Below, piece after piece: positions 1-64,000 of a stretch of 64,000 nucleotides of DNA; position 1 is the stretch's first letter, and each line of letters starts with the position of its first letter. The notes below the pieces were generated by a model. That model saw only the letters and a list, made by a program, of their open reading frames with translations, was not told the DNA's origin and did not search any database. This stretch comes from an uncultured Alistipes sp. (lineage in GTDB: Bacteria; Bacteroidota; Bacteroidia; Bacteroidales; Rikenellaceae), in NCBI GenBank assembly GCA_944321765.1, contig CALUMQ010000026.1:62001-126000 (forward strand), in the 5' to 3' direction. The position numbers and the translations under genes were made by a program.

Positions 1-1
1 G

Positions 2-2518
2 CTGGAGATCGAGTCGTTCAGCGTCCTGAAGGATGCCTCGGCAACGGCCGTCTACGGTGTGCGCGGCGCCAACGGCGTCATCCTGGTCAACACCCGGCGC
101 GGATTCGACGGCCCGGCCCGCATCGACATGCGTTACGAGCAGGGTTTCTCGTTCGCCAGCAAGCGGCTGTCGTTCGTCGACGCCGCGACGCGTTCGCTGA
201 TGTTCAACGAGGCGATCGACGCCACCGACGGCGCTTCGCAGGCCATGAAGTACCGCGACGACGAGATCGAGGCCATGCGCACGCAGTCCGATCCGGAGCT
301 CTATCCCGACGTCGACTGGCAGAAGCTGCTGATGAACAAGGTCTCCCTCTCGGAGAAGGTGAGCGCCAACATCTCGGGCGGCGGCAAGTTCGCCCGCTAC
401 TTCACGGCGCTGTCGTTCTACAACCAGGAGGGACAGTATGCCGTACATCCCGGGGAGTACTCGTGGGTGAGCGACAAGATCGGCAAGTTCGGTGAGAATG
501 TCAACTACAAGCGCTACAACTTCCGTACGAACGTCGACATGGACATCACCAAGACGACGGTCGTGAACCTCGGTCTGCAGGGCAACGTGACCGAAAACAC
601 CGAGCCGGTCAACGGCTCGTCGGCCATCTACCGCGACATCATCAACGCCGCGCCGAACGCCTTCCCCGTGATGTTCAAGGATGGGGAGCTGGCCGGACGT
701 GACGGTCTGAACAACCCCTACAACATGCTGACCCAGATGGGCTGGAGCAAGAACACCGGTAACACGCTTCGCGCCAACCTGTCGATCAACCAGGACTTCT
801 CGTTCGTGACGCCGGGTCTGTCGGCAAAGATCACCTACGCCTACGATGCCGAGAACTTCACCAGCGAGGTGCGGCAGCGCGGCATCAACTTCTTCGAGGC
901 CACGGGGCGTGACGAGAGCGGCAATCTGATCCGCACCGAGTGGCAGGCGGACCAGAAGCAGGACTACCTGGGATATTCGCAGTCGAGCAACGGCACGCGC
1001 ACGCAGTACGTCGAGGCGTCGGTGACCTACAACCGCATCTTCAACGAGAAGCACGAAGTCGGCGGACTGGTGATGGGCTTCGCCAAGGACTACCGCACGC
1101 AGAGCAACGGACTTACCTACATCAATGCACTGCCTCGCCGGACGATCGGTCTGGCCGGCCGCGTGACCTACGGATATGACAAGCGTTACCTGCTTGAGGC
1201 GAACATCGGCTTCAACGGTTCGGAGAACTTCGCCAAGGGCAAGCGCATGGGTATCTTCCCGGCCGTGGCCCTGGGATGGGTTGCCTCCGAGGAGGCCTTC
1301 CTGCGCAACAGCGACGTGCTGACGTGGCTCAAGATCCGCGCCTCGGTGGGCCAGGTGGGTAACGACCAGATCCCCTACACGCGCTTCATCTACATGGCGA
1401 CGATCAACGACTCCGCCAGCGGCGTCGGAAGCCTGGGTGTCAACTTCAACCAGAGCTATGCCGGTATCGGCGAGGGCCGTATGGCCAACGCGGATGTGAC
1501 GTGGGAGGTTTCGACGAAGTACAACCTCGGTATCGAGACGGGCTTCTTCGACGCGCTGCGCATCAACGCCGACATCTTCTACGAGAAGCGTGAGAACATC
1601 TTCCTCTCGCCGCAGACCTCCGAGATCGCCGGTATCCCCTCGGGACAGACCCTCTACGCCAACATGGGTGTGATGGAGAACCACGGATTCGAGGTTACCG
1701 GAGAGTATGTCAAGCAGATCAACAAGGATCTCTACATCTCCGTTCGCGGAAACTTCACCTATGCGCGCAACAAGGTGCTCGACGACGGCAAGTACTACGC
1801 CTATCCGTGGCAGGACCAGCGCGGCGTGCGCTACGGCCTGACGCTGGGCTACAAGGCCATGCACCTCTTCTCGCAGGAGGAGCTGGACAACATGCCCGAC
1901 TACTACACGCAGTTCGGTCTGGACAAGGAGCAGCTGCGCGCCGGTGACATCCGCTACGAGGACCTCAACGACGACGGCAAGATCACCGAGGCCGACATGA
2001 CGTGGATCGGCAACCCCTCGATGCCGGAGATCGTCTACGGATTCGGCGCCTCGCTCAACTACAAGGGCTTCGACTTCTCGTTCCTCTTCCAGGGCGGCGC
2101 CAACCGTTCGTCGTACCTCAGCGGCGGCTGGTACTTCTATCCGTTCCAGGCCGAGCGCGGTCCGAAGTTCATGGGTAACGTGATGACGATGTTCCAGGAC
2201 CGCTGGACGGTTGACAACCCCAATCCGCACGCCTTCTCGCCGCGCCTGACCTACGGCACCGACTCGAACAACTACAAGACGTCGACCTGGTGGCAGCGCG
2301 ACAGCGACTACCTGCGTCTGAAGAACGTCGAGATCGGCTACACGCTTCCCGATGCCTGGGCCAACAAGCTGCGCTGCAGCTCCCTGCGCATCTACGCAAC
2401 GGGCGTGAACCTCTTCACGGTCAGCAAATTCATCTCCGACTACTGGGATCCCGAGACCGGCGCCGACGCCTATCCCATGCAGCGTCAGGTCTTCGTAGGT
2501 GTGAATTTAACCTTCTAA
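2..2518 (+). CDS. SusC/RagA-type TonB-dependent outer-membrane receptor, 5' end outside window
   Basis: This is the TonB-dependent barrel that imports oligosaccharides bound by its SusD partner. The reading frame is open from base 2; 838 residues are visible and the signal peptide, CarboxypepD-like domain and first part of the plug are cut off. The plug motif VYGVRGANG followed by VNTRRG lies at about residues 18-33 of the visible part, and the C-terminus ends on the aromatic FVGVNLTF typical of outer-membrane barrels. SusD starts 18 nt downstream, so the two are co-transcribed. Linked genes (GH110, sialate esterase, M60-like proteins) suggest a host-glycan ligand; that is inference. Confidence 0.95.
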   Translation: MEIESFSVLKDASATAVYGVRGANGVILVNTRRGFDGPARIDMRYEQGFSFASKRLSFVDAATRSLMFNEAIDATDGASQAMKYRDDEIEAMRTQSDPELYPDVDWQKLLMNKVSLSEKVSANISGGGKFARYFTALSFYNQEGQYAVHPGEYSWVSDKIGKFGENVNYKRYNFRTNVDMDITKTTVVNLGLQGNVTENTEPVNGSSAIYRDIINAAPNAFPVMFKDGELAGRDGLNNPYNMLTQMGWSKNTGNTLRANLSINQDFSFVTPGLSAKITYAYDAENFTSEVRQRGINFFEATGRDESGNLIRTEWQADQKQDYLGYSQSSNGTRTQYVEASVTYNRIFNEKHEVGGLVMGFAKDYRTQSNGLTYINALPRRTIGLAGRVTYGYDKRYLLEANIGFNGSENFAKGKRMGIFPAVALGWVASEEAFLRNSDVLTWLKIRASVGQVGNDQIPYTRFIYMATINDSASGVGSLGVNFNQSYAGIGEGRMANADVTWEVSTKYNLGIETGFFDALRINADIFYEKRENIFLSPQTSEIAGIPSGQTLYANMGVMENHGFEVTGEYVKQINKDLYISVRGNFTYARNKVLDDGKYYAYPWQDQRGVRYGLTLGYKAMHLFSQEELDNMPDYYTQFGLDKEQLRAGDIRYEDLNDDGKITEADMTWIGNPSMPEIVYGFGASLNYKGFDFSFLFQGGANRSSYLSGGWYFYPFQAERGPKFMGNVMTMFQDRWTVDNPNPHAFSPRLTYGTDSNNYKTSTWWQRDSDYLRLKNVEIGYTLPDAWANKLRCSSLRIYATGVNLFTVSKFISDYWDPETGADAYPMQRQVFVGVNLTF

Positions 2519-2536
2519 ACAAGTCCAAGATACACT

Positions 2537-4384
2537 ATGAAAAAGAATATCATCTATTTTCTGCTTATGTCGTTGCTGCTGTTGCCCGGGTGTGCCGATT
2601 ACCTGGACCAGGACCCCGAACAGCTCAACTCGATGGACAAGATCTTCTCCTCGGACATCGAAACGCGCAAGTGGTACAACCGCATCTACAGCAGCGATTT
2701 CATGGTCACGGAGATGCACTACAGCGGTCAGATTCCCTATTTCTGGTGCACCGACGAGTCGGCCTACACCATGGAGTCGTTCGTGCGCAACATCTCCGAG
2801 GGCAAGATGAGCCCCGACAACTACTACGGATATACGGGTTACAACCTCTACTTCTTCGTGCGCTACTACCAGGCGATCCGTCACTGCAACCTCTTCCTGG
2901 AGAACGTCGACCGCTGCATCGAGCTGGGTGAGGTCGAGCGTCGCTCGATGAAGGCCGAAGCACGGTTCATGCGGGCCTTCTACCACTTCCAGCTGCTGCG
3001 TCTCTACGGACCCATTCCCATTGTGGATCACAGCCGTTCGGCCTCGGAGATCAGCATGACCCAGGCCCGCAACACGCTCGAGGAGTGCGTGAAGTGGATC
3101 AACGACGAGATCGACTACGCCTGTGAGAACGGCATGCCCACCGAGCGCAACGAGTCGCTCCAACTGGGTCTTCCGACCGTGGGAGCCGCACGCGCCATCC
3201 AGTCGCGCATGGCGCTGATGGTTGCCAGCCCGCTGTTCAACGGCAACACCGTCTACAAGAACTGGACGAACAAGGACGGCACGGTGCTCATGCCGCAGAC
3301 CTACGACAAGGAGCTGTGGAAGAAGGCCGCCGATGCCGCCAAGGTGGTCATCGCCATGCCGGAGTACGAGCTGCACCGCGCACCCGAAGGGGCGTCGTTC
3401 GACGAAATCGTCGACAACTTCCGCGAGGTGACCACGACCTGGGGAGCCGACAAGAACCGGGAGATCATCTGGGGCTATCCCAACTCCCAGCAGTGGTATG
3501 CGATGTGCGCGCTTCCGGCACGTTGGTACGGCTGGAACGGCCGCTATTCGCTGGCCATCGGCATGGTCAACGACTTCTTCATGGCCGACGGCAGCGTGAG
3601 CCGTCCGCTCGAGGAGTGGTTCGCCGACAAGAAGTTCTCGACCGAGGCCGGAAACGGCACCATCGCCAATACGTTCTGGATGTTCGTGGGCCGCGAGCCG
3701 CGGTTCTACGCCTCGATCCACTTCCCCAACCAGCGCATATCGTATGCCTATCCCAACGAGTCGGACAGCTACCAGGATGAGGACGGCTACGGCATCGTGG
3801 ACTTCTGGTACTCGGGACTGAGCGGCAACGGGAATACGCCGGGCGACAAGAACACCTCGGGATTCTCCGTACGCAAGAACGTCTCGCTGGACTACTGCAG
3901 CAACAAGCAGCAGAGCACGGCGACCCGCATGCTGAACGTGCCCTTCCCGGTGATCCGTCTGGGCGAGGTCTACCTGAACTACGCCGAGGCGATGAACGAA
4001 TACTACGGCGAGGCGGAGCAGGAGGAGGTTCTCTACTACCTCAACCAGATCCGCACGCGCGCCGGCATTCCGCCCTACGAAGGCAAATACACGCAGGACG
4101 AGATGCGTGAGATGATCCGCCACGAGCGCAAGATCGAGCTGGCCTGGGAGTGCAACCGTTACTTCGACGTACGGCGCTGGTTCATCGCCCACGGTCCCGA
4201 AGGGGAGTTCAACCACGACGAGTACGGTCTGGACATGTCGCGCGGCGAGAGCGCCACGGACCCGTCGTTCTTCACGCTGACGAAGGTGGCCAACAAGCGG
4301 TTCGACATCCAGCACTACTTCCTGCCGATCAAGTCGTCGGAGGTGATGCTCAACACGCAGCTGGTCCAGGCGCCGTTCTATTGA
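2537..4384 (+). CDS. SusD/RagB-type surface glycan-binding lipoprotein
   Basis: This is the lid and ligand-binding partner of the SusC upstream, acting at the outer face of the outer membrane. It has 615 residues. The signal peptide ends in lipobox LPGC, followed by ADYLDQDPE, the usual start of a mature SusD. The Tyr/Trp-rich helical core and the C-terminal RKIELAWECNRYFDVRRW segment (about residues 530-550) are typical of the family. It sits second in the operon, 61 nt before the DUF1735-type lipoprotein. The acidic residues after the Cys fit a surface-export signal. Substrate cannot be read from the sequence. Confidence 0.94.
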   Translation: MKKNIIYFLLMSLLLLPGCADYLDQDPEQLNSMDKIFSSDIETRKWYNRIYSSDFMVTEMHYSGQIPYFWCTDESAYTMESFVRNISEGKMSPDNYYGYTGYNLYFFVRYYQAIRHCNLFLENVDRCIELGEVERRSMKAEARFMRAFYHFQLLRLYGPIPIVDHSRSASEISMTQARNTLEECVKWINDEIDYACENGMPTERNESLQLGLPTVGAARAIQSRMALMVASPLFNGNTVYKNWTNKDGTVLMPQTYDKELWKKAADAAKVVIAMPEYELHRAPEGASFDEIVDNFREVTTTWGADKNREIIWGYPNSQQWYAMCALPARWYGWNGRYSLAIGMVNDFFMADGSVSRPLEEWFADKKFSTEAGNGTIANTFWMFVGREPRFYASIHFPNQRISYAYPNESDSYQDEDGYGIVDFWYSGLSGNGNTPGDKNTSGFSVRKNVSLDYCSNKQQSTATRMLNVPFPVIRLGEVYLNYAEAMNEYYGEAEQEEVLYYLNQIRTRAGIPPYEGKYTQDEMREMIRHERKIELAWECNRYFDVRRWFIAHGPEGEFNHDEYGLDMSRGESATDPSFFTLTKVANKRFDIQHYFLPIKSSEVMLNTQLVQAPFY

Positions 4385-4445
4385 TGCGTCCGGCATGCAG
4401 AACCCATGACGAATGTAGTATAATTCACAAATTTGACAAGATAGC

Positions 4446-6137
4446 ATGAAACGACTGTATAAAATATTGATGATGATGGCGTTGCCGCTTGCCGTTGGCA
4501 GCTGCGACGTGGAGTACGATCCGATTGTCATCTACCCGGACGTCACGCTGGAGAACTCGGGACTGACGAACGTTCAGACGATCTCCATCTACCAGAACGA
4601 CGCCTATACCGTGACGCTGGCCCGTACCGAGGGTCTGAGCCGCGAGGCAGCCTTCGACATTGTCCTCGACCAGACGATTCTGGACGAGTACAACGAACTC
4701 AACGGAGCCTCCTATACCATGATGCCCGAGTCGGGCTACACGATCGGGGTCTCGGAGATCGTCTTCCCCGAGAAGAGCAAGACGGCGAGCTTCACCGTGC
4801 AGTTCAAGCCCGAGGAGCTGATCCGCACGGCCGGCTCGATCGAGGCGGCGCAGAACTACGTCATTCCGATCGTCTGCGTGCCGCGCACGACGGTAAACTC
4901 CGGGGAGCAGTACCTGAACACCATCATCCGGGTGACGTTCGACACGCCGAAGGTGACCGTCGAGGCACCGGTGGCTCCCCAGGCGCTGACCTTCATCTCG
5001 GGGGTTCCCGTGTCGCGCACGCTGGCGCTGACCGGCACGTCGAACTTCACGACGCTGGATATCTCCGACCTCACGTTCGCCGCGACGCAGGAGATGGTCG
5101 ACGCCTACAACGCCGAGCAGCAGACCGATTACGTGCTGCTTCCCACGTCGGCCTACACCATCGATCAGGGGAGCTTCGACTCCGAGGCGCTGAGCTTCCA
5201 GTTCAACATCACGGTCGAGGCTTCGGCGCTGGATCCCCAGCAGGTCTATCTGTTGCCGCTGCGGGTGATGAGCAACGCCTGCACGGTGGTGCAGGATGCC
5301 GTCTACTACGTGGTGGTTTCGGTACAGGAGATCCGTGTCACGCTTGAGAATACCGACCGTTACGAGGCTGCGACGAAACTTACGCACACCATCGACCTCA
5401 CACTTTCGCTCAACGGCGCGCTCGACACGGACTTCCCGGTTGAGTTCAGCTACGATCCGTCGCTGATCGCCGCCTACAATGCACAGAAGGGCAAGGAGTA
5501 CAAGGCGCTCGACGCCTCGCGTGTCAGCCTGGAGAACGCCACGATGGAGGCTGGCCGGATGAAGGTTTCGGCGACGGTGAGCGTCGACATGACCGACATC
5601 GGCTTCGACACGGGCGACGAATATGTGCTGCCGCTGGTTCTCGACAAGAGCAAGCTCCCGCAGGGATACATGATGCAGACCGACGACGTGGTCTACGTGC
5701 GCCTGAAGCGGACGTTCTACGGCACCTGGAGCAACCGCACCACGGACAACTACGTGACGGGCACCTCGGGCTGGACGAAGAACAACTACATGAAGGCGAC
5801 GACGCAGCTCAGCGACACGAAGATCAACGGCGTGGCCTACCCCTACAAGAACTGCTACTACAGCTGGTCGACCGGTTACCACTGGTATGTCGGGGAGGAG
5901 TCCTACAACGGGGATGCGAAGAAGCGTGTGGTGCATGTCTTCTCGAAGGTGACCTCCGGGTACACCGAGCAGCAGCAGTTCGACAACACCATGAACAACG
6001 AAAGCTACTTCGACATGGAGACCGGTACCGTCTATTTCAGTTTCGAATATTATTGGAACGACAGCGACAAGCAGCAGGACAAGCGTCAGACGATCCACTG
6101 CTACCTGCAGAGTCCGTTGACACCCGATGAGTTCTGA
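4446..6137 (+). CDS. DUF1735 (BT_3987-like) surface glycan-binding lipoprotein
   Basis: A 563-residue lipoprotein with lipobox VGSC at residues 17-20. The body contains about three beta-sandwich repeats (roughly residues 30-150, 170-290 and 300-410). Each carries the pattern 'YNAEQ..DYVLLP.SAYTID', as in DUF1735/BT_3987-like domains, and a Tyr/Trp-rich C-terminal domain (about 420-563) resembles DUF4361. Proteins of this type directly follow SusD in many utilisation loci and act as extra surface glycan-binding proteins. No catalytic motif is seen. A strong hairpin follows the stop codon, separating this gene from the enzymes downstream. Confidence 0.8.
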   Translation: MKRLYKILMMMALPLAVGSCDVEYDPIVIYPDVTLENSGLTNVQTISIYQNDAYTVTLARTEGLSREAAFDIVLDQTILDEYNELNGASYTMMPESGYTIGVSEIVFPEKSKTASFTVQFKPEELIRTAGSIEAAQNYVIPIVCVPRTTVNSGEQYLNTIIRVTFDTPKVTVEAPVAPQALTFISGVPVSRTLALTGTSNFTTLDISDLTFAATQEMVDAYNAEQQTDYVLLPTSAYTIDQGSFDSEALSFQFNITVEASALDPQQVYLLPLRVMSNACTVVQDAVYYVVVSVQEIRVTLENTDRYEAATKLTHTIDLTLSLNGALDTDFPVEFSYDPSLIAAYNAQKGKEYKALDASRVSLENATMEAGRMKVSATVSVDMTDIGFDTGDEYVLPLVLDKSKLPQGYMMQTDDVVYVRLKRTFYGTWSNRTTDNYVTGTSGWTKNNYMKATTQLSDTKINGVAYPYKNCYYSWSTGYHWYVGEESYNGDAKKRVVHVFSKVTSGYTEQQQFDNTMNNESYFDMETGTVYFSFEYYWNDSDKQQDKRQTIHCYLQSPLTPDEF

Positions 6138-6153
6138 TCGGAATCCGTAATGC

Positions 6154-6207
6154 CGTTTGCCGGATCTTCCGGACGTGTTTCCGTCGTCCGGGAGGTTCCG
6201 GCAAACG
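6154..6207 (+). terminator. Long hairpin between the binding-protein genes and the enzyme genes
   Basis: The outer stem is GTTTGCCGGA (6155-6164) with TCCGGCAAAC (6197-6206), extended by a C-G pair. The inner stem CGGACG/CGTCCG closes a small loop. Only a short T-run (GTTTGTC) follows, so it may be a leaky terminator, an RNA 3'-end stabiliser or both. It would lower expression of downstream genes relative to susCD. Confidence 0.55.
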
Positions 6208-6254
6208 TTTGTCAGAGGATCCGGTCCGGTGTGAATCCGAAAATGTGAAACAGT

Positions 6255-7637
6255 ATGAAGAAAGAGAAAAGTATCCTTTTCAGAGCGATGCTCTGTTTCG
6301 GCATGGCGTTTCTGTGCGCCTGCGGCAGCGACGACAGCGGTGAGAACGGCGGAGGCGGCGGGAATCCCGATCCTCCGGAGGTGAATCCCAATGCCGTGGA
6401 GGTGGTCAACGCCTCGTTCGAGGAGGGCCTCGAGGGGTGGACGCGCGTCAATTTCTACAACGGCGACAAGGTGACCGTCGAGGTGGTCGACGGCGCCGGC
6501 GAGGAGGGCGGCCGCTGCATCAAGATCCAGCAGTTCCCCGAGAACGGGAAGTGCGGCGTGGGCGTCAAGCAGAAACTCACAGGCCTGGAGCCCGACCAGA
6601 TGTACCGCATCTACGCCCGCGTGAAATACTCCGACATCCCGACGGACCAGGGCCGCGGGGCGGTGGTCTTCGACATGTCGACCAAGCAGTATTGGAACGC
6701 TTCGAAGTTCCTCTACGGCACGGAGCTGCGCTACTGGACCACGGTCTATGCCGATTTCCTGGCCCAGGACGACGGCACGGCGGAGATCGTCTGCTCGCTG
6801 GGATTCCGCCTCGGCGGGACGACCAACGGCGGATTCTCGACCGGTACGGCCTATTTCGACAACATCTCGGTGGTCAAGGTCACCGACGAACTCTACATGC
6901 AGGAGGGTGAGCACATCCGTCTGTTCATGGAACCCACGCAGGTCTCGGTATCTCCGGGATTGCTTGCCGAGTGGGTGGGCAACCTCGACCGGATGTACGA
7001 GTCGTATGTCGAGCTGATGGGCCAGGCTCCGCACGAAGGTCGCAAGCTGGCGATCCTCACCACGCGGGGCATCGAGAGCGGTTACTGGGCGCTGGCCGGC
7101 TATCCCATCCTGTGGAGTTCGAACTACTCGGCTGTGACCGATACGATGGACGAGCTTTATGAACACGGCACGTGGAGCTTCGGACTGCTGCACGAGCTGG
7201 GACATGTCTTCAACCTGGGGAATTCGAGCTGGAACTGGAACGACGAGATGTTCGCCAACTTCCGCATGCAGTACGGCCTGGAGCAGAACGACGGCAAGGT
7301 GTGGATGAACAACCGGGTCTACACCGGGCGGGAGATCCTCGACATGTACAAGGAGTCCTACGCCAATACGGTCTATGCGCAGGTCAACGACGACGGCATC
7401 CACTACATGCTGGGGCGGTTGACCGATCCCTCGTGCATCGGCTGGGAGCCCTTCAAGGCGGCGTTCCGCGAGCTGACGACCATGGGCGGCGGCGGATCGA
7501 GCAAGTTCGAGAAGTTCGAGTACCTGCTGTCGCTGCTGTCGAAGTACGCCAGTGAGGAGCAGGGGCGCGACATCGATGTCGAGGCCGAGTTCTTCACCCC
7601 CGAGGAGCTGGCGTCGATCCGCAAGCAGTTGCAATGA
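6255..7637 (+). CDS. Lipoprotein with carbohydrate-binding-like domain and M60-like HExxH zinc site
   Basis: A 460-residue predicted surface metallopeptidase. Lipobox LCAC (residues 20-23) is followed by acidic GSDDSGENGGGGGNPDPPE, a flexible linker. Residues about 50-215 look like a CBM4/9-type beta-sandwich (ASFEEGLEGWT at the start, TAYFDNISVVKV at the end). The C-terminal half carries H313-E-L-G-H317 with a downstream Glu331 (WNWNDE), matching the gluzincin pattern HExxH(8-28)E of M60/enhancin-like proteases, several of which cut mucins. The next gene is a paralogue. Start: first ATG before the signal peptide. M60 membership is my reading of the motif; another zincin family is possible. 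Confidence 0.65.
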   Translation: MKKEKSILFRAMLCFGMAFLCACGSDDSGENGGGGGNPDPPEVNPNAVEVVNASFEEGLEGWTRVNFYNGDKVTVEVVDGAGEEGGRCIKIQQFPENGKCGVGVKQKLTGLEPDQMYRIYARVKYSDIPTDQGRGAVVFDMSTKQYWNASKFLYGTELRYWTTVYADFLAQDDGTAEIVCSLGFRLGGTTNGGFSTGTAYFDNISVVKVTDELYMQEGEHIRLFMEPTQVSVSPGLLAEWVGNLDRMYESYVELMGQAPHEGRKLAILTTRGIESGYWALAGYPILWSSNYSAVTDTMDELYEHGTWSFGLLHELGHVFNLGNSSWNWNDEMFANFRMQYGLEQNDGKVWMNNRVYTGREILDMYKESYANTVYAQVNDDGIHYMLGRLTDPSCIGWEPFKAAFRELTTMGGGGSSKFEKFEYLLSLLSKYASEEQGRDIDVEAEFFTPEELASIRKQLQ

Positions 7638-7678
7638 TCCGTGCGGTTTGAGTCTATCATTAAATCACTTGAGACATC

Positions 7679-8983
7679 ATGAAGAAGATTATCATAGCAA
7701 TTGTCGTCGTGGTCGTGGTTTGCGGCGTCGGTTGGGGGGCGTTCAACCGCAAGGATGCGCTCTATGCGACCGGTTTCGACTCTTCGGGGCAGTTCTCCCG
7801 GGAGTGGCAGATTGACGAAGGGGTGCCCGGAACGGTGGAATACCTCTCTTCGGGAGGATTCGACGATTCGGGATGCGTGAAGATCTCCAGCACGGAGAAG
7901 ACGTCGCTGGCCGTCAAGCACAAACTGACGGGACTCGATCAGGGCCGTCTGTACCGCTTCAGCGCCCGGATGAAGCGTGACAGTGTGAAGGATGGGCGCG
8001 GAGCGGTACTTTATCTCGAACCCCGCGAAGGCATGGAGCAGCCGTGGAACGCATCGGAGTTTGCCTACGGCTCCGGGGAGTGGAGCGAAGTCTACGTGGA
8101 CTTTGTCCCCGACGCCGCGGGCGAAGCGGTGATCTGCTGCGGTCTGGGATTCCCCTGGGGGACCTACAACGGCGGGAAGGCCTCCGGAACGGTCTGGTAC
8201 GACGACGTGCGCGTAACGCCTGCTCCCGAGGAGGCGATCTACGCGGCCGAAAGCAAATACATCACCCTGCGCCTCGACCGGGACAAGGTGACCGTCTCCG
8301 ACGCGGAGATCGGGAAGTGGCTGTCGAACCTCGACCGGGTGTACGAGGCCTACTACGATCTGGTGGGCGGCGTGCCCTTCGGCGGCAAGCGGCTGATGCT
8401 TCTGACCACGCCGGGCATCGAGCCCGGCTACTGGGCGCTGGCCGGCAATCCGATTCTGTGGAACAGCCATGTCGCCGTGTCGAAGCTGCTGGAGCGCACC
8501 GTGGAGTTCGACGACTGGGGTTTCGGCATTCTGCACGAGATCGGCCACGTCTTCAATGTCGGCAACTCGGCGTGGAACTGGAACGACGAGATCTTCGCCA
8601 ACTTCCGCATGTCGTATGCCCTGGAGGTGTGCGACGGGACCATGTCGCAGCGCGACATCTGCTACCGGGGCGCCGACGTGATCAACTACTACAAGATCTT
8701 CTACGACGAGACGCTCGGCGCCGGGATTCCGAAGATGAACGGCGACGCGCTGCACTATACGTTCCTGCGCATCAAGGACCGCTACGGATGGGGCATTTTC
8801 AAGCGCGTGTTCCGGGAGCTGAACACCATGGATCGCGCCGCGATGCCCGAGTTGCGCACGCCGTACGACAAGTTCCTCTATTTCCTCTCGCGGGTATCCG
8901 AGGCTGCGGGAGCCGATGTTCTGGAAGAGACCTACACCCCCGAGGAGCTGAAGCTCATCGAGCAGGCCTTTGCCGAGGCCTGA
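7679..8983 (+). CDS. Paralogous M60-like HExxH protein with N-terminal membrane anchor
   Basis: A 434-residue paralogue of the preceding gene, 41 nt downstream. It has the same layout: a beta-sandwich (about residues 25-180, with 'TVWYDDVRVTPAPE' at its end) then a zincin-like domain with H286-E-I-G-H290 and Glu304 in WNWNDE. Unlike its neighbour it has no clean lipobox: residues 4-15 are a run of Ile/Val followed by Cys-Gly-Val, more like a signal anchor or uncleaved signal peptide, although an atypical lipoprotein signal cannot be excluded. The pair therefore looks like a tandem duplication whose products may sit in different envelope layers. Probable role: cleavage of host glycoproteins; substrate unproven. 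Confidence 0.62.
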   Translation: MKKIIIAIVVVVVVCGVGWGAFNRKDALYATGFDSSGQFSREWQIDEGVPGTVEYLSSGGFDDSGCVKISSTEKTSLAVKHKLTGLDQGRLYRFSARMKRDSVKDGRGAVLYLEPREGMEQPWNASEFAYGSGEWSEVYVDFVPDAAGEAVICCGLGFPWGTYNGGKASGTVWYDDVRVTPAPEEAIYAAESKYITLRLDRDKVTVSDAEIGKWLSNLDRVYEAYYDLVGGVPFGGKRLMLLTTPGIEPGYWALAGNPILWNSHVAVSKLLERTVEFDDWGFGILHEIGHVFNVGNSAWNWNDEIFANFRMSYALEVCDGTMSQRDICYRGADVINYYKIFYDETLGAGIPKMNGDALHYTFLRIKDRYGWGIFKRVFRELNTMDRAAMPELRTPYDKFLYFLSRVSEAAGADVLEETYTPEELKLIEQAFAEA

Positions 8984-8990
8984 GTTCCGG

Positions 8991-9026
8991 GCCCGGCGGC
9001 AGGGTCGCATGACGCCTCCGCCGGGC
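8991..9026 (+). terminator. GC hairpin in the 175-nt gap after the second M60-like gene
   Basis: Stem GCCCGGCGG (8991-8999) with CCGCCGGGC (9018-9026). A second hairpin, CCGGGCG (9076-9082) with CGCCCGG (9094-9100), lies in the same gap. Neither has a clear T-run, so readthrough into the next gene is likely. Confidence 0.4.
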
Positions 9027-9158
9027 TCCCTAACCCAGCTTGTCCTTTAGCCCCGCAGGTTCCCCTCCCAAACCCCCGGGCGCGAAATTTTTACGCCCGG
9101 AATGCCTCTGCGTTTGGGAAATTATTGCTAATTTGGCCCGAACTTTCAACACTAACCC

Positions 9159-11195
9159 ATGATCAAACAACTCCTCCTGCCGACCCTTCTGTCGCTTGTC
9201 TGCGGCACGGTCACCGCCCAGCGCTGGGCGATTGCCCCTGAAGAACATCGTATTTACTGGACCCCCACGGCCGCGTCGCTGCCCCACAGCGACCACATCG
9301 AGATGAGCGGCGAACAGATGGCCTTTGTCCTCCGCTGGGGCATCAATGACGACGGTTCGTTCCGCGAGGAGCGCTCGCTGGTGTTCCCCATGCTGCGCAC
9401 GGTGCCCAACGACACGCACGCAAGCCTGATGTACCGCATGGCCACGGACATACCGTCGCTGCTGGGCGTCAACGGACTGGTGCTGCAGGACGAATGCGTC
9501 GACTCGCTCTCGATCGACGGCGCACTGACGGTGCGCAGCCGCTGGGCCGTCGGACTGATGAACATCGGCGCGGCGCGCGACAGCCGTCCGACGCCGTGCC
9601 TCGAGATGACGCGGCGGATCTTCCCCTCGCGGACCCTTCCGCTGATGTGCGAACACTACACGCTGCGCAACATCGGCTCGTCGACGCTGAGCATCTCGAT
9701 TCCCGAACTTTCGCAGGTCGTGACGACCGATCCCGCCAGAGGGGTCGACGGCTCCTATGTCATTCGCTGTGACCTCACGGGCGCCGGGACGCAGTATCTC
9801 AATCCGTCCGACTCGCTCACCTTCGGGGTGGTCTTCCAGGCCCTTCGGGCCGGGGAGGAGCCGCTGCATCCGGACGTTGCCGCGGAGTACGCCTCCCGCA
9901 TGGAGTTCGTGCGGGGCGTCATCGACGCGAACCTCGTCCTCGAAACACCCGACGAGGTGATCGATACGGAGTTCCGCTACGCGAAGCTGCGCGCCTCGGA
10001 GAGCATCTTCAAGACGCGCGGCGGCTACATGCACGCCCCGGGCGGCGAATCCTACTACGCGGCGATGTGGGCCAACGACCAGGCCGAATACGTCAATCCC
10101 TTCTTCCCGTTCCTCGGCTACGACATCGGCAATGCGTCGGCGATCAACACCTACCGGCACTTCGCACGCTTCATGAACGACGCCTACAAGCCCATCCCCA
10201 GCTCGATCATCGCCGAAGGGCTCGATTTCTGGAGCTCGGCCGGGGACCGCGGCGATGCGGCGATGGTGGCCTACGGCGCGGCCCGCTACGCCCTGGCGCG
10301 GGGCGATGCGTCCGAGGCCCGGGAGCTGTGGCCGCTGATCGAGTGGTGCCTGGAGTACTGCCGGCGCCAGCTGACGCCCGAGGGCGTCGTGGCTTCGGAC
10401 TCCGACGAGCTCGAAGGTCGCTTCCCGTCGGGTGACGCCAACCTCTGCACCTCGACGCTCTACTACGACGCGCTGCGTTCGGCCGCGCTGCTGGGCCGCG
10501 ATCTCGGCATCGCTTCCTCGCGCACGCGCCGCTACACGCGTGATGCCGACGCCCTGGCGCGGGCCATCGACCGCTACTTCGCCGCCAATGTCAGCGGCTA
10601 CAGGACCTACTGCTACTACGACGGCAACACAACCCTCCGCTCGTGGATCTGCATGCCGCTGATCGTGGGCCTTTACGACCGTGCCGAGGGGACCGTCGCC
10701 GCGCTGCTCGGCCCCGAGCTGCGCACCGAGGACGGACTGCTGACCGAGCAGGGCAGCACGACCTTCTGGGACCGTGCGACGCTCTACGCCCTGCGGGGTG
10801 TCTTCCAGGCCGGCTACACCGAGGAGGCGCTCCAATGGCTGCAGCACAACTCGTCGCGGCGCCTGCTGGGCGACCACGTGCCCTATCCGATCGAGGCGTG
10901 GCCCGAGGGGTCGCAGCGGCACCTTTCGGCCGAGAGCGGCCTCTACTGCCGCATCATCACCGAGGGCATGTTCGGCATCCGTCCCACGGGGCTGCGGTCG
11001 TTCGACATGACGCCGCGTCTTCCGGCCGAGTGGCCGCGGATGGCGCTGCGCCGCGTGCAGGCCTTCGGCACGACGTTCGACCTCGAGGTCGAACGGCTCG
11101 ATGACGGACGCCTTTCGGTGACGGTCGACGCCGGCGGAACCCCCATGCGGCATGTGATCGCTCCCGGAGAGACGCTTCCGGTGAAGTTTTCGTAA
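9159..11195 (+). CDS. Secreted six-hairpin ((alpha/alpha)6) glycosidase-like protein, family unassigned
   Basis: A 678-residue secreted protein with signal peptide ending TVTAQ (about residue 21). The N-terminal third (about 25-260) is beta-rich; the C-terminal part (about 280-620) has the repeated helical hairpins of six-hairpin glycosidases, with candidate acid/base residues in WANDQAEYV, SSIIAEGLDFW and LTEQGSTTFWDRATLY. A short beta domain follows (LRSFDMTPRLPAEWPRM), as in GH78, GH95 and related families. I cannot place it in a specific CAZy family. It lies between the M60-like pair and the GH110 gene, so a terminal sugar of a host glycan is a reasonable guess for its substrate. Confidence 0.65.
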   Translation: MIKQLLLPTLLSLVCGTVTAQRWAIAPEEHRIYWTPTAASLPHSDHIEMSGEQMAFVLRWGINDDGSFREERSLVFPMLRTVPNDTHASLMYRMATDIPSLLGVNGLVLQDECVDSLSIDGALTVRSRWAVGLMNIGAARDSRPTPCLEMTRRIFPSRTLPLMCEHYTLRNIGSSTLSISIPELSQVVTTDPARGVDGSYVIRCDLTGAGTQYLNPSDSLTFGVVFQALRAGEEPLHPDVAAEYASRMEFVRGVIDANLVLETPDEVIDTEFRYAKLRASESIFKTRGGYMHAPGGESYYAAMWANDQAEYVNPFFPFLGYDIGNASAINTYRHFARFMNDAYKPIPSSIIAEGLDFWSSAGDRGDAAMVAYGAARYALARGDASEARELWPLIEWCLEYCRRQLTPEGVVASDSDELEGRFPSGDANLCTSTLYYDALRSAALLGRDLGIASSRTRRYTRDADALARAIDRYFAANVSGYRTYCYYDGNTTLRSWICMPLIVGLYDRAEGTVAALLGPELRTEDGLLTEQGSTTFWDRATLYALRGVFQAGYTEEALQWLQHNSSRRLLGDHVPYPIEAWPEGSQRHLSAESGLYCRIITEGMFGIRPTGLRSFDMTPRLPAEWPRMALRRVQAFGTTFDLEVERLDDGRLSVTVDAGGTPMRHVIAPGETLPVKFS

Positions 11196-11214
11196 CCGGG
11201 TTTCCGGGTGATTC

Positions 11215-11259
11215 CCGGGGAGGGGAGCGGCCAGCACTCCCCTCTTCGGATATCCCCGG
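11215..11259 (+). other. Nested hairpin in the 220-nt gap before the GH110 gene
   Basis: Outer arms CCGGGGA (11215-11221) and TCCCCGG (11253-11259) enclose inner arms GGGGAG (11222-11227) and CTCCCC (11237-11242). The rest of the gap (to 11415) repeats degenerate 'CCCGAAGAC-CTCTTT' blocks and has no gene. Confidence 0.4.
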
Positions 11260-11415
11260 AACGGTCGCTCTCCCTTTTCCCCGAAGACGCTCTTTTTGAA
11301 GATGCTCTTTTCCCCGGAAGGCCCTCTTCCCGAAGACCTTCCCGATAAGTTGTTTACCTTTTCCTCTCCCCCGAAAACCCTTTTTTGAAACCCAACTTCT
11401 GAACCCGAACTTCTC

Positions 11416-13164
11416 ATGAAAAGAATCCGAAACATGGTCGGAGCCCTCGTCGCAGCCTGTGCGATGATGGCGTGCGCCGCGGGCGAATCCGACAAAACCG
11501 TCTACCTGCAGGATTTCCTGACTCCCGGCGCCGCGGAGACCGACGCCGTTCCGGCGCTGCGTGCGGCGCTGGAGCAATGCGCGGCCGTCGGCGCCACGAC
11601 GCTCGTGCTTCCGGGCGGGACGCTGCACATGCGTCCCGACCTGGCGGTGGAAAAGTACCAGTTCATCAGCAACAACAACGAAAGCCTCAAGCGCATCGCC
11701 TTCGATCTGTGCGGCCTGCACGACTTCACGATCGAGGGCAACGGCACCGAACTGCTCTTCACGGGCTTCATCTCGCCGTTCAACCTCGAAGGGTGCCGCA
11801 ACGTGACGATCCGTGACCTGTCGGTGGACTTCACCCGCACGTTCAACTCCGAAGGCGTGGTGGTCGGCAAGGGCCCGGGGTGGCTCGACATCCGCTTTCC
11901 CGAGGCGTACCGCTACCGGATCGTCAACGGATGCCTGCAGTTCTACGACGAGCAGGGGACGGTCTATCCCTTCTCCAACCTGCTGGAGTTCGACGCCGTG
12001 AAGCGCGAGCCGGCGTTCCAGGCGCACGACTTCTGGCTCTCGGGCTCGACGATCCCCGCCGAGCTGCGGCCCGACGGCACCGTGCGCATCCTGCGCGAGG
12101 ATCTCACGGCCACGATCGGCAACGTGATGGTCTTCGGGGCCGCCGCGCGCTACAATCCGTGCTTCACGCTGGCCGACTGCGCGGGAGTGACGCTCCGCGA
12201 CGTGAACATCTACCACTGCGGCGGCATGGGCGTCATCGCGCAGCGCAGCCGCGACATCGAACTCAACGGCGTGTCGGTTGTCCCGGCCCCGGGCAAGGGA
12301 CGCATGATCAGCATTACGGCCGATGCCACGCACTATGTCAACTGCGCGGGCTACATCCGCATGCTCGACTGCGTGTTCGAGAACCAGAAGGACGACGCGA
12401 CGAATATCCACGGTCTCTACATGGTCGTCGACAGCGTGCTCTCTCCCGACCGGCTGCTGGTGCGCTGGCGCAACTCCGGGCAGTACGGCGTGGACTTCAT
12501 CAAGCCGGGGATGACCCTGGAACTTGTCGACAACAAGAATATCGAGACCTATGCCCGCCGGGAGGTCCGTGCGGTGAAGCGTCTGAACAAGATCTACACC
12601 GAGGTGACCTTCGCCGAACCGCTGCCCGAAGAGGTTGAACGGCTGCACGTGGTAGCTGCCGACGACGAGTATCCCGACGTGCTGATCAAGGGGTGCCGCC
12701 TGCGCGGAAACCGCGCCCGGGGCCTGCTGCTGGGCTCCCGGGGCCGAACGGTCATCGAGGACAACTACTTCCATATCGCGGGAGCGGCGATTCTCTTCGA
12801 GGGCGACGCCAACTATTGGTACGAGCAGTCGGGTGTGCGGGACGTGCTGATCCGCAACAACGTCTTCGAGAACGGCAACTACGGCTGCAGCTCCTGGGGC
12901 TCGGCCTGCATCGCCGGCGGCAGCGGCATTCCCGAGCGAGGCGATAGCCGCTACCACCGCAACGTCCGCGTCGAGGGGAATACCTTCCGGGTTTTCGACC
13001 CGCGCATCATCAACGTCTATTGTGTGGACGGCTTCACCTTCACGGCCGACAACAAGGTGGAGTTCACCCGCGACTACCCCTACACGCGCGGGGAGACGCG
13101 TTGCATCATCACCGATGACTGCGACCACGTGACCATCGCGAAGGAGGTCGTTTACAAACCCTGA
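11416..13164 (+). CDS. GH110-type alpha-1,3-galactosidase, right-handed beta-helix
   Basis: A 582-residue lipoprotein or secreted enzyme (signal ends MMACAAG) predicted to remove terminal alpha-1,3-linked galactose from blood-group B and/or linear alpha-Gal epitopes. The sequence follows the GH110 pattern known from Bacteroides: 'YLQDFLTPGAAETDAVPALRAAL', then EKYQFISNNNESLKRIAF, then 'FISPFNLEGCRNVTIRDLSVDF', followed by many beta-helix turns and 'GKGRMISITADATHYVNC' and ENQKDDATNIHG with conserved acidic residues. The downstream esterase starts 17 nt later, so they are co-expressed. Preference for branched versus linear Gal cannot be read here. Confidence 0.87.
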   Translation: MKRIRNMVGALVAACAMMACAAGESDKTVYLQDFLTPGAAETDAVPALRAALEQCAAVGATTLVLPGGTLHMRPDLAVEKYQFISNNNESLKRIAFDLCGLHDFTIEGNGTELLFTGFISPFNLEGCRNVTIRDLSVDFTRTFNSEGVVVGKGPGWLDIRFPEAYRYRIVNGCLQFYDEQGTVYPFSNLLEFDAVKREPAFQAHDFWLSGSTIPAELRPDGTVRILREDLTATIGNVMVFGAAARYNPCFTLADCAGVTLRDVNIYHCGGMGVIAQRSRDIELNGVSVVPAPGKGRMISITADATHYVNCAGYIRMLDCVFENQKDDATNIHGLYMVVDSVLSPDRLLVRWRNSGQYGVDFIKPGMTLELVDNKNIETYARREVRAVKRLNKIYTEVTFAEPLPEEVERLHVVAADDEYPDVLIKGCRLRGNRARGLLLGSRGRTVIEDNYFHIAGAAILFEGDANYWYEQSGVRDVLIRNNVFENGNYGCSSWGSACIAGGSGIPERGDSRYHRNVRVEGNTFRVFDPRIINVYCVDGFTFTADNKVEFTRDYPYTRGETRCIITDDCDHVTIAKEVVYKP

Positions 13165-13181
13165 AATTGAGGAGAACGATT

Positions 13182-14654
13182 ATGAAACGTCTGTTTCTGG
13201 CCGTTGTGGCGCTGATGGCTGCCGCACGGCTGTCGGCCGAAATCCGCCTCCCGGCGGTGCTGGGGAGCAACATGGTGCTGCAGCGCAACACCGAGGTGAA
13301 CTTCTGGGGCGAGGCTTCGCCGCGCAGCAAGGTGCGCGTCACCACGTCGTGGAACGACCGCAGCTACGAGACCCGCTCCGACGCGGCGGGCAAATGGTCG
13401 CTGAAGATCGCCACGGGCGAGGCCGGCGGCCCCTACACGATCCGCGTGAGCGACGGCAGGGAGCTCGTTCTGGAGAATGTCCTGCTGGGCGAGGTGTGGA
13501 TCTGCTCCGGGCAGTCGAACATGGAGATGCCCGTCTGCGGCTTCATGTACCAGCCCGTGGAGGGGAGCGTCGAGGCGATCACCGGGGCGTGCGACTACCC
13601 CGAAATCCGTCTGTTCACCGTCCCGAAGGTCTCCTCGGAGACGCCCCGCGAGGATTGCGAGGCCGCCTGGGAGTGCCCGACGCCGGCGACGGTCGGCGCC
13701 TTCAGCGCCGTGGGCTACTTCTTCGGGCAGACGCTCAACCGGATTCTCGACATCCCCATCGGCCTGATCACCCCGAACTGGGGCGGCTCGACGATCGAGA
13801 GCTGGATGACCGAGGCGTCGATCGACGCAACGCCCGGCATCGACTACGCGGTGGCGAAGTCGGGGACTTACGACAACAGCATTCCCCAGCGCCTCTACAA
13901 CGGCATGATCCTTCCCGTATGCCGCTATACGGCCCGGGGCTTCATCTGGTACCAGGGCGAGTCGAACCGCAAGAACTGGTACGACTACTGCGCCCTTCAG
14001 GTTTCGCTCGTCAAGCTGTGGCGCGAGACGTGGGGCGACGACACCATGCCGTTCTACTTCACGCAGCTGGCCCCTTACCGCTACGAGGGCGACAACCTGC
14101 GCTCGCTGCCGCTGGTGATCGAGGCGCAGTACCGCGCCATGGCCCAAATCCCCCGTTCGGGCATCGCTGCGACGACCGACCTGGGCAACCCGACCTGCAT
14201 CCATCCGCAGCGCAAGCGGGAGGTGGGCATGCGCCTGGCCTACCTTGCGCTGGCCAACGACTACGGCATCAAGGGGCTTCCGGCTCCTGCGCCGACCTAC
14301 AAGTCGATGGTGCGCGACGGGAAGAAGCTGGTGCTGAGCTTCAACAACCTCTCGGAGCGCAACACGTGGAACGATCCGAACAGTCTGGTAGGGTATCTGC
14401 CCGACGACTACCTGCGCCCCGCGGGCTTCGAGATCGCCGGTGAGGACCGGGTGTTCCACCCGGCGAAGGCCAACCTCGTGTGGTGGGAGAACAAGATCGA
14501 GGTCTTCTGCGACGAGGTGCCCGAACCGGTTGCCGTGCGCTACGCATTCAGGAATTATTGCCCCGAGGCCAACGTGGTGACGACCATGGGGCAGCCGCTG
14601 GCGCCCTTCCGCACGGATTCGTGGCCCGTGGACGATATCGGCGAGATCCGGTAG
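13182..14654 (+). CDS. Sialate O-acetylesterase (SGNH family)
   Basis: Predicted to remove 9-O-acetyl groups from sialic acid so that sialidases or further enzymes can act. A 490-residue protein with signal peptide MKRLFLAVVALMAAARLSA. The N-terminal beta domain (AEIRLPAVLGSNMVLQ) is typical. The catalytic Ser lies in GQSNMEMP, and the FIWYQGESN block with oxyanion residues follows about 150 residues later. The ATG at 13182 is preferred over an upstream TTG because the signal peptide begins there and GAGGAG lies just upstream. Last gene of the utilisation operon; a 12-bp hairpin follows. Confidence 0.9.
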   Translation: MKRLFLAVVALMAAARLSAEIRLPAVLGSNMVLQRNTEVNFWGEASPRSKVRVTTSWNDRSYETRSDAAGKWSLKIATGEAGGPYTIRVSDGRELVLENVLLGEVWICSGQSNMEMPVCGFMYQPVEGSVEAITGACDYPEIRLFTVPKVSSETPREDCEAAWECPTPATVGAFSAVGYFFGQTLNRILDIPIGLITPNWGGSTIESWMTEASIDATPGIDYAVAKSGTYDNSIPQRLYNGMILPVCRYTARGFIWYQGESNRKNWYDYCALQVSLVKLWRETWGDDTMPFYFTQLAPYRYEGDNLRSLPLVIEAQYRAMAQIPRSGIAATTDLGNPTCIHPQRKREVGMRLAYLALANDYGIKGLPAPAPTYKSMVRDGKKLVLSFNNLSERNTWNDPNSLVGYLPDDYLRPAGFEIAGEDRVFHPAKANLVWWENKIEVFCDEVPEPVAVRYAFRNYCPEANVVTTMGQPLAPFRTDSWPVDDIGEIR

Positions 14655-14676
14655 ACCGATGCCGGAGTGGCAACCT

Positions 14677-14717
14677 GCGCCGCACGAAACGCATGATCGC
14701 TTCGTGCGGCGCTTCGT
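14677..14717 (+). terminator. Terminator-like hairpin at the end of the host-glycan operon
   Basis: A perfect 12-bp stem, GCGCCGCACGAA (14677-14688) with TTCGTGCGGCGC (14701-14712), loop of 12 nt, followed by TTCGTTTG. It sits 22 nt after the esterase stop codon. Confidence 0.7.
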
Positions 14718-14820
14718 TTGCGCGGCGGCCCGGGAAGCGCTGGCCCGGGAAGCGCTGGCCCGGGAAGCGGCGGTCCGGGGAGCGATGAACGGGGAGCGGC
14801 GGTCCGTTTGCGCGGCGGCC
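14716..14820. repeat. 15-bp tandem repeats flanked by 15-bp direct repeats
   Basis: Three 15-bp units GGCCCGGGAAGCGCT run from 14727 to 14771 (last unit ends GGC). The flanks GTTTGCGCGGCGGCC occur at 14716-14730 and again at 14806-14820. No gene fits in the 363-nt gap 14655-15017; besides these repeats it holds the terminator and the promoter listed here. Confidence 0.7.
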
Positions 14821-14924
14821 GGAGCTGTCGAGGTCCCGGGGTGTCGCGGGTGGCCGGGAACATCGTGACCCGTATGGAGAACCCGCCCCGTCTTCCGCGG
14901 AACCGGGCCCTTCGGAGTCCAAAA

Positions 14925-14956
14925 TTTGCATTTCCGGACGAAAAATTTTATCTTTG
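14925..14956 (+). promoter_or_regulatory. Bacteroidota-type promoter of the pseudo-hybrid regulator
   Basis: A -33 TTTG (14925-14928), 20-nt spacer and -7 TATCTTTG (14949-14956) match the Bacteroidota consensus. Transcription should start near 14961, giving a leader of about 57 nt. Confidence 0.75.
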
Positions 14957-15017
14957 ATACTTGCTCCGGGGAGCGACGACATGTCGCCGCCGCTCCATCA
15001 TCCTCCCGGAGCTGCGA

Positions 15018-18000
15018 ATGACTGCTATGAAACTCGGATTCCTGCGTGCGATCTGGTTGTGCGGAGTGTTGCTGGCATGCCGCACAGGGTTGGGTATGGA
15101 GTACAAGTTCCGCTATTATACCGACAACGACGGACTCTCGTCGAACACGATCCACTGCTTCTATCAGGACGACAAGGGCTATGTCTGGGTGGGCACCTCC
15201 GACGGCCTCGACCGCTTCAACTCCTGCGACTTCACCAACTACCGCTCCGATTACCGGGTCCCCGACTGCCTGGGGACCAACTGCGTGTACAGCCTTTGCG
15301 GGGAGAACTTCATGAACAGCGACCGGATCTGGGTGGGCACCTCCGACGGGGTCTACGTCTACGACCCGAAGGACGAGTCGTTCACGCCGGTCCCGATCGA
15401 ACGCAACGGGGAGGTGCTGCGCAACTTCCAAGCCTATACGCTCGTCTCGGACCGCGTGGGCAACATCTGGATCGGAACCATCGGCGACGGACTCTTTCGC
15501 TACAACCTGCGCACGGGGAGCGTCGAGCGCTACGACAGCGAGACATGCCCCGAGACCTTTTCGTCGAACGTGATCGTGAAGATCCTGCTCAGCGCCGGGA
15601 ACCAGGTGTGGGTCGCCTCGGGCGGAGGCCCCATGCTGAGCCGCTACAACCCCGAGACCAACCGGTTCACCACCTTCCGCGTCGAGGACTCGCTCACGCA
15701 CAAACCCATCGGGCGGATCTGCGCCCTTTGCCAGGACTCCTTCGGCGACCTCTGGATCGCCGGCGGCGAGGGCGAGCTCTACAAGTTCGAATTCTCGCGG
15801 CAGACCTTTACGGGGTATTATCCGGCGCCGGGGACGTCGTACGGCCGCGTGCGGGAGCTTCTCGAATATGTTCCGGGCAAGCTGCTGATGGGCACGGAGA
15901 ACGGCCTGGTGGCCTTCGACGCCAAGGGCCGGAACTTCGTGCAGCTCGACGCCGGGACGAGCAACCGCAACGGACGTCTGAACGACAAGTTCATCCACTC
16001 GATGCTCAAGGACCGCGAGGGCGGCATCTGGATCGGAACCTACTTCGGCGGCATCAACTACATCTCGCCCCTGGGGTCGCTCTTCGAGACGATCGAGCCG
16101 GGTGCCGGGTGCGGCCATGTCATCAGCAAACTCTGCGAAGACCCCCAGGGCAACCTCTGGATCGGCAGCGACGACGGAGGCCTGAGCCTCTACGATCCCC
16201 GTACGGGGAGGTACGAGCCTGTGAACGTCGATGCGGAGCATCCGTCGCTGAACATCCATGCGCTGACGATCGACGGCGGATGGCTGTGGGTCGGGACCTT
16301 CGGCAACGGCCTCTACCGCATGGATCGCGGGAGCCGCGCCGTGAAGCACTTCGCGCGGGCCGACGTCGGGAGCGACAACCTGAATGTCTACTCCGCCCTG
16401 CGGGATTCGCGGGGCAGGCTGTGGTTCGGAACCAAGGAGGGCATCTGCCGTTATGACGATGCCGCGCAGCGGATCGAGAGCCTCCTCCCCCTGGGTCACA
16501 ACAGCGACGTGGTCGACATCTGCGAGGATCCGCAGGGCAACGTGTGGTTTGCGTCGCTGAGCCGCGGACTGATCCGCTATTCGGTCTCTGAAGACGCCTT
16601 CTCCTTCTTCTCGGAGAAGCCCGAACTGGGGTTGTCGGATTTCGTGAGCTGTCTGGCCGTGGAGAACGAATACCTCTGGATCGGAACCCACGGCCGCGGA
16701 CTCTGCCGCTACGATATCGCCGCGGACGAGGTGGTTAGGGTCTTCGACGACACGACCTACGGCAACTGCGCCATCTTCCAGATCATCCAGAACGGCAGCG
16801 AGCTGTGGCTGACGACCAACCGGGGCGTACTGAAGTTCAGCTACCGGGATTCGCAGAAGAAGATCTACAAATACACCTCCGAGGACGGGCTGCTGGCCAA
16901 TATCTTCAACGCCAACTCCGGAATCAAGTCCTCCACGGGACACATCTACATCGGCAGCAACAACGGCATCAACCGCTTCTATCCCTACGACTTCACGCGC
17001 CGGGAGAACTCCGCGCGCCTGACGGTCGTCTTCCCCGATTTCAAGCTCTCGAACCAGCGGGTGCCGCTCGACGGACGGGTTCTCCGTGCGACGATCGACT
17101 GCCAGCGGAGCGTGCGTTTCCGCAGCCGCAAGGGGTCGTTCAGCCTCGATTTCATCGCCCTGAACTTCTCGTCGCCGCTGCGGACCGTCTACCGCTACCG
17201 GCTGGAGAATTTCGACGACGAGTGGCTGGTCACCGATCCCGAGGAGACCTCGGGCGTGCAGCACGTCTCCTATACGAACCTTCCGTCGGGCAGCTACCGC
17301 TTCGTGGTCAGCGCCTCGAACAACGGCGAGGAGTTCGGCGAGGAGGCCGAGGTGCGCATCGACATTCTGCCCCCGTGGTGGCTGGGAAAGGGCATGATCG
17401 CTCTCTACGTGCTGCTGGGGCTCGCGGCCGTCGGATTCGGGGGATACCTCCTGCGGCGGCGGATCCTCCGCACGCAGCGCGAACAGATCGCCTCGCTCGC
17501 CCGCAAGAACCGTCTCGACCTGCTGGAGGCCAAGGTCGAGTTCTTCGACGAGGTGGCCCGGGGGATCCAGACACCCGTTTCGCTGATCTCCGCACCGATC
17601 GAGGCGATCGCCCAGCAGGTGGAGCATCCGGAGCGGATCCGCGAGGATCTGGGCATCGTCCGCAAGAACTGCGAAAAGCTGCTGGAGATCTGCCGGAAGA
17701 TCTCGAATCTGAAATACTCCGAGGCCGAGGGCGTGCGGAGCTCCGTGACGCGGAAGGAGCCTGCCCGGCCGGTCGATCTGCGGGACGTGCTGTACGGACT
17801 CGTCACGTCGATCCGCGAGGAGTTTCCGCAAGAGCCCCTGCCGGCGCCGGCGCCTGAAGAGCCGCAGGATGCCGCTCCGGCGCCGCAGTCGGCGTCCGGC
17901 GAGCGTTCGGAGGGTCGGGAATTCCCCCCCCCTCTGCGAGTGCTTCTTGTTGAAAATGACAGGGATAGTATTGACTTCCTGATGCGGCATCTCTCCGGAG

Positions 18001-18695
18001 CGTTTGCCGTCGAGTGTGTGAACCGGGCACGTGAGGCGCTCGATGCGCTGCGCACGCAGCGCTTCTCGGCCGTCATTGCCAACGTGCGCCTTGCCGGAGA
18101 GACGGACGGCTTTGCGTTGTGCGAGGCGATCCGCGCCGATTCGCGGCTGAACCACCTCCCGGTCATCCTGCTCGGAGTGGGCGGTTCGGAAAGCGACAAG
18201 ATCCGCGGCATACGGGCCGGCGCCGACGTGTTCCTCGAGAAGCCCGAGTCGGCGAGCAGCCTCGCGGAGCAGATCCGGGCGCTCGTCGCGCTGCGCAACC
18301 AGCTGCGGCTGAAATACTCCCGCATGCCCTACCTGCCGCTCGAGGAGGACTCCCTGCCCGAAGGATCCCGCTTCATGGAGCAGGTGCACCGCTACATCAC
18401 CGACAACATCTCCAATGCGGCGATGACCGTCGACGACATTGCCGATGCGGTGAACGTGAGCCGCACGCTGCTCTTCTCGCGGATCAAGGCGCTGACCGGT
18501 ACGACGCCCAACGAACTGCTGCGTTCGATCCGGCTGAAGGTGGCCGCCGAGCTGCTCGCGGCGCCGAACAACCTCCGTGTGACGGAGATCTGCTACATGG
18601 TGGGCTTCACCTCGACCTCCTACTTTGCCAAGTGCTTCAAGGCGCAGTACGGCACGCTCCCGACCGAATGGATGGAGCGCTACCGCAAGGAGTAA
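15018..18695 (+). CDS. Degenerate hybrid two-component-type regulator (pseudokinase, no ATPase, AraC output)
   Basis: A 1225-residue membrane regulator beside the glycan operon. Order: signal peptide; periplasmic two-component propeller repeats (about 30-700, many 'WIGT..GGL.RY'); Y_Y_Y domain (about 706-785); TM (792-813); DHp-like helices (about 830-900); Ala/Pro/Glu linker; receiver-like domain (973-1090); AraC-type HTH (about 1120-1225). The usual SHEFRTPL phospho-His motif reads ARGIQTPV, with Arg848 at the His position. No HATPase domain (N, G1, G2 boxes) is present. In the receiver the phospho-Asp is Asn1022 and the acidic pair is Glu979-Asn980; Lys1075 remains. Start ATG at 15018 has GGAG 6 nt upstream. 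It probably still binds DNA, but not by phosphorelay. Confidence 0.9.
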   Translation: MTAMKLGFLRAIWLCGVLLACRTGLGMEYKFRYYTDNDGLSSNTIHCFYQDDKGYVWVGTSDGLDRFNSCDFTNYRSDYRVPDCLGTNCVYSLCGENFMNSDRIWVGTSDGVYVYDPKDESFTPVPIERNGEVLRNFQAYTLVSDRVGNIWIGTIGDGLFRYNLRTGSVERYDSETCPETFSSNVIVKILLSAGNQVWVASGGGPMLSRYNPETNRFTTFRVEDSLTHKPIGRICALCQDSFGDLWIAGGEGELYKFEFSRQTFTGYYPAPGTSYGRVRELLEYVPGKLLMGTENGLVAFDAKGRNFVQLDAGTSNRNGRLNDKFIHSMLKDREGGIWIGTYFGGINYISPLGSLFETIEPGAGCGHVISKLCEDPQGNLWIGSDDGGLSLYDPRTGRYEPVNVDAEHPSLNIHALTIDGGWLWVGTFGNGLYRMDRGSRAVKHFARADVGSDNLNVYSALRDSRGRLWFGTKEGICRYDDAAQRIESLLPLGHNSDVVDICEDPQGNVWFASLSRGLIRYSVSEDAFSFFSEKPELGLSDFVSCLAVENEYLWIGTHGRGLCRYDIAADEVVRVFDDTTYGNCAIFQIIQNGSELWLTTNRGVLKFSYRDSQKKIYKYTSEDGLLANIFNANSGIKSSTGHIYIGSNNGINRFYPYDFTRRENSARLTVVFPDFKLSNQRVPLDGRVLRATIDCQRSVRFRSRKGSFSLDFIALNFSSPLRTVYRYRLENFDDEWLVTDPEETSGVQHVSYTNLPSGSYRFVVSASNNGEEFGEEAEVRIDILPPWWLGKGMIALYVLLGLAAVGFGGYLLRRRILRTQREQIASLARKNRLDLLEAKVEFFDEVARGIQTPVSLISAPIEAIAQQVEHPERIREDLGIVRKNCEKLLEICRKISNLKYSEAEGVRSSVTRKEPARPVDLRDVLYGLVTSIREEFPQEPLPAPAPEEPQDAAPAPQSASGERSEGREFPPPLRVLLVENDRDSIDFLMRHLSGAFAVECVNRAREALDALRTQRFSAVIANVRLAGETDGFALCEAIRADSRLNHLPVILLGVGGSESDKIRGIRAGADVFLEKPESASSLAEQIRALVALRNQLRLKYSRMPYLPLEEDSLPEGSRFMEQVHRYITDNISNAAMTVDDIADAVNVSRTLLFSRIKALTGTTPNELLRSIRLKVAAELLAAPNNLRVTEICYMVGFTSTSYFAKCFKAQYGTLPTEWMERYRKE

Positions 18696-18747
18696 CCTTC
18701 CTCCTCCCGCCGGGTCTCGGGCCCGTAAAACACGACATAAAACACGA

Positions 18748-18779
18748 AAGCAGCGGAATCCATGGGAATTCCGCTGCTT
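18748..18779. terminator. Bidirectional hairpin between convergent genes
   Basis: A 12-bp stem, AAGCAGCGGAAT (18748-18759) with ATTCCGCTGCTT (18768-18779), lies between the stop codons of the regulator (+) and the M13 peptidase (-). T-rich DNA follows mainly in the minus direction. Confidence 0.65.
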
Positions 18780-18809
18780 CGGCGTTTGAGCCCTCCTTCG
18801 GAGCGAGAG

Positions 18810-20849
18810 CTACCAGATGATCACGCGCTCGGCCTCGGGAAGGAACATCGCCCCGTCCGTAATGCCGAAGGCATCGTAGAAGTCCTGCAGGTTGCGCAGC
18901 GTGGCGTTGACGCGCCATTTGCCCAGCGAGTGCACGTCGAGCTTCGTCAGGCGTGCGATCTCCTCGTCGCGGATGTTCTGCGCCCAGAGCGTGGCGTAGG
19001 CCAGGTAGAAGCGCTGGGCGTCGGTAAATCCGTCGATCGGCGCCGGAGCCTCCTTACCCTTCAGCGTGTTGCGATAGGCCGTGTAGGCGATCCGCAGGCC
19101 CCCCTGGTCGGCGATGTTCTCGCCCAGCGACAGCGCTCCGTTGGCGTGGAGCGCCGGCTCCCCGTCGCGTGCCGGAAGCACCTCGATGGCGTCGAACTGC
19201 CGCACCAGCACGTCGGTCTTGGCCTTGAACGCCGCGGCATCGGCGTCGGTCCACCAGTTGTTCATGTTGCCGTCCTTGTCGAACTGACGCCCCTGGTCGT
19301 CGAATCCGTGGGTCATCTCGTGGCCGATCACCACGCCGATGGCGCCGTAGTTCACCGCATCGTCGGCATCGGGGTTGTAGAACGGCGGCTGCAGGATGGC
19401 GGCCGGGAAGCAGATCTCGTTGGTCGTCGGGTTGTAGTAGGCGTTGACCGTCTGCGGCGTCATGCCCCATTCGGCGCGGTCGACCGGCTGTCCGTACTTC
19501 GAGAGGTTGTCCTTCGTGGCCCAGATGCTGGCCTCACGCAGGTTCTCGTAGTAGCTCTTCAGCGGATCGATCTCCAGCGTCGAGTAATCCTTCCACTTGT
19601 CGGGGTAGCCGATCTTCACGGTGAACGATGCCAGCTTCTCCCGGGCCTTGGCCTTCGTGGCCTCGGACATCCAGTCGAGGGCGTCGATGTGCTCTCCGAG
19701 CGACGCCTGGAGATTCTTGACCAGCTCCGTCATGCGCTGCTTGTCCTTCTCGGGGAAGTATTTGGCCACGTACATCTCGCCCACGGCCTCGCCCAGCAGC
19801 GTGTTGGGCACCGACATGGCGCGCTTCCAGCGGGGTTTCTGCTCCTGCTGGCCCGACATCGTGCGTCCGTAGAACTCGAACGAGGCGGTCTGGAAGTCGT
19901 CGCTCAGCGACGTGGCGCCGCCGTCGATGATCTGGGCCGTGAGGTAGTGGCGGATCTTTTCGAGCGGAAGGCTCTTGAGCAGCTCGTTGACGCGCTCCAT
20001 CACGCGCTTCTGCTGCACGATCATGCGGTCGGCCCCTTCGAGGCCCATTCCCTTGAAATAGACGTCCCAGTCGATGGCGTCGTACGCCTTGGCGAACTCC
20101 TCGCGCGTCATGGGGTTGTACTGCGCGGGGATGTCGCGCTGCTCGACGTTCGAGAAGAAGACCTCGGCCAGCGAATCCTCCACCTCCAGGGCATCGGCTG
20201 CGGCCTGCGCAGCGGCCTCCGCGTCATATCCTGCGAGGGTGAAGAGCCGTACGAGGTAGTTCCTGTAGGCCTCCTTGATCGAGGCGTTCGCCGGGTCGAC
20301 GTAGTAGTCGCGGTCGCCCATCGAGAGGCCCGACTGCGACACGTAGAGCGTGTTGACGTTGCTGTCCATGAGGTCGGCGGCCACGCCGATTCCGAAGAAG
20401 GGGTTGGCCAGGGCCATGTGGATCCGGGCCAGCACCTCGGGGAGCTGTGCCCGGTCGGTGAGCCCCTCGGCCAGCTGCAGGTCGGCGGCCAGCGGTGCGG
20501 CGCCCTCGGCGTTCAGGCGCACGGAGTCGAGACCCATCTTGTAGAGGTCGGCGATCTTCTGTTCGATGCTTCCCGGAGCGGTCTGGAGCCGGGTCATCTC
20601 CTGGAAGAGACCGTTGATGCGCTTTTCGTTGTTCTCGCGCAGGACGTCGAACGACCCGTATCGCGAGAATTCGGGCTTCAGCGGGTTGTTCTTCTGCCAG
20701 CCGCCCGTGGCGTACTGGTAGAAGTCGGCGTTCGGGGCCACCGAGAGGTCGAAGTTCTTCAGGTCGATGGCCGGGACCTTGTTCGAGGTGTTGTTCTGGC
20801 AGGCAGTCATACAGGCGACGGTTGCTGCAAAAAGAATGATGTGTTTCAT
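18810..20849 (-). CDS. pepO: M13 family (neprilysin/PepO-like) zinc endopeptidase lipoprotein
   Basis: A 679-residue zinc endopeptidase acting on oligopeptides in the envelope. Lipobox MTAC precedes QNNTSNK. The N-terminal M13 domain (about 40-420) begins NADFYQYATGGW. The catalytic domain has H510-E-M-T-H514 followed by GFDDQGRQFDKDGN, and the third zinc ligand Glu577 in ENIADQGG. The C-terminus ends ERVIIW, resembling the family's terminal Trp. The start is placed at the ATG at 20849, because a signal peptide begins there; an in-frame ATG 27 nt upstream adds only MTDTRTDNI. Preceded by the pgk terminator, so probably its own unit. Confidence 0.93.
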   Translation of the reverse strand: MKHIILFAATVACMTACQNNTSNKVPAIDLKNFDLSVAPNADFYQYATGGWQKNNPLKPEFSRYGSFDVLRENNEKRINGLFQEMTRLQTAPGSIEQKIADLYKMGLDSVRLNAEGAAPLAADLQLAEGLTDRAQLPEVLARIHMALANPFFGIGVAADLMDSNVNTLYVSQSGLSMGDRDYYVDPANASIKEAYRNYLVRLFTLAGYDAEAAAQAAADALEVEDSLAEVFFSNVEQRDIPAQYNPMTREEFAKAYDAIDWDVYFKGMGLEGADRMIVQQKRVMERVNELLKSLPLEKIRHYLTAQIIDGGATSLSDDFQTASFEFYGRTMSGQQEQKPRWKRAMSVPNTLLGEAVGEMYVAKYFPEKDKQRMTELVKNLQASLGEHIDALDWMSEATKAKAREKLASFTVKIGYPDKWKDYSTLEIDPLKSYYENLREASIWATKDNLSKYGQPVDRAEWGMTPQTVNAYYNPTTNEICFPAAILQPPFYNPDADDAVNYGAIGVVIGHEMTHGFDDQGRQFDKDGNMNNWWTDADAAAFKAKTDVLVRQFDAIEVLPARDGEPALHANGALSLGENIADQGGLRIAYTAYRNTLKGKEAPAPIDGFTDAQRFYLAYATLWAQNIRDEEIARLTKLDVHSLGKWRVNATLRNLQDFYDAFGITDGAMFLPEAERVIIW

Positions 20850-20876
20850 GATGTTGTCGGTTCGGGTATCTGTCAA

Positions 20877-20917
20877 GAAAAACGGAGGCCCGGAGGATCT
20901 CCGGAGCGCTCCGTTTT
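20877..20917. terminator. Terminator downstream of pgk
   Basis: AACGGAG (20881-20887) pairs with CTCCGTT (20909-20915), with an inner CCGGAG/CTCCGG pair. On the minus strand five T residues follow (complement of 20878-20882); on the plus strand TTTT follows. Confidence 0.75.
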
Positions 20918-20942
20918 CGATTTGGCGTTTCTTCGGCTCAGC

Positions 20943-22205
20943 CTATTCGCGGATGGCGTCCACGCCGGGCAGCGTTCCGAACTCGATGTACTCGAGCAGT
21001 GCGCCGCCGCCGGTCGAGATGTACGACACCTGGTCGGCCAGGCCGAACTTGTTGATGCAGGCTACCGAGTCGCCGCCGCCGATGAGCGAGTAGGCGCCCT
21101 TCTTCGTAGCCTCGGCGATGGCCAGGGCCACCTCCTTCGATCCGGTGGCGAACTTGTCGATCTCGAAGACGCCCACGGGGCCGTTCCAGAGGATGGTCTT
21201 GCAGCCGAGGATGTGCTCGCGGAAGATCTTCTTGCCCTCGTCGGCGATGTCGACACCCTCCCATCCGTCGGGAATGTCATTGGCCGGAGCGGTCGAGGTG
21301 TTGGCGTCGGCCGAGAATGCGTCGGCGATCAGGGCGTCGGGCGACATGACGAGCTGTACGCCCTTCTTCTTGGCCAGCTCGAGGATCTCCAGCGCCACGG
21401 GGAACATGTCGGGCTCGCAGATCGAGTTGCCGACCTTTCCGCCCTGTGCTGCGGCGAAGGTGTAGGTCATGCCGCCGCCGATGACGATCGAATCGACCTT
21501 CTCGATCAGGGCCTTGATGACGCCGATCTTGGTCGAGACCTTCGAACCGCCGATGATGGCGCAGAACGGATGCTGCGGGGCCTCCATGAGCGACGAGATG
21601 GCCTTGACCTCCTTCTCCATGAGGTATCCGAACATCTTGTCGTTGGGGAAGTGCTTGGCGATCAGATAGGTGGATGCGTGCTTGCGGTGAGCCGTTCCGA
21701 AGGCGTCGTTGATGTAGCAGTCGGCGTACGAGGCGAGTTTCTTGACGAATTCCTTCTGCGGACCCTCCTTGAGGGCCTTCTTGGCGGCATCCTTCTCCTC
21801 CTTGGTGGCGTCCTCCGCCAGACCGCGGGGTTTGCCCTCCTCCTCGGCGTAGAAGCGGAGGTTTTCGAGCAGGACGACCTCGCCGGGCTTGATGTTCCTG
21901 CACATCTCGGCGGCCTTCTCGCCCATGCAGTCACCGGCGAACTGGACCTTCGTGCCGAGGTTCTTCTCGATGGCCGGGATGATCTGCTCGAGCGAATATT
22001 TCGGATCGGGGTTCTTCTTCGGACGGCCCATGTGCGACATGAGGATCACGGCTCCGCCCTCGGCGAGCACCTTCTTGATGGTGGGCATGGCGGCGCGGAT
22101 GCGCGTATCGTCAGTCACTTCGCCCTTCTCGTTGAGGGGCACGTTGAAATCCACGCGGATGATCGCGCGTTTGCCTTTGAAATCGTAATTGTCGATCGAG
22201 ATCAT
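20943..22205 (-). CDS. pgk: Phosphoglycerate kinase
   Basis: A glycolytic cytosolic enzyme converting 1,3-bisphosphoglycerate and ADP to 3-phosphoglycerate and ATP. It has 420 residues, slightly longer than the usual 390-400. The N-terminal substrate site shows RVDFNVPLN and MSHMGRP; the hinge and nucleotide domain show [18 protein letters not shown] and the C-terminal [13 protein letters not shown] and [12 protein letters not shown]. All catalytic motifs look intact. It has its own predicted promoter and terminator. Confidence 0.97.
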
Positions 22206-22263
22206 AGCTGTGAGATTTTTTTGGATATTTTGTAAATCGTTCTTGCGGAAATCGAATCCGGGG

Positions 22264-22271
22264 CAAATTTA
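22264..22271 (-). promoter_or_regulatory. -7 element of pgk promoter
   Basis: The minus strand reads TAAATTTG, a match to TAnnTTTG; the predicted leader is about 55 nt. No convincing -33 TTTG at the expected distance. Confidence 0.5.
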
Positions 22272-22324
22272 GGAAATAATTTCAAGAAATCTGTTATTCC
22301 TCTAACAGAAAAATGTGCCGCCGA

Positions 22325-23647
22325 TCAGTATTTGTAGCGCACCCACTTGAGCAGCTCCTTCAGGGTGGGCTTCTTGCCGTACATGAAGATTCCCACGCGG
22401 TAGATCTTCGCGGCGAACCATACCATGGCCACGAACGAGGCGTAGAGCAGCACCAGGGAGAGGATGATCTCCCACAGGGGGATGTCGTAGGGGATGCGGG
22501 CCATCATCACCACGGGCGAGGTGAAGGGGATGATCGAGAACCAGAATGCGAGCTGCGAGTTGGGGTCCTTGATCACGGCGAGCATCATCAGCAGGGCGAG
22601 GATGATGGGCAGCGTGACGGGCATCTGGAGCTGCGAGGCGTCCTGGACGTTGTCGACGGCCGAGCCCACGGCGGCGAACATCGCCGAGTAGAGGAGGTAT
22701 CCGCCGAATACGAAGAGCAGCAGGCAGACGAAGATCTTGAGGATGTACCCCAGGTCGGTCATGGCGGCCATGGCCTGGAGCATCTCGGGATCCATGCCGC
22801 TCATGGCCGCGGCGTCGGGGGCTCCCTGCCGCAGGGCCTCGACCCCTGCCATCGCCTCGGCGGGCATCAGCTGCGGCAGCACGAAGCTTCCGACGCCGAC
22901 GATCAGCACGCCCCAGATGAGGATCTGCACCACGGCGACGGCGGCCACGCCGAGGATCTTGCCCATCATCAGGTCGAAGGGCCGCACGGACGAGACGATG
23001 ACCTCCAGCACGCGGTTGTTCTTCTCCTCGATGACCGACTGCATGACCATCGATCCGTAGATCATCAGGAACATGTAGAGCACGAATCCGAGGATGTATC
23101 CGGCGGCCGTGGCGACGACCGACGACTGCGCCTGGGTGTCCTCCTCCTGGGACTTGTCGTTGCGGAAGGTCTGCAGCGTGACGGTGGTCTTCACCTCGTC
23201 GAGGATCTGCTGCAGGTTGTCGATGTCGTAGGCCTTGAGCTTCTCGGCCTCGAGGATCTTCTCGATCTGCGAGGTGATGTTGCTCTCGACGGCTATCGAG
23301 GAGGATGAGTTGGCGTAGAGGCGCACGTCGTTGGGGTTGCGGAGGATGTCGGCGCCGATGACCAGCACGCCGAATCGGTCGGTGAGCTGGCGGCGGGCCT
23401 CGTCGAGGCCGAGGTCGGTGGTCTCGAAGCGGAGCTCCTCGCCGCTTTCGAGGTGCGGGGCGACCAGACCGCTCGGGTCGATGACGGCGATGCTCTTCTG
23501 CTCGCCCTTCGAGTACTCCATGATGAGCGCCGGGGCGACCATCAGGGCGATCATCAGCACGGGCATGAGGATGGTGCTGATGATAAAGGACTTTTTGCGC
23601 ACGCGTTCGTTGAACTCGCGCTGGATGATGAGGGTTATGCTGGACAT
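22325..23647 (-). CDS. ABC-2 type (NatB-like) exporter permease
   Basis: The membrane subunit of an ABC exporter, 440 residues. An N-terminal TM (about 22-42, ISTILMPVLMIALMVAPALIM) is followed by a large extracytoplasmic domain (about 45-165) with a coiled segment. A C-terminal cluster of about five TM helices (about 175-410) carries the ABC-2 motif 'EEKNNRVLEVIVSSVRPFDLM' at about 203-223. The layout matches NatB/YhaP-type permeases, some of which export sodium or toxic compounds; the cargo cannot be read here. The ATPase gene lies 22 nt upstream in the same operon. Confidence 0.88.
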   Translation of the reverse strand: MSSITLIIQREFNERVRKKSFIISTILMPVLMIALMVAPALIMEYSKGEQKSIAVIDPSGLVAPHLESGEELRFETTDLGLDEARRQLTDRFGVLVIGADILRNPNDVRLYANSSSSIAVESNITSQIEKILEAEKLKAYDIDNLQQILDEVKTTVTLQTFRNDKSQEEDTQAQSSVVATAAGYILGFVLYMFLMIYGSMVMQSVIEEKNNRVLEVIVSSVRPFDLMMGKILGVAAVAVVQILIWGVLIVGVGSFVLPQLMPAEAMAGVEALRQGAPDAAAMSGMDPEMLQAMAAMTDLGYILKIFVCLLLFVFGGYLLYSAMFAAVGSAVDNVQDASQLQMPVTLPIILALLMMLAVIKDPNSQLAFWFSIIPFTSPVVMMARIPYDIPLWEIILSLVLLYASFVAMVWFAAKIYRVGIFMYGKKPTLKELLKWVRYKY

Positions 23648-23669
23648 GGTGTGTGGATGTTTGTCGGTT

Positions 23670-24590
23670 CTACAACTGCCCGTTCACGGCGCGGATGAAG
23701 ATGTCGTTCATCGAGGGGATGATCTCGCGGAACGAGCGCAGCTCGACGGCCTCGTTCACCGCGGCGATCACCGCACGCACGGCGTCGTCGTCGGCGACGT
23801 GGAGCCGGAGGGTCTGGTAGACGGACTCCTCGGCATCCCCTTCGAGGATCTCGCAGCGCCCCTCGACGGCGCGCCGCAGGGCCTGTTCGTCGCCGCGGAA
23901 GGCCACCTCGAAGAGGTTGGTGCCGTGGCGGTGGCGGATGTCGTCGACACGTCCCGAGAGGATGTTGTGCGAGCGGTTGATCAGCGTGATGTGGTCGCAG
24001 ATCTCCTCGACCGACGACATGTTGTGCGTCGAGAAGATCACCGTGGCGCCTGCGTCGCGCAGGGCGAGGATCTCCTCCTTGAGCAGGTTGGCGTTGATGG
24101 GGTCGAATCCCGAGAAGGGTTCGTCGAAGATGAGCAGCTGCGGGCGGTGGAGCACCGTGACGATGAACTGCACCTTCTGGGCCATGCCCTTCGAGAGCTC
24201 CTCGACCTTCTTGTTCCACCAGCTCTCGATGCCGAACTTCTCGAACCACTGCTTGAGGCGCAGCGTGGCGTCGCGGCGCGAGAGTCCCTTGAGGCGTGCG
24301 AAGAAGAGGGCCTGTTCGCCGACCTTCATCTTCTTGTAGAGTCCGCGCTCCTCGGGGAGGTAGCCGATGCGGTAGATGTCGTCGGGGGCGATCTCGTGTC
24401 CGTCGAAGAGCACGCGTCCCGAATCGGGGGCCGTGATGCGGTTTATGATGCGTATGAGGGTGGTTTTGCCCGCTCCGTTGGGTCCGAGGAGTCCGTATAC
24501 GGAGCCCTGGGGGATGGCGAGCGACACGTCGTCGAGGGCCGTGTGGGCGGCGTATCGTTTCGAGACGTGTTCGACGGTAAGCAGATCCAT
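23670..24590 (-). CDS. ABC transporter ATP-binding protein (NatA-like)
   Basis: A 306-residue ATPase subunit pairing with the downstream permease. Walker A is GPNGAGKTT at about residues 38-46. The signature is the variant ELSKGMAQKVQ in place of LSGGQ, as often seen in NatA-like exporters. Walker B reads LLIFDEPFSGFDP, and the switch His is in STHNMSSVEE. A C-terminal accessory region (about 225-306) follows the nucleotide-binding domain. First gene of its operon, with a promoter at 24629-24658. Confidence 0.93.
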   Translation of the reverse strand: MDLLTVEHVSKRYAAHTALDDVSLAIPQGSVYGLLGPNGAGKTTLIRIINRITAPDSGRVLFDGHEIAPDDIYRIGYLPEERGLYKKMKVGEQALFFARLKGLSRRDATLRLKQWFEKFGIESWWNKKVEELSKGMAQKVQFIVTVLHRPQLLIFDEPFSGFDPINANLLKEEILALRDAGATVIFSTHNMSSVEEICDHITLINRSHNILSGRVDDIRHRHGTNLFEVAFRGDEQALRRAVEGRCEILEGDAEESVYQTLRLHVADDDAVRAVIAAVNEAVELRSFREIIPSMNDIFIRAVNGQL

Positions 24591-24628
24591 GGTCGGAAAA
24601 AATTTAAGGATTTGGGATGTTTTGCATG

Positions 24629-24658
24629 CAAATATAGGCAGAAATTCCGAAAATCAAA
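24629..24658 (-). promoter_or_regulatory. Promoter of the ABC exporter operon
   Basis: The minus strand reads -33 TTTG (complement of 24655-24658), 18-nt spacer and -7 TATATTTG (complement of 24629-24636). The leader would be about 35 nt. Confidence 0.6.
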
Positions 24659-24663
24659 AAATA

Positions 24664-24682
24664 TTTATCGTTTTGCGATAAA
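24664..24682. promoter_or_regulatory. Perfect palindrome, possible operator
   Basis: TTTATCG-TTTTG-CGATAAA, directly followed by a partial second copy (AATCGTTTTGC at 24687-24697). It lies just upstream of the -33 element of the ABC exporter operon, so a repressor or activator site is plausible. Confidence 0.4.
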
Positions 24683-24726
24683 TTTAATCGTTTTGCATTC
24701 TTTGGCAGTCCCGGTGGGGAGCGCCT

Positions 24727-24985
24727 CGCGGCCCGGTTGCCCCTTCCCGCCCCGGTTGCCCCTTTGCAGCCCGGTTGTCCCTTCGCGGCCCGGACTGTCC
24801 CTTCCCGCCCCGGACTGTCCCTTCCCGCCCCGGACTGCCCCTTCGCGGCCCGGTTGCCCCTTCGCGGCCCGGTTGCCCCTTCCCGCCCCGGAGCACCTTC
24901 CCTTCGCGGCCCGGTTGCCCCTTCGCGCCCCGGACTGTCCCTTCGCGCCCCGGTTGCCCCTTCGCGGCCCGGAGCACCTTCCCTC
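24727..24985. repeat. C-rich minisatellite of about 19-21-bp units
   Basis: About a dozen degenerate units related to CCCCTTCGCGGCCCGGTTG, alternating with versions ending CCGGACTGT or CCGGAGCA. The plus strand is strongly C-rich and the minus strand G-rich. All frames stay open because stop codons are absent, but the unit length is not a multiple of three, so this is not a gene. It fills much of the 672-nt divergent gap 24591-25262. Confidence 0.8.
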
Positions 24986-24990
24986 CTCGC

Positions 24991-25174
24991 CCCCCCCTTC
25001 TCGCCGGGCCTTCCCTTCCCGCCCTTCCCGCCCTTCCTGCCCCGCCAGGCCTTTCCTTTCCGCCCGGCCCCTCTTCGCAACCCCCCCCCTTCTCGCCGGG
25101 CCTTCCCTTCCCGCCCTTCCCGCCCTTCCTGCCCCGCCGGGCCTTTCCTTCCCGCCCGGCCCCTCTTCGCAGCC
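24991..25174. repeat. 92-bp tandem duplication of polypyrimidine DNA
   Basis: Two adjacent copies, about 24991-25082 and 25083-25174, offset by 92 bp (TTCTCGCCGGGCC at 24998 and 25090) and differing at only a few bases. They contain internal CCCTTCC repeats and C-runs of 7 to 9. The duplication lies about 90 bp upstream of the hybrid kinase start. Confidence 0.85.
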
Positions 25175-25249
25175 CCGAGCCTCCCCCCCCCTCGCAGCCC
25201 CGACGGAGGCCCTTTCACACACCCCGGCGCTTTCTGCGCGAATTTTTCG

Positions 25250-25257
25250 TATCTTTG
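25250..25257 (+). promoter_or_regulatory. -7 element of hybrid kinase, possibly leaderless
   Basis: TATCTTTG ends only 5 nt before the ATG at 25263, so transcription would begin at or within the start codon. No clear -33 TTTG is seen. Confidence 0.55.
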
Positions 25258-25262
25258 ACCGC

Positions 25263-28127
25263 ATGAAGGAGTCGAAATTCGTCCGTACCAAAATCGTCGC
25301 CGGCTATCTGCTGCTGATCGCCGTCTGCATCCTCTCGGTGGGGTACATCTACCGGGTGGTGGTCCGCTATGCGGCTCCGGATATCAACTACTCGCAGCTC
25401 CAGGGGCGCCGCAACGTCGTGAACCTCACGCTCTACCACCTCTACCAGGCCGAGAGCTACGGACAGTTCATGCTGGCCGGCTACCAGTCCTACGAGGCGC
25501 GTTACCGCGCCGAACTGCGCACCGTGCGCGACTGCATCGACTCGCTGCGCAGCCTCTCGTCGGGCGACGACTCGCTCCAGACGCTGCGCCTGGACAGCAT
25601 CACGCGGCTGATTGCCGACAAGGAGCGTGGGACGGTGAGCCTCCGCCGGACGATCCGCTCGGGCTCGACGGCCGGACTCCTCGACCAGAACATCCGCGAC
25701 CTGATCGGTCCTCAGGCGAACATCGTGGCCGACACGACGCCGTTTCGCCGCATCGTCTACCCCGATACCGTGGGCGGACGGGATCCGTGGTCGGCGCCGC
25801 CGCTGCTGCAGCGTCTGAAGGGGCCGGGTGCGGAGGATGCGGATTCGTTGCAGCGCGGCGGGCGCCGCAGCGGGCGGACGCTGCTTCCGGAGCGCGCCGT
25901 GAAGGATACGATCACGCTGGTGCTGCGGGCCCTGCAGGACAGCGTCACGAGCAAACGCCTCGGCATCTACGACCAGGCCTGGCAGGAGGGGCTGCGCCTG
26001 CGCTACAACAACGACCTGGTCAATACGAAGATCTACCAGCTGATCCTCGACTTCGAGGCCGAGGACATGGCCTTCTTCATGGAGCGCATCCGGCGCAACG
26101 AGGCGCTGCGGCTGCGGGCGTCGCACGTCCTGGGCGGCGTGTCGGCGGGTTCGGTGCTGCTCATGCTGCTCTTCGTGGGGATTCTGCTGCGCGACGTGAA
26201 CCGCAGCAACCGCTACCGCCGGGCCCTGGAGCAGGCCAACCGCGACAAGGAGGCGCTGCTCGAGGCGCGCGAGAAGCTGATGCTGGCCATCACGCACGAC
26301 ATCAAGGCCCCGCTGGGGTCGGTGATGGGCTACATCGACCTGCTCGAACGCCTGACCACCGACCGGCGTCAGGAGCTCTACCTGCAGAACATGAAGGAGT
26401 CGTCGGAGCACCTGCTGGCGCTGGTCCACAGCCTGCTGGACTTCTACCGCCTGGACATCAACAAGATCGAGGTCAACCGCGTGGTTTTCCAGCCCGTGCA
26501 GCTCTTCGAGACGATCCGTGCGGGCTTTGCGACGCAGGCGGCGGCCAAGGGGCTCGATCTGCAGTTGATTGCCGAGCCGTCGGCCGCGGGGCACGTCACG
26601 GGCGACGCGTTCCACATCCGGCAGATTGCCGACAACCTGATCTCCAACGCCCTGAAGTTCACCGACCGGGGCAGCGTGACGATCCGCCTTTGCTGCATCG
26701 ACGGAAGCCTCGTCTTCGCGGTGCGCGACACGGGGCGTGGAATGAGCCGCGAGGAGAAGACGCGCATCTTCGGGGAGTTCGTGCGGCTGCGCTCGGCACA
26801 GGGGGTCGACGGTTTCGGCCTCGGACTGTCGATCGTCGACCGGCTGGTGAAGCTCCTCGGCGGCACGATCTCGGTCGAGAGCCGTCCGGGCGCCGGCAGC
26901 CGCTTCATCGTCTCGGTTCCCGTCGCGGCGGCCGCGCCCCGCGGTCGCGCCGCCCGGGAGGCGGAGCCGCGGCCGGAGTCGCGGAGGCCCGTCGTGCCCT
27001 CGGGACTGCGCGTGTTGCTGGTCGACGACGACCCCCTGCAGCTCGAAATGACCACGGCGATGTGCCGCCACGCGGGGCTGGTTCCCGAGGCGTGCCAATA
27101 TCCCGAATATGTGGCCAAACTGGTCGGCGAGGGAGGGTTCGACGTCGTGCTGACCGACATCCAGATGCCCGCGGCCGACGGATTCACGGTGCTGGATGCC
27201 GTGCGGCGCGCGGCCCCCGGGGTGAAGGTGCTGGCCGTCTCGGCGCGCGAGGAGCTCGGGACGGCGGATTTCGAGGCCCGGGGCTTCGACGGATGCCTGC
27301 GCAAACCCTTCTCCGAGAGCGAACTCCTGGCGGCCATCGCCCGTGCATGCGCCGCCTCCCGGGAGGGGCGTGCTCCGGCTGTTTCGGATGCTCGGGCTGT
27401 TTCGGATGATCCGGCCGCAGCCTCCCGTCCGGCAGACTCCGCCTCCGGGGCTTCGGAAGGGAGAACTCCGGTACCCACGGCTTCTCCGACGCCTCCGACA
27501 GGCCCGACGCCTCCGACAGGTCCGACGCCTCCGACAGGCCCGACACCCCCGACAAAGGCTCACCCGGAGCGCCCGACAAAGGCCCGCCCGGAGCCCCCGA
27601 CCTCTCCGGCACACGCGGCGAAGGGTGCGGCGGGGAGAGGCTCTGCGGGTGCTGCAGGTCCCGTGAACGACGCGGGTCCCGTGAACGACGCGGGGCGTGC
27701 GGCTGCCGGCCTGTCGGCTGCGACTGCCGGGCCGGACCTCCCGACGCCGCGATCCGCCGGGCCGGACTTCTCGCCGCTGACGGCCTTTGCGGGCAGCGAC
27801 TCCGAGGCGGCGCGGAGCATCCTGACCTCCTTTGTCGAACAGACCTCGGCCAACTGCACGGCCTTCGAACAGGCCCTTGCCGGGCGCGACGATGCGGCGG
27901 TGAAGGCGCTTTCGCACAAGATGCTGCCGATCTTCACGATGCTCAGGGCCGAGGCGCTGGCCGATACCCTGCGGCGGACCGAGACCTCCGAGACGCCCCT
28001 TCCCGAAACCCTTCGCGAGGCCCTGCAGGGGAACGTGGCAACGATCCGCGCCATTGTGGATGCCGCCCGCCGCCAGGTGGCGGAAAATCCGTCCGCTGAA
28101 GCGCCGCGGAGCCCCGAAACCCGTTGA
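25263..28127 (+). CDS. Hybrid sensor histidine kinase with receiver and Hpt domains
   Basis: A 954-residue membrane kinase. Order: TM1 (about 9-30); a periplasmic sensor (about 31-285) of unknown ligand; TM2 (about 290-315); HisKA with His345 in THDIKAPL; HATPase with N-box DNLISNALKFT, G1 DTGRGMS and G2 GFGLGLSIV; receiver with acidic VDDD and phospho-Asp632 in LTDIQMPAADG; a long low-complexity linker (about 700-840, with repeated GPTPPT and GPVNDA); and an Hpt domain with His885 in LSHKMLPIF. All phosphorelay residues are present, so phosphate can pass His-Asp-His-Asp to the response regulator encoded 74 nt downstream. The frame is open far upstream, but the ATG at 25263 directly follows the promoter and starts the TM. 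Confidence 0.93.
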   Translation: MKESKFVRTKIVAGYLLLIAVCILSVGYIYRVVVRYAAPDINYSQLQGRRNVVNLTLYHLYQAESYGQFMLAGYQSYEARYRAELRTVRDCIDSLRSLSSGDDSLQTLRLDSITRLIADKERGTVSLRRTIRSGSTAGLLDQNIRDLIGPQANIVADTTPFRRIVYPDTVGGRDPWSAPPLLQRLKGPGAEDADSLQRGGRRSGRTLLPERAVKDTITLVLRALQDSVTSKRLGIYDQAWQEGLRLRYNNDLVNTKIYQLILDFEAEDMAFFMERIRRNEALRLRASHVLGGVSAGSVLLMLLFVGILLRDVNRSNRYRRALEQANRDKEALLEAREKLMLAITHDIKAPLGSVMGYIDLLERLTTDRRQELYLQNMKESSEHLLALVHSLLDFYRLDINKIEVNRVVFQPVQLFETIRAGFATQAAAKGLDLQLIAEPSAAGHVTGDAFHIRQIADNLISNALKFTDRGSVTIRLCCIDGSLVFAVRDTGRGMSREEKTRIFGEFVRLRSAQGVDGFGLGLSIVDRLVKLLGGTISVESRPGAGSRFIVSVPVAAAAPRGRAAREAEPRPESRRPVVPSGLRVLLVDDDPLQLEMTTAMCRHAGLVPEACQYPEYVAKLVGEGGFDVVLTDIQMPAADGFTVLDAVRRAAPGVKVLAVSAREELGTADFEARGFDGCLRKPFSESELLAAIARACAASREGRAPAVSDARAVSDDPAAASRPADSASGASEGRTPVPTASPTPPTGPTPPTGPTPPTGPTPPTKAHPERPTKARPEPPTSPAHAAKGAAGRGSAGAAGPVNDAGPVNDAGRAAAGLSAATAGPDLPTPRSAGPDFSPLTAFAGSDSEAARSILTSFVEQTSANCTAFEQALAGRDDAAVKALSHKMLPIFTMLRAEALADTLRRTETSETPLPETLREALQGNVATIRAIVDAARRQVAENPSAEAPRSPETR

Positions 28128-28166
28128 GCCGCAGCCCGACCCGGCGGTCATGCGGCGGGCCCGCAT

Positions 28167-28197
28167 TTTGCAATCCTGCGCATAATCATTATCTTTG
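28167..28197 (+). promoter_or_regulatory. Promoter of the sigma-54 response regulator, predicted leaderless
   Basis: -33 TTTG (28167-28170), 19-nt spacer, -7 TATCTTTG (28190-28197). The ATG at 28202 lies 4 nt after the -7 element, which places the predicted start site on the A of the start codon. Confidence 0.7.
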
Positions 28198-28201
28198 CAG
28201 C

Positions 28202-29638
28202 ATGAAGAAACGGATTCTGGTCGTCGATGACGACATCACATTTGCGCTGATGCTCCGCACGTGGCTCTCGAAGCACGGCTTCGAGGTCGAAACGGCCTCG
28301 ACGGTGGCGGCGGCGCGCACGATTCTCGGCAACATGGACCTTGCACTTGTGTTGAGCGACATGCGTCTTCCCGACGAGGACGGCATCGCCCTTCTGCAGT
28401 GGATGTCGGGCCGGGGGATCGAGGTCCCGGTGATCGTGATGACGAGCTATGCCGAGATCCAGAATGCCGTGCTGTGCATGAAGCTCGGGGCGCGCGACTA
28501 CGTGTCGAAACCCGTCAATCCCGACGAGCTGATGAAGAAGATCCGCGAGGCGCTCGAGGCGTCGGAGGGGTCGGACGGGGCGTCGGCCGCATCCGCTGCG
28601 GCGCCGGAGCCCCCGGCTGCGGGGCCCGGAAAACGGAGCGCCTCCGCCGGACAGACCTCCGGACAAACCTCCGCACAGACTGCCGGGCAGCCTTCAGCCT
28701 CCCCGTCGCTCAACTACATCGAGGGCCGCAGCGATCCGGCGCGCCAACTCTACGAATACATCCGCCTGGTGGCGCCGACGAACATGTCGGTGCTCATCAA
28801 CGGCGCCAGCGGCACGGGCAAGGAGCACGTCGCACAGCTGATCCACCAGTGCAGCAAACGCGCCGGGAAACCCTTCGTGGCGGTGGACTGCGGGGCCATT
28901 CCGCGCGAACTGGCGGCCTCGGAGTTCTTCGGACACGTCAAGGGGTCGTTCACCGGGGCGCTCTCGGACAAGACCGGGGCCTTCAAGTCGGCCGACGGAG
29001 GAACGCTCTTCCTCGACGAGGTGGGGAACCTCTCCTACGAGACGCAGGTGCAGCTGCTGCGCGCCCTTCAGGAGCGGAAGATCCGCCCCGTGGGGAGCAC
29101 GCGCGAGATTCCCGTCGACATTCGCCTGGTGGCGGCGACGAACGAGGACCTCGAGGCGGCCATCGCCCGCGGCACCTTCCGCGCCGACCTCTACCACCGC
29201 ATCAACTCCTTCACGCTGCGGATGCCCGAGCTGCGCCAGATGCGCGAGGACATCCCCCTCTATGCGGACTTCTTCCTCGACCAGGCCAATGCCGAGCTGG
29301 ACAAGCATATCGTGGGTTTCGAACCTGTGGCGCTTGCGGCGCTCACGTCGTACGACTGGCCGGGCAACCTCCGGCAGCTGAAGAACACCGTGATGTCGGC
29401 GACGCTGCTGGCCGGCGGGGAGTATGTCACGCTGTCGGACCTTCCGGGCGAGATCACGGGCCGCGGGGGGACGGTCGACAGCGGGGCGCCGCTGACGCTG
29501 CGCGACCCCGTCACCGAGGAGGAGCAGATCCGTCGGGCGCTGACCGTGGCCGGAGGCAACAAGTCGCAGGCGGCGCGTCTCCTGGGCATCGACCGCAAGA
29601 CGCTCTACAACAAGATGCGTCTCTACGGCATCGAATGA
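28202..29638 (+). CDS. NtrC-family sigma-54-dependent response regulator
   Basis: A 478-residue transcription activator. The receiver (1-120) has VVDDD, phospho-Asp53 in LSDMRLPDEDG and Lys in VSKPV. A Ser/Ala/Gln linker with GQTS repeats (about 125-165) leads to an AAA+ domain (about 175-400): Walker A GASGTGKE, sigma-54 contact loop GSFTGA, Walker B GGTLFLDE. A Fis-type HTH ends the protein (GGNKSQAARLLGIDRKTLY). The ATG at 28202 is chosen because the promoter lies immediately upstream and the receiver starts there. Partner: the hybrid kinase just upstream. Targets should carry sigma-54 (-24/-12) promoters; I did not find a clear one in the window. Confidence 0.94.
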   Translation: MKKRILVVDDDITFALMLRTWLSKHGFEVETASTVAAARTILGNMDLALVLSDMRLPDEDGIALLQWMSGRGIEVPVIVMTSYAEIQNAVLCMKLGARDYVSKPVNPDELMKKIREALEASEGSDGASAASAAAPEPPAAGPGKRSASAGQTSGQTSAQTAGQPSASPSLNYIEGRSDPARQLYEYIRLVAPTNMSVLINGASGTGKEHVAQLIHQCSKRAGKPFVAVDCGAIPRELAASEFFGHVKGSFTGALSDKTGAFKSADGGTLFLDEVGNLSYETQVQLLRALQERKIRPVGSTREIPVDIRLVAATNEDLEAAIARGTFRADLYHRINSFTLRMPELRQMREDIPLYADFFLDQANAELDKHIVGFEPVALAALTSYDWPGNLRQLKNTVMSATLLAGGEYVTLSDLPGEITGRGGTVDSGAPLTLRDPVTEEEQIRRALTVAGGNKSQAARLLGIDRKTLYNKMRLYGIE

Positions 29639-29657
29639 TCTGCCGGAGCAAGGTGGG

Positions 29658-29711
29658 GCGGTGTGGAATTTTTCTTCCCTGTGGGACGCTTTTCCACAAC
29701 ATCCACACCGC
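29658..29711 (+). other. Hairpin after the response regulator stop codon
   Basis: GCGGTGTGGA (29658-29667) pairs perfectly with TCCACACCGC (29702-29711), with an inner GTGG/CCAC pair. It has no T-run; it could stabilise or end the regulator mRNA. The 232-nt gap to the next gene otherwise shows nothing clear. Confidence 0.45.
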
Positions 29712-29870
29712 GGTGGATTCCGGCATTGATTCTATACGAGACTGATAATCAGCATGTATCTCTTTTTCGGGCCGTTGTGGTATGGCGGTTGACCGTTGAG
29801 AAGTCGGAAGCCGTTCCGCAGCGGGCGGGCGGCGAAGAACAGAGTATCAACCTTTAAAATGATCCATGCC

Positions 29871-30233
29871 ATGAAAAAGAGAGTGGTGATGATGGCGGCC
29901 CTGATGCTGCTGATGGGAGGAGTGATGTATGCCCAGGAGCCCGAGAAGCAGGATTCGACGAAAAAGGAGACTCCGGTTCCGGTGCCCGACAAGACGCCGG
30001 TGCCCGACAAGACGCCGATTCCCGAGGAGCCGACCGATCCGGCCAACCCGGCCCAACCGGCCAACCCGACTGAGCCGACCACCCCGGTTCAGCCGACCGA
30101 TCCGGCCCAACCGGCTCAGCCGACCAACCCGGCCGATCCGACCCCTGCGACTCCGGATAAGAAGAATCCGGCTCCGGCACCTGCCGGAAAGCAGGCACAG
30201 CGATCCGACACTCTGCAGTTCAACGTGCGTTGA
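29871..30233 (+). CDS. Small secreted Pro-rich repeat protein
   Basis: About 120 residues. A signal peptide (MKKRVVMMAALMLLMGG, cleavage after MYAQ) is followed by an almost entirely low-complexity body of VPDKTP, PTDPANPAQ and PTNPADP repeats, and a short tail RSDTLQFNVR. No known domain. The Pro-rich body could span the periplasm or peptidoglycan, or be a disordered surface or secreted chain. The ATG at 29871 is chosen for the signal peptide; another in-frame ATG at 29859 adds four residues. It follows the two-component pair and is a candidate target, but that is only positional. A strong terminator follows. Confidence 0.65.
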   Translation: MKKRVVMMAALMLLMGGVMYAQEPEKQDSTKKETPVPVPDKTPVPDKTPIPEEPTDPANPAQPANPTEPTTPVQPTDPAQPAQPTNPADPTPATPDKKNPAPAPAGKQAQRSDTLQFNVR

Positions 30234-30286
30234 CCGTCTATGCGATGATTGATTGATTGAATGGAAAGATGGGACGCATGTCCGGC

Positions 30287-30320
30287 GCACTCCGATCCTC
30301 GGATCGGGGTGCGTTTTTTT
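30287..30320 (+). terminator. Rho-independent terminator of the Pro-rich gene
   Basis: A 12-bp stem, GCACTCCGATCC (30287-30298) with GGATCGGGGTGC (30301-30312), two-base apex, then G and seven T residues. Confidence 0.85.
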
Positions 30321-30354
30321 GTGCGGCCCCGGCGGTCCTCCCCCTTTGCGGCCC

Positions 30355-30450
30355 CGGCGGGTCGCTTCCTTACTGCTTCGGCGGGTCGCCCCTTTGCTGC
30401 TCCGGCGGCTCGCTTCCTTACTGCTTCGGCGGGTCGCCCCTCTCCGGCAT
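30355..30450. repeat. 48-bp tandem repeat, two copies
   Basis: Copies at 30355-30402 and 30403-30450, beginning CGGCGGGTCGCTTCC and CGGCGGCTCGCTTCC. Each copy contains two related halves (CTTCGGCGGGTCGC). It lies between the terminator above and the end of glsB. Confidence 0.75.
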
Positions 30451-30469
30451 CCCTCCCCGCAGGTCTAAT

Positions 30470-31477
30470 CTAAAGGCGGTGCTTCTTCTTGAGACCCAGG
30501 TGTTCGAGCAGCTGCTGGCTGAACTCCTCGCGGCGATGCTTGAGGTTTGCCTGCCACCCCTTCCAGCGGGTGTAGCGCTGCCGCTTCTCGGGGTAGATGT
30601 CGCGGATGGTCACCAGAATCCCCGTCTCCTCGACACCTCCGAAATCGGGATTCGACACCGTGTCGAAGACCCGCATCGTCGGCGAGAGGTTCATGTAGGC
30701 GTTGATCAGCGGCGGGACGTTCTCGTTGAACTCCCGGACCTTCTGGATCAGAATCCGGTAGTTCTCCATGTAGTTCGAGCCGCAGAAGAGCTGTTCGTAA
30801 TAGGGGTCGTCGAGGTCCAGCGGGATGGGGTGGATCCCCTCGACCAGCCCTTCGCGGTCGGGAAAGTATCGTCGCAGGAACCAGATCAGCGCATTGCGCG
30901 CCACGGCCTTGTAGGTCGTGTACATGGTCACCTTCCCGAAGAGGTACTTCGCCCCGGGATTCAGCACGATGAGCGCTCCGAGGCCGTCCCAGAGGTTGTC
31001 CAGCGCATAGAGCGCCTTGCGGTTGCCACGGGCCTGGTAGGCGGGCTGTATGAACGAGCGGCCCAGCTCGATGGTCCGGGGGAGGTATTTCGTGCGGAAT
31101 CGTTCGCTGAAGCGGAAGTAGTGCTCGGTGGAGAGGTGCCGCGGGTAGGGCGAGGTGCAGACGATGAAGCGGTATCCGCCGATGATCTCGCGCTCCGCGG
31201 GGTCCCAGACGATGAGCTGGTAGTAGCCGTCCGGGGCGAGGTCCTCGGCATCGATGTCCAGCTCCTCGCCCGTGCCGCCCCCGGCGCCGCGGAACGCCAC
31301 CTCGCGCAGACGCCCCACCTCGCGCATCAGCGCCGGGCACTCGGCCGCCGCGAAGATGTAGATCTCGTTGCCGGCGCGCGTCGTGTCGCGGACCTTGCGC
31401 TGCGGGGTGAGTTCCGCCAGAAGCAGCTCCCGGTCTACCGGGTCGATGATGGGTTTGCGCTCTGTTTGCTGTTGCAT
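30470..31477 (-). CDS. glsB: GNAT-type N-acyltransferase for glycine lipids (GlsB-like)
   Basis: A 335-residue acyl-ACP-dependent N-acyltransferase of the ornithine-lipid/hemolysin-like GNAT group. In Bacteroides thetaiotaomicron GlsB makes the N-acyl glycine intermediate. Seen: the N-terminal catalytic fold with LREVAFRGAGGGTGEELDID, 'GYYQLIVWDPAEREIIGGYR', ELGRSFIQPAYQ and DNLWDGLGALIVLNP, all typical of this family, and a family-specific C-terminal half. It lies 22 nt downstream of the PlsC-like glsA on the minus strand; the pairing is the main support for the glycine-lipid role. Ornithine- or serine-containing products remain possible. Confidence 0.8.
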   Translation of the reverse strand: MQQQTERKPIIDPVDRELLLAELTPQRKVRDTTRAGNEIYIFAAAECPALMREVGRLREVAFRGAGGGTGEELDIDAEDLAPDGYYQLIVWDPAEREIIGGYRFIVCTSPYPRHLSTEHYFRFSERFRTKYLPRTIELGRSFIQPAYQARGNRKALYALDNLWDGLGALIVLNPGAKYLFGKVTMYTTYKAVARNALIWFLRRYFPDREGLVEGIHPIPLDLDDPYYEQLFCGSNYMENYRILIQKVREFNENVPPLINAYMNLSPTMRVFDTVSNPDFGGVEETGILVTIRDIYPEKRQRYTRWKGWQANLKHRREEFSQQLLEHLGLKKKHRL

Positions 31478-31499
31478 GACGGAACAAAAATATCGATAA

Positions 31500-32333
31500 T
31501 TAGCGGTTGTTGGCCTCCGCGGGGAGTAAATTTTTTAAAAAATAGGTCTTTTTGCGTACCTCCTCGACCTGTTCGCGCAGCGATTCGCAGTGCTGCAGCT
31601 CCGCCACGGCGATGGGGTCGCCCACGACGATGCGGAAGTGACGGCCCTTCTGGGAGAACATCTCGGCCGGCAGCCAGAGCATCTCGATGTTGAACTTCAT
31701 GCCCAGGGCCTTGCGCAGGCGGTAGATGCTGTAGAAGCGGTTCGAGAGGCGTCCCTCGACGTAGATCGGCACGATCTGCCGCTGCGAGGCGTAGGCCTTC
31801 TTCAGGAAGCTCACCTTCCACTCCGGATCGGTGATCTGGCCGCCGATGGGGCGGGAGCAGAGTCCCGCGGGGAAGGTCAGCACGGGAAGCTCTCCGAAGA
31901 GCTCCTCGTCGAGCTTGCGGGCGTAGGCGGCGTTCTGCGAGCCGTGCTTGTTGACCGGGATCCAGAGCGGCCGCAGGGGATCGAGGTACATCAGCAGGTC
32001 GTTGACCACCACGCGCACGTCGCCGAAGCGGTCGATGAGCTTGTCGGCGAGCATCAGCCCGTCCATGCCTCCGAAGGGGTGGTTCGCGACGAAGAGGTAG
32101 CGTCCGTGGGGGTCGAGGCGTTCGAGTCCCTGGATCGAGTAGCTGACCTGCCACTCGCGGAAGCAGGCGCGGATGAACTCCTGGGGCGGCAACGACCAGT
32201 AGTTTTCGAGGATGTGGTTGATTTCGCGCTCGTGAACGATGCGGCGCAGGCGGTTGATGAGCGGCCGGGGGATCCAGCGTGCGAGTCGGGGGGCCTTTGC
32301 CCGGACCACGGCGCCGATGTCTATCTGAGGCAT
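31500..32333 (-). CDS. glsA: PlsC-like O-acyltransferase for glycine lipids (GlsA-like)
   Basis: A 277-residue membrane-associated acyltransferase predicted to add the second acyl chain to N-acyl glycine. The catalytic His lies in ANHPFGGMDG (His85, Asp91), the form used by lyso-aminolipid and hemolysin-related acyltransferases. LTFPAGLCSR, then PIYVEGRLSNRFY, are the downstream substrate motifs. The start is set at the ATG at 32333 (MPQIDIGAVV); an upstream in-frame ATG would run back through the promoter. First gene of the glsA-glsB unit and divergent from rsmH. Confidence 0.8.
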   Translation of the reverse strand: MPQIDIGAVVRAKAPRLARWIPRPLINRLRRIVHEREINHILENYWSLPPQEFIRACFREWQVSYSIQGLERLDPHGRYLFVANHPFGGMDGLMLADKLIDRFGDVRVVVNDLLMYLDPLRPLWIPVNKHGSQNAAYARKLDEELFGELPVLTFPAGLCSRPIGGQITDPEWKVSFLKKAYASQRQIVPIYVEGRLSNRFYSIYRLRKALGMKFNIEMLWLPAEMFSQKGRHFRIVVGDPIAVAELQHCESLREQVEEVRKKTYFLKNLLPAEANNR

Positions 32334-32356
32334 GGGGTGTTCGAAAATTATTGAGG

Positions 32357-32364
32357 CAAATATA
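32357..32364 (-). promoter_or_regulatory. -7 element of glsA-glsB
   Basis: The minus strand reads TATATTTG, a full match to TAnnTTTG, about 24 nt before the glsA start. A weaker TAACTTTA (32388-32395, plus strand) may serve rsmH. Confidence 0.55.
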
Positions 32365-32425
32365 GGAAATCTTTTTCGGAAAAACACTAACTTTACGCCC
32401 AAATCGTCTCATCCCGAAGAGCCAT

Positions 32426-33328
32426 ATGTCGGAATACCACACCCCCGTGCTGCTTGAGGAGTCGGTATCGCTTCTTTCGATCGATCCTGCAGGCACTTAC
32501 GTCGATCTGACTTTCGGCGGAGGCGGCCATTCGCGCCGCATTCTCTCCGCCCTGGGGCCCGGCGGACGCCTCTATGCGTTCGACCAGGACCGCGATGCGC
32601 GCGGGAACTGCCCCGACGATGCGCGGTTCCACTTCGTGGAGAGCAATTTCCGATTCCTGCGCGGGGCGCTGCGGCTGCGCGGCGTCACATGCGTCGACGG
32701 CATTCTGGCCGACCTGGGGGTCTCGTCGCACCACTTCGACGCCCTCGAACGGGGCTTCTCGTTCCGCGGCGACGCTCCGCTGGACATGCGCATGAACCAG
32801 CGGGCGCGCCTCTCGGCGGCGCAGATCGTCAACGGATATCCGGCCGGGGAGCTGACGCGCATCTTCGGCGACTGGGGCGAGGTGGAGACGCCGTGGAAGG
32901 TGGCCAACTGCGTGGTGCGCGCGCGGGAGAAGGCCCCCGTGGAGACCACGGCGCAGCTGGTCGAGGCCGTGCGCCCGTGCACGCCGCGCCGGGATGAGTC
33001 GAAGTTCCTCACGAAGCTCTTCCAGGCGCTGCGCATCGAGGTCAACGGCGAGATGGAGGCGCTGCGCATGGCCCTCGAACAGAGCCTGAAGGTGCTCAGG
33101 CCCGGCGGGCGGCTGGTGGTGATCTCCTACCACTCGCTCGAAGACCGCCTGGTGAAGAACTTCCTGCGCAGCGGGAACTTCTCGGGAGAGGTCGCGACCG
33201 ACCTCTTCGGACGCCGCGAGCTGCCCTTCGAGGTGCTTACGCGCAAGGCCGTGGTTCCCTCGCCCGAGGAGCTTGCGCGCAACCCCCGCTCCCGCTCGGC
33301 AAAGCTCCGTGCGGGCGTAAAACTGTAA
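32426..33328 (+). CDS. rsmH: 16S rRNA (cytosine1402-N4)-methyltransferase
   Basis: Methylates N4 of C1402 in the ribosomal decoding centre. It has 300 residues, normal for the family. The SAM-binding loop is LTFGGGGHSRRIL. Further family motifs are GILADLGVSSHHFD, RGFSFRGDAPLDMRM, FQALRIEVN and VISYHSLEDRLVKNF. It opens the division and cell-wall cluster here; mraZ, which usually precedes it, is absent, and the divergent glsA sits there instead. ftsL follows after 33 nt. Confidence 0.97.
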   Translation: MSEYHTPVLLEESVSLLSIDPAGTYVDLTFGGGGHSRRILSALGPGGRLYAFDQDRDARGNCPDDARFHFVESNFRFLRGALRLRGVTCVDGILADLGVSSHHFDALERGFSFRGDAPLDMRMNQRARLSAAQIVNGYPAGELTRIFGDWGEVETPWKVANCVVRAREKAPVETTAQLVEAVRPCTPRRDESKFLTKLFQALRIEVNGEMEALRMALEQSLKVLRPGGRLVVISYHSLEDRLVKNFLRSGNFSGEVATDLFGRRELPFEVLTRKAVVPSPEELARNPRSRSAKLRAGVKL

Positions 33329-33361
33329 TTGTAGTTTCGAAACAACCGTCATTTCGGACCC

Positions 33362-33877
33362 ATGTACCGCGATCACGAATTCGATCCCGTGACTCCCGAC
33401 GAGGAGCAGCGCCGCCGCGAGGAGGCGGAGTTCGCGCGCCGCGTGCGGCGCGAGGTGCGGCGCATGGAGCGCGGCGAGGCCGACGAGGACATCCGCGCCG
33501 ACGAGGAGGCCGAGGCCGCCGAGCGGGCCGAAGCCATCGCCCGCGAGCGTCGCGAGCGGCGGCGGCGATCGAGCATGCTCTGGCAGCTGATCTCGGGGTC
33601 GATCCTCGTGCGCGAGGGGGTCTCGAAATACTATCCCTACATGCTGACCATCGCCGGGATGTTCTTCCTGAGCATCGTGGTGATGTTCTGGTCGCTGCAC
33701 CTCGACCGGCGCTTCTCGCGCCTCGACAGCGAGGTGCAGATGCTGCGCGAGCGGTCGATCCGCCTGCAGGAGCAGCGCTACCGGCGCACGACCCATTCGG
33801 CCATCGTCGAAGAGCTCCGGGCGCGCGGCATCGAGCTGCAGGACCCCGCGGGCCCGGGCGAGATCATCGAAAACTGA
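33362..33877 (+). CDS. ftsL: FtsL-like cell division protein
   Basis: A 171-residue single-pass membrane protein in the ftsL position between rsmH and ftsI. A very charged Arg/Glu-rich cytoplasmic region (about 1-78) is followed by a TM helix (about 93-115, MLTIAGMFFLSIVVMFWSL) and a periplasmic coiled coil (about 116-155, LDSEVQMLRERSIRLQEQ) ending GIELQDP. Sequence conservation in FtsL is low, so the call rests on topology and position. The cytoplasmic tail is longer than in E. coli FtsL. Confidence 0.85.
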   Translation: MYRDHEFDPVTPDEEQRRREEAEFARRVRREVRRMERGEADEDIRADEEAEAAERAEAIARERRERRRRSSMLWQLISGSILVREGVSKYYPYMLTIAGMFFLSIVVMFWSLHLDRRFSRLDSEVQMLRERSIRLQEQRYRRTTHSAIVEELRARGIELQDPAGPGEIIEN

Positions 33878-33903
33878 CCGTTGAGAAGAAGCGTTGAGAA
33901 GAG

Positions 33904-36165
33904 ATGAAGGAGGAACGATCGAAAATCAAAAGCGACATCCTGCTGCGCGTGCGGCTGCTCTATGCGTTGTTCATCCTCGCAGGGGCCGTCGTGCTGGGGC
34001 GCATCATCTGGGTGCAGCTCTTCAGCGCCGAGGTGGCCTTCAACGCCGACCGCCTGGCGCGGAGGATCTTCACCGAGGAGGTGATCCCGGCGCAGCGGGG
34101 CAGCATCCTCTCGCGCGACGGCGAGCCGCTGGCCACGTCGATCTTCCGCTACCAGGCGGCCTTCGACTTCGCCTCGCCGGGTCTCGACTCGGTGAAGACC
34201 TTCCACGAGCAGGCCGACTCGCTCTCGAAGCTCCTTGCGGCCTTCTTCAAGGACCGCTCCGCCGCGGAGTACGCGCGCTTCTTCCGCCGGGAGCACGCCC
34301 GCCGCTACCGGCTGGTGAATCCCCGCGACACCTCCTACGTGCGGTCCAGGGGATGGCTGGCGCGCATCATGGACCGGCTGCGCGGCGAGGAGTACATCCA
34401 TAAACGCATCTACGACACGATCCGCGACCATACGCCGGTGAACATCTTTCCGCGCGAGGTGGACTATGCCGAGTGGGAGACGCTGCGGCGCTACCCGCTG
34501 CTGAACTGGAACATGGGCATGGTCTACCGCCTGGTTGAGCGCGACGAGCGCATCTATCCGCAGGGGGAGCTGGCGCGCCGCACGATCGGACTGATCGGCG
34601 ACCGCGGCAACTACGGCATCGAGGAGGCCTACCGCGAGGAGCTGGCCGGGCGTGACGGACGCGTGACGCGCCAGCGCATCGCCCGGGGCTTCTACGGATG
34701 GGTGGCCGGGGCCGAGCACGAGGATCCGGAGGACGGGTGCGACATCGTCACCACGCTGGACCTCGACCTGCAGGACGTGGCCGACAAGGCGCTGCGGCGT
34801 CAGCTGGAGGCGCAGAACGCCCTGTGGGGCACGACGATCGTCATGGAGGTCCACACGGGCGAGATTCTGGCGATGGTCAACCTCGGACGCAATGCCGACG
34901 GGACGTACGCCGAGCGCGAGAACTACGCCCTGAGCCGCTCGATGGAGCCCGGTTCGACCTTCAAGCTGGCGACGATGCTCACGCTGCTCGACGACGCGCG
35001 GATGCCCGCCTCGACGCTCTATGACACGCACAACGGCGATCCGGTGACGGTTGGCCCGGCGAAGAATATCCGCGACTCGCACCGCGGCGACCATGAGATC
35101 GACTTCCGCCGGGCGGTGGCCTCGTCGTCGAACGTCTACTTCGCCCGGGCGGTGTGGGACCGCTACGGCATCACGGGCAAGAAACAGGCGTACAGCGACT
35201 ACCTGCATAACGAACTCCACCTGGGCGAGACGGTGGGTCTCGAACGCCTCGGGGAGCGGAAGCCGTCGATCACCACCGACTGGAAGGTTCCCGACCCGGG
35301 GGTGATGCTGGTGAAGATGGCCTACGGCTACCGCGTGCAGCTGGCGCCGATCCAGATGATCACCTTCTACAACGCCATCGCCAACGGCGGGCGGATGATC
35401 TCCCCGGTGCTGGTGCGCGAGATGCGCCGCAACGGACGCACCGAGGAGCGCTTCGAGAGCCGCACGATCGCCTCGTCGATCGCTTCGCGGGCGGCGCTTC
35501 AGGAGGTGAGCCGCTGCCTGCAGGCCGTCTGCACCGAAGGCACGGCGAGCAGCTTCTTCCGCGACACGACGCACGTGCGCGTTGCGGCGAAGACCGGCAC
35601 GGCGCAGATCACCGACGCGCGGAGCCGCGAGGGACGCTACTACCTGGGGTCGATGATCGCCTACTTCCCGGCCGACGCCCCGCGCTACACGGTGCTGACG
35701 ACCATCGAGACGCGTGCGCAGGCGGGCAAGGCCTACTACGGAGGGCCGCTGGCCGGTCCGGTCGTCAAGCGCATGGTCGACTACATCTACAACCGCGGAC
35801 AGGACTGGTACAGCCGCCTGGAGACCGGCGGACGGCACTGCTATCCGGAGCGGGTCAAGGGGGGCGACATTACGCGGATCCGCCGCGTGACGGACCGTTT
35901 GTCGCCGCGCACGTCGTTCGACCACCGCACGGGGTGGGGGCGTGCGCAGGTCGACAGCCTCTCGCGCGTGACGATCTCGTCGCTCGACGAGTCGCTGGAC
36001 CGCATGCCCGACGTGCGCGGCATGGGGCTGAAGGATGCGCTTTTCCTGCTCGAAAGCCGCGGCCTGCGGGTGCGCTTCTCGGGACAGGGGGCCGTCGTGC
36101 AGCAGTCGCCGGCGCCCGGGGCACGGGTCTCGGCCGGGATGGCGGCCTCGGTCACGTTGAAATGA
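33904..36165 (+). CDS. ftsI: Division-specific penicillin-binding protein (transpeptidase) with PASTA domain
   Basis: The septal peptidoglycan transpeptidase partnering with FtsW. A 753-residue class B PBP: TM (about 18-38), dimerisation domain starting PAQRGSILSRDGEPLATS, and transpeptidase domain with Ser351 in EPGSTFKL, SxN motif in ASSSNVYFAR and KTGTAQ. A C-terminal PASTA repeat (about 700-753, MPDVRGMGLKDALFLL) is present, as in many Bacteroidota FtsI. murE follows 20 nt downstream. Confidence 0.95.
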   Translation: MKEERSKIKSDILLRVRLLYALFILAGAVVLGRIIWVQLFSAEVAFNADRLARRIFTEEVIPAQRGSILSRDGEPLATSIFRYQAAFDFASPGLDSVKTFHEQADSLSKLLAAFFKDRSAAEYARFFRREHARRYRLVNPRDTSYVRSRGWLARIMDRLRGEEYIHKRIYDTIRDHTPVNIFPREVDYAEWETLRRYPLLNWNMGMVYRLVERDERIYPQGELARRTIGLIGDRGNYGIEEAYREELAGRDGRVTRQRIARGFYGWVAGAEHEDPEDGCDIVTTLDLDLQDVADKALRRQLEAQNALWGTTIVMEVHTGEILAMVNLGRNADGTYAERENYALSRSMEPGSTFKLATMLTLLDDARMPASTLYDTHNGDPVTVGPAKNIRDSHRGDHEIDFRRAVASSSNVYFARAVWDRYGITGKKQAYSDYLHNELHLGETVGLERLGERKPSITTDWKVPDPGVMLVKMAYGYRVQLAPIQMITFYNAIANGGRMISPVLVREMRRNGRTEERFESRTIASSIASRAALQEVSRCLQAVCTEGTASSFFRDTTHVRVAAKTGTAQITDARSREGRYYLGSMIAYFPADAPRYTVLTTIETRAQAGKAYYGGPLAGPVVKRMVDYIYNRGQDWYSRLETGGRHCYPERVKGGDITRIRRVTDRLSPRTSFDHRTGWGRAQVDSLSRVTISSLDESLDRMPDVRGMGLKDALFLLESRGLRVRFSGQGAVVQQSPAPGARVSAGMAASVTLK

Positions 36166-36185
36166 GTGTAATTTAGGAGAACAAT

Positions 36186-37643
36186 ATGAAAGAACTCAGC
36201 GAATTGCTCCGCGAGACGCCCGTCGAGGCGTTGCACGGCGACGCGCGGACGCCTGTCGGCGGCCTGACGTACGACTCCCGGACGGTGCAGCCCGGGGACT
36301 GCTTCTTTGCCATCGTCGGCACGCAGGCCGACGGACACCGCTACATCGATGCCGCCGTCGGACGCGGCGCCGCGGCGGTTGTTTGCCAACAGCTCCCCGG
36401 GGAGCTGCACGACGGGGTGGCGTATGTCGTGGTGCGGGATTCGGCCGGAGCGATGGCCGACCTTGCCGCGGCCTTCTACGGACATCCGAGCCGGGAGCTG
36501 AAGCTCGTGGGCATCACCGGGACCAACGGCAAGACCACGACCGTGACGCTTCTCTACGACCTGGTGCGGGCCCTGGGCTGCCGCGCGGGGCTGATCTCCA
36601 CGGTGGTCTACCGCATCGACGGACGCGAGATCGAGGCGACGCACACCACGCCGGACCCGATCCGCCTGAACGCCATGATGCGCGAGATGGTCGACGCCGG
36701 GTGCGGCTACTGCTTCATGGAGTGCTCGTCGCACGCCATCGTGCAGGAGCGGATCCGGGGTCTCGACTTCGCCGGGGGCATCTTCTCGAACATCACCCAC
36801 GACCACCTCGACTACCACAAGACCTTTGCCGAGTACATCCGTGCCAAGAAGCTCTTCTTCGACCATCTGCCCAAGGGGGCCTTCGCGCTGACGAACGCCG
36901 ACGACCGCAACGGCATGGTCATGGTGCAGAACACCGCCGCGTCGGTGAGCACCTACTCGCTGCGCGCGATGGCCGACTTCCGCGGACGGATCGTCGAGCT
37001 GCATCCCGACGGCATGCTGCTGCGCATCGACGGGCAGGAGGTGTGGGTCTCGCTGCTCGGGCGCTTCAACGCCTACAATCTCCTGGCGGTCTACGGCGCG
37101 GCGTGCCTGCTGGGCTTCGACCGCGGGGAGGTGCTGCGCGTGGTGTCGACGCTGCACGCCGTTGCGGGGCGTTTCGAGGTGGTGCGCGCGGCGAACGGCA
37201 CCGTGGCCATCGTCGACTACGCCCATACGCCCGATGCGCTGGAGAACGTGCTGCAGACGGTCGGGGAGCTTCGCCGGCCCGGGCAGCAGCTTCTGGTGGT
37301 GTGCGGATGCGGCGGCGACCGCGACCGCACGAAGCGCCCCGAGATGGCGGCCATCGCCGTGAAGTACGCCTCGACGGCGATCTTCACCTCGGACAACCCG
37401 CGCCACGAATCCCCGGAGGCGATTCTCGACGAGATGACCGCGGGGCTCGACACCGCGACGCGCTGGCTGCGCATCACGGACCGCGCCGAGGCGATCCGCA
37501 CGGCGGTGCTGATGTCGCACCCGGGCGACCTGATCCTCATTGCCGGCAAGGGACACGAGACCTACCAGATCGTGGGCGACGTAAAACACCATTTCGACGA
37601 CCGTGAGGAGGTTCGCCGGGCCTTTGAAACGCTGCTGAAATGA
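36186..37643 (+). CDS. murE: UDP-MurNAc-tripeptide synthetase (meso-diaminopimelate-adding)
   Basis: Adds the third peptide residue to UDP-MurNAc-L-Ala-D-Glu in the cytoplasm. It has 485 residues. The ATP loop is GITGTNGKTTT, the central domain has HTTPDPIRLN and ECSSHAI, and the ligase domain has DYAHTPDALENVL and the DNPRHE motif, which marks meso-diaminopimelate as the added amino acid. In most Bacteroidota mraY comes next. Here the stop codon overlaps the start of a DUF1573 gene by 4 nt (ATGA), and mraY lies 16 kb away. Confidence 0.96.
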   Translation: MKELSELLRETPVEALHGDARTPVGGLTYDSRTVQPGDCFFAIVGTQADGHRYIDAAVGRGAAAVVCQQLPGELHDGVAYVVVRDSAGAMADLAAAFYGHPSRELKLVGITGTNGKTTTVTLLYDLVRALGCRAGLISTVVYRIDGREIEATHTTPDPIRLNAMMREMVDAGCGYCFMECSSHAIVQERIRGLDFAGGIFSNITHDHLDYHKTFAEYIRAKKLFFDHLPKGAFALTNADDRNGMVMVQNTAASVSTYSLRAMADFRGRIVELHPDGMLLRIDGQEVWVSLLGRFNAYNLLAVYGAACLLGFDRGEVLRVVSTLHAVAGRFEVVRAANGTVAIVDYAHTPDALENVLQTVGELRRPGQQLLVVCGCGGDRDRTKRPEMAAIAVKYASTAIFTSDNPRHESPEAILDEMTAGLDTATRWLRITDRAEAIRTAVLMSHPGDLILIAGKGHETYQIVGDVKHHFDDREEVRRAFETLLK

Positions 37644-38524
37644 GACGCCGTCCGATGTTGCTCCTTGCGGCGGCATGCGTCGCCGCGGCGGCCGTAGGGT
37701 TGCTTTGCGCACGTCCCGGCGCGGCCTCCGATCCGGCGGCTTCTGCGGCTGCGGCTTCCGATCCGGAGGCCTTTGCGGTTTCCGATCCGGCGTTCTCTGC
37801 GACGGCCTCCGACCCGGCGGTCTCCGATGCCGCCTCCGGAGATGAGCCGGCCGGCCCGTCGGCGCTGCTCTTTGACCGCACGACGGCCGACCTGGGCACC
37901 ATCTCCGAGGATGACGCCCCCGTCGCCGTGGAGTTCCCGTTCCGCAACGGCGGGACGTCGCCGGTCGTCGTCACACAGGTCCGCACCACCTGCGGATGCA
38001 CGATCCCCGAGTACCCCCGGGAGCCGATCCGCCCCGGGGCCGGCGGCACGATCCGCGTGACGTTCCACCCCAAGGGACACCCGGGCGCCCTGCACCGCAG
38101 CGTGCGGGTCTGCACGGCGGAGGCGGCTGCAGGCGCCGAGACGGTGCTCACGCTCGTCGGCACCGTCACGCCGACGTCCGATCCCTATCCCCATTTCGCC
38201 CACCGCATGGGGGCCCTGCGGCTGATGCAGCGTCAGGTGAAGTTCGGCAAGGTCTCCGCGCAACGTCCCTCCGCCGTGCGGATCCATGTGGTCAACGGCG
38301 GAACCCGCACGCTCGATCTTGCGGTCCAGGGGCTTCCGCCGACGGTGACCTTCCGCTGCGAACCGGCGCAGCTCGCCCCGGGCGAGGAGGGTGATCTCTG
38401 CTTCCGGATCGATCCCGTGGACACGATGGCCAAGGGGGATTTCTCGGCGCTGGTCCTGCTGCTGGGCACCGGCGAACCCCGTCCGACGGAGTGTTCGATA
38501 CGCCTCTCGGCAACGGTTTTTTAG
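37640..38524 (+). CDS. DUF1573 exported protein with Ser/Ala/Asp repeat linker
   Basis: A 294-residue exported protein translationally coupled to murE (ATGA overlap). An N-terminal hydrophobic signal (MLLLAAACVAAAAVGLLCA) is followed by a repeat linker (about 35-75) of SDPA, SDPE and SDPAF units, then an Ig-like DUF1573 domain (about 80-175) with the family's TTCGCTIPEYP and a second beta-sandwich (about 180-294). DUF1573 proteins are common in Bacteroidota, but their role is unknown; envelope or periplasmic location is inferred. It is the last gene before the inserted minus-strand operon. Confidence 0.78.
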   Translation: MRRRPMLLLAAACVAAAAVGLLCARPGAASDPAASAAAASDPEAFAVSDPAFSATASDPAVSDAASGDEPAGPSALLFDRTTADLGTISEDDAPVAVEFPFRNGGTSPVVVTQVRTTCGCTIPEYPREPIRPGAGGTIRVTFHPKGHPGALHRSVRVCTAEAAAGAETVLTLVGTVTPTSDPYPHFAHRMGALRLMQRQVKFGKVSAQRPSAVRIHVVNGGTRTLDLAVQGLPPTVTFRCEPAQLAPGEEGDLCFRIDPVDTMAKGDFSALVLLLGTGEPRPTECSIRLSATVF

Positions 38525-38585
38525 CCGGTTGTGCGGCGGCGGATGCGCGCGGCGTAAAATCCCTCGCCCGCGTGGTGAACGCATG

Positions 38586-38621
38586 AAAAAAGGGGGCGTC
38601 CGTTCGTCGGACGCCCCCTTT
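38586..38621. terminator. Strong terminator ending the lipoprotein operon
   Basis: An 11-bp stem, GGGGGCGTCCG (38592-38602) with CGGACGCCCCC (38608-38618), loop TTCGT. On the minus strand it is followed by six T residues (complement of 38586-38591). It may also stop plus-strand transcription from the murE side (TTT). Confidence 0.85.
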
Positions 38622-38644
38622 GTCGCTTGCGGGAGTCGCTGCGT

Positions 38645-39646
38645 CTACTCGAAGTACTCGATCTGACGCTCCAGCGGATATTGCTCCTCCGTGTTGAGGT
38701 AAGTGCGCAGGGCGCCGGTCCAGTTGCCGTGGGCGTCGAACTCCTGGAAGTCATCCTGATACTGCTCGACGAAGAATCCCGCAGCCTCGCTGTCGGGGCA
38801 CCAGACCTTGGCCAGGTCGCCCTTGTCCGAATAGAGATACTCGATCCTGGTGAGCAGTGCGCCGTCCTCTCCGGGCTGATAGCTCTCCTCCAGAACGGGG
38901 TAGCCCGGGACGTTGGTGCTGAAGGTCGTCACGCTGCGCTGCTCGTCGCTGCTCTCCTCGATGCGCAGGGGCGAACCGTCCTCATTCCACGTGTAGAGGG
39001 TCGTCGATGCCACGAGGCCCGTCGTTGCGGCGCTCTTGGGGTAGCCGTTCTCGAAGGTGATCTCCGTACGGCTCGTTCCCGTGAAGCTCTTCGTCGTGAG
39101 AATGGCCTTGTCGTTCTCCCAGGTCAGCAGCTCCTGGCCATCGGCGCTTGCGACCTTCACCAGGCCGCGCACGAGGAAGATCCGCAGATCGCCCATCGAC
39201 AGCGGCAGCGGCACGTAGTTGTCGTGGTCGCCGTAGGTGAGCGTGTACTCGGTCTCGGCGCCGAAATCTACCGCCTTGATCGAGCTCAGGCGTCCCTCGG
39301 CGTCGTAGGAGTATTCGCTGACCGTCGTCGGGATGTTGTACTCGAAGGTGCCCGACAGCCCGATGGGATCGTATTTGACGAGTCGTCCCTGGGCGTCAAA
39401 CTCCTTGCTGTTGAGGAAAAAGTAGCCCGTCTCCTCTTCGGTGGGACCCTGCATGACCACTTGCGTCGTAGCGCTGCGGACCGGGCCGGACAGAGACATC
39501 ATTTCGCGTGCGGAGGTCTCCCAGAAGACCGGGTTCGGGGTCTTGCCGCCTCCGTTTCCATTCTCATCATCTTTCCCACAGGAGGTGCATGCTGCCGCCA
39601 GCAGCAGGGCCGGGATAAACCAGCGCACGGATTTTTCGAAAAGCAT
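38645..39646 (-). CDS. Lipoprotein with YD/RHS-like beta repeats, function unknown
   Basis: A 333-residue lipoprotein (lipobox TSC before GKDDENGNGGG, an acidic surface-export-type start). The body shows short beta-strand repeats such as KEFDAQGRLVKY, SEYSYDAEGRLSSI, TLYTWNEDGSPLRI, IEYLYSDKGDLAKV and EFDAHGNWTGAL, similar to YD/RHS-type repeats. No catalytic motif. Last gene of the eight-gene SusCD/LRR operon, 53 nt after the LRR gene, and followed by a strong terminator. Confidence 0.65.
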   Translation of the reverse strand: MLFEKSVRWFIPALLLAAACTSCGKDDENGNGGGKTPNPVFWETSAREMMSLSGPVRSATTQVVMQGPTEEETGYFFLNSKEFDAQGRLVKYDPIGLSGTFEYNIPTTVSEYSYDAEGRLSSIKAVDFGAETEYTLTYGDHDNYVPLPLSMGDLRIFLVRGLVKVASADGQELLTWENDKAILTTKSFTGTSRTEITFENGYPKSAATTGLVASTTLYTWNEDGSPLRIEESSDEQRSVTTFSTNVPGYPVLEESYQPGEDGALLTRIEYLYSDKGDLAKVWCPDSEAAGFFVEQYQDDFQEFDAHGNWTGALRTYLNTEEQYPLERQIEYFE

Positions 39647-39699
39647 TTTCTTGGTGTTTGGTTAAAAAATCGGGTTGAACGTAAATTGCGGATTGTCCG

Positions 39700-41484
39700 T
39701 TATCTCGAGAAGGTCTCGGAGAACGTCACGCCGGGCGAGCCGATGCGGCATACGCGGACGTAGTCGAAGGTCGGGATCTCGGCGCGGGTCTGGGTCCCGA
39801 CCGTCGCGGGAAGGTTGCCGTCGGCCAGCCGCTTGATCTCCTCGATCGGGCCCCACGAAGCGGGCGTTGTCCACTTCAGCTGCGGGCACTCCTGCACGAA
39901 GAGGGCGCTGAAGGCTGCGGGTTTTCCGCTCTCGTCCGCCGCGAATCCGAAGTCGTCGGGTAGCGACACGAGGCTCTGGCAGCCGGCCATCGAGAGCTTC
40001 GAGAGCTTGGTGTTGGCCGAGAAGTCGATTGCAGAAATCGTCGTGAAGGCGTTTTCGTCGAGCTGCAGGCTCAGCAGCTCGGGGCAGCCGCTCACGTCGG
40101 GCATCTGCGTGAGTCCGCAGCGCGAGAGGTCGATATGGATCAGCTTGTCGTGGGCAATGGCCGGGGCGCTGCCGAGGGGGTTGCCCGAGGCCATGAGCTG
40201 TTCGAGGCGCGGCATCTGCGCAAGCTGCCCGGCGGGCAGCGACGTGAAGGCGTTGTCGTCGAGCGACAGCCCCACCATCTGCGCCTCGCACACGGCCTGG
40301 GGAATCTCCGTCAGCCCGCAGTCGCGGAGCATGAGCGTCGTCAGCGAGGGGTTCTCCTTGATCGACGAGGGGAACTGTGCCAGGTGCAGTCCGTCGAGAC
40401 GGGCCTCGCGCAGAACGGTGTTGCCTGCGAAGAAGTCGTCGGGCAGCTCGGTGATCGGGTTGTAGCCCAGATCGAGCTTCGCGAGCGACGGCATGTCGGC
40501 GAGCTTGAAGCCGAGGGAGCCTATCTGCGTGTTGTTCAGCGTGAGCGAGTACATCTTCGACAGGCGGCCGAAGCTCTCGGGGAGCGCCTTGACCGGCGTG
40601 TCGACGATCGTCAGCTCCGAAAGCAGCGGGCAATCGCCCAGATCCTCCGGAAGGCTCTCGAGGCTGCCGCAGTTCGAGATGAGCATGTGCTCGAGGTAGC
40701 GCAGTTCGGGAATACCCTCGGGCAGGCTCTTGAGGTTCGGGAGGTTGATGAGCGTGATCTGCGAGAGCGTCACGATGCGGTTGATGCACTCCGGGAGGTG
40801 GTCCATTTCGAGGAACGGCGAGGGTTTCATCTCTACCAGGATGCCGTTTTCGTCATAGACGGGCAGTGATCCCGAGAAGTTGAGTCCGATCAGTGCGAGT
40901 TTGTTGCCGTAGTCGTCCTCCTCGAACTCGAGGTAATCCCAGTCGGCGATGTTGGCGTTCATGTCCCAGGGCCAGAGCTCGGGGTTATCGCCCCAGACCT
41001 CGATGCAGAACCCCTTGAAGATGTTCATCAGGTAGTTGCTCGGGTAGTAGACGATCTTGACGTTGAGCGGCACGGGCATGTGTGTGAGTTCGTCGGCGCG
41101 CACCTCGAAGGTGTTGTTCTCGAGGACGTCGACCTGCAGCAGCAGCGACGCGTTGGCGGCGTAGGCCTCGTAGGAGACGATCTCGTACTCTCCCGGATCG
41201 AGCGCATAGGGCTCGCTGGTGACGATGTCGGCATTTCCCGAGACGCGGATGGTCGGAAGGACGATCTTCTCCCCGTTCTTGCGCAGGGTGATCTTCACGG
41301 CGGCAATGTCATCCATCTCTTCGATGGCGTTCTGGTAGACCTTGTGCCGCGAGAATTCGAAGACGACGCCCTGGTCGACGGTCGCAGGACCCTCGGTCTC
41401 CTCCTTGCTGCAGCCCGTGAAGGCTGCGGCGAGGAACGAGAGGGTCAGCAATGCGATGATTCGTGTGATATTGAGATTTTTCAT
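39700..41484 (-). CDS. Leucine-rich-repeat surface lipoprotein
   Basis: A 594-residue lipoprotein. Lipobox FTGC is followed by SKEE, an excellent match to the Bacteroides surface-export signal. A beta-rich N-terminal domain (about 35-140) precedes leucine-rich repeats (about 215-560) with units such as LPNLKSLPEGIPEL, MYSLTLNNTQIGSLG and LLSLQLDENAFTTI. It has no catalytic site and presumably mediates binding to protein or glycan. It is the third LRR protein in the operon and resembles the gene at 43137-45773 in its repeat style. Confidence 0.82.
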   Translation of the reverse strand: MKNLNITRIIALLTLSFLAAAFTGCSKEETEGPATVDQGVVFEFSRHKVYQNAIEEMDDIAAVKITLRKNGEKIVLPTIRVSGNADIVTSEPYALDPGEYEIVSYEAYAANASLLLQVDVLENNTFEVRADELTHMPVPLNVKIVYYPSNYLMNIFKGFCIEVWGDNPELWPWDMNANIADWDYLEFEEDDYGNKLALIGLNFSGSLPVYDENGILVEMKPSPFLEMDHLPECINRIVTLSQITLINLPNLKSLPEGIPELRYLEHMLISNCGSLESLPEDLGDCPLLSELTIVDTPVKALPESFGRLSKMYSLTLNNTQIGSLGFKLADMPSLAKLDLGYNPITELPDDFFAGNTVLREARLDGLHLAQFPSSIKENPSLTTLMLRDCGLTEIPQAVCEAQMVGLSLDDNAFTSLPAGQLAQMPRLEQLMASGNPLGSAPAIAHDKLIHIDLSRCGLTQMPDVSGCPELLSLQLDENAFTTISAIDFSANTKLSKLSMAGCQSLVSLPDDFGFAADESGKPAAFSALFVQECPQLKWTTPASWGPIEEIKRLADGNLPATVGTQTRAEIPTFDYVRVCRIGSPGVTFSETFSR

Positions 41485-41502
41485 GATGGATTCGGAAATT
41501 TA

Positions 41503-43113
41503 TCAGTAGGGAACGTTGTCGAAGACGCAGACTTTGCCGTCGGAGTCCTTGCCCTCCTGGCTGAAGACATAGGTGTAGGGATCCCACGACATGAGGTTCG
41601 GGTGCTTGAGCAGCCACTCCGGGAGCATTCCCGAGAGGCGGTTCCCGTTGATGGAGAACTGCTTGGCGTTGGGCAGGATCTTCGGCGTGCCCTGCAGTTC
41701 GGGGTGCTCCTTGAGGATCTCCGCGTCGGCGGGGTCGTCGCCGTACTTCGGAATCCCGGGCTCGTCGAGCGCGGGGATCTCACCCTCGAAGTAGTTGTGC
41801 GAGAGAACCAGCGTCTCGAGGTTCGACCACAGCAGCAGGTTGCGGCAGACGGTGGCCAGTTCGCCGTGCAGGCCGATCTGCGTGAGGTTGGCGTTGCTCA
41901 GGTCCAGCACCTGTTCGTGGCGGTTCTCGATGAAGCACAGCTCGCGCAGCTCGGGGAGGTTCTCCTGGTTGAGCCAGTCGGGAATCGTGCTCATGGTGTT
42001 GCCCGTGAAGGTGAGCACGCGGAGCTTCTTGAACTCCTTCAGGCACTCGTTGATGGTCGAGAATCCGTAGGCCGTGAAGTGCAGTTCGCGCAGGTTGCCG
42101 GCCAGGGGAGCGATCTCGTCGCCCATCTCGATGAACTTGTAGACGTTGTTGCCGTTGCTGAAGAACTCGATGCGCTTGGCGGCGGTGAGGAAGCCCACCT
42201 CGTAGGGGAGCGACTTGTCGGTCTTGAAGAAGGAGAAGTAGGCGGTCTTCACGCGGCCGATCTTCTCGGGAGCGAAATCCTCGTCGTCGGCATCCTTGGC
42301 CGTCCAGAGGGTGATGTCCTCCCACTGATCCATGGGTTTGTCCTCGGGGAAGGGCCAGTACATGCCCAGGTCGCGGGCGATGCATACCAGGGCGATCGAG
42401 TCGCCGCGGCGGTCGGGGGTGATCTCCGGGGCGGCATTCTGGCTGACGAGGAACTCGCCGGCCTGTACGTCGACGGGCTCGGTGGGCTCGAAGCGCAGCC
42501 GGGCCTTCTTGGCCTCGGTGACGATGTTGTTCGTCCAGTTGATGCGCACGCGCGTCGTGCGCGGGCGGTTCTTGTAGGTGAGATCCTGCGTGAACTCGTC
42601 GACCGTGAGCCAGTCGGGCGTCACCGCGCCGTTGTCGGGATCCTCGACGATGACCTGGAAGGGAACGTTGGCCGTGACGTTGAGGTCGAAATAGGTCGTG
42701 CCGAACTTTCCGTAGTCGGGGAGCTCGATGCTCGAGTTTCCGTCCTGATCCGTGGGGGTGATGGCCAGCGGATATCCCTGCTGCGAGACGTGCAGCACGA
42801 AGGGCTCTCCGTCGATGGAGAAGTTCACGTTGCCCGAGCGCTCCTCGCTCAGGTAGGTCGAGTCCACACGGATCGTGCAGAGGGTCGACGCCGTGCCGTT
42901 GGTCGGGGTGACCAGGATCCACTCATCCTCGGTGTAGGCCGACCAGTCGCCGCGTCCCGAGAGGTTGAACTCCCGGGAGCCGCCGTCGGGGCCTATCGAG
43001 AAGTCGGAGAGGTCGATGCCGGGTTTTGCCCCCTCGTCGGCAGTCTCCTCCGAGCAGGCCGCGGCGAAGATCCCCAGGCTGATGGCGGCCAAAATCCATA
43101 TTGTGCGTTTCAT
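41503..43113 (-). CDS. BACON-type plus leucine-rich-repeat surface lipoprotein
   Basis: A 536-residue lipoprotein with lipobox AAAC before SEETADE. Residues about 35-110 form a BACON-like domain (RGDWSAYTEDEWILVTP, then SGNVNFSIDGEPFVLHVSQQ), followed by a second beta domain (about 112-215) and leucine-rich repeats (about 315-520; for example LRELHFTAYGFSTI, LRVLTFTGNTMSTI, LETLVLSHNYFEGEI). BACON domains are thought to bind carbohydrate or glycoprotein. No enzyme motif. In the SusCD/LRR operon between two other LRR genes (23 and 18 nt gaps). Confidence 0.82.
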   Translation of the reverse strand: MKRTIWILAAISLGIFAAACSEETADEGAKPGIDLSDFSIGPDGGSREFNLSGRGDWSAYTEDEWILVTPTNGTASTLCTIRVDSTYLSEERSGNVNFSIDGEPFVLHVSQQGYPLAITPTDQDGNSSIELPDYGKFGTTYFDLNVTANVPFQVIVEDPDNGAVTPDWLTVDEFTQDLTYKNRPRTTRVRINWTNNIVTEAKKARLRFEPTEPVDVQAGEFLVSQNAAPEITPDRRGDSIALVCIARDLGMYWPFPEDKPMDQWEDITLWTAKDADDEDFAPEKIGRVKTAYFSFFKTDKSLPYEVGFLTAAKRIEFFSNGNNVYKFIEMGDEIAPLAGNLRELHFTAYGFSTINECLKEFKKLRVLTFTGNTMSTIPDWLNQENLPELRELCFIENRHEQVLDLSNANLTQIGLHGELATVCRNLLLWSNLETLVLSHNYFEGEIPALDEPGIPKYGDDPADAEILKEHPELQGTPKILPNAKQFSINGNRLSGMLPEWLLKHPNLMSWDPYTYVFSQEGKDSDGKVCVFDNVPY

Positions 43114-43136
43114 GTTCGATGCTTTCGGTTAAAGGG

Positions 43137-45773
43137 TTATTCTCCGATTCCCAGGGCCGCGCAGCCGGTGATGCCGGTCTGGTCCTGGTCGTAGATGAAG
43201 GTGAAGGTGCCGTTGACGATGTCGTTGCAGATATCCTCGGGGATGGCCAGACTCACGTTCGGGTTGTCGGCGATGTCGAGGTAGTAGAGCGTCGTGGGGA
43301 AGGAGCCGATTTCGCGGATGTCGTTGCCGCTGATGTCGAGCTGCTTGAGCCCGGGGTAGTAGGCCTCCATGCCCTCGGGCCACTGCGTCAGACACTTTTC
43401 GGCGGTCTCGGGATCGCGCTGGTCGCTGATCAGGAAGGTCATGATGCCGAAACCGTTGAAGAAGAACGACGGCCACGACGAGAAGCAGTTGTTGCTGACG
43501 TTCACACCCGTCAGATAGGGCATGTAGCTGCCCAGGGGGATGTTCGGGAGTTTCGAGAGCTTGTTCATCGACAGATCGAGCGCCTGCGTATGCGGGAGGC
43601 CCTTGAGGCTTTCGCCGCGCAGGCTGTCAAGTTGGTTGGCGCTGATGTTGAGCTGCTGGATGTACGACTCGGTGGCGCCGAACTCCGGGGGAAGATCCGT
43701 GAGGCGGTTGTATGCGAGGTTGAGCGTCTGGCAGAGGACTCCCTTGAAGTTGGGGCCCATCGAGGCGATGTGGTTGCCCTCGAGGTTCACGGTGCCGCCG
43801 ATGTAGCCCTCGCCGCCGGCAAAGAAGCCGGGGAAGGTGGTGAGCTTGTTGTAGTTGATCGAGATCTCCTCGAAATCCCCGATGCCGATGAAGTCGTCGG
43901 GCAGCGACGTGAGGTCGTTGTAGTCGAGGTAGAGGAGGACCATGCGGATGTCGCTGCCCATGCCCTGCGGGAACTCCTGCAGACCGCATCCCGTGGCTTC
44001 GAGCAGACCCAGGGCCTTGAGGTTCGAGGCGTTCGAGGGGAAGGTGTGCAGGCGGCAGTGGTCGATGTAGAGGATCTGGATCTTCTCGCGCGAGGGACCG
44101 TCGAAGAGTTCGGTCAACCCCTGACGCATGTCCTCGGGATCCCACTGGTAGTTCTGGCCCAGGTTGATCGAGATGAGATTCTTCATCCGGGCGATCTCGC
44201 GCGGGAACTTCGTCATCGCCGGGCAGTTGTAGATCTCCAGGTCGGTGACGTTCTCGAGCTTCGACACCGAGGCGGGAATGCCCTCGATCGTGCTGTTGGC
44301 GATGTAGATGTACTCGAGTTTGGTGAGGTTGCCGATCGACTCGGGCAGCGAGGTGATGTGGTTCATGATGATACCGTAGTCGACGCTCGCATAGGGTTTG
44401 ACGTCGGTCTGTTTCCAGGTCTGGCCCAGCTTGAGGGCCTTCATGCGTCCGAAGAGCTCGTTCTCGGGACGGGCGTGGCGGGCCCTGACCTCGGCCTTGG
44501 CGCGCTCCATGCGGGATGCGCCGGGCTGTTGGCCCTGCAGGGTCTCTTCCCACGGGTCGAACTCCGCGCGATAACCCGTGTAGTGGCTTACGTGTGCGGC
44601 TCCGTACTCCGTGGGTCCGGGGTATTCGGGACGCATCGTGCCGTCCATGGCGTCGCTGTGTGCGCCGATGTAGAGCGAGTTGAGCTCGGTGAGTTCGCCC
44701 AGCTCCTCGGGAACGGCTCCCGAGGGGTTGAATCCTCCGAGGTTGAGCTGTGCGACACGTCCGTTGGCGTAGAGTCCTACGCCGGGCTGGTTGCCCCAGA
44801 GGTCGATGTCGCGGTTGAAGTCCCAGTTGGCGCCTGCGGGGAAGTTGGAGTCGCCGCGCCAGGACCACTCCTCGCCGTTCATCTTGTCCCAGATCTTTTT
44901 CAGGGCGATGTAGTCGCGGATGTGGGGCTGGGTGCAGTCGACCTGCACCGGGACAACGGCCTTGGTCTCGACGTTGTCCTCCACGGTGAAGAGGGCGGGC
45001 TGCTCCAGCTGATCGAGCTCCTCGAGGTATTCGAGGATGTTCTCGTCGGCATCCTGCAGTTCGAGTGTCGTGACGACCCATTCGCCGGCCTCGAGCGGAT
45101 ACTCCTCGTTCGTAACGACGTATCCCTGCAGGGGCGAGGGATCCTCCTCCGCGAAGCCCGACGCATAGGAGCACTCCATGTCGGAGAAGCGGCGCGTTTC
45201 GGAGGTTGCGCGGTTCTTGAGGGTGATGGTTGCCGAGGCGATTTCGCTGAAGAGGTACGAGTCGCGCTGCTGGCCCGCACGCGTGGGGACGTTGACGAAG
45301 TCCTTGACGAACTTGAACGAGATGCGTCCCCGGGGTTGCGTAGGCAGGGGCAGCTCGGGGCGCGTCAGCCCTCCGGCGATGATCGAGAAGCGGATTGCCT
45401 CGTCGGGTTCTCCGTAGAGGAGCACGTCGTCGGTTTCGTTGTAGACGGTGTACTCCTGCAGGTCGTATTCGCCGACGCGGAGCTGTCCGATTTCGGTGTT
45501 CATGCCGTACTCGGCGATCTCGTCGCTTGCCGCGCGGTCGACCAGCAGGCTGAGGTTGAGCTGTTCGTTGCCCTGGGCGAGGCGGACCTTGATCTTGTAG
45601 GCGTCGCGCAGGTAGTCGAGCTGCTCGGCGCGGGTCGCCTTGACCAGGCGGAACTGGATGTTGCCGTATCCGCCGCCGGAGGCCGAGTCGGTGTCGGATT
45701 CCGAGCAGCCGGCGGCGAAGAGGATCGCCGCGGCTGTCAGAAAGCAGGTTATGAATTGATGAAGGATTTTCAT
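43137..45773 (-). CDS. Large leucine-rich-repeat surface lipoprotein
   Basis: An 878-residue lipoprotein, lipobox AAGC then SESDTDSASGGG. The N-terminal half (about 30-290) has two beta-domain repeats of similar layout (QLNLSLLVDRAASDEIAEYGM is one marker). A segment 'LKKIWDKMNGEEWSWRGDSNF' opens the LRR region, as it does in many bacterial and plant LRR proteins. LRR units run from about 330 to 850 (TKLEYIYIANSTIEGIP, QTLNLAYNRLTDLP, QALDLSMNKLSKLP). No catalytic site is seen. It is the largest accessory protein of the operon and a good candidate for the main ligand-binding or adhesive component. Confidence 0.84.
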   Translation of the reverse strand: MKILHQFITCFLTAAAILFAAGCSESDTDSASGGGYGNIQFRLVKATRAEQLDYLRDAYKIKVRLAQGNEQLNLSLLVDRAASDEIAEYGMNTEIGQLRVGEYDLQEYTVYNETDDVLLYGEPDEAIRFSIIAGGLTRPELPLPTQPRGRISFKFVKDFVNVPTRAGQQRDSYLFSEIASATITLKNRATSETRRFSDMECSYASGFAEEDPSPLQGYVVTNEEYPLEAGEWVVTTLELQDADENILEYLEELDQLEQPALFTVEDNVETKAVVPVQVDCTQPHIRDYIALKKIWDKMNGEEWSWRGDSNFPAGANWDFNRDIDLWGNQPGVGLYANGRVAQLNLGGFNPSGAVPEELGELTELNSLYIGAHSDAMDGTMRPEYPGPTEYGAAHVSHYTGYRAEFDPWEETLQGQQPGASRMERAKAEVRARHARPENELFGRMKALKLGQTWKQTDVKPYASVDYGIIMNHITSLPESIGNLTKLEYIYIANSTIEGIPASVSKLENVTDLEIYNCPAMTKFPREIARMKNLISINLGQNYQWDPEDMRQGLTELFDGPSREKIQILYIDHCRLHTFPSNASNLKALGLLEATGCGLQEFPQGMGSDIRMVLLYLDYNDLTSLPDDFIGIGDFEEISINYNKLTTFPGFFAGGEGYIGGTVNLEGNHIASMGPNFKGVLCQTLNLAYNRLTDLPPEFGATESYIQQLNISANQLDSLRGESLKGLPHTQALDLSMNKLSKLPNIPLGSYMPYLTGVNVSNNCFSSWPSFFFNGFGIMTFLISDQRDPETAEKCLTQWPEGMEAYYPGLKQLDISGNDIREIGSFPTTLYYLDIADNPNVSLAIPEDICNDIVNGTFTFIYDQDQTGITGCAALGIGE

Positions 45774-45825
45774 GGATGTTTGAATCTATTCAGTGAGCCG
45801 TTCTCAGAAATCTTCCCGGCGCCGA

Positions 45826-47493
45826 TCAGATGCCCGGCTGCTTGACGATGATCGTGCCGGCATCTACCCAACTGTAGCTACTTGCGTCCTGGTATTTGAG
45901 AACCAGCCGGTACTCGCGGTCCTCGCCTTCGTTCTTCGTTACGGAGATTTTGGTCTGGTACTCTGTGCCGCTGCCCATGAGCGTGGCCGTTACCCAGTCG
46001 CACTCATACTCCTTGCGGTCGCCGGCCTGGTTGGTGAATACGAAGGGACCGGTGAAGCCCGAGGACCAGTTCGTGGCGTAGTAGTATTTGAACGTACGGT
46101 AGTTCCAGCTTTCGGGGAGCACGATCGTGCACATCACGTACGAAGCGCTGCTGCGTTTCATCTGGATGGTGTAGGTGCCGTCGTCATTCTTGGTGCAGGT
46201 GTGGCCCATGCCGTAGTCGAGCATCGTAACGGTGAAGTTCTGCGAAGTCTCGGCCTTGCCGCCCTCCTGGGTGATCTCCAGGTTCTGGAAGGCGCTGCAT
46301 ACCTCGGTGTTGATCGTGCACTCCGTGCCGCTGACCGTCCGCTGTCCGGGAGCGAAGTATCCCTGCAGGTCATCCTTGGCCTGGGCGTATACGTCGCCCG
46401 GGATGATGTAGAGTACCGCCTGACGCTCCACGTCCTCGTTGACGTCGGCCGAGATCACCCACGTAACCTTGTTGTCCTCGAGCGTGGCGCGGGTCTCCTG
46501 CTTCGAGATGTTGAGCCAGGCCCCCTCCAGGTTGTAGGGGTTCTGATCGTCGAGGTTGCCGACGATGTCACCCGTCATCGTGGAGCTGAGCTTTGCGTTC
46601 CGGTAGATGACCAGCAGGTGCGGCATGTTGTCGGGATCGGCGGCCGAGAGCGAGATGGTGTAGCTCTTCAGTCCCTCGGTGTTCTGAAGGTGTCCGCCGG
46701 TGAGCAGGCCGTCCGCCGTGAAGTTGCGGCCGATGTTGATCGTGTTGCGGTCGATCTCCGTGGTGAAGTAGCCGTTGCTGAATCCCTCGAGTTCGACGGG
46801 CAGCGTGGTGGTCCACTCCGGGGTGTTGACATCCACGATCGTCAGGTTGACCGTCGAGGCCTCGACCGGAACCTCGTTGCGCGAGGTGTTGAAGGAGATC
46901 GTTACGGCCTCGTCGGCGCTTCCCGAGAAGGTCTCGCCGCCCTCGTTGTGGAGCCATTCGGGCTGCTCCTTGATGCTCCAGTCGAAGTTGGCCTTGATGG
47001 TGCCCGAGATGAAGATCGTCGACATGATCTCATCCTCGAGCTGCGCGGTGGTGACCGTCAGTGCGGAGATCTCCGTGCCCTCCTCGTCGCAGAGCGTGAG
47101 CACGCGGCTGCGGGCGGCGCGGATCACCTCGAACGTGGTCGTGGCGGTGTTGCTGCCCGATCCGAAGGTGATCGTCACCTCGGCCGTGTCCTCGACGTCG
47201 AATGCGTTGGCCTCCTCGATCGTGTAGGGGATGGTCTGCTCGCCCTCCTCACCGCTCATGTACTGCGATTCGATCTTGCACCACGTGCTGCCCTTCGTCA
47301 CGCGCAGGGTCCAGGCGGCCGGAGCCGTGAAGGTGAATTCGCCGCTTTGTCCCCCTTCGACGTTGATCGACGAGATGACCGGGGCCTCGATCGGTTCGGG
47401 AGCCTCCTCGCTGTCGTCGGTTCCGCACGAGGCGAGGGTCAGCGTGCAGGCTGCAAGCAGGGTCCATATTCTGTGGATGTACATACGTTTCAT
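45826..47493 (-). CDS. Multi-domain beta-sandwich lipoprotein (BACON-like repeats)
   Basis: A 555-residue lipoprotein, lipobox LASC followed by GTDDSEEAPEP. The first 130 residues have BACON-like features (APAAWTLRVTKGSTWCKIE). Two or more further Ig-like modules follow (ANFDWSIKEQPEWLHNEGG is another BACON-like strand set), and the C-terminal third is Tyr/Trp-rich (TFKYYYATNWSSGFTGPFVF). It may belong to one of the uncharacterised SusCD-linked lipoprotein families (possibly DUF5003), but I am not sure. Fourth gene of the operon, 59 nt after the DUF4843-like gene. Confidence 0.68.
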   Translation of the reverse strand: MKRMYIHRIWTLLAACTLTLASCGTDDSEEAPEPIEAPVISSINVEGGQSGEFTFTAPAAWTLRVTKGSTWCKIESQYMSGEEGEQTIPYTIEEANAFDVEDTAEVTITFGSGSNTATTTFEVIRAARSRVLTLCDEEGTEISALTVTTAQLEDEIMSTIFISGTIKANFDWSIKEQPEWLHNEGGETFSGSADEAVTISFNTSRNEVPVEASTVNLTIVDVNTPEWTTTLPVELEGFSNGYFTTEIDRNTINIGRNFTADGLLTGGHLQNTEGLKSYTISLSAADPDNMPHLLVIYRNAKLSSTMTGDIVGNLDDQNPYNLEGAWLNISKQETRATLEDNKVTWVISADVNEDVERQAVLYIIPGDVYAQAKDDLQGYFAPGQRTVSGTECTINTEVCSAFQNLEITQEGGKAETSQNFTVTMLDYGMGHTCTKNDDGTYTIQMKRSSASYVMCTIVLPESWNYRTFKYYYATNWSSGFTGPFVFTNQAGDRKEYECDWVTATLMGSGTEYQTKISVTKNEGEDREYRLVLKYQDASSYSWVDAGTIIVKQPGI

Positions 47494-47552
47494 AGTGGTT
47501 TGGTTTTAATGGTTGTTATTTTTGTGGGGAGAATTGCCGTTGTTCCGGCGGA

Positions 47553-48440
47553 TCAATAGTCGGGGAATCCGAAATTCTTGTAGTATTCCGCCTCGCGGGC
47601 CGAGATCCACTGCAGGGCGTAGTAGTAGGTGCCGAACGTCCCGACCCGGTCGGAGGAGAAGAGCAGGTAGAACGACAGCACGCGGTCGCACGAGTAGAAG
47701 TAGTTGGGATACCCCTCGGCCGTCTCGCAGAGCACGATGCCGTAGTCCGAGGTGATGAAGGCCTCCTGCTCGGACACCTTCAGCACGGGGTTGAGCGGCT
47801 CGCCCTGGATGAACTGGATCGTGATGGGCATGGTGTCGTCGAAGAGCGGGCTGAACTGCAGTCTTTCGTCGTCGATCTTCGTGGCCTTGACCAGCGTGCG
47901 CTGCACCTGGTAGTCCGAGAAGGGGAACTGGGCGTAGAAGATGAAGTTGCCGCCGTCCTCGAGGAAGTTGTCCACGTTCTGGGGGCACTGTTTGGTGAAG
48001 ATCACCTTCGTGTTGAGGAATCCGTCGTAGAGGTCCCACTCGGCCTCGCGCGGCACGATGAGCCGCAGCTCCACGCCGATCGAGTCGCTGCTCTCCATGC
48101 TGTCGTACTTGCCCAGCACTTCGATCTTGCCGGTGCGCTGCCCGGCGGGTATGACGATGTTGTCCGACGAGAGGGTGAAGTTCACGCCCTCGATGGCCGT
48201 CGAGCGGCTGGAGACGATCTCCACGCCGTACGTACGGTCGTAGTCGCGTGTCGACGAGGCGGCGATCTCGATCGGGAATCCCTTCTCGTCGATCTCCACC
48301 GGGTAGTAGGCCATCGTGTCGAGGAAGGCTACGTAGTCGCCCTCGGCGAAGGTCTTGTTGATCTTCTCGCAGCTGTTGAGCAGCGGCAGGAGCAGCGCCG
48401 CAGCCACGAGAAGCGACAGAGTCATTCGTATTCTTTTCAT
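47553..48440 (-). CDS. DUF4843-like SusCD-associated lipoprotein
   Basis: A 295-residue lipoprotein with lipobox LNSC. An N-terminal beta-sandwich (about 35-135) shows the Calx-beta/DUF4843 pattern (DRTYGVEIVSSRSTAIEGVNF, then NIVIPAGQRTGKIEVL). The C-terminal half (about 140-295) holds an all-beta domain with GGNFIFYAQFPFSDYQVQRTL. Such proteins directly follow SusD in non-enzymatic SusCD loci, and their function is unknown. It starts 12 nt after the SusD stop codon, so the genes are tightly coupled. Confidence 0.7.
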   Translation of the reverse strand: MKRIRMTLSLLVAAALLLPLLNSCEKINKTFAEGDYVAFLDTMAYYPVEIDEKGFPIEIAASSTRDYDRTYGVEIVSSRSTAIEGVNFTLSSDNIVIPAGQRTGKIEVLGKYDSMESSDSIGVELRLIVPREAEWDLYDGFLNTKVIFTKQCPQNVDNFLEDGGNFIFYAQFPFSDYQVQRTLVKATKIDDERLQFSPLFDDTMPITIQFIQGEPLNPVLKVSEQEAFITSDYGIVLCETAEGYPNYFYSCDRVLSFYLLFSSDRVGTFGTYYYALQWISAREAEYYKNFGFPDY

Positions 48441-48452
48441 AGACCGGAGGTA

Positions 48453-49976
48453 TTATTTTTTGTTGCTGTCGTTGGGTTGCAGATCGGGATAGGCCTCCAG
48501 TTCGTGCTGCGGGATGGGCCATACGAAGAGGTCGTCGTCAGCCTCGACCTTCAGTTCGTTGGCCGTCGAGCCGGAGATGGTGGCCTCCTGGGGCGTGCGG
48601 GCGAATCCCTCGTGCCAGCGCTTGAGGTCCTGCAGGCGGAAACCCTCCATGCAGAGCTCCTTGACGCGCTCGGTGCGGATCTCGTCCATCAGCTCCTCGC
48701 CCGTGCCGTGATACTCCGTGTATCCCTGGATGCGCGCCTGGCGGAGCGTCGTGAGGTCTGCCGCGGCCAGTTCGTCCTCGCCCAGCTCGGCATAGGCCTC
48801 GGCGCGGATGAGGTACTGCTCCGAGAGGCGGAAGACCTTCGGTTCGTTGAGGAACGACTCGCTCGTGGTGGCGTTGAGCGTGGGGTTGCTCCAGTACTTG
48901 CCGATGAACAGCGGCCAGGAGAGTCCGTGCGAATAGCCGGTCGTCTGCTGGTTGAAGAAGGTCGAGTAGCGGGCGTCGGTGGTCGTGTCGTAGAGATCGA
49001 GCAGCCACTGGGCCGGCACGTAGTCGGGCATGTAGGGCATCGAGGTGTAGTTGTAGTGGTGGAAGATCGAGCTCAGGGAGCCTCCGGCGCTCGTGGCGGT
49101 GAAGGCCACCTTCCAGATGATCTCGCTCGAGGTGTCGTAGTACCACATGTACTGATACTGCGACATGCTCGAACTGCCGTCCGAGGCCACGAAGCTGCTG
49201 GCCAGCGAGTAGTTCGAGTTGTCGATCACCTTCGAGGCGTACTCCACGGCCTTCTCCCAATCCTGCATGTAGAGATACGTGCGGGCGTAGAGGGCGTTGA
49301 GCGTTCCGATGGTGAAGTAGATCGAGTTGCTCACGTCACGCGTGACATACTCCTCGGCGCGCTTCAGATCCTCGAGGACGATCTCGTAGGAGCGCTGGAG
49401 CGACGAGCGGGGCTCCTCCATGGCCGATTCGTCGTAGGTGAGGATCATCGACATGCCGAGCTCCTTGTCGGCCGTCTCGGGGTCGTAGGCCTTGCAGTAG
49501 ATCTTCAGCAGCTCGGAGTAGGCCAGGGCGCGGGCCAGGTAGCAGTCGCCCTTGCACTTGTCGATGAGCGTCTTCTGGTCGTCGGTGAGCGGCTGCGCCT
49601 CGAGCTGCGGCACGCGGTCGAGGAAGAAGTTGGCACGCGAGATCACCAGGTAGAGTCCCGAGTATACGGAGGCGATCTCGGAGGTGGTGCTGTTGATGTT
49701 CCAGCGCCAGATGTCGCCGTACTGGTTCGAGTATCCGTTGACGGCATACATCAGGTCGGCCTGGATGTCGGGGGCGAGGGTCATGACGCCGCTGTAGAGG
49801 GCGCTGTTCTTGAAGGCGCTGTACACGCCCATGATGTAGGGCTCCACGTCGTCGGGAGTCTTGAGGACCTCGTCCTTCGGAATGGCGCCGTCGGGATCCT
49901 TTTCGAGGAATCCTTCGCACGAGACGGTGCACGCACCGAGCAGAAGCAGGGTCATGTATCTGTAAATCTTTTTCAT
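48453..49976 (-). CDS. SusD/RagB-type lipoprotein
   Basis: The SusC partner in the second locus, 507 residues. Lipobox TVSC precedes EGFLEKDPDGAIP, a typical mature SusD start. The TPR-like helical core (about 80-260, ARALAYSELLKIYCKAYDPE) and the C-terminal REVR-type region (about 440-480, EIRTERVKELCMEGFRLQDL) are present. It begins 11 nt after the SusC stop codon. Ligand unknown; the lack of glycosidases nearby leaves peptides or other non-sugar ligands open. Confidence 0.94.
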   Translation of the reverse strand: MKKIYRYMTLLLLGACTVSCEGFLEKDPDGAIPKDEVLKTPDDVEPYIMGVYSAFKNSALYSGVMTLAPDIQADLMYAVNGYSNQYGDIWRWNINSTTSEIASVYSGLYLVISRANFFLDRVPQLEAQPLTDDQKTLIDKCKGDCYLARALAYSELLKIYCKAYDPETADKELGMSMILTYDESAMEEPRSSLQRSYEIVLEDLKRAEEYVTRDVSNSIYFTIGTLNALYARTYLYMQDWEKAVEYASKVIDNSNYSLASSFVASDGSSSMSQYQYMWYYDTSSEIIWKVAFTATSAGGSLSSIFHHYNYTSMPYMPDYVPAQWLLDLYDTTTDARYSTFFNQQTTGYSHGLSWPLFIGKYWSNPTLNATTSESFLNEPKVFRLSEQYLIRAEAYAELGEDELAAADLTTLRQARIQGYTEYHGTGEELMDEIRTERVKELCMEGFRLQDLKRWHEGFARTPQEATISGSTANELKVEADDDLFVWPIPQHELEAYPDLQPNDSNKK

Positions 49977-49987
49977 CGCTTAAGCCG

Positions 49988-52945
49988 TTAGAAAGTTATT
50001 TCGAGTCCGAATGTGAACTGTCGCGACATGGGGTACTTGGCCCGGTAGACGTTCATGTCCGATTCGGGGTCGAGGCCCGTGAACTCGGTAAAAGTCAGGA
50101 GATTCTGTGCCTGGAAGTAGATCTGCAGTTCGGAGATGAAGCGGGTCTTCTGCAGCAGCGACTTCGGGAAGCGGTAGGCCACGTTGAGGTTCTTCCAGCG
50201 CAGGAACGACGCATCCTCGAGGAATCGGTCGTCCATCTGCGCGACGACGCCGTGACGCGGGATGTCGGCGATGTCGCCGGGCTTCTTCCAGCGGTTGTAG
50301 AGCAGGCGCTTCGACTGGTTGTACTGCTGATAGGTGCCGTTGCTCTCGTCGAACCAGCGGTCGTTGTTGATCATCCAGCGGTCGGCGACCCACGTGAAGA
50401 GCGTGCTGACCGAGATGCCCTTCCACGAGACGCTCGTGCCGAAGCCTCCGCTCCAGGGAGCGAAGCGGCTCTTGCCCAGGAAGACCTTGTCCGCATCGCG
50501 GTATTCGGTGGTGACGTTGCCATCCTTGTCGTACCAGAGCGCGTCGCCGTTGATGGGGTTCACGCCGGCGAAGCGGTTGAGGTAGAACTCGCCGTATTCG
50601 CGGCCGACGACCAGCTTGAGGCCCGTTTCGGCGAACTCGTACTGATCCTTGCCGGCATAGAGTTCGTCGATGCGGTTGTAGTTGTAGCCGGCGTTTGCCG
50701 AGACGTTCCACACGAAGTCGCCGGTATGGATGACGTCGGCGTCGAGGTTGAACTCGAAACCGCGGTTGGTCATCGCGCCGATGTTGTCCCACTTGAATCC
50801 CTGTCCGGTGGCGAAGCGCACGGGAACCTGCATGAGCATGTCGCTCGTGCGCTTGTTGTAGAGCTCCAGGTCGAGGTTCACGCGGTTGAAGAATCCCAGG
50901 TGCAGGGCGAGGTTCGTGGTCCAGATCTCCTCCCAGGTGAGGTCTTCGTTGCCGAGGCTCGAGAGGACCATGGCGGCGTTGACGTCATACTGCGCGCCTC
51001 CGGATACCAGGGCGAGGTGTTCGTAGTTGGGGATCGAGGAGTTGCCCGAGGTACCGGTGCTCAGGGCGATCTGTGCGGTGGTGAGCCACTCGGCGCGATC
51101 CTTCATGAAGGCCTCGTTGCGCAGGTCCCACATCAGTCCCAGCGACCAGAAGGTTGCCCAGCGGTTGTCGCGGCCGAAGCGTGACGAGGCGTCGCCGCGC
51201 ACCGAGAGATCGACGTAGTAGCGATGTTCGTAGTTGTACTCGGCGCGTCCGAAGAACGAGAGGTAGGAGCTTGCGCTGAGCGAATTGCTCCAGGCGGTGG
51301 TCGTCGTGGCCGAGGAGATGTTGAGCAGCTTGTCGCTGGTCTGTCCCTGGGTGGTGAAGGTGTTCGAGAGATCCTGGTTGTCGACCATCTCGTGCCCCAG
51401 CAGGATGTTGAAGTTGTGCGAGTTGTCGATGTCGAAGAGGTAGGTGAGCGTGTTGGTCCACGAGAGGTTTACGCCGTGGGCGTCCTGCTTGGCGTAGTAT
51501 CCCACGCCGTTGTTGGGCATGTAGCTCGGGTTGGAGCTCGACGAGGCGGGCGAGTAGTAGAAGTTCAGGCCGCCCTGCGAGCGGAACGTGAGTCCGTCGA
51601 GGATGCGGAAGTCGGCGAAGACGTTCGAGATCACCTTGTAGCTCTTGGTGTCCATCTTGTTGTTCATCAGCCACTCGAGGGGGTTTTCGCCCTCGCCGAG
51701 CCACGATCCGTCGCTCACCGAGGCGATGCTGCCGTCGGCGCGGTAGGGATTCCAGTAGGGGAGCATGAACCGCGAGGCCGAGATGGGGGTCTGGAGCGTG
51801 TAGTCACCGTCGATCGAGGTGTGGTAGTTCTCGTAGCTGAAGGTGGAGTTTGTCCCGAGCTTGAGCCATTTGGTCACCGTGGTCTCGAAGTTGCTGCGGA
51901 AGGTGTATCGCTCGAAGTCCGAGTCGAGGGAGATACCCTTCTGGCGGTAGTAGCCACCCGAGACGAAGTAGTTGATGTTGGGGGTTGCGCCGCTGACCGA
52001 GACCTCGTAGTTGCGCAGCGGGGCGTTGTCCTGGTAGATGATCTTGTGCCAGTCGACGTCGATGTTGCGCAGCATTTCGTAGTTCTTGTTGGCGTCGAGG
52101 CCGATCTCCTGTTCGTACTGGATACGTTCGGCGGTGTTCATCTGGTCCCAGTTTCCGTAGGCGATGTCGGAGAATCCGAGCTGCATGCGGAACTGCACCT
52201 TTCCGTTTTCGGCGATGCTGCCCCGTTTGGTGGTGATGACCACCACGCCGTTTGCGGCGCGGGCGCCGTAGATCGAGGTCGAGGAGGCGTCCTTGAGGAC
52301 CGACACCGACTCGATGTCATTGGGGTTGAGGGCCGAGAAGTCGCCGCTGGAGATCTGCATTCCGTCGAGGATGAAGAGCGGCTCGGTGCCGGAGTTGATC
52401 GAGTTGACGCCGCGGATGCGGAACGATGCGGCGACGCCGGGTTCTCCGGTGTCGGTCATGACCGAGAGTCCGGGGGCCTTTCCCTGGAGAGCCTGGTCGA
52501 AGCTTGCCGCGGGGACGTCGTTGATCTCCTTGGCCTTGACCGTGGAGACGGAACCCGAGATGGTTCCCTTTTTGCGGACGCCGTATGCGACGACGACCAC
52601 TTCGTCAACGGCCTGGGCGTCGCTCTGCATGGCCAGGTTGTAGGTCACCTGGCTCTGGCCGGCGGGCACGGTGTATTCGACGCTTTTGTAGCCGAGGTAC
52701 TGGAACCGCAGGACGGTTCCCGGGGCTGTCCGGATCGAATACTGACCGTCGGAGAGGGAGGAGACTCCTGCCGAGGGTCCGGCGACGATTGAGACGCCGA
52801 CCAGGGGCAGTCCGTCGTCAGCGGAGGTTACGATACCGCTGACGGTCACTGAATTACCCCCCCCCTGGGCCCATCCGGCGCTGGGCAGGATGCTTAGGAG
52901 GAGAGCAAAAACAAGAAGCTTTGGGTAGTGTAGAAGTTTTTGCAT
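49988..52945 (-). CDS. SusC/RagA-type TonB-dependent outer-membrane receptor
   Basis: A complete 985-residue SusC. Signal peptide ends SAGWAQ; CarboxypepD-like domain about 33-115 (VSGIVTSADDGLPLVGVSI); TonB-box region AVDEVVVVAYGVRKKG (about 118-133); plug with SVLKDASSTSIYGARAANGVV (about 215-235); then a 22-strand barrel ending FTFGLEITF. First gene of the eight-gene minus-strand operon. Right after the signal peptide, nine consecutive G residues (coding strand; plus strand 52857-52865) encode part of QGGGN, a tract that could slip and switch the gene off. Confidence 0.96.
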   Translation of the reverse strand: MQKLLHYPKLLVFALLLSILPSAGWAQGGGNSVTVSGIVTSADDGLPLVGVSIVAGPSAGVSSLSDGQYSIRTAPGTVLRFQYLGYKSVEYTVPAGQSQVTYNLAMQSDAQAVDEVVVVAYGVRKKGTISGSVSTVKAKEINDVPAASFDQALQGKAPGLSVMTDTGEPGVAASFRIRGVNSINSGTEPLFILDGMQISSGDFSALNPNDIESVSVLKDASSTSIYGARAANGVVVITTKRGSIAENGKVQFRMQLGFSDIAYGNWDQMNTAERIQYEQEIGLDANKNYEMLRNIDVDWHKIIYQDNAPLRNYEVSVSGATPNINYFVSGGYYRQKGISLDSDFERYTFRSNFETTVTKWLKLGTNSTFSYENYHTSIDGDYTLQTPISASRFMLPYWNPYRADGSIASVSDGSWLGEGENPLEWLMNNKMDTKSYKVISNVFADFRILDGLTFRSQGGLNFYYSPASSSSNPSYMPNNGVGYYAKQDAHGVNLSWTNTLTYLFDIDNSHNFNILLGHEMVDNQDLSNTFTTQGQTSDKLLNISSATTTTAWSNSLSASSYLSFFGRAEYNYEHRYYVDLSVRGDASSRFGRDNRWATFWSLGLMWDLRNEAFMKDRAEWLTTAQIALSTGTSGNSSIPNYEHLALVSGGAQYDVNAAMVLSSLGNEDLTWEEIWTTNLALHLGFFNRVNLDLELYNKRTSDMLMQVPVRFATGQGFKWDNIGAMTNRGFEFNLDADVIHTGDFVWNVSANAGYNYNRIDELYAGKDQYEFAETGLKLVVGREYGEFYLNRFAGVNPINGDALWYDKDGNVTTEYRDADKVFLGKSRFAPWSGGFGTSVSWKGISVSTLFTWVADRWMINNDRWFDESNGTYQQYNQSKRLLYNRWKKPGDIADIPRHGVVAQMDDRFLEDASFLRWKNLNVAYRFPKSLLQKTRFISELQIYFQAQNLLTFTEFTGLDPESDMNVYRAKYPMSRQFTFGLEITF

Positions 52946-52977
52946 AAGCTGTTAGACATTCATTGCACAACAGCGCG

Positions 52978-53009
52978 CAAATTAATGAAATTAAAATTTA
53001 ACTTCCAAA
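52978..53009 (-). promoter_or_regulatory. Promoter of the SusCD/LRR operon
   Basis: The minus strand reads -33 TTTG (complement of 53006-53009), 20-nt spacer and -7 TTAATTTG (complement of 52978-52985). One base departs from TAnnTTTG. The leader would be about 30 nt. Confidence 0.6.
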
Positions 53010-53742
53010 TCGTAACCTTGCTGCGAAACGTTATGCGGAGCGGATATTTTGTCCCATTTTTTGAATCATTTGAGTTGAAAATCTTGCCTAACTTGTTTAT
53101 TTGATAAACGTTGCACGGATGCTTGTACGGACATTCTTCCGCGTTCGGGGAGGGGCGAAAAAAATTCTAAAAAAATGTCCAGACCCCGTTTTTACCGCCT
53201 GCCAAGCGGGTTTTTTGACCTTTCTGCGGGCAAATACCCGGATAAAACCCGTGCCGGGTGCAGCCCAACGCTCCTTGGACGCTCGGCAGCAGGGGGTTTG
53301 CCCGATGCGTTGTTATGTGTCTTTTGCATCCAGTTACGATCTGTTATATTATATAAAAGGTATATAATCATGCGATTGGATGGCTTTCATGGAGGATTTT
53401 CCGACTTTTGACCCCTTCGCGGTACCTGATTCGTAGAGCTTTTTTCCTTTCATTTTGTTCTGTTTCCCTGCTCGATTCTCGCAAAACAGGAACTGTCCGG
53501 ATGGACAATCAAGCTGAAAGCCTTATTCGATTACGATTCGTAACTTGAACTGTCGCTTTTATCCATTCAATTGCTTTCAGATTTTGAATCGCTCAATGAG
53601 TTGCCCGATGAACCGACCGCAGCTCTCCCCGTGCCGAAGCGCTGCCCGAACTCCTCGCCGGGTTCTCTCCGGATCCTCGCCGGGCTCCTGTTCAGCCTCG
53701 CCGGACCCTCTCCGCCGAGGCGTGGAAGCTCCGAAAAAACCC
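53010..53742. other. AT-richer non-coding junction between the lipoprotein operon and mraY
   Basis: About 730 nt without a convincing gene; only short open frames with no signal peptide, RBS or family motif. Seen in it: a weak hairpin CCGC/GCGG followed by six T residues (53195-53216, plus strand), a TGTCC-GGAT-GGACA inverted repeat (53494-53507), and TA-rich DNA around 53343-53370. The base composition is clearly lower in GC than the flanking genes. Confidence 0.5.
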
Positions 53743-53774
53743 TTTGCTTTATCGAAAGGATTTCTCTATCTTTG
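53743..53774 (+). promoter_or_regulatory. Promoter of mraY-murD-ftsW
   Basis: -33 TTTG (53743-53746), 20-nt spacer, -7 TATCTTTG (53767-53774): a full consensus match. Predicted start near 53779, leader about 130 nt. Confidence 0.78.
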
Positions 53775-53856
53775 TCCCGCGGGTCCGGACGAATCATTCG
53801 AAACGGTTGTCACTCTGGTTGTCAGTCGTTTAGCGTTGCCGGAACCGGCCCGCGAC

Positions 53857-53881
53857 GCCCGGATGCCGCTCCGGGCCTTTT
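53857..53881 (+). promoter_or_regulatory. Terminator-like hairpin in the mraY leader
   Basis: GCCCGGA (53857-53863) pairs with TCCGGGC (53870-53876), loop TGCCGC, followed by CTTTT. It lies inside the predicted leader, 28 nt before the mraY start, so it could act as an attenuator. Confidence 0.45.
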
Positions 53882-53909
53882 GCCGAATATGTAAACAGTC
53901 AGAGAAAAT

Positions 53910-55154
53910 ATGCTCTACCACCTTTTCCAGTACCTCGACCGGGCGTACGACTTTCCCGGTTCGGGCATGTTCCAGTACATCTCCTTCCGCGCCTCGGTGG
54001 CCGTGATCCTCTCGCTGCTGATCGTCATCATCTTCGGCCGGCGTGTGATCGACTTCCTGCGGCGCAAGCAGATCGGCGAGGATATCCGCGACCTCGGCCT
54101 CGAAGGGCAGCTCCAGAAGAAGGGCACCCCGACGATGGGCGGCGTGATCATCCTCATGGCCATTCTGGTGCCGATGCTGCTCGTCGGACGCCTCGACAAT
54201 GTCTACATACAGCTGCTGCTCGTCTCGACGGTGTGGCTGGGGCTCATCGGCGGGCTGGACGACTACATCAAGGTCTTCCGCCACCACAAGGAGGGCCTCA
54301 AGGGACGCTTCAAGATCATCGGACAGGTGGGACTGGGCATCATCGTCGGGACGACGATGTGGCTCTCGCCCGAGATCGTCGTGCGCGACAAGGTGACGCA
54401 GCCCGTGCAGACGGTCTACATGGACGGGCAGGGCGAGGTGCTCGAAACCGTGCAGCGCAACGTCGTGCTGAGCTCCGAGAGCCTCAAGACCACGCAGACG
54501 ACCATCCCGTTCGTCAAGGACAACGAGTTCGACTACGGATGGCTCACCGGCGGCAACGAGACGGCCACATGGCTGTTGTACGTGCTGGTGGCGATCTTCG
54601 TCGTGACGGCGGTGTCGAACGGCGCGAACCTCACCGACGGTCTCGACGGCCTGGCCACGGGCGTCTCGGTGCCGATCGTCGCCGTGCTGGGCATCCTGGC
54701 CTACCTCTCGGGACACATCGTCTACGCCGACTACCTCAACATCATGTACATCCCCGACAGCGGCGAGCTGGTGGTCTTCGCCGCGGCGCTGGTCGGCGCG
54801 CTGGTGGGATTCCTCTGGTACAACTCCTTCCCGGCGCAGATCTTCATGGGCGACACGGGGTCGCTCTCCATCGGCGGCATCATCGCCGTCTTCGCCCTCT
54901 GCATCCGCAAGGAGCTGCTGCTGCCGCTGCTGTGCGGCATCTTCCTGGTCGAGAGCTTCTCGGTGATGCTGCAGGTGGGGTGGTTCAAGTACACCAAACA
55001 CAAGTATGGCGAGGGGCGCCGGCTGCTGCTCATGTCGCCGATCCACCACCACTACCAGAAGAAGGGGCTCTTCGAGACGAAGATCGTCACGCGCTTCTGG
55101 ATCATCTCGCTGCTGCTGGCAGCCATCACGCTGGTTACGTTGAAGATTCGATAA
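53910..55154 (+). CDS. mraY: Phospho-MurNAc-pentapeptide transferase (lipid I synthase)
   Basis: An integral membrane enzyme transferring phospho-MurNAc-pentapeptide to undecaprenyl phosphate. It has 414 residues, longer than the usual 320-360 because of an extra periplasmic insert (about 150-205, [19 protein letters not shown] onward) that is common in Bacteroidota. Conserved motifs are [36 protein letters not shown] and the cytoplasmic HHHYQKKG. It opens the detached second half of the cell-wall cluster; murD follows 10 nt downstream. Confidence 0.96.
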
Positions 55155-55164
55155 ATCCGCTATC

Positions 55165-56514
55165 ATGAAAAACATCGTCGTGCTGGGCGGGGGCATCAGC
55201 GGCTACGGCTCCGCGATACTCGCCAAAAAGAGGGGCTTCGGGGTCTTTCTCTCCGACTCCGGGAAGATCGCCGAACGCTTCAGGTCGAAACTCGACGAGT
55301 GGGGGGTTCCCTACGAGGAGGGCGGCCACACGGAGGCGCGCATCCTGGCCGCCACGGAGGTGGTGAAGTCGCCGGGGATCCCCGAGACGGCGCCCATCGT
55401 GCGGAAGGTCCGCGAGGCGGGCATTCCGGTGATCTCGGAGATCGAGTTCGCGGGCCGCTACATGGGCCGCGCGAAGTGCATCTGCATCACGGGCTCGAAC
55501 GGCAAGACCACCACCACGTCGATCATCTACAAGATCCTGCGCGACGCGGGCTACAACGTCGCCCTGGGGGGTAACATCGGCGAGAGCTTCGCCTACTCCG
55601 TGGCGACGGGTTCGTACGACTGGTACGTGCTGGAGCTCAGCTCGTTTCAGCTCGACGGCATGTACCGCTTCCGCGCCCACATCGGCGTGCTCACGAACAT
55701 CACGCCCGACCACCTGGACCGCTACGACCACTGCTTCCAGAACTACATCGACGCCAAGATGCGCATCACGCAGAACATGACCTCGCGCGACTGGTTCATC
55801 TATTCGGGCGACGATGCGGTGATCCGCGAGCAGTTGCCCAAATACGACCTGCGGATGCGCCAGCTGCCCTTCATGGCCCACAGCGCCGTGGCGAGCGGCG
55901 CGGGCGACGCCTTCCTCTGCGACGGGGTGTTCACCGCCACGGCGGGCAAGGCGTCGGTCGAGATCGACACCTCGAAGCTGCAGATCAAGGGGCTTCACAA
56001 CGCCTACAACGCCATGGCCGCGGCGCTTGCGGCGCTGGCCGCCGGGGTCGATCCCGCGCAGATCCGCCGCTCGCTCTACGACTTTGCCCCGGTGGAGCAC
56101 CGCCTCGAACCGGTCGTGGAGAGGAACGGCGTGCTGTGGATCAACGACTCGAAGGCCACGAACGTCGACTCGGTCTACTACGCCCTCGAAAGCATGACGC
56201 GCCCGGTGGTGTGGATCGCCGGCGGCACGGACAAGGGCAACGACTACGGGCCGCTGAAGGACTTTGCGCGCGCGAAGGTGCACACGCTGGTCTGCATGGG
56301 CGTGGACAACGCCAAGCTGGTGCGCGAATTTACGGGCGTGGTTCCGCAGGTCATCTCGACGGCGTCGCTCGACGAGGCGCTGACGGCCTGCAAGCGTGCG
56401 GCGCGTGCGGGGGATGTGGTGTTGCTGTCGCCGGCCTGCGCGAGCTTCGACCTGTTCAAGAATTACGAAAACCGCGGAGAGCTCTTCAAGGAGTGGGTCC
56501 GCGCCAACGCCTGA
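55165..56514 (+). CDS. murD: UDP-MurNAc-L-alanine:D-glutamate ligase
   Basis: Cytoplasmic ATP-dependent ligase adding D-Glu to UDP-MurNAc-L-Ala. It has 449 residues, the normal length. The N-terminal Rossmann domain begins VVLGGGISGYG, the ATP loop is CITGSNGKTTTTSI, the central domain has LELSSFQLDGMYRFRAH and NITPDHLDRYDH, and the C-terminal domain has 'HRLEPVVERNGVLWINDSKATN' and LLSPACASFDLFKNYENRG. ftsW follows after 12 nt with a good GGAGG-type ribosome binding site. Confidence 0.96.
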   Translation: MKNIVVLGGGISGYGSAILAKKRGFGVFLSDSGKIAERFRSKLDEWGVPYEEGGHTEARILAATEVVKSPGIPETAPIVRKVREAGIPVISEIEFAGRYMGRAKCICITGSNGKTTTTSIIYKILRDAGYNVALGGNIGESFAYSVATGSYDWYVLELSSFQLDGMYRFRAHIGVLTNITPDHLDRYDHCFQNYIDAKMRITQNMTSRDWFIYSGDDAVIREQLPKYDLRMRQLPFMAHSAVASGAGDAFLCDGVFTATAGKASVEIDTSKLQIKGLHNAYNAMAAALAALAAGVDPAQIRRSLYDFAPVEHRLEPVVERNGVLWINDSKATNVDSVYYALESMTRPVVWIAGGTDKGNDYGPLKDFARAKVHTLVCMGVDNAKLVREFTGVVPQVISTASLDEALTACKRAARAGDVVLLSPACASFDLFKNYENRGELFKEWVRANA

Positions 56515-56526
56515 TCGGAGGGAGCG

Positions 56527-58122
56527 ATGAAGCGCGGGGAGCAGGAATACGACGAGCGTGCGGCGGCGGAGCTGGCCCGCGACGCCTTCCGCATCGACGA
56601 CACGCCGCGCGAGGCGTCCCGCAGCGATGCGTCGCGTGCGGATGCTCCGTGGGACGACGGCCGGCCGCGCCGGGATGCGGGGCCGGATGCCTCACGCCGC
56701 GGGGCCTCCGCGGCGGACTCCGCCACGGCGCAGCGCGCCGCGGAGCCGGGTGCCTCAAATAGCTCCCCGAATCCGGGTGCCGCAAAGAACACCTCGAACC
56801 CGGGCGCCGCAAAGAGCTCCTCGAAGCCGGGTGCCGCCGCGGGCTCCTCAAAACCGGGTGCCGCGGGGGAGAGCGCCCCGGCGGGGGACCCTCCCAAATT
56901 CCGCCTCTTTACGGGCGACCGCGTGCTGTGGATCATCATCGCGGCACTGGCCGTGATCTCCGTGCTGGTGGTCTACTCGTCGACGGCCAAGATGGCCTAC
57001 GACGCACATACGGCCCGCACGACGGCCCACTTCCTGCGTCAGCAGGTGATGATCCTCGTCGTGAGTCTCGGGGTCATGATCGCCGTGCAGAAGATCGACT
57101 GCCGCATCTACAACCTCTTCTCCCGTCCGTTCTACTACCTCTCGGTGGCCCTGACCGTGGCCGTCTACTTCATCGGCGCCACGACCAACGGCGCCGCCCG
57201 CTGGTTCCCCATCGGACCCTTCCAGTTCCAGCCCTCCGAGGCGCTGAAGGTCGCCACGGTGCTCTTCATGGCGCGGCAGCTGGCCGGACGTCAGTCGAAG
57301 ATCGACCGCATACGCATCGTTCCGAGCTGGAAGTTCTGGACCTGGCGCACGTCGCCCGCGCAGCGCAGAATCTGGCGCGAGGGGACGTGGCCCATTCTGA
57401 TGCCCGTCTTCGTGTCGTGCGCGGTGATCTTCCCGGCGCACACCTCCTCGGCCGTGCTGGTCTTCATGGCGTCGTGGGTGATGATGCTCATCGGCCGCGT
57501 GCGCTTCGGCGAACTGATGAAGCTCGTCGGGTGGGCCGGCGCGGGGGTGGTGCTCATCATGGTGCTCAACCTGGGGCGCAGCGAGACCGCCGAAGGGCGC
57601 GTCTCGACGTGGATACACCTCTGGACGCAGTCGCAGACCGAGAAACCCATCGAACACCTCTCCGACACGGAGCGCTCGATGATCGCCATCCACAACGGCG
57701 GCATCCTGGGCGAAGGGGCCGGGCAGAGCGCCATGCGCGTGGAGATGATCCACCCGGAGAGCGACTATGCCTATGCGTTCTTTGTCGAGGAGTACGGCAT
57801 CATCCTCGCGGTGGTGCTGCTGATGCTCTATCTGTGGATCTTCTTCCGGGCGATCGAGATCTTCCGACGGTGCGGCACGGCCTTTCCGGGGCTGCTGGTG
57901 TTGGGCCTCGCGCTGCTCATCACGTGCCAGGCGCTGCTGCACATCATGGTGACGGTCAATCTGATTCCCGAGACGGGTCAGACGCTTCCGCTCATCTCGC
58001 GCGGCGGTTCGTCGGTGCTCTTCACGACCATTGCCCTGGGGATGATCCTGAGCGTGAGCCGTCAGAACGACGAGCAGTCGCACGACCGTCCGAAGAGCGA
58101 GACGTTGTACGAGAAGGGTTGA
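56527..58122 (+). CDS. ftsW: FtsW septal peptidoglycan polymerase with long disordered N-terminus
   Basis: The SEDS glycosyltransferase of the division machinery, partner of FtsI. It has 531 residues; the membrane core starts at about residue 133 (RVLWIIIAALAVISVLVVYSS). Core motifs are present: AARWFPIGPFQFQPSE, NGGILGEGAGQS and ETGQTLPLISRGGSS. The N-terminal 130 residues are cytoplasmic and disordered: first a charged Asp/Arg/Ala part, then repeats of NPGAAK, SNPGAAKSSS and SKPGAA. Such a tail is unusual for FtsW. The start is supported by GGAGGGAGCG just before the ATG. murG, which usually follows, is absent. Confidence 0.94.
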   Translation: MKRGEQEYDERAAAELARDAFRIDDTPREASRSDASRADAPWDDGRPRRDAGPDASRRGASAADSATAQRAAEPGASNSSPNPGAAKNTSNPGAAKSSSKPGAAAGSSKPGAAGESAPAGDPPKFRLFTGDRVLWIIIAALAVISVLVVYSSTAKMAYDAHTARTTAHFLRQQVMILVVSLGVMIAVQKIDCRIYNLFSRPFYYLSVALTVAVYFIGATTNGAARWFPIGPFQFQPSEALKVATVLFMARQLAGRQSKIDRIRIVPSWKFWTWRTSPAQRRIWREGTWPILMPVFVSCAVIFPAHTSSAVLVFMASWVMMLIGRVRFGELMKLVGWAGAGVVLIMVLNLGRSETAEGRVSTWIHLWTQSQTEKPIEHLSDTERSMIAIHNGGILGEGAGQSAMRVEMIHPESDYAYAFFVEEYGIILAVVLLMLYLWIFFRAIEIFRRCGTAFPGLLVLGLALLITCQALLHIMVTVNLIPETGQTLPLISRGGSSVLFTTIALGMILSVSRQNDEQSHDRPKSETLYEKG

Positions 58123-58155
58123 CAGCGACCCCGAAGCCACCGGATCGTTCCTCTC

Positions 58156-58229
58156 AAAGTCCCCTCCGAGGAGGGGATTTAGGGGAGGGTCAGATTTGCA
58201 AACGCGGCCGCAGGCCGCGAGTAACGGCC
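58156..58229. repeat. 74-bp direct repeat, copy A
   Basis: Begins AAAGTCCCCTCCGAGGAGGG and includes GATTTAGGGGAGGGTCAG and GCGGCCGC. Internal hairpin CCCCTC-CGAG-GAGGGG. A near-identical copy lies 185 bp downstream. It occupies the 352-nt gap between ftsW and the S4 gene. Confidence 0.85.
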
Positions 58230-58289
58230 ACAGAATGCATTTCGGCGGTCAGTACGCAAACAACGGCTACTGGAAGTGCTCCGTAACGT

Positions 58290-58322
58290 AAGGCGTTCTG
58301 ACCCGTACGGACCCGCCTTTTT
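58290..58322 (+). terminator. Terminator candidate after ftsW
   Basis: AAGGCG (58290-58295) pairs with CGCCTT (58314-58319) and is followed by a T-run (58318-58322). It lies between the two 74-bp repeats. Confidence 0.55.
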
Positions 58323-58340
58323 CGTGGCGTGCGAGCCCAT

Positions 58341-58414
58341 AAAGTCCCCTCCGAGGAGGGGATTTAGGGGAGGGTCAGGATTGAATACGCGGCCGCGGGC
58401 CGCGAACAACGGCC
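58341..58414. repeat. 74-bp direct repeat, copy B
   Basis: Same sequence as copy A with a handful of changes (for example ATTTGCAAACG becomes GATTGAATACG), offset 185 bp. Shares the CCCCTCC/GGAGGGG hairpin and the GGCC-rich end. Confidence 0.85.
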
Positions 58415-58474
58415 TCCGGATACGATGAGCCGTCGAAAGAAAGAAGAAGAGAAATAAAGTGTTACTGTGTTACT

Positions 58475-58870
58475 ATGGAAGATATTCGTCTGGACAAATA
58501 CCTGTGGGCCGTGCGGATCTTCAAGACCCGCAGCGATGCCGCCGATGCCATCCGCACGAACAAGGTCACGGTAAACGGCTCCTACGCCAAGCCGTCGCGC
58601 GAGGTGAAACTCGGCGACGTGATTGCCGTGCGCAAGCAGCAGGTGACCTATTCGTACAAGGTGCTCGACCTGGTGTCGAGCCGCCAGCCGGCCAAGAACG
58701 TCCCGCAGTTCTGCCTCGACATCACCCCGCAGGAGGAGCGCGACAAGCTCAACGTCCCGCGGGAGACGATCTTCGTCTTCCGCGAGCGCGGGACGGGGCG
58801 CCCCACGAAGAAGGAGCGGCGCGAGCTGGACACGCTGATGGACGATCTCTATTACGACGACGAGGAGTAG
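58475..58870 (+). CDS. S4-domain RNA-binding protein (Hsp15-like)
   Basis: A 131-residue cytoplasmic RNA-binding protein. The S4 domain (about 4-65) shows IRLDKYLWAVRIFKTRSDA, then AIRTNKVTVNGSYAKPSREV, followed by a charged C-terminal tail (RERGTGRPTKKERRELD). This matches the Hsp15/HslR family, which in E. coli binds free 50S subunits carrying nascent chains. It stands alone between the 74-bp repeats and the MATE gene. Confidence 0.88.
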   Translation: MEDIRLDKYLWAVRIFKTRSDAADAIRTNKVTVNGSYAKPSREVKLGDVIAVRKQQVTYSYKVLDLVSSRQPAKNVPQFCLDITPQEERDKLNVPRETIFVFRERGTGRPTKKERRELDTLMDDLYYDDEE

Positions 58871-59012
58871 CCGGGGCCGGGCAGCGGGGAGCAAATGGCC
58901 GGGGAGCCAATGGCCGGAGGCTGCGCGGTCGGGGGCCGGAAGCCGCCGGAAGCCGCCGGAGCCCGAGTGACCGTAGCCATCCGGTGCGCGGCGGGAAAAA
59001 GAGCCCCGAAAA

Positions 59013-59044
59013 TTTGGTTGTGCGGCCCGAACGTCGTACCTTTG
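59013..59044 (+). promoter_or_regulatory. Promoter of the MATE transporter
   Basis: -33 TTTG (59013-59016), 20-nt spacer, -7 TACCTTTG (59037-59044). Predicted start near 59049. Confidence 0.72.
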
Positions 59045-59049
59045 CCTCC

Positions 59050-59139
59050 ACGAAAGGAAGTTTTGTAATCCTCATCGGAGGGCAAACGCTTGCCGGATAA
59101 GATGACTGGGTAAAACCATGCCGCTTGTCCGGCTTTTTT
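59050..59139 (+). ncRNA. Structured leader with intrinsic terminator upstream of MATE gene (riboswitch or attenuator candidate)
   Basis: The leader ends in a 10-bp stem, GCCGGATAAG (59092-59101) with CTTGTCCGGC (59124-59133), followed by six T residues. This terminator lies 15 nt before the start codon. A competing upstream hairpin, GGCAA (59081-59085) with UUGCC (59090-59094), shares bases 59092-59094 with the terminator stem. AGGA (59055-59058) can also pair with UCCU (59069-59072). The layout fits transcription attenuation by a ligand; no known class could be assigned. Confidence 0.6.
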
Positions 59140-59154
59140 CATGTTCGCCGCACT

Positions 59155-60522
59155 ATGGATAGAGATGCACTCGATTGGGGCTCGCTGCGTGTCGGGAGCC
59201 TGTTCTGGAAACTCTTCGTCCCCACGCTGCTGGGAATGGTCAGCGTGTCGGCCGTGACGGTCGTCGACGGAGTCTTCGTCGGCCACGGCGTCGGCAGCGA
59301 CGGAATCGCCGCCGTCAACATCTGCATTCCGCTGCTGATGCTCTTTACGGGTGTGGGGCTCATGGCCGGCGTCGGCAGCTCGGTCGTCGCCTCGATCCAC
59401 TTCTCCCGCGGAAAGATCAGGGCCGCACGCATCAACGTCACGCAGGCGCTGCTCTTCGTGACGCTCCTCACGCTGCTGCCCGTCGCCGCGATCGTCGCCT
59501 TTCCCCGCCCCGTGGCGCTGTGGCTCGGCGCCTCGGAGCACCTCCTGCCCCTGGTGGTCGACTACCTCGTGTGGTTCGTCCCGGGGCTCGTCCCGCAGCT
59601 GTGGATCGCCGTGGGGCTCTTCGTCGTGCGCCTCGACGGCGCCCCGCGGCTGGCCATGTGGTGCAGCGTCCTCTCGGCGCTGATCAACGTCCTGCTCGAC
59701 TGGCTCTTCATCTTCCCGCTCGGGTGGGGCGTCATGGGCGCGGCCTTTGCCTCGACGATCAGCATCGCCGTCGGCGGTGCGATCGTCATCCGCTACCTCG
59801 CGCACGACGCCCGCACGCTGCGCCTCTACCCGCTCAAGTGGAGCCGCACGAGCCTCCGCCTCACGGTGCGCAACATCGGCTATCAGTGCCGCATCGGTTC
59901 GTCGGCGCTGCTGGGCGAGATGACGATGGCCGTGCTGATGTTCACCGGCAACCAGATCTTCATGCGCTACCTGGGCGACGCCGGCGTCGGGGCCTTCGGC
60001 ATCACGTGCTACTACATGCCCTTCATCTTCATGATCGGAAACGCCGTGGCGCAGTCGGCGCAGCCCATCCTCAGCTACAACTTCGGCCGCATGGAGTGGC
60101 CGCGGGTCGTGGCGACGCGGCGCATCGCCCTGCTCACGGCCCTGGGATGCGGGACCCTGGCGGCGGCGTGCTTCGCCGGCGTGCCGCGGCTGCTCGTGGC
60201 GCTCTTCGTCGATACGGCGGACCCCGCGGCGCAGCTTGCCGTCGAGGGATTTCCGCTCTATGCCCCCGGGTGTATCTTCTTTGTGGTCAATCTGGCCGTC
60301 ATCGGCTATTTCCAGAGCCTCGAACGGCTCGTCCCGGCGACCGCCTTCGCCCTGCTGCGCGGTGCCGTGCTGCTCGTGCCGTGCTTTGTCCTGCTGCCCC
60401 GCTGGATCGGCACGCCGGGAATCTGGCTCGCCATGCCGCTCTCCGAGTGTCTGACCTTCGTCATGATCGTGGCATATGCCGCCGTGCGGCGCCGGCGCAG
60501 GGTGTGGGGACGGCGGGCGTGA
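59155..60522 (+). CDS. MATE family multidrug/cation efflux transporter
   Basis: A 455-residue inner-membrane antiporter with about 12 TM helices in two pseudo-repeats. Visible family traits: LFVPTLLGMVSVSAVTVVDGVF near the N-terminus, a helix break 'GSDGIAAVNICIPLLMLFTGVGLM', and the second half beginning around RIGSSALLGEMTMAVLMFTGNQ, then VAQSAQPILSYNFG. The start is the ATG at 59155; an upstream in-frame TTG lies inside the terminator stem. Expression is probably set by the structured leader. Confidence 0.9.
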   Translation: MDRDALDWGSLRVGSLFWKLFVPTLLGMVSVSAVTVVDGVFVGHGVGSDGIAAVNICIPLLMLFTGVGLMAGVGSSVVASIHFSRGKIRAARINVTQALLFVTLLTLLPVAAIVAFPRPVALWLGASEHLLPLVVDYLVWFVPGLVPQLWIAVGLFVVRLDGAPRLAMWCSVLSALINVLLDWLFIFPLGWGVMGAAFASTISIAVGGAIVIRYLAHDARTLRLYPLKWSRTSLRLTVRNIGYQCRIGSSALLGEMTMAVLMFTGNQIFMRYLGDAGVGAFGITCYYMPFIFMIGNAVAQSAQPILSYNFGRMEWPRVVATRRIALLTALGCGTLAAACFAGVPRLLVALFVDTADPAAQLAVEGFPLYAPGCIFFVVNLAVIGYFQSLERLVPATAFALLRGAVLLVPCFVLLPRWIGTPGIWLAMPLSECLTFVMIVAYAAVRRRRRVWGRRA

Positions 60523-60590
60523 TGCCCTTCCGGCAGGTGTGATGCCCTTCCGGCAGGCGTGATGGACCTTTCCCTGTGTGTCCTGCAACC

Positions 60591-60627
60591 AAAAAAGAGC
60601 CGCTCCCCGATCCGGGGGCGGCTCTTT
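60591..60627. terminator. Bidirectional terminator between MATE gene and lrp
   Basis: An 11-bp stem within 60597-60624 (arms GAGCCGCTCCC and GGGGCGGCTC, one G-T pair). On the minus strand six T residues follow (complement of 60591-60596); on the plus strand TTT follows. Confidence 0.8.
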
Positions 60628-60699
60628 CGTACGGAGGGTCGGCGGTGGGAGGCCGGGCGAATGCGGATGCAGAGGCCGGCTGCCGCTGCCAGCGGGGAA

Positions 60700-61173
60700 T
60701 TACTCCTCGATGAAGTCGATGTTCACCTCACGCTGGAAAACCTCCTGCAGCGAGATGTTCGTCTCGGTGGTGGCGATGCCCTGGATGCGCAGGATTCCGT
60801 CGAAGATCGTGTGCATGAGGTGCTCGTTGTCCACGCAGTAGAGTTTGACGAGAATGTTGCCCTTGCCGGTGATGTAGTGGCACTCGACAATCTCGCTAAC
60901 CTTCTTGAGCTCTTCGACCGTATGGGCCTGCAGCTGCGGGTCCTTGAGCAGGATGCTGATGTAGGCGCAGACGTCGAAACCCATCACTTTGGGATCGACG
61001 ATCAGACGGCTTCCCAGAATGACTCCCGCCTCGTCGAGCTTGTGGATGCGCTGGTGAATGGCGGCTCCCGAGATGCCGCATTCGCGGGCGATCTCCAGGA
61101 ACGGCATGCGGGCGTTCTTGATCAGGAACTTGAGTATCTTGCGGTCGATGGCGTCCAATGCGGTCTTGGCCAT
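60700..61173 (-). CDS. Lrp/AsnC family transcriptional regulator
   Basis: A 157-residue DNA-binding regulator. The N-terminal winged HTH (LDAIDRKILKFLIKNARMPF, then IARECGISGAAIHQRI) is followed by an alpha/beta amino-acid-sensing RAM domain (about 70-150; 'GFDVCAYISILL', then VECHYITGKGNILVKLYC). It starts 15 nt after the kbl stop codon, so both are in one operon. By position it may sense threonine or glycine levels and tune kbl; that is inference. Confidence 0.93.
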   Translation of the reverse strand: MAKTALDAIDRKILKFLIKNARMPFLEIARECGISGAAIHQRIHKLDEAGVILGSRLIVDPKVMGFDVCAYISILLKDPQLQAHTVEELKKVSEIVECHYITGKGNILVKLYCVDNEHLMHTIFDGILRIQGIATTETNISLQEVFQREVNIDFIEE

Positions 61174-61188
61174 GGTGAAAACAGCTGT

Positions 61189-62376
61189 TTATTTGATGAT
61201 GTTCAACTCCTTGCCGATCTTCGTGAAGGCGGCGATGCAGCGGTCGAGCTGCTCGGTGGTGTGTCCGGCCGATACCTGTACGCGGATGCGGGCCTGGCCC
61301 TTCGGCACGACGGGGTAGTAGAATCCCGTGACGAAGATTCCCTCGTCCTGCAGCTTCGCGGCGAACTCCTGCGAGAGTTTGGCGTCGTAGAGCATCACGG
61401 CGCAGATGGCCGACTGCGTGGGCTTGATGTCGAAGCCGGCAGCCATCATGCCCTTGCGGAAGTGCTCGACGTTGGCAACCAGCCGGTCATGGAGCTCGTT
61501 GCTCTCGGCGAGCATCTTGAACATCTCGATGCCGGCGCCCACGACGGCGGGGGGCAGCGAGTTGGAGAAGAGGTACGGACGCGAGCGCTGGCGGAGGATG
61601 TCGATGATCTCCTTGCGGCCGGTGGTGAATCCGCCGACGGCGCCGCCGAATGCCTTGCCGAGCGTACCGGTGAGGATGTCGACCTGCCCGCGCAGGTTGT
61701 AGAGTTCGGTGATGCCGCGGCCGGTCTTGCCGAGCACGCCGGCCGAGTGGCACTCGTCGACCATCACCAGGGCGTCGTACTTCTCGGCCAGGGCGCAGAT
61801 CTTGTCCAGCGGGGCGGCGTTGCCGTCCATGGAGAATACGCCGTCGGTGCAGATGATGCGGAAGCGCTGGGCCTGGGCCTTCTTGAGGCACTCTTCGAGG
61901 TCGGCCATGTCGGCGTTGGCGTAGCGGTAGCGCACGGCCTTGCAGAGACGCACGCCGTCGATGATGGAGGCGTGGTTGAGCGAGTCGGAGATGATGGCGT
62001 CCTGATCGGTGAAGAGGGGTTCGAAGACACCGCCGTTGGCGTCGAAGCAGGCGGCGTAGAGGATGGTGTCCTCGGTTCCGAAGAAGTCGGAGATGGCCTT
62101 TTCGAGCTCCTTGTGGATGTCCTGGCATCCGCAGATGAAGCGTACGGACGACATGCCGTATCCGCGGGCGTCCATGGCGCGTTTGGCGGCGTCGATCAGG
62201 CGCTGGTTGTCCGAAAGTCCGAGGTAGTTGTTGGCGCAGAAGTTCAGCACCTTCTTACCTGCAACCTCGATCTCGGCCCGTTGGGGCGAGCAGATGATTC
62301 GTTCGTGCTTGTAAAGCCCTGCGGCCTCGATTTCGGCGAGTTCATGCTGCAGGTGCTCCTTGATTTTCCCGTACAT
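61189..62376 (-). CDS. kbl: 2-amino-3-ketobutyrate CoA ligase (glycine C-acetyltransferase)
   Basis: A PLP enzyme splitting 2-amino-3-ketobutyrate with CoA into glycine and acetyl-CoA, the second step of threonine breakdown. It has 395 residues, the normal length. The sequence runs close to E. coli Kbl: INFCANNYLGL-type block, 'MSSVRFICGCQDIHKELE', CFDANGGVFEP, SDSLNHASIIDGVRLCKA, ATDGVFSMDG-like block, and GTLGKAFGGAVGG with the PLP Lys. The ATG at 62376 is chosen because the frame upstream runs through the promoter. The partner threonine dehydrogenase is not in the window. Serine palmitoyltransferase was considered and judged less similar. Confidence 0.94.
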   Translation of the reverse strand: MYGKIKEHLQHELAEIEAAGLYKHERIICSPQRAEIEVAGKKVLNFCANNYLGLSDNQRLIDAAKRAMDARGYGMSSVRFICGCQDIHKELEKAISDFFGTEDTILYAACFDANGGVFEPLFTDQDAIISDSLNHASIIDGVRLCKAVRYRYANADMADLEECLKKAQAQRFRIICTDGVFSMDGNAAPLDKICALAEKYDALVMVDECHSAGVLGKTGRGITELYNLRGQVDILTGTLGKAFGGAVGGFTTGRKEIIDILRQRSRPYLFSNSLPPAVVGAGIEMFKMLAESNELHDRLVANVEHFRKGMMAAGFDIKPTQSAICAVMLYDAKLSQEFAAKLQDEGIFVTGFYYPVVPKGQARIRVQVSAGHTTEQLDRCIAAFTKIGKELNIIK

Positions 62377-62425
62377 GGCAGTTAAATTTTTTATATGGAA
62401 ACGTGTTTTGAGTATCAAATTGTTA

Positions 62426-62433
62426 CAAATATA
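62426..62433 (-). promoter_or_regulatory. -7 element of kbl-lrp
   Basis: The minus strand reads TATATTTG, a full -7 match, about 50 nt before the kbl start. No clear -33 partner. Confidence 0.5.
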
Positions 62434-62591
62434 CGACATTTTTCCGGAAACCGCCACGCGGCGGCACATATTTTTTACGTCTGCGGTTACAGTCTGTCGC
62501 CCGGGCCCCGGCGGAGGGAGTTCGAGGCCCCGGCGGAGGCTCGGGTTTTCGGATTTTTCCGCTTCCCACTGCACAATACCGAAAAAAATCA

Positions 62592-62599
62592 TATATTTG
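62592..62599 (+). promoter_or_regulatory. -7 element of galE
   Basis: TATATTTG lies 31 nt before the galE ATG. No clear -33 TTTG at 20 nt. Confidence 0.55.
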
Positions 62600-62630
62600 T
62601 AGTTCAAACGAATAAACAAATCGCAGTCTT

Positions 62631-63659
62631 ATGAAAAAATCGTGCGTTTTGGTCAGCGGCGGCGCCGGATACATCGGCTCGCACACGACCGTGGAACTTA
62701 TCAATGCCGGTTATGACGTGGTGATCGTCGACAACTTCTCGAACAGCGACATGGGCGCCGTCGAGGGCGTTCGCAAGATCACCGGCGTCGACATCCCCTT
62801 CGTCGAGGTCGACTGCTGCGACCGTGAGGCCTTCCGCAAGGTCTTCGAGCAGTACGAGTTCGACTCGGTCATCCACTTCGCCGCCTCGAAGGCCGTCGGC
62901 GAATCGGTGCAGAAACCCCTCGAATACTACCGCAACAACCTCACGTCGTTCATGAACGTCATCTCGCTGATGCGCGAGTTCGGACGTCGGAACATCGTCT
63001 TCTCGTCGTCGTGCACCGTCTACGGGGAGCCGGAGAAGCAGCCCGTCACGGAGCAGACGCCCCGCAAGCCGGCCACCTCGCCCTACGGCAACACGAAGCA
63101 GATGTGCGAGGACATCCTGCGTGATTCGGTGGCGGCCTACGCCGGACTGCAGGGCATCGCCCTGCGCTACTTCAACCCCATCGGCGCCCATCCGTCGGCG
63201 CTGTTCGGCGAACTTCCGCGCGGCGTTCCGCAGAACCTCGTGCCCTACATCACGCAGACGGCCGCCGGCATCCGCGAGTGCCTTTCGGTCTTCGGCGACG
63301 ACTACCCGACGCCCGACGGATCGTGCATCCGCGACTACATCGACGTGGTGGACCTTGCCAAGGCGCATGTGGCCGCCATTGCGCGCATGATCGATGGCAA
63401 GAGCAAGTCCTCCTACGAGATCTTCAACATCGGCACGGGCCGCGGGGTTTCGGTGCTGGAGCTGGTGCACAAGTTCGAGGAGGTCAACCACTTGAAGCTC
63501 AACTACAAGATCGCGCCGCGCCGCGAGGGCGACATCATCGCCATCTGGGCCGACCCGACGCTGGCCAACACCGAGCTGGGCTGGAAGGCCGAGCGGACGC
63601 TCGACGAGACGCTGGCTTCGGCCTGGGCCTGGGAGAAGCACCTGCGCGGGCTGAAATAA
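62631..63659 (+). CDS. galE: UDP-glucose 4-epimerase
   Basis: Interconverts UDP-glucose and UDP-galactose, feeding galactose into metabolism or envelope sugars. A 342-residue short-chain dehydrogenase/reductase with NAD-binding GGAGYIGSHT at residues 10-19, HFAASKAVGES, the catalytic SSSCTVYG and Tyr in SPYGNTKQMCED (YxxxK variant, Tyr-Gly-Asn-Thr-Lys), and substrate loop LRYFNPIGAHPS. Galactose released by the GH110 enzyme in the first operon could enter through this step. Monocistronic here. Confidence 0.95.
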   Translation: MKKSCVLVSGGAGYIGSHTTVELINAGYDVVIVDNFSNSDMGAVEGVRKITGVDIPFVEVDCCDREAFRKVFEQYEFDSVIHFAASKAVGESVQKPLEYYRNNLTSFMNVISLMREFGRRNIVFSSSCTVYGEPEKQPVTEQTPRKPATSPYGNTKQMCEDILRDSVAAYAGLQGIALRYFNPIGAHPSALFGELPRGVPQNLVPYITQTAAGIRECLSVFGDDYPTPDGSCIRDYIDVVDLAKAHVAAIARMIDGKSKSSYEIFNIGTGRGVSVLELVHKFEEVNHLKLNYKIAPRREGDIIAIWADPTLANTELGWKAERTLDETLASAWAWEKHLRGLK

Positions 63660-63663
63660 CCGT

Positions 63664-63780
63664 CCGGGGCCGGGCGGGGCGTCCGTGTGTGGAGGCTGCC
63701 CGGAGGGAGAAGGCTGCCCGCATGGGCTGAAATGCCGCCCGGGGCCGGGAGAGGCGACCGTGCGTGTGGAGGCTGCCCGG
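63664..63780. repeat. Two GC-rich direct repeats of about 40 bp
   Basis: Copies at 63664-63703 and 63739-63780 share CCGGGGCCGGG and GTGTGGAGGCTGCCCGG. They lie in the gene-free 341-nt stretch after galE. Confidence 0.65.
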
Positions 63781-63902
63781 CGTGGATAAGCGCCGCGGAA
63801 GCTGAAGCAGCCGCCCGGGGACCGACTGTACAGGGGTGGAGAGCATCGTGCCTCCACCCCTTTCTGCTGCCCGGAGGCCTGCCCGACGTTCCGCCTGCTG
63901 CC

Positions 63903-63962
63903 CTGCCCGAGGTCCTGCCCGAAATCTTGCCCGAAGTCCTGCCCGAGGTCCTGCACGCAGTC
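63903..63962. repeat. 12-bp tandem repeat, five copies
   Basis: Units related to CTGCCCGAGGTC start at 63903, 63915, 63927, 63939 and 63951. The other bases up to the window end show no gene. The unit is a multiple of three, but no signal or promoter marks a reading frame. Confidence 0.75.
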
Positions 63963-64000
63963 CGGCCCGTTCTGCCGCGAAGGGCTGACTGCAAAGGATT

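Follow-up and report, generated by a model that had tools for sequence, protein, structure and literature searches.

A hybrid two-component regulator descendant in Alistipes that has lost its phosphorelay parts and probably acts as a one-step transmembrane switch

In the prevailing view, a hybrid two-component regulator must be phosphorylated before the built-in lock on its DNA-binding half is released. In Gao et al. (PMC11253607), this REC-DBD lock is given as S/CHIP-D-K and is opened by phosphorylation, and lock mutants are shown to bind DNA in the absence of phosphorylation. The same authors report hybrid two-component systems (HTCSs) without the full motif, so the lock is best regarded as typical of HTCSs and not strictly defining for them. 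One protein in that account, BT4236, carries CSIP-EK and has Q848 at the His site, and a phosphorylation-independent mechanism has been suggested for it (Gao et al. 2024, PMC11253607). SusR-type one-step regulators, a separate family by the description available in PMC3878776, combine a periplasmic sensor and a cytoplasmic DNA-binding domain in one chain with no hybrid relay.

Here we describe a regulator from an uncultured Alistipes sp., encoded in a 64,000-nucleotide stretch of DNA that was analysed as a whole (the window). A first-pass annotation, made from the letters alone, had read it as a hybrid regulator stripped of its phosphotransfer parts. The features of the gene are as follows.

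14925..14956, + strand: promoter-like elements upstream of the regulator, TTTG at 14925-14928 and TATCTTTG at 14949-14956 (sequence)
15018..18695, + strand: pseudo-hybrid two-component regulator P0001, 1225 aa (open frame, Pfam domains, purifying selection)
15099..17366, + strand: periplasmic propeller and Y_Y_Y sensor, about aa 28-783 (Pfam Reg_prop and Y_Y_Y; match to 4a2l)
17376..17462, + strand: transmembrane (TM) helix, about aa 787-815 (hydropathy maximum at aa 794; unbroken helix in the predicted structure)
17463..17732, + strand: pseudo-DHp helical hairpin, about aa 816-905 (alignment; two long helices predicted)
17559-17561, + strand: Arg848 codon, at the phospho-His site of the pseudo-DHp (alignment)
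17733..17930, + strand: linker standing for the HATPase domain (short DHp-REC spacer; mostly low pLDDT, one short helix)
17924..17932, + strand: C9 homopolymer inside the gene (sequence)
17934..18287, + strand: pseudo-receiver, about aa 973-1090, with N980, N1022, Thr changed to Gly and K1075 kept (Pfam Response_reg E 1.8e-13, alignment, receiver fold in the model)
from 18150, + strand: alpha3-beta4 lock motif NHLP, aa 1045-1048, in the pseudo-receiver (alignment)
18363-18365, + strand: lock residue G1116, just upstream of the HTH (lock table)
18438..18680, + strand: AraC-type HTH output, aa 1141-1221 (Pfam HTH_18 E 1.2e-19)
18480-18482, + strand: lock residue R1155, within the HTH (lock table)

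The frame is fully open and reads through 1,225 aa, and the propeller, Y_Y_Y, TM segment and AraC HTH, all called intact in the first-pass annotation, were recovered as Pfam matches (Reg_prop, Y_Y_Y, Response_reg and HTH_18/HTH_AraC) and as one TM helix by hydropathy and in the structural model. The sensor matches 4a2l, a hybrid two-component sensor that we take to be BT4663, and the REC-HTH portion matches 12aw. The claimed promoter is also present: 20 bases separate TTTG from TATCTTTG, elements that presumably match the Bacteroidota promoter consensus, and both align in the related genomes G066, G164 and G163, with TTTG exact and one change in TATCTTTG in G066; a large part of the upstream spacer has diverged. 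Like the Bacteroides HTCSs BT4663, BT4124 and BT3334, the regulator follows the order propeller/Y_Y_Y sensor-TM-DHp-REC-AraC and is linked to a SusCD locus; unlike them, it lacks the phospho-His, the ATPase (HATPase_c), the phospho-Asp and with it the full set of receiver sites, and the S/CHIP-D-K lock.

Alignment places Arg848 in the phospho-His column of the DHp. Neither HisKA nor HATPase_c was matched by Pfam in the regulator at E <= 0.001, and the DHp-to-REC stretch is shortened to 115 aa, versus 219-278 aa in His-containing rows with a complete kinase and receiver. Despite the loss of the His, the DHp hairpin is still predicted. In the receiver, N1022 replaces the phospho-Asp, Lys1075 is kept and the conserved Thr is Gly (VILLG). 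Of the acidic pair Glu979-Asn980, which had been listed as altered, the second acid is indeed lost (D to N at 980); E979 is normal, ED or DD being found in nearly all His-containing rows. A sensor and a DNA-binding domain thus lie in one membrane-spanning chain with no working phosphotransfer parts. AlphaFold prediction of aa 785-1225 gave a mean pLDDT of 82.5, a continuous TM-DHp helix and complete receiver and HTH folds, the placement of the domains being unsure because the pTM of this single-chain, monomeric model was 0.50.

Loss of the His and a non-consensus lock are shared with BT4236. In the text of PMC11253607 that deals with BT4236, only the His site and the motif are given as changed and the alpha8 Lys is kept, whereas the regulator has also lost the ATPase domain and receiver sites, and its His loss is common to a clade. 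As phosphorylation independence has already been suggested for BT4236, we consider the regulator an extreme new variant and not a new category. It shares its one-chain layout with the SusR-type proteins described in PMC3878776, and differs from them in descending from an HTCS. Titles and abstract openings in the open-access literature yielded no report of an ATPase-less HTCS.

Within the genus, members of the regulator clade were found at E <= 1e-125 in 10 of 180 genomes. The DHp His is missing from all nine relatives as well: the column holds R in P0001, G066, G164, G163 and G174, E in G170, N in G048 and G085, and T in G075 and G115. The ATPase domain is lost in seven of the nine, and an ATPase-sized region persists in two; HATPase_c was not matched at E <= 0.1 in G170, G115, G075, G048 or G164, and we infer three or more in-frame excisions of the domain within the clade. 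As to an ATPase fused or adjacent to the gene in relatives, a fused ATPase-like region does exist in G066, which is likely an intermediate in the dismantling of the relay, and it holds only a sub-threshold HATPase/HisKA remnant; the intact kinase of the window lies 4.6 kb downstream of the regulator. For the relatives, neighbouring genes were matched against the proteins of the window alone, so a separate ATPase gene may be present there. The phospho-Asp column is Asp in two relatives (G066 and G174) and E, G or A in the other seven. Among His-containing relatives outside the genus, H, D and K are kept in seven of seven sequences. In a tree built from the sensor only, the nine clade rows fall on one side of a branch with an SH-aLRT of 100, and a recent loss confined to one strain is ruled out by this shared His-less state. 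As a separate observation, L094, an unrelated regulator of the genus, consists of sensor, TM and AraC without kinase or receiver; a one-step layout therefore exists in the genus, and possibly represents an endpoint of such dismantling.

The first-pass annotation had considered simple decay unlikely, and clade-wide conservation and purifying selection agree. Whole-gene dN/dS was 0.213 (P0001-G066), 0.209 (P0001-G164), 0.141 (G066-G164) and 0.144 (G075-G115), and for the HTH, the most conserved domain in these near pairs (92-100% identity), it was 0.10, 0.12, 0.015 and 0, respectively; that of the sensor was 0.14-0.17 across the four pairs. Slow pseudogene decay could draw on the different substitution of each relay residue and on the frameshifted gene of G085. 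Frames are open in nine of the ten clade members, however, the only indel of G085 relative to G048 inside the gene is a homopolymer length change, which is reversible in kind, and the HTH is nearly unchanged in the four near pairs; we rejected this very improbable reading on the dN/dS of 0.14-0.21. Between distant members the DHp (26-44% identity) and REC (33-43%) are weakly conserved and are therefore perhaps mere spacers; for G048-G170, HTH identity is 53% versus 59% for the sensor.

The regulator adjoins one kind of host-glycan locus, whose features, together with the nearby kinase, are given below.

1..14654, + strand: probable target operon, SusC to SASA (Pfam, synteny)
starting before the window, whole frame L072:9253-12516, + strand: SusC-type TonB receptor, first gene of the probable operon (Plug, CarbopepD_reg_2)
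within 1..14654, + strand: SusD, BT_3987-like and two M60-like peptidases (Pfam; one M60 match below its Pfam cut-off)
9159-11195, + strand: gene of unknown kind (open frame in the probable operon)
11416-13164, + strand: GLAA-B, GH110-like (Pfam)
13167-14654, + strand: SASA esterase (Pfam)
23331-28127: intact hybrid kinase with its own receiver, 4.6 kb downstream of the regulator
G000:C26:61221-61247, outside the window: direct repeat before susC (repeat search)

The in-window part of the SusC-type receptor gave no Pfam match by itself. The genes at 1..14654 probably form one operon under the control of the regulator. In the fetched stretches around the relatives' genes, a GH110-like gene is present in nine of nine (partial at the edge in G075) and SASA in seven of nine. 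Each of the four near-subclade genomes (four of four) has a single copy of the direct repeat, ATCGTRC-N13/14-ATCGTRC, and it stands before susC; at the same stringency it was not found in G048, G085, G075, G115 or G174, and G170 has two matches, both away from a SusC match. A protein that had lost regulation and served as a dominant-negative or ligand-buffering decoy would account for a kept sensor above a dead relay, but fits poorly with the retention of this repeat and with an HTH that is the best conserved domain in near pairs, and we give it very little credence.

The kinase at 23331-28127 bears on another proposal of the first-pass annotation, namely that the regulator partners another kinase. 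In a fuller version of the idea, its receiver output would be driven in trans by such a kinase or through a hetero-dimer with an intact hybrid regulator. The kinase at 23331-28127 has a homologue in G066, two hybrid regulators of the window's genome retain His, Asp and Lys, and the receiver columns of G066 and G174 hold Asp and Lys, so phosphorylation from outside is possible in those two (in G066 the first acid is V and the Thr is G; in G174 no receiver was matched by Pfam at E <= 0.1). For P0001 the idea is weak, as N1022 is no normal phospho-acceptor; N980, the absence of the receiver Asp from seven of nine relatives, and the kinase's own receiver and adjoining NtrC-type regulator also count against it, and we judge it improbable.

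The REC-DBD lock, which like the C9 run was not noted in the first-pass annotation, is broken as well, reading NHLP-G-R in place of S/CHIP-D-K. When two samples are pooled, 16 of 17 His-less proteins lack the alpha8 Lys, as against 2 of 102 His-containing ones (15/16 versus 2/54 in a 70-row tree; 1/1 versus 0/48 in a further sample). With only four His-state changes on the 70-row tree, an independent-pairs test cannot reach significance, and for one lock measure some independent pairs run in the opposite direction; with four pairs we make no statistical claim that lock and His evolve together. The full lock is also absent from some His-containing proteins (16 of the 54 in the tree, 18 of the 48 in the further sample), own_C37 has lost its relay and kept the alpha8 Lys, and own_C38 has kept SHIP-D. 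These 70-row counts leave out L031, L091, L094, L098 and L114, which are truncated, masked or gapped at scored columns, and own_C37, which has no alignable DHp, was set by hand as missing its His and counted as lost. His loss was seen in 10 of 41 evaluable HTCS-like frames from 25 genomes of the genus (43 frames minus L094 and L098) and in 1 of 49 in an order sample taken by best Y_Y_Y scores (60 of about 85 candidates of at least 1200 aa, 11 of the 60 not being HTCSs); this sample is biased to strong Y_Y_Y scores and incomplete, and the comparison of the two frequencies was set aside.

Loss of the lock predicts phosphate-free binding, which invites the reading that the AraC domains are always bound, as a constitutive binder or repressor, and that the sensor only tunes or releases them. 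A scheme of this kind has been proposed for BT2391 of B. thetaiotaomicron (FHIP-QK), which is reported, in the portion of PMC11253607 concerned with it, to repress its own locus. The sensor, however, is conserved (dN/dS 0.14-0.17 in the four near pairs), so signal input seems to matter, and sequence does not show whether a regulator activates or represses. We give constitutive binding a sizeable minority chance; it overlaps with the one-step switch, and the odds of the two are not exclusive.

In both other frames, the C9 run at 17924-17932 leads to a stop after 9 or 18 codons, before the REC and HTH. Every one of the ten clade genes has a G or C run of 8-9 bases, and the runs fall at four main sites; the run is nine bases long in P0001, G066, G164 and G163, and is one base shorter in G085, whose gene is frameshifted. 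This suggests phase variation, and a change in C9 length may switch the regulator ON or OFF. Two runs before susC also differ in length between G163 and G164. Similar in-frame runs that frameshift a gene on length change are known from homopolymer contingency loci, as in the account of Helicobacter canadensis in PMC2823697; here the length differences are between close-relative genomes, not within one strain. A single run is weak evidence, as codon resampling of seven clade genes gives a nine-base run by chance at 0.03-0.21 per gene; the case against a chance origin comes from the 10/10 presence at four main sites, a genus-wide excess of runs of exactly nine, and the differences in length among near relatives. 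For the genome-wide excess, neutral slippage that settles at nine bases is a serious alternative explanation, and several of 30 loci checked (some overlapping or repeated) have no long frame across the run. Another run, at 52857, lies inside a listed receptor frame. Runs are also carried by 13 of 48 other HTCSs of the genus that keep the His and by 1 of 7 other His-less ones, and so are not tied to His loss. Among the titles and abstract openings found in the open-access literature, none described slipped-strand phase variation for Alistipes.

Taken together, our computational analysis supports a regulator that acts with no His-Asp transfer of its own: the protein is conserved across its clade and under purifying selection, its gene neighbourhood is shared, and its lock is broken. 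We put at roughly 0.7 the probability that this descendant of a hybrid two-component glycan regulator is now a one-step transmembrane switch. Counting against it are the receiver Asp and Lys of G066 and G174, the exceptions own_C37 and own_C38, the incomplete lock of some His-containing proteins, the weakly conserved DHp and REC, and the patchy occurrence of the repeat. As the relay parts are lost and the protein is kept in related species, genes are probably switched by shape change alone, and, as the phosphorylation-opened lock is broken too, no phosphate should be needed to free the DNA-binding domain. A host-glycan fragment would bind a dimer of propeller/Y_Y_Y sensors in the periplasm, the TM helix would pass the movement on to the DHp hairpin, kept though catalytically dead, and this would set the position or spacing of both pseudo-receivers and AraC domains at the direct repeat ahead of susC, whether to activate or to repress; C9 length change might add an ON/OFF layer. 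More tentatively, and at less than even odds, the clade may have lost relay and lock stepwise to become a membrane one-step switch in which a selected nine-base G/C run toggles the regulator and host-glycan foraging in single cells, with exact nine-base runs perhaps forming a genus-wide contingency system.

With kinase chemistry and lock lost and sensor and output under selection, the clade offers a natural experiment that asks which of its parts a signalling protein can do without. It makes testable whether ligand-driven movement alone can control an HTCS-type AraC output, and whether gut Bacteroidales diversify glycan foraging through slipping homopolymers.

P0001, the protein of the window's frame 15018-18695 (+), is 1,225 aa long; Pfam recognises Reg_prop, Y_Y_Y and Response_reg domains and an AraC HTH in it, and neither HisKA nor HATPase_c was matched at E <= 0.001. 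When P0001 was aligned with hybrid two-component system (HTCS) proteins that keep the phosphotransfer His, the DHp His corresponded to Arg848, the ATPase domain was missing, the phospho-Asp position was Asn1022 and Lys1075 was retained, all as the first-pass annotation had read them; of the Glu979-Asn980 that it gave for the receiver acid pair, only Asn980 is a departure, E979 being normal. The alignment added a Thr-to-Gly change in the receiver, and the promoter proposed for the gene was recovered, with elements alignable in three relatives. An AlphaFold2 model of aa 785-1225 (mean pLDDT 82.5, pTM 0.50), run on a 31-sequence alignment whose His-containing relatives may bias the fold towards theirs, shows the TM segment continuing as one helix into the first DHp helix, followed by another long helix and a linker that is disordered for the most part; the receiver and HTH folds are both complete, and Foldseek matches to receivers reach a TM-score, normalised to target length, of about 0.9. 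The predicted hairpin and complete receiver fold point to a DHp hairpin and receiver that persist as a folded scaffold without chemistry.

A search of 180 genomes of the genus matched P0001 in 13 at E <= 1e-125, a cut-off that more diverged members would escape. Relay-dead relatives extend beyond one strain: 10 of the 13 matched genomes, the window's included, carry one, and for the other three (G009, G086, G172) the rows checked, L031, L032 and G172, retain the His. In the order, 7 of 393 genomes besides the window's own matched at E <= 1e-135, and each of the seven sequences has the His as well as the receiver Asp and Lys. On a tree built from sensor columns only, with the frameshifted G085 gene omitted, the nine clade rows form one side of a branch with SH-aLRT 100, with the topology (G174,((G075,G115),((G170,G048),(P0001,(G066,(G164,G163)))))).

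Members of the His-less clade by genome, with the residue in the His column and the homopolymer run of the gene (codon numbers count from the open-frame start, except for P0001)
G000 (window's genome, P0001): Arg; C9, linker
G066: Arg; C9, linker
G163: Arg; C9, linker
G164: Arg; C9, linker
G170: Glu; C9, linker
G048: Asn; G9, codon 548
G085: Asn; G8, codon 548
G075: Thr; G9, codon 597
G115: Thr; G9, codon 597
G174: Arg; G9, codon 37

Relay parts persist unevenly across this clade. In the G066 protein a region of ATPase size remains, and HisKA (E 4.9e-5) and HATPase_c (E 0.0039) match the protein below threshold; of its receiver residues, the second acid, the Asp and the Lys are retained, with Val at the first acid and Gly at the Thr. 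An ATPase-sized region is also present in G174, where Asp and Lys occupy the aligned receiver columns and HisKA, HATPase_c and Response_reg were all unmatched in Pfam at E <= 0.1. The other members have a DHp-receiver spacer of 81-115 aa, HATPase_c was unmatched at E <= 0.1 in G170, G115, G075, G048 and G164, and the linkers of P0001 and G164/G163 differ from each other. G066 nests within the P0001 group, so the ATPase domain disappeared independently in P0001 and in G164/G163. We infer at least one further loss on the (G170,G048) and (G075,G115) branches, which would make three or more in-frame excisions provided that this topology holds and no lineage regained the domain. Within the P0001 group, the sequences place loss of the His before loss of the receiver Asp.

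The first-pass annotation had thought simple decay unlikely, and selection on the gene bears this out. The frame is open in nine of ten clade members, and whole-gene dN/dS (Nei-Gojobori) is purifying for P0001-G066 (0.213), P0001-G164 (0.209), G066-G164 (0.141) and G075-G115 (0.144), with values of 0.10, 0.12, 0.015 and 0 for the HTH of these pairs and 0.13-0.23 for the pseudo-receiver. Two very close pairs are weakly informative: G164-G163 gave 0.124 over the gene, the very few changes in its receiver yielding 1.0, and for G048-G085 the 672 codons compared gave 0.57. Three distant pairs gave 0.24-0.31 with synonymous sites close to saturation.

Gao, Wu and Stock (PMC11253607) report that most unphosphorylated HTCS hold the DNA-binding domain through a receiver S/CHIP motif and an output D and K, that substitutions in this motif made DNA binding by two HTCS proteins independent of phosphorylation, and that non-consensus members lie mostly in host-glycan loci. 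They also already suggest phosphorylation independence for the His-less BT4236, which differs from P0001 in keeping the K of this lock; P0001 has NHLP, G1116 and R1155 at the lock positions. Among 70 proteins scored (75 minus 5 incomplete), the lock was incomplete in 16 of 16 His-less versus 16 of 54 His-containing rows and the alpha8 Lys was lost in 15 of 16 versus 2 of 54, counts that arise from only four changes of His state on the tree, with which a sign test cannot reach significance. As exceptions, own_C37 keeps the alpha8 Lys and own_C38 keeps SHIP-D. Of 60 genes fetched as another sample, 49 proved to be HTCS; the sole His-less one (L170) alone had lost the alpha8 Lys, and the lock was incomplete in 18 of 48 His-containing HTCS.

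Relay degeneration also occurs elsewhere. Three of the five HTCS-like genes found in the window's genome are relay-dead, including those of G000:C38 (L066:3606-7796; His to Gln, Asp to Gly, Lys to Leu) and G000:C37 (L065:6006-10697; no alignable DHp). Outside the P0001 clade, His-less hybrid regulators form two groups in the genus, L115/L119 (His to Tyr) and L116/L121 (His to Gln), with one, L170 (His to Asn), in another family of the order. L094:4486-7782 (-) encodes a 1,099-aa sensor-TM-AraC protein in which kinase and receiver were unmatched and Arg stands at the alpha8 Lys position; it has a naturally complete one-step layout.

In the P0001 gene a run of nine Cs (17924-17932) falls in the linker right before the receiver. 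In both alternative frames a stop comes after 9 or 18 codons; a run longer or shorter by one base would thus leave a membrane sensor without its output. All ten clade genes contain such a run; codon resampling of seven of them gave a chance of 0.03-0.21 per gene for a run of nine. The G085 gene is broken into two frames at its G8 run, and within the gene it differs from G048 by 9 substitutions and a single indel, the run-length change; across the wider 12.8 kb their identity is 99.6% and gaps open five times in total. Between G163 and G164, two runs upstream of susC differ as C9 versus C8 and one T run also differs; both regulator runs are nine. There is a genus-wide excess of nines, which neutral slippage coming to rest at nine could explain. 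The 515,916 bases of loci from the genus, which centre on HTCS genes and include pairs that are near-identical, contain 24, 1, 6, 27 and 0 G/C runs of 6, 7, 8, 9 and 10+ bases, seven-base runs being nearly absent. In the window's genome, 45 runs are exactly nine long, 16 are exactly eight and, by subtraction, 3 are ten; across 61 genus genomes exact nines total 1,840 versus 706 exact eights, with nines more numerous in 51, equal in 1 and fewer in 9. Also against phase variation, runs are carried in the genus by 13 of 48 HTCS with His and by 1 of 7 His-less HTCS outside the clade, some runs fall outside long frames, and assembly error is a possible source. We put phase variation of the P0001 gene through its C9 run at about even odds (0.5). 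Runs also lie in other genes of the window:

24990, 25081 and 25183: three C runs (8, 9, 9) within the intact hybrid kinase gene 23331-28127, downstream of the regulator; G066 has a homologue in matching gene order
52857-52865: C9, read as G9 along the coding strand, roughly 27 codons into the TonB-receptor frame
49988-52945 (-): that TonB receptor, 985 aa, with Plug and CarbopepD_reg_2

Mucin-type glycans are targets of GH110 enzymes, of M60-like peptidases and of sialate esterases. In stretches of 8.6-24 kb fetched around each relative's regulator, a GH110-like homologue was present in 9 of 9, a SASA esterase in 7 of 9 and M60-like homologues in 4 of 9 (G066, G164, G170, G174), some stretches being too short to reach the last; all three were absent from the short stretch of the His-keeping G172. 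The gene preceding SusD in the window's genome encodes a SusC-type TonB receptor (Plug, CarbopepD_reg_2), and the pair recurs in G164, the sole stretch containing both whole. Upstream of susC, just before the window, lies a direct repeat, ATCGTAC-N13-ATCGTAC (G000:C26:61221-61247; period 20-21 bases), whose pattern occurs as a single copy preceding susC in each of G000, G066, G164 and G163. At the searched stringency it was not found in G048, G085, G075, G115, G174 or G023, and G170 and G054 each had two matches with no SusC match within the surrounding 3 kb. HTCS sites are described as long-spaced direct repeats in PMC3878776. Directly after the regulator, 18762-22235 is a 1,157-aa frame without a Pfam match, with homologues 68-80% identical in G066, G163 and G164 (start only in G164). 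The GH110/SASA/regulator stretches of G048 (L069) and G085 (L071), two species representatives, are the 12.8 kb that are 99.6% identical, which suggests that the locus was transferred recently or that the two species are very close.

Our searches of the open-access literature brought up nothing on ATPase excision in HTCS, on a His-less lineage with an intermediate, or on a broken lock in the same relay-dead proteins or a conserved homopolymer. HTCS sensors form dimers, and the anatomy of P0001 suggests that ligand-driven movement would travel through the DHp hairpin to paired outputs. P0001 is an HTCS derivative that fails the defining chemistry of HTCS and is therefore not classed as a functional HTCS; it probably works like a one-component transmembrane regulator.
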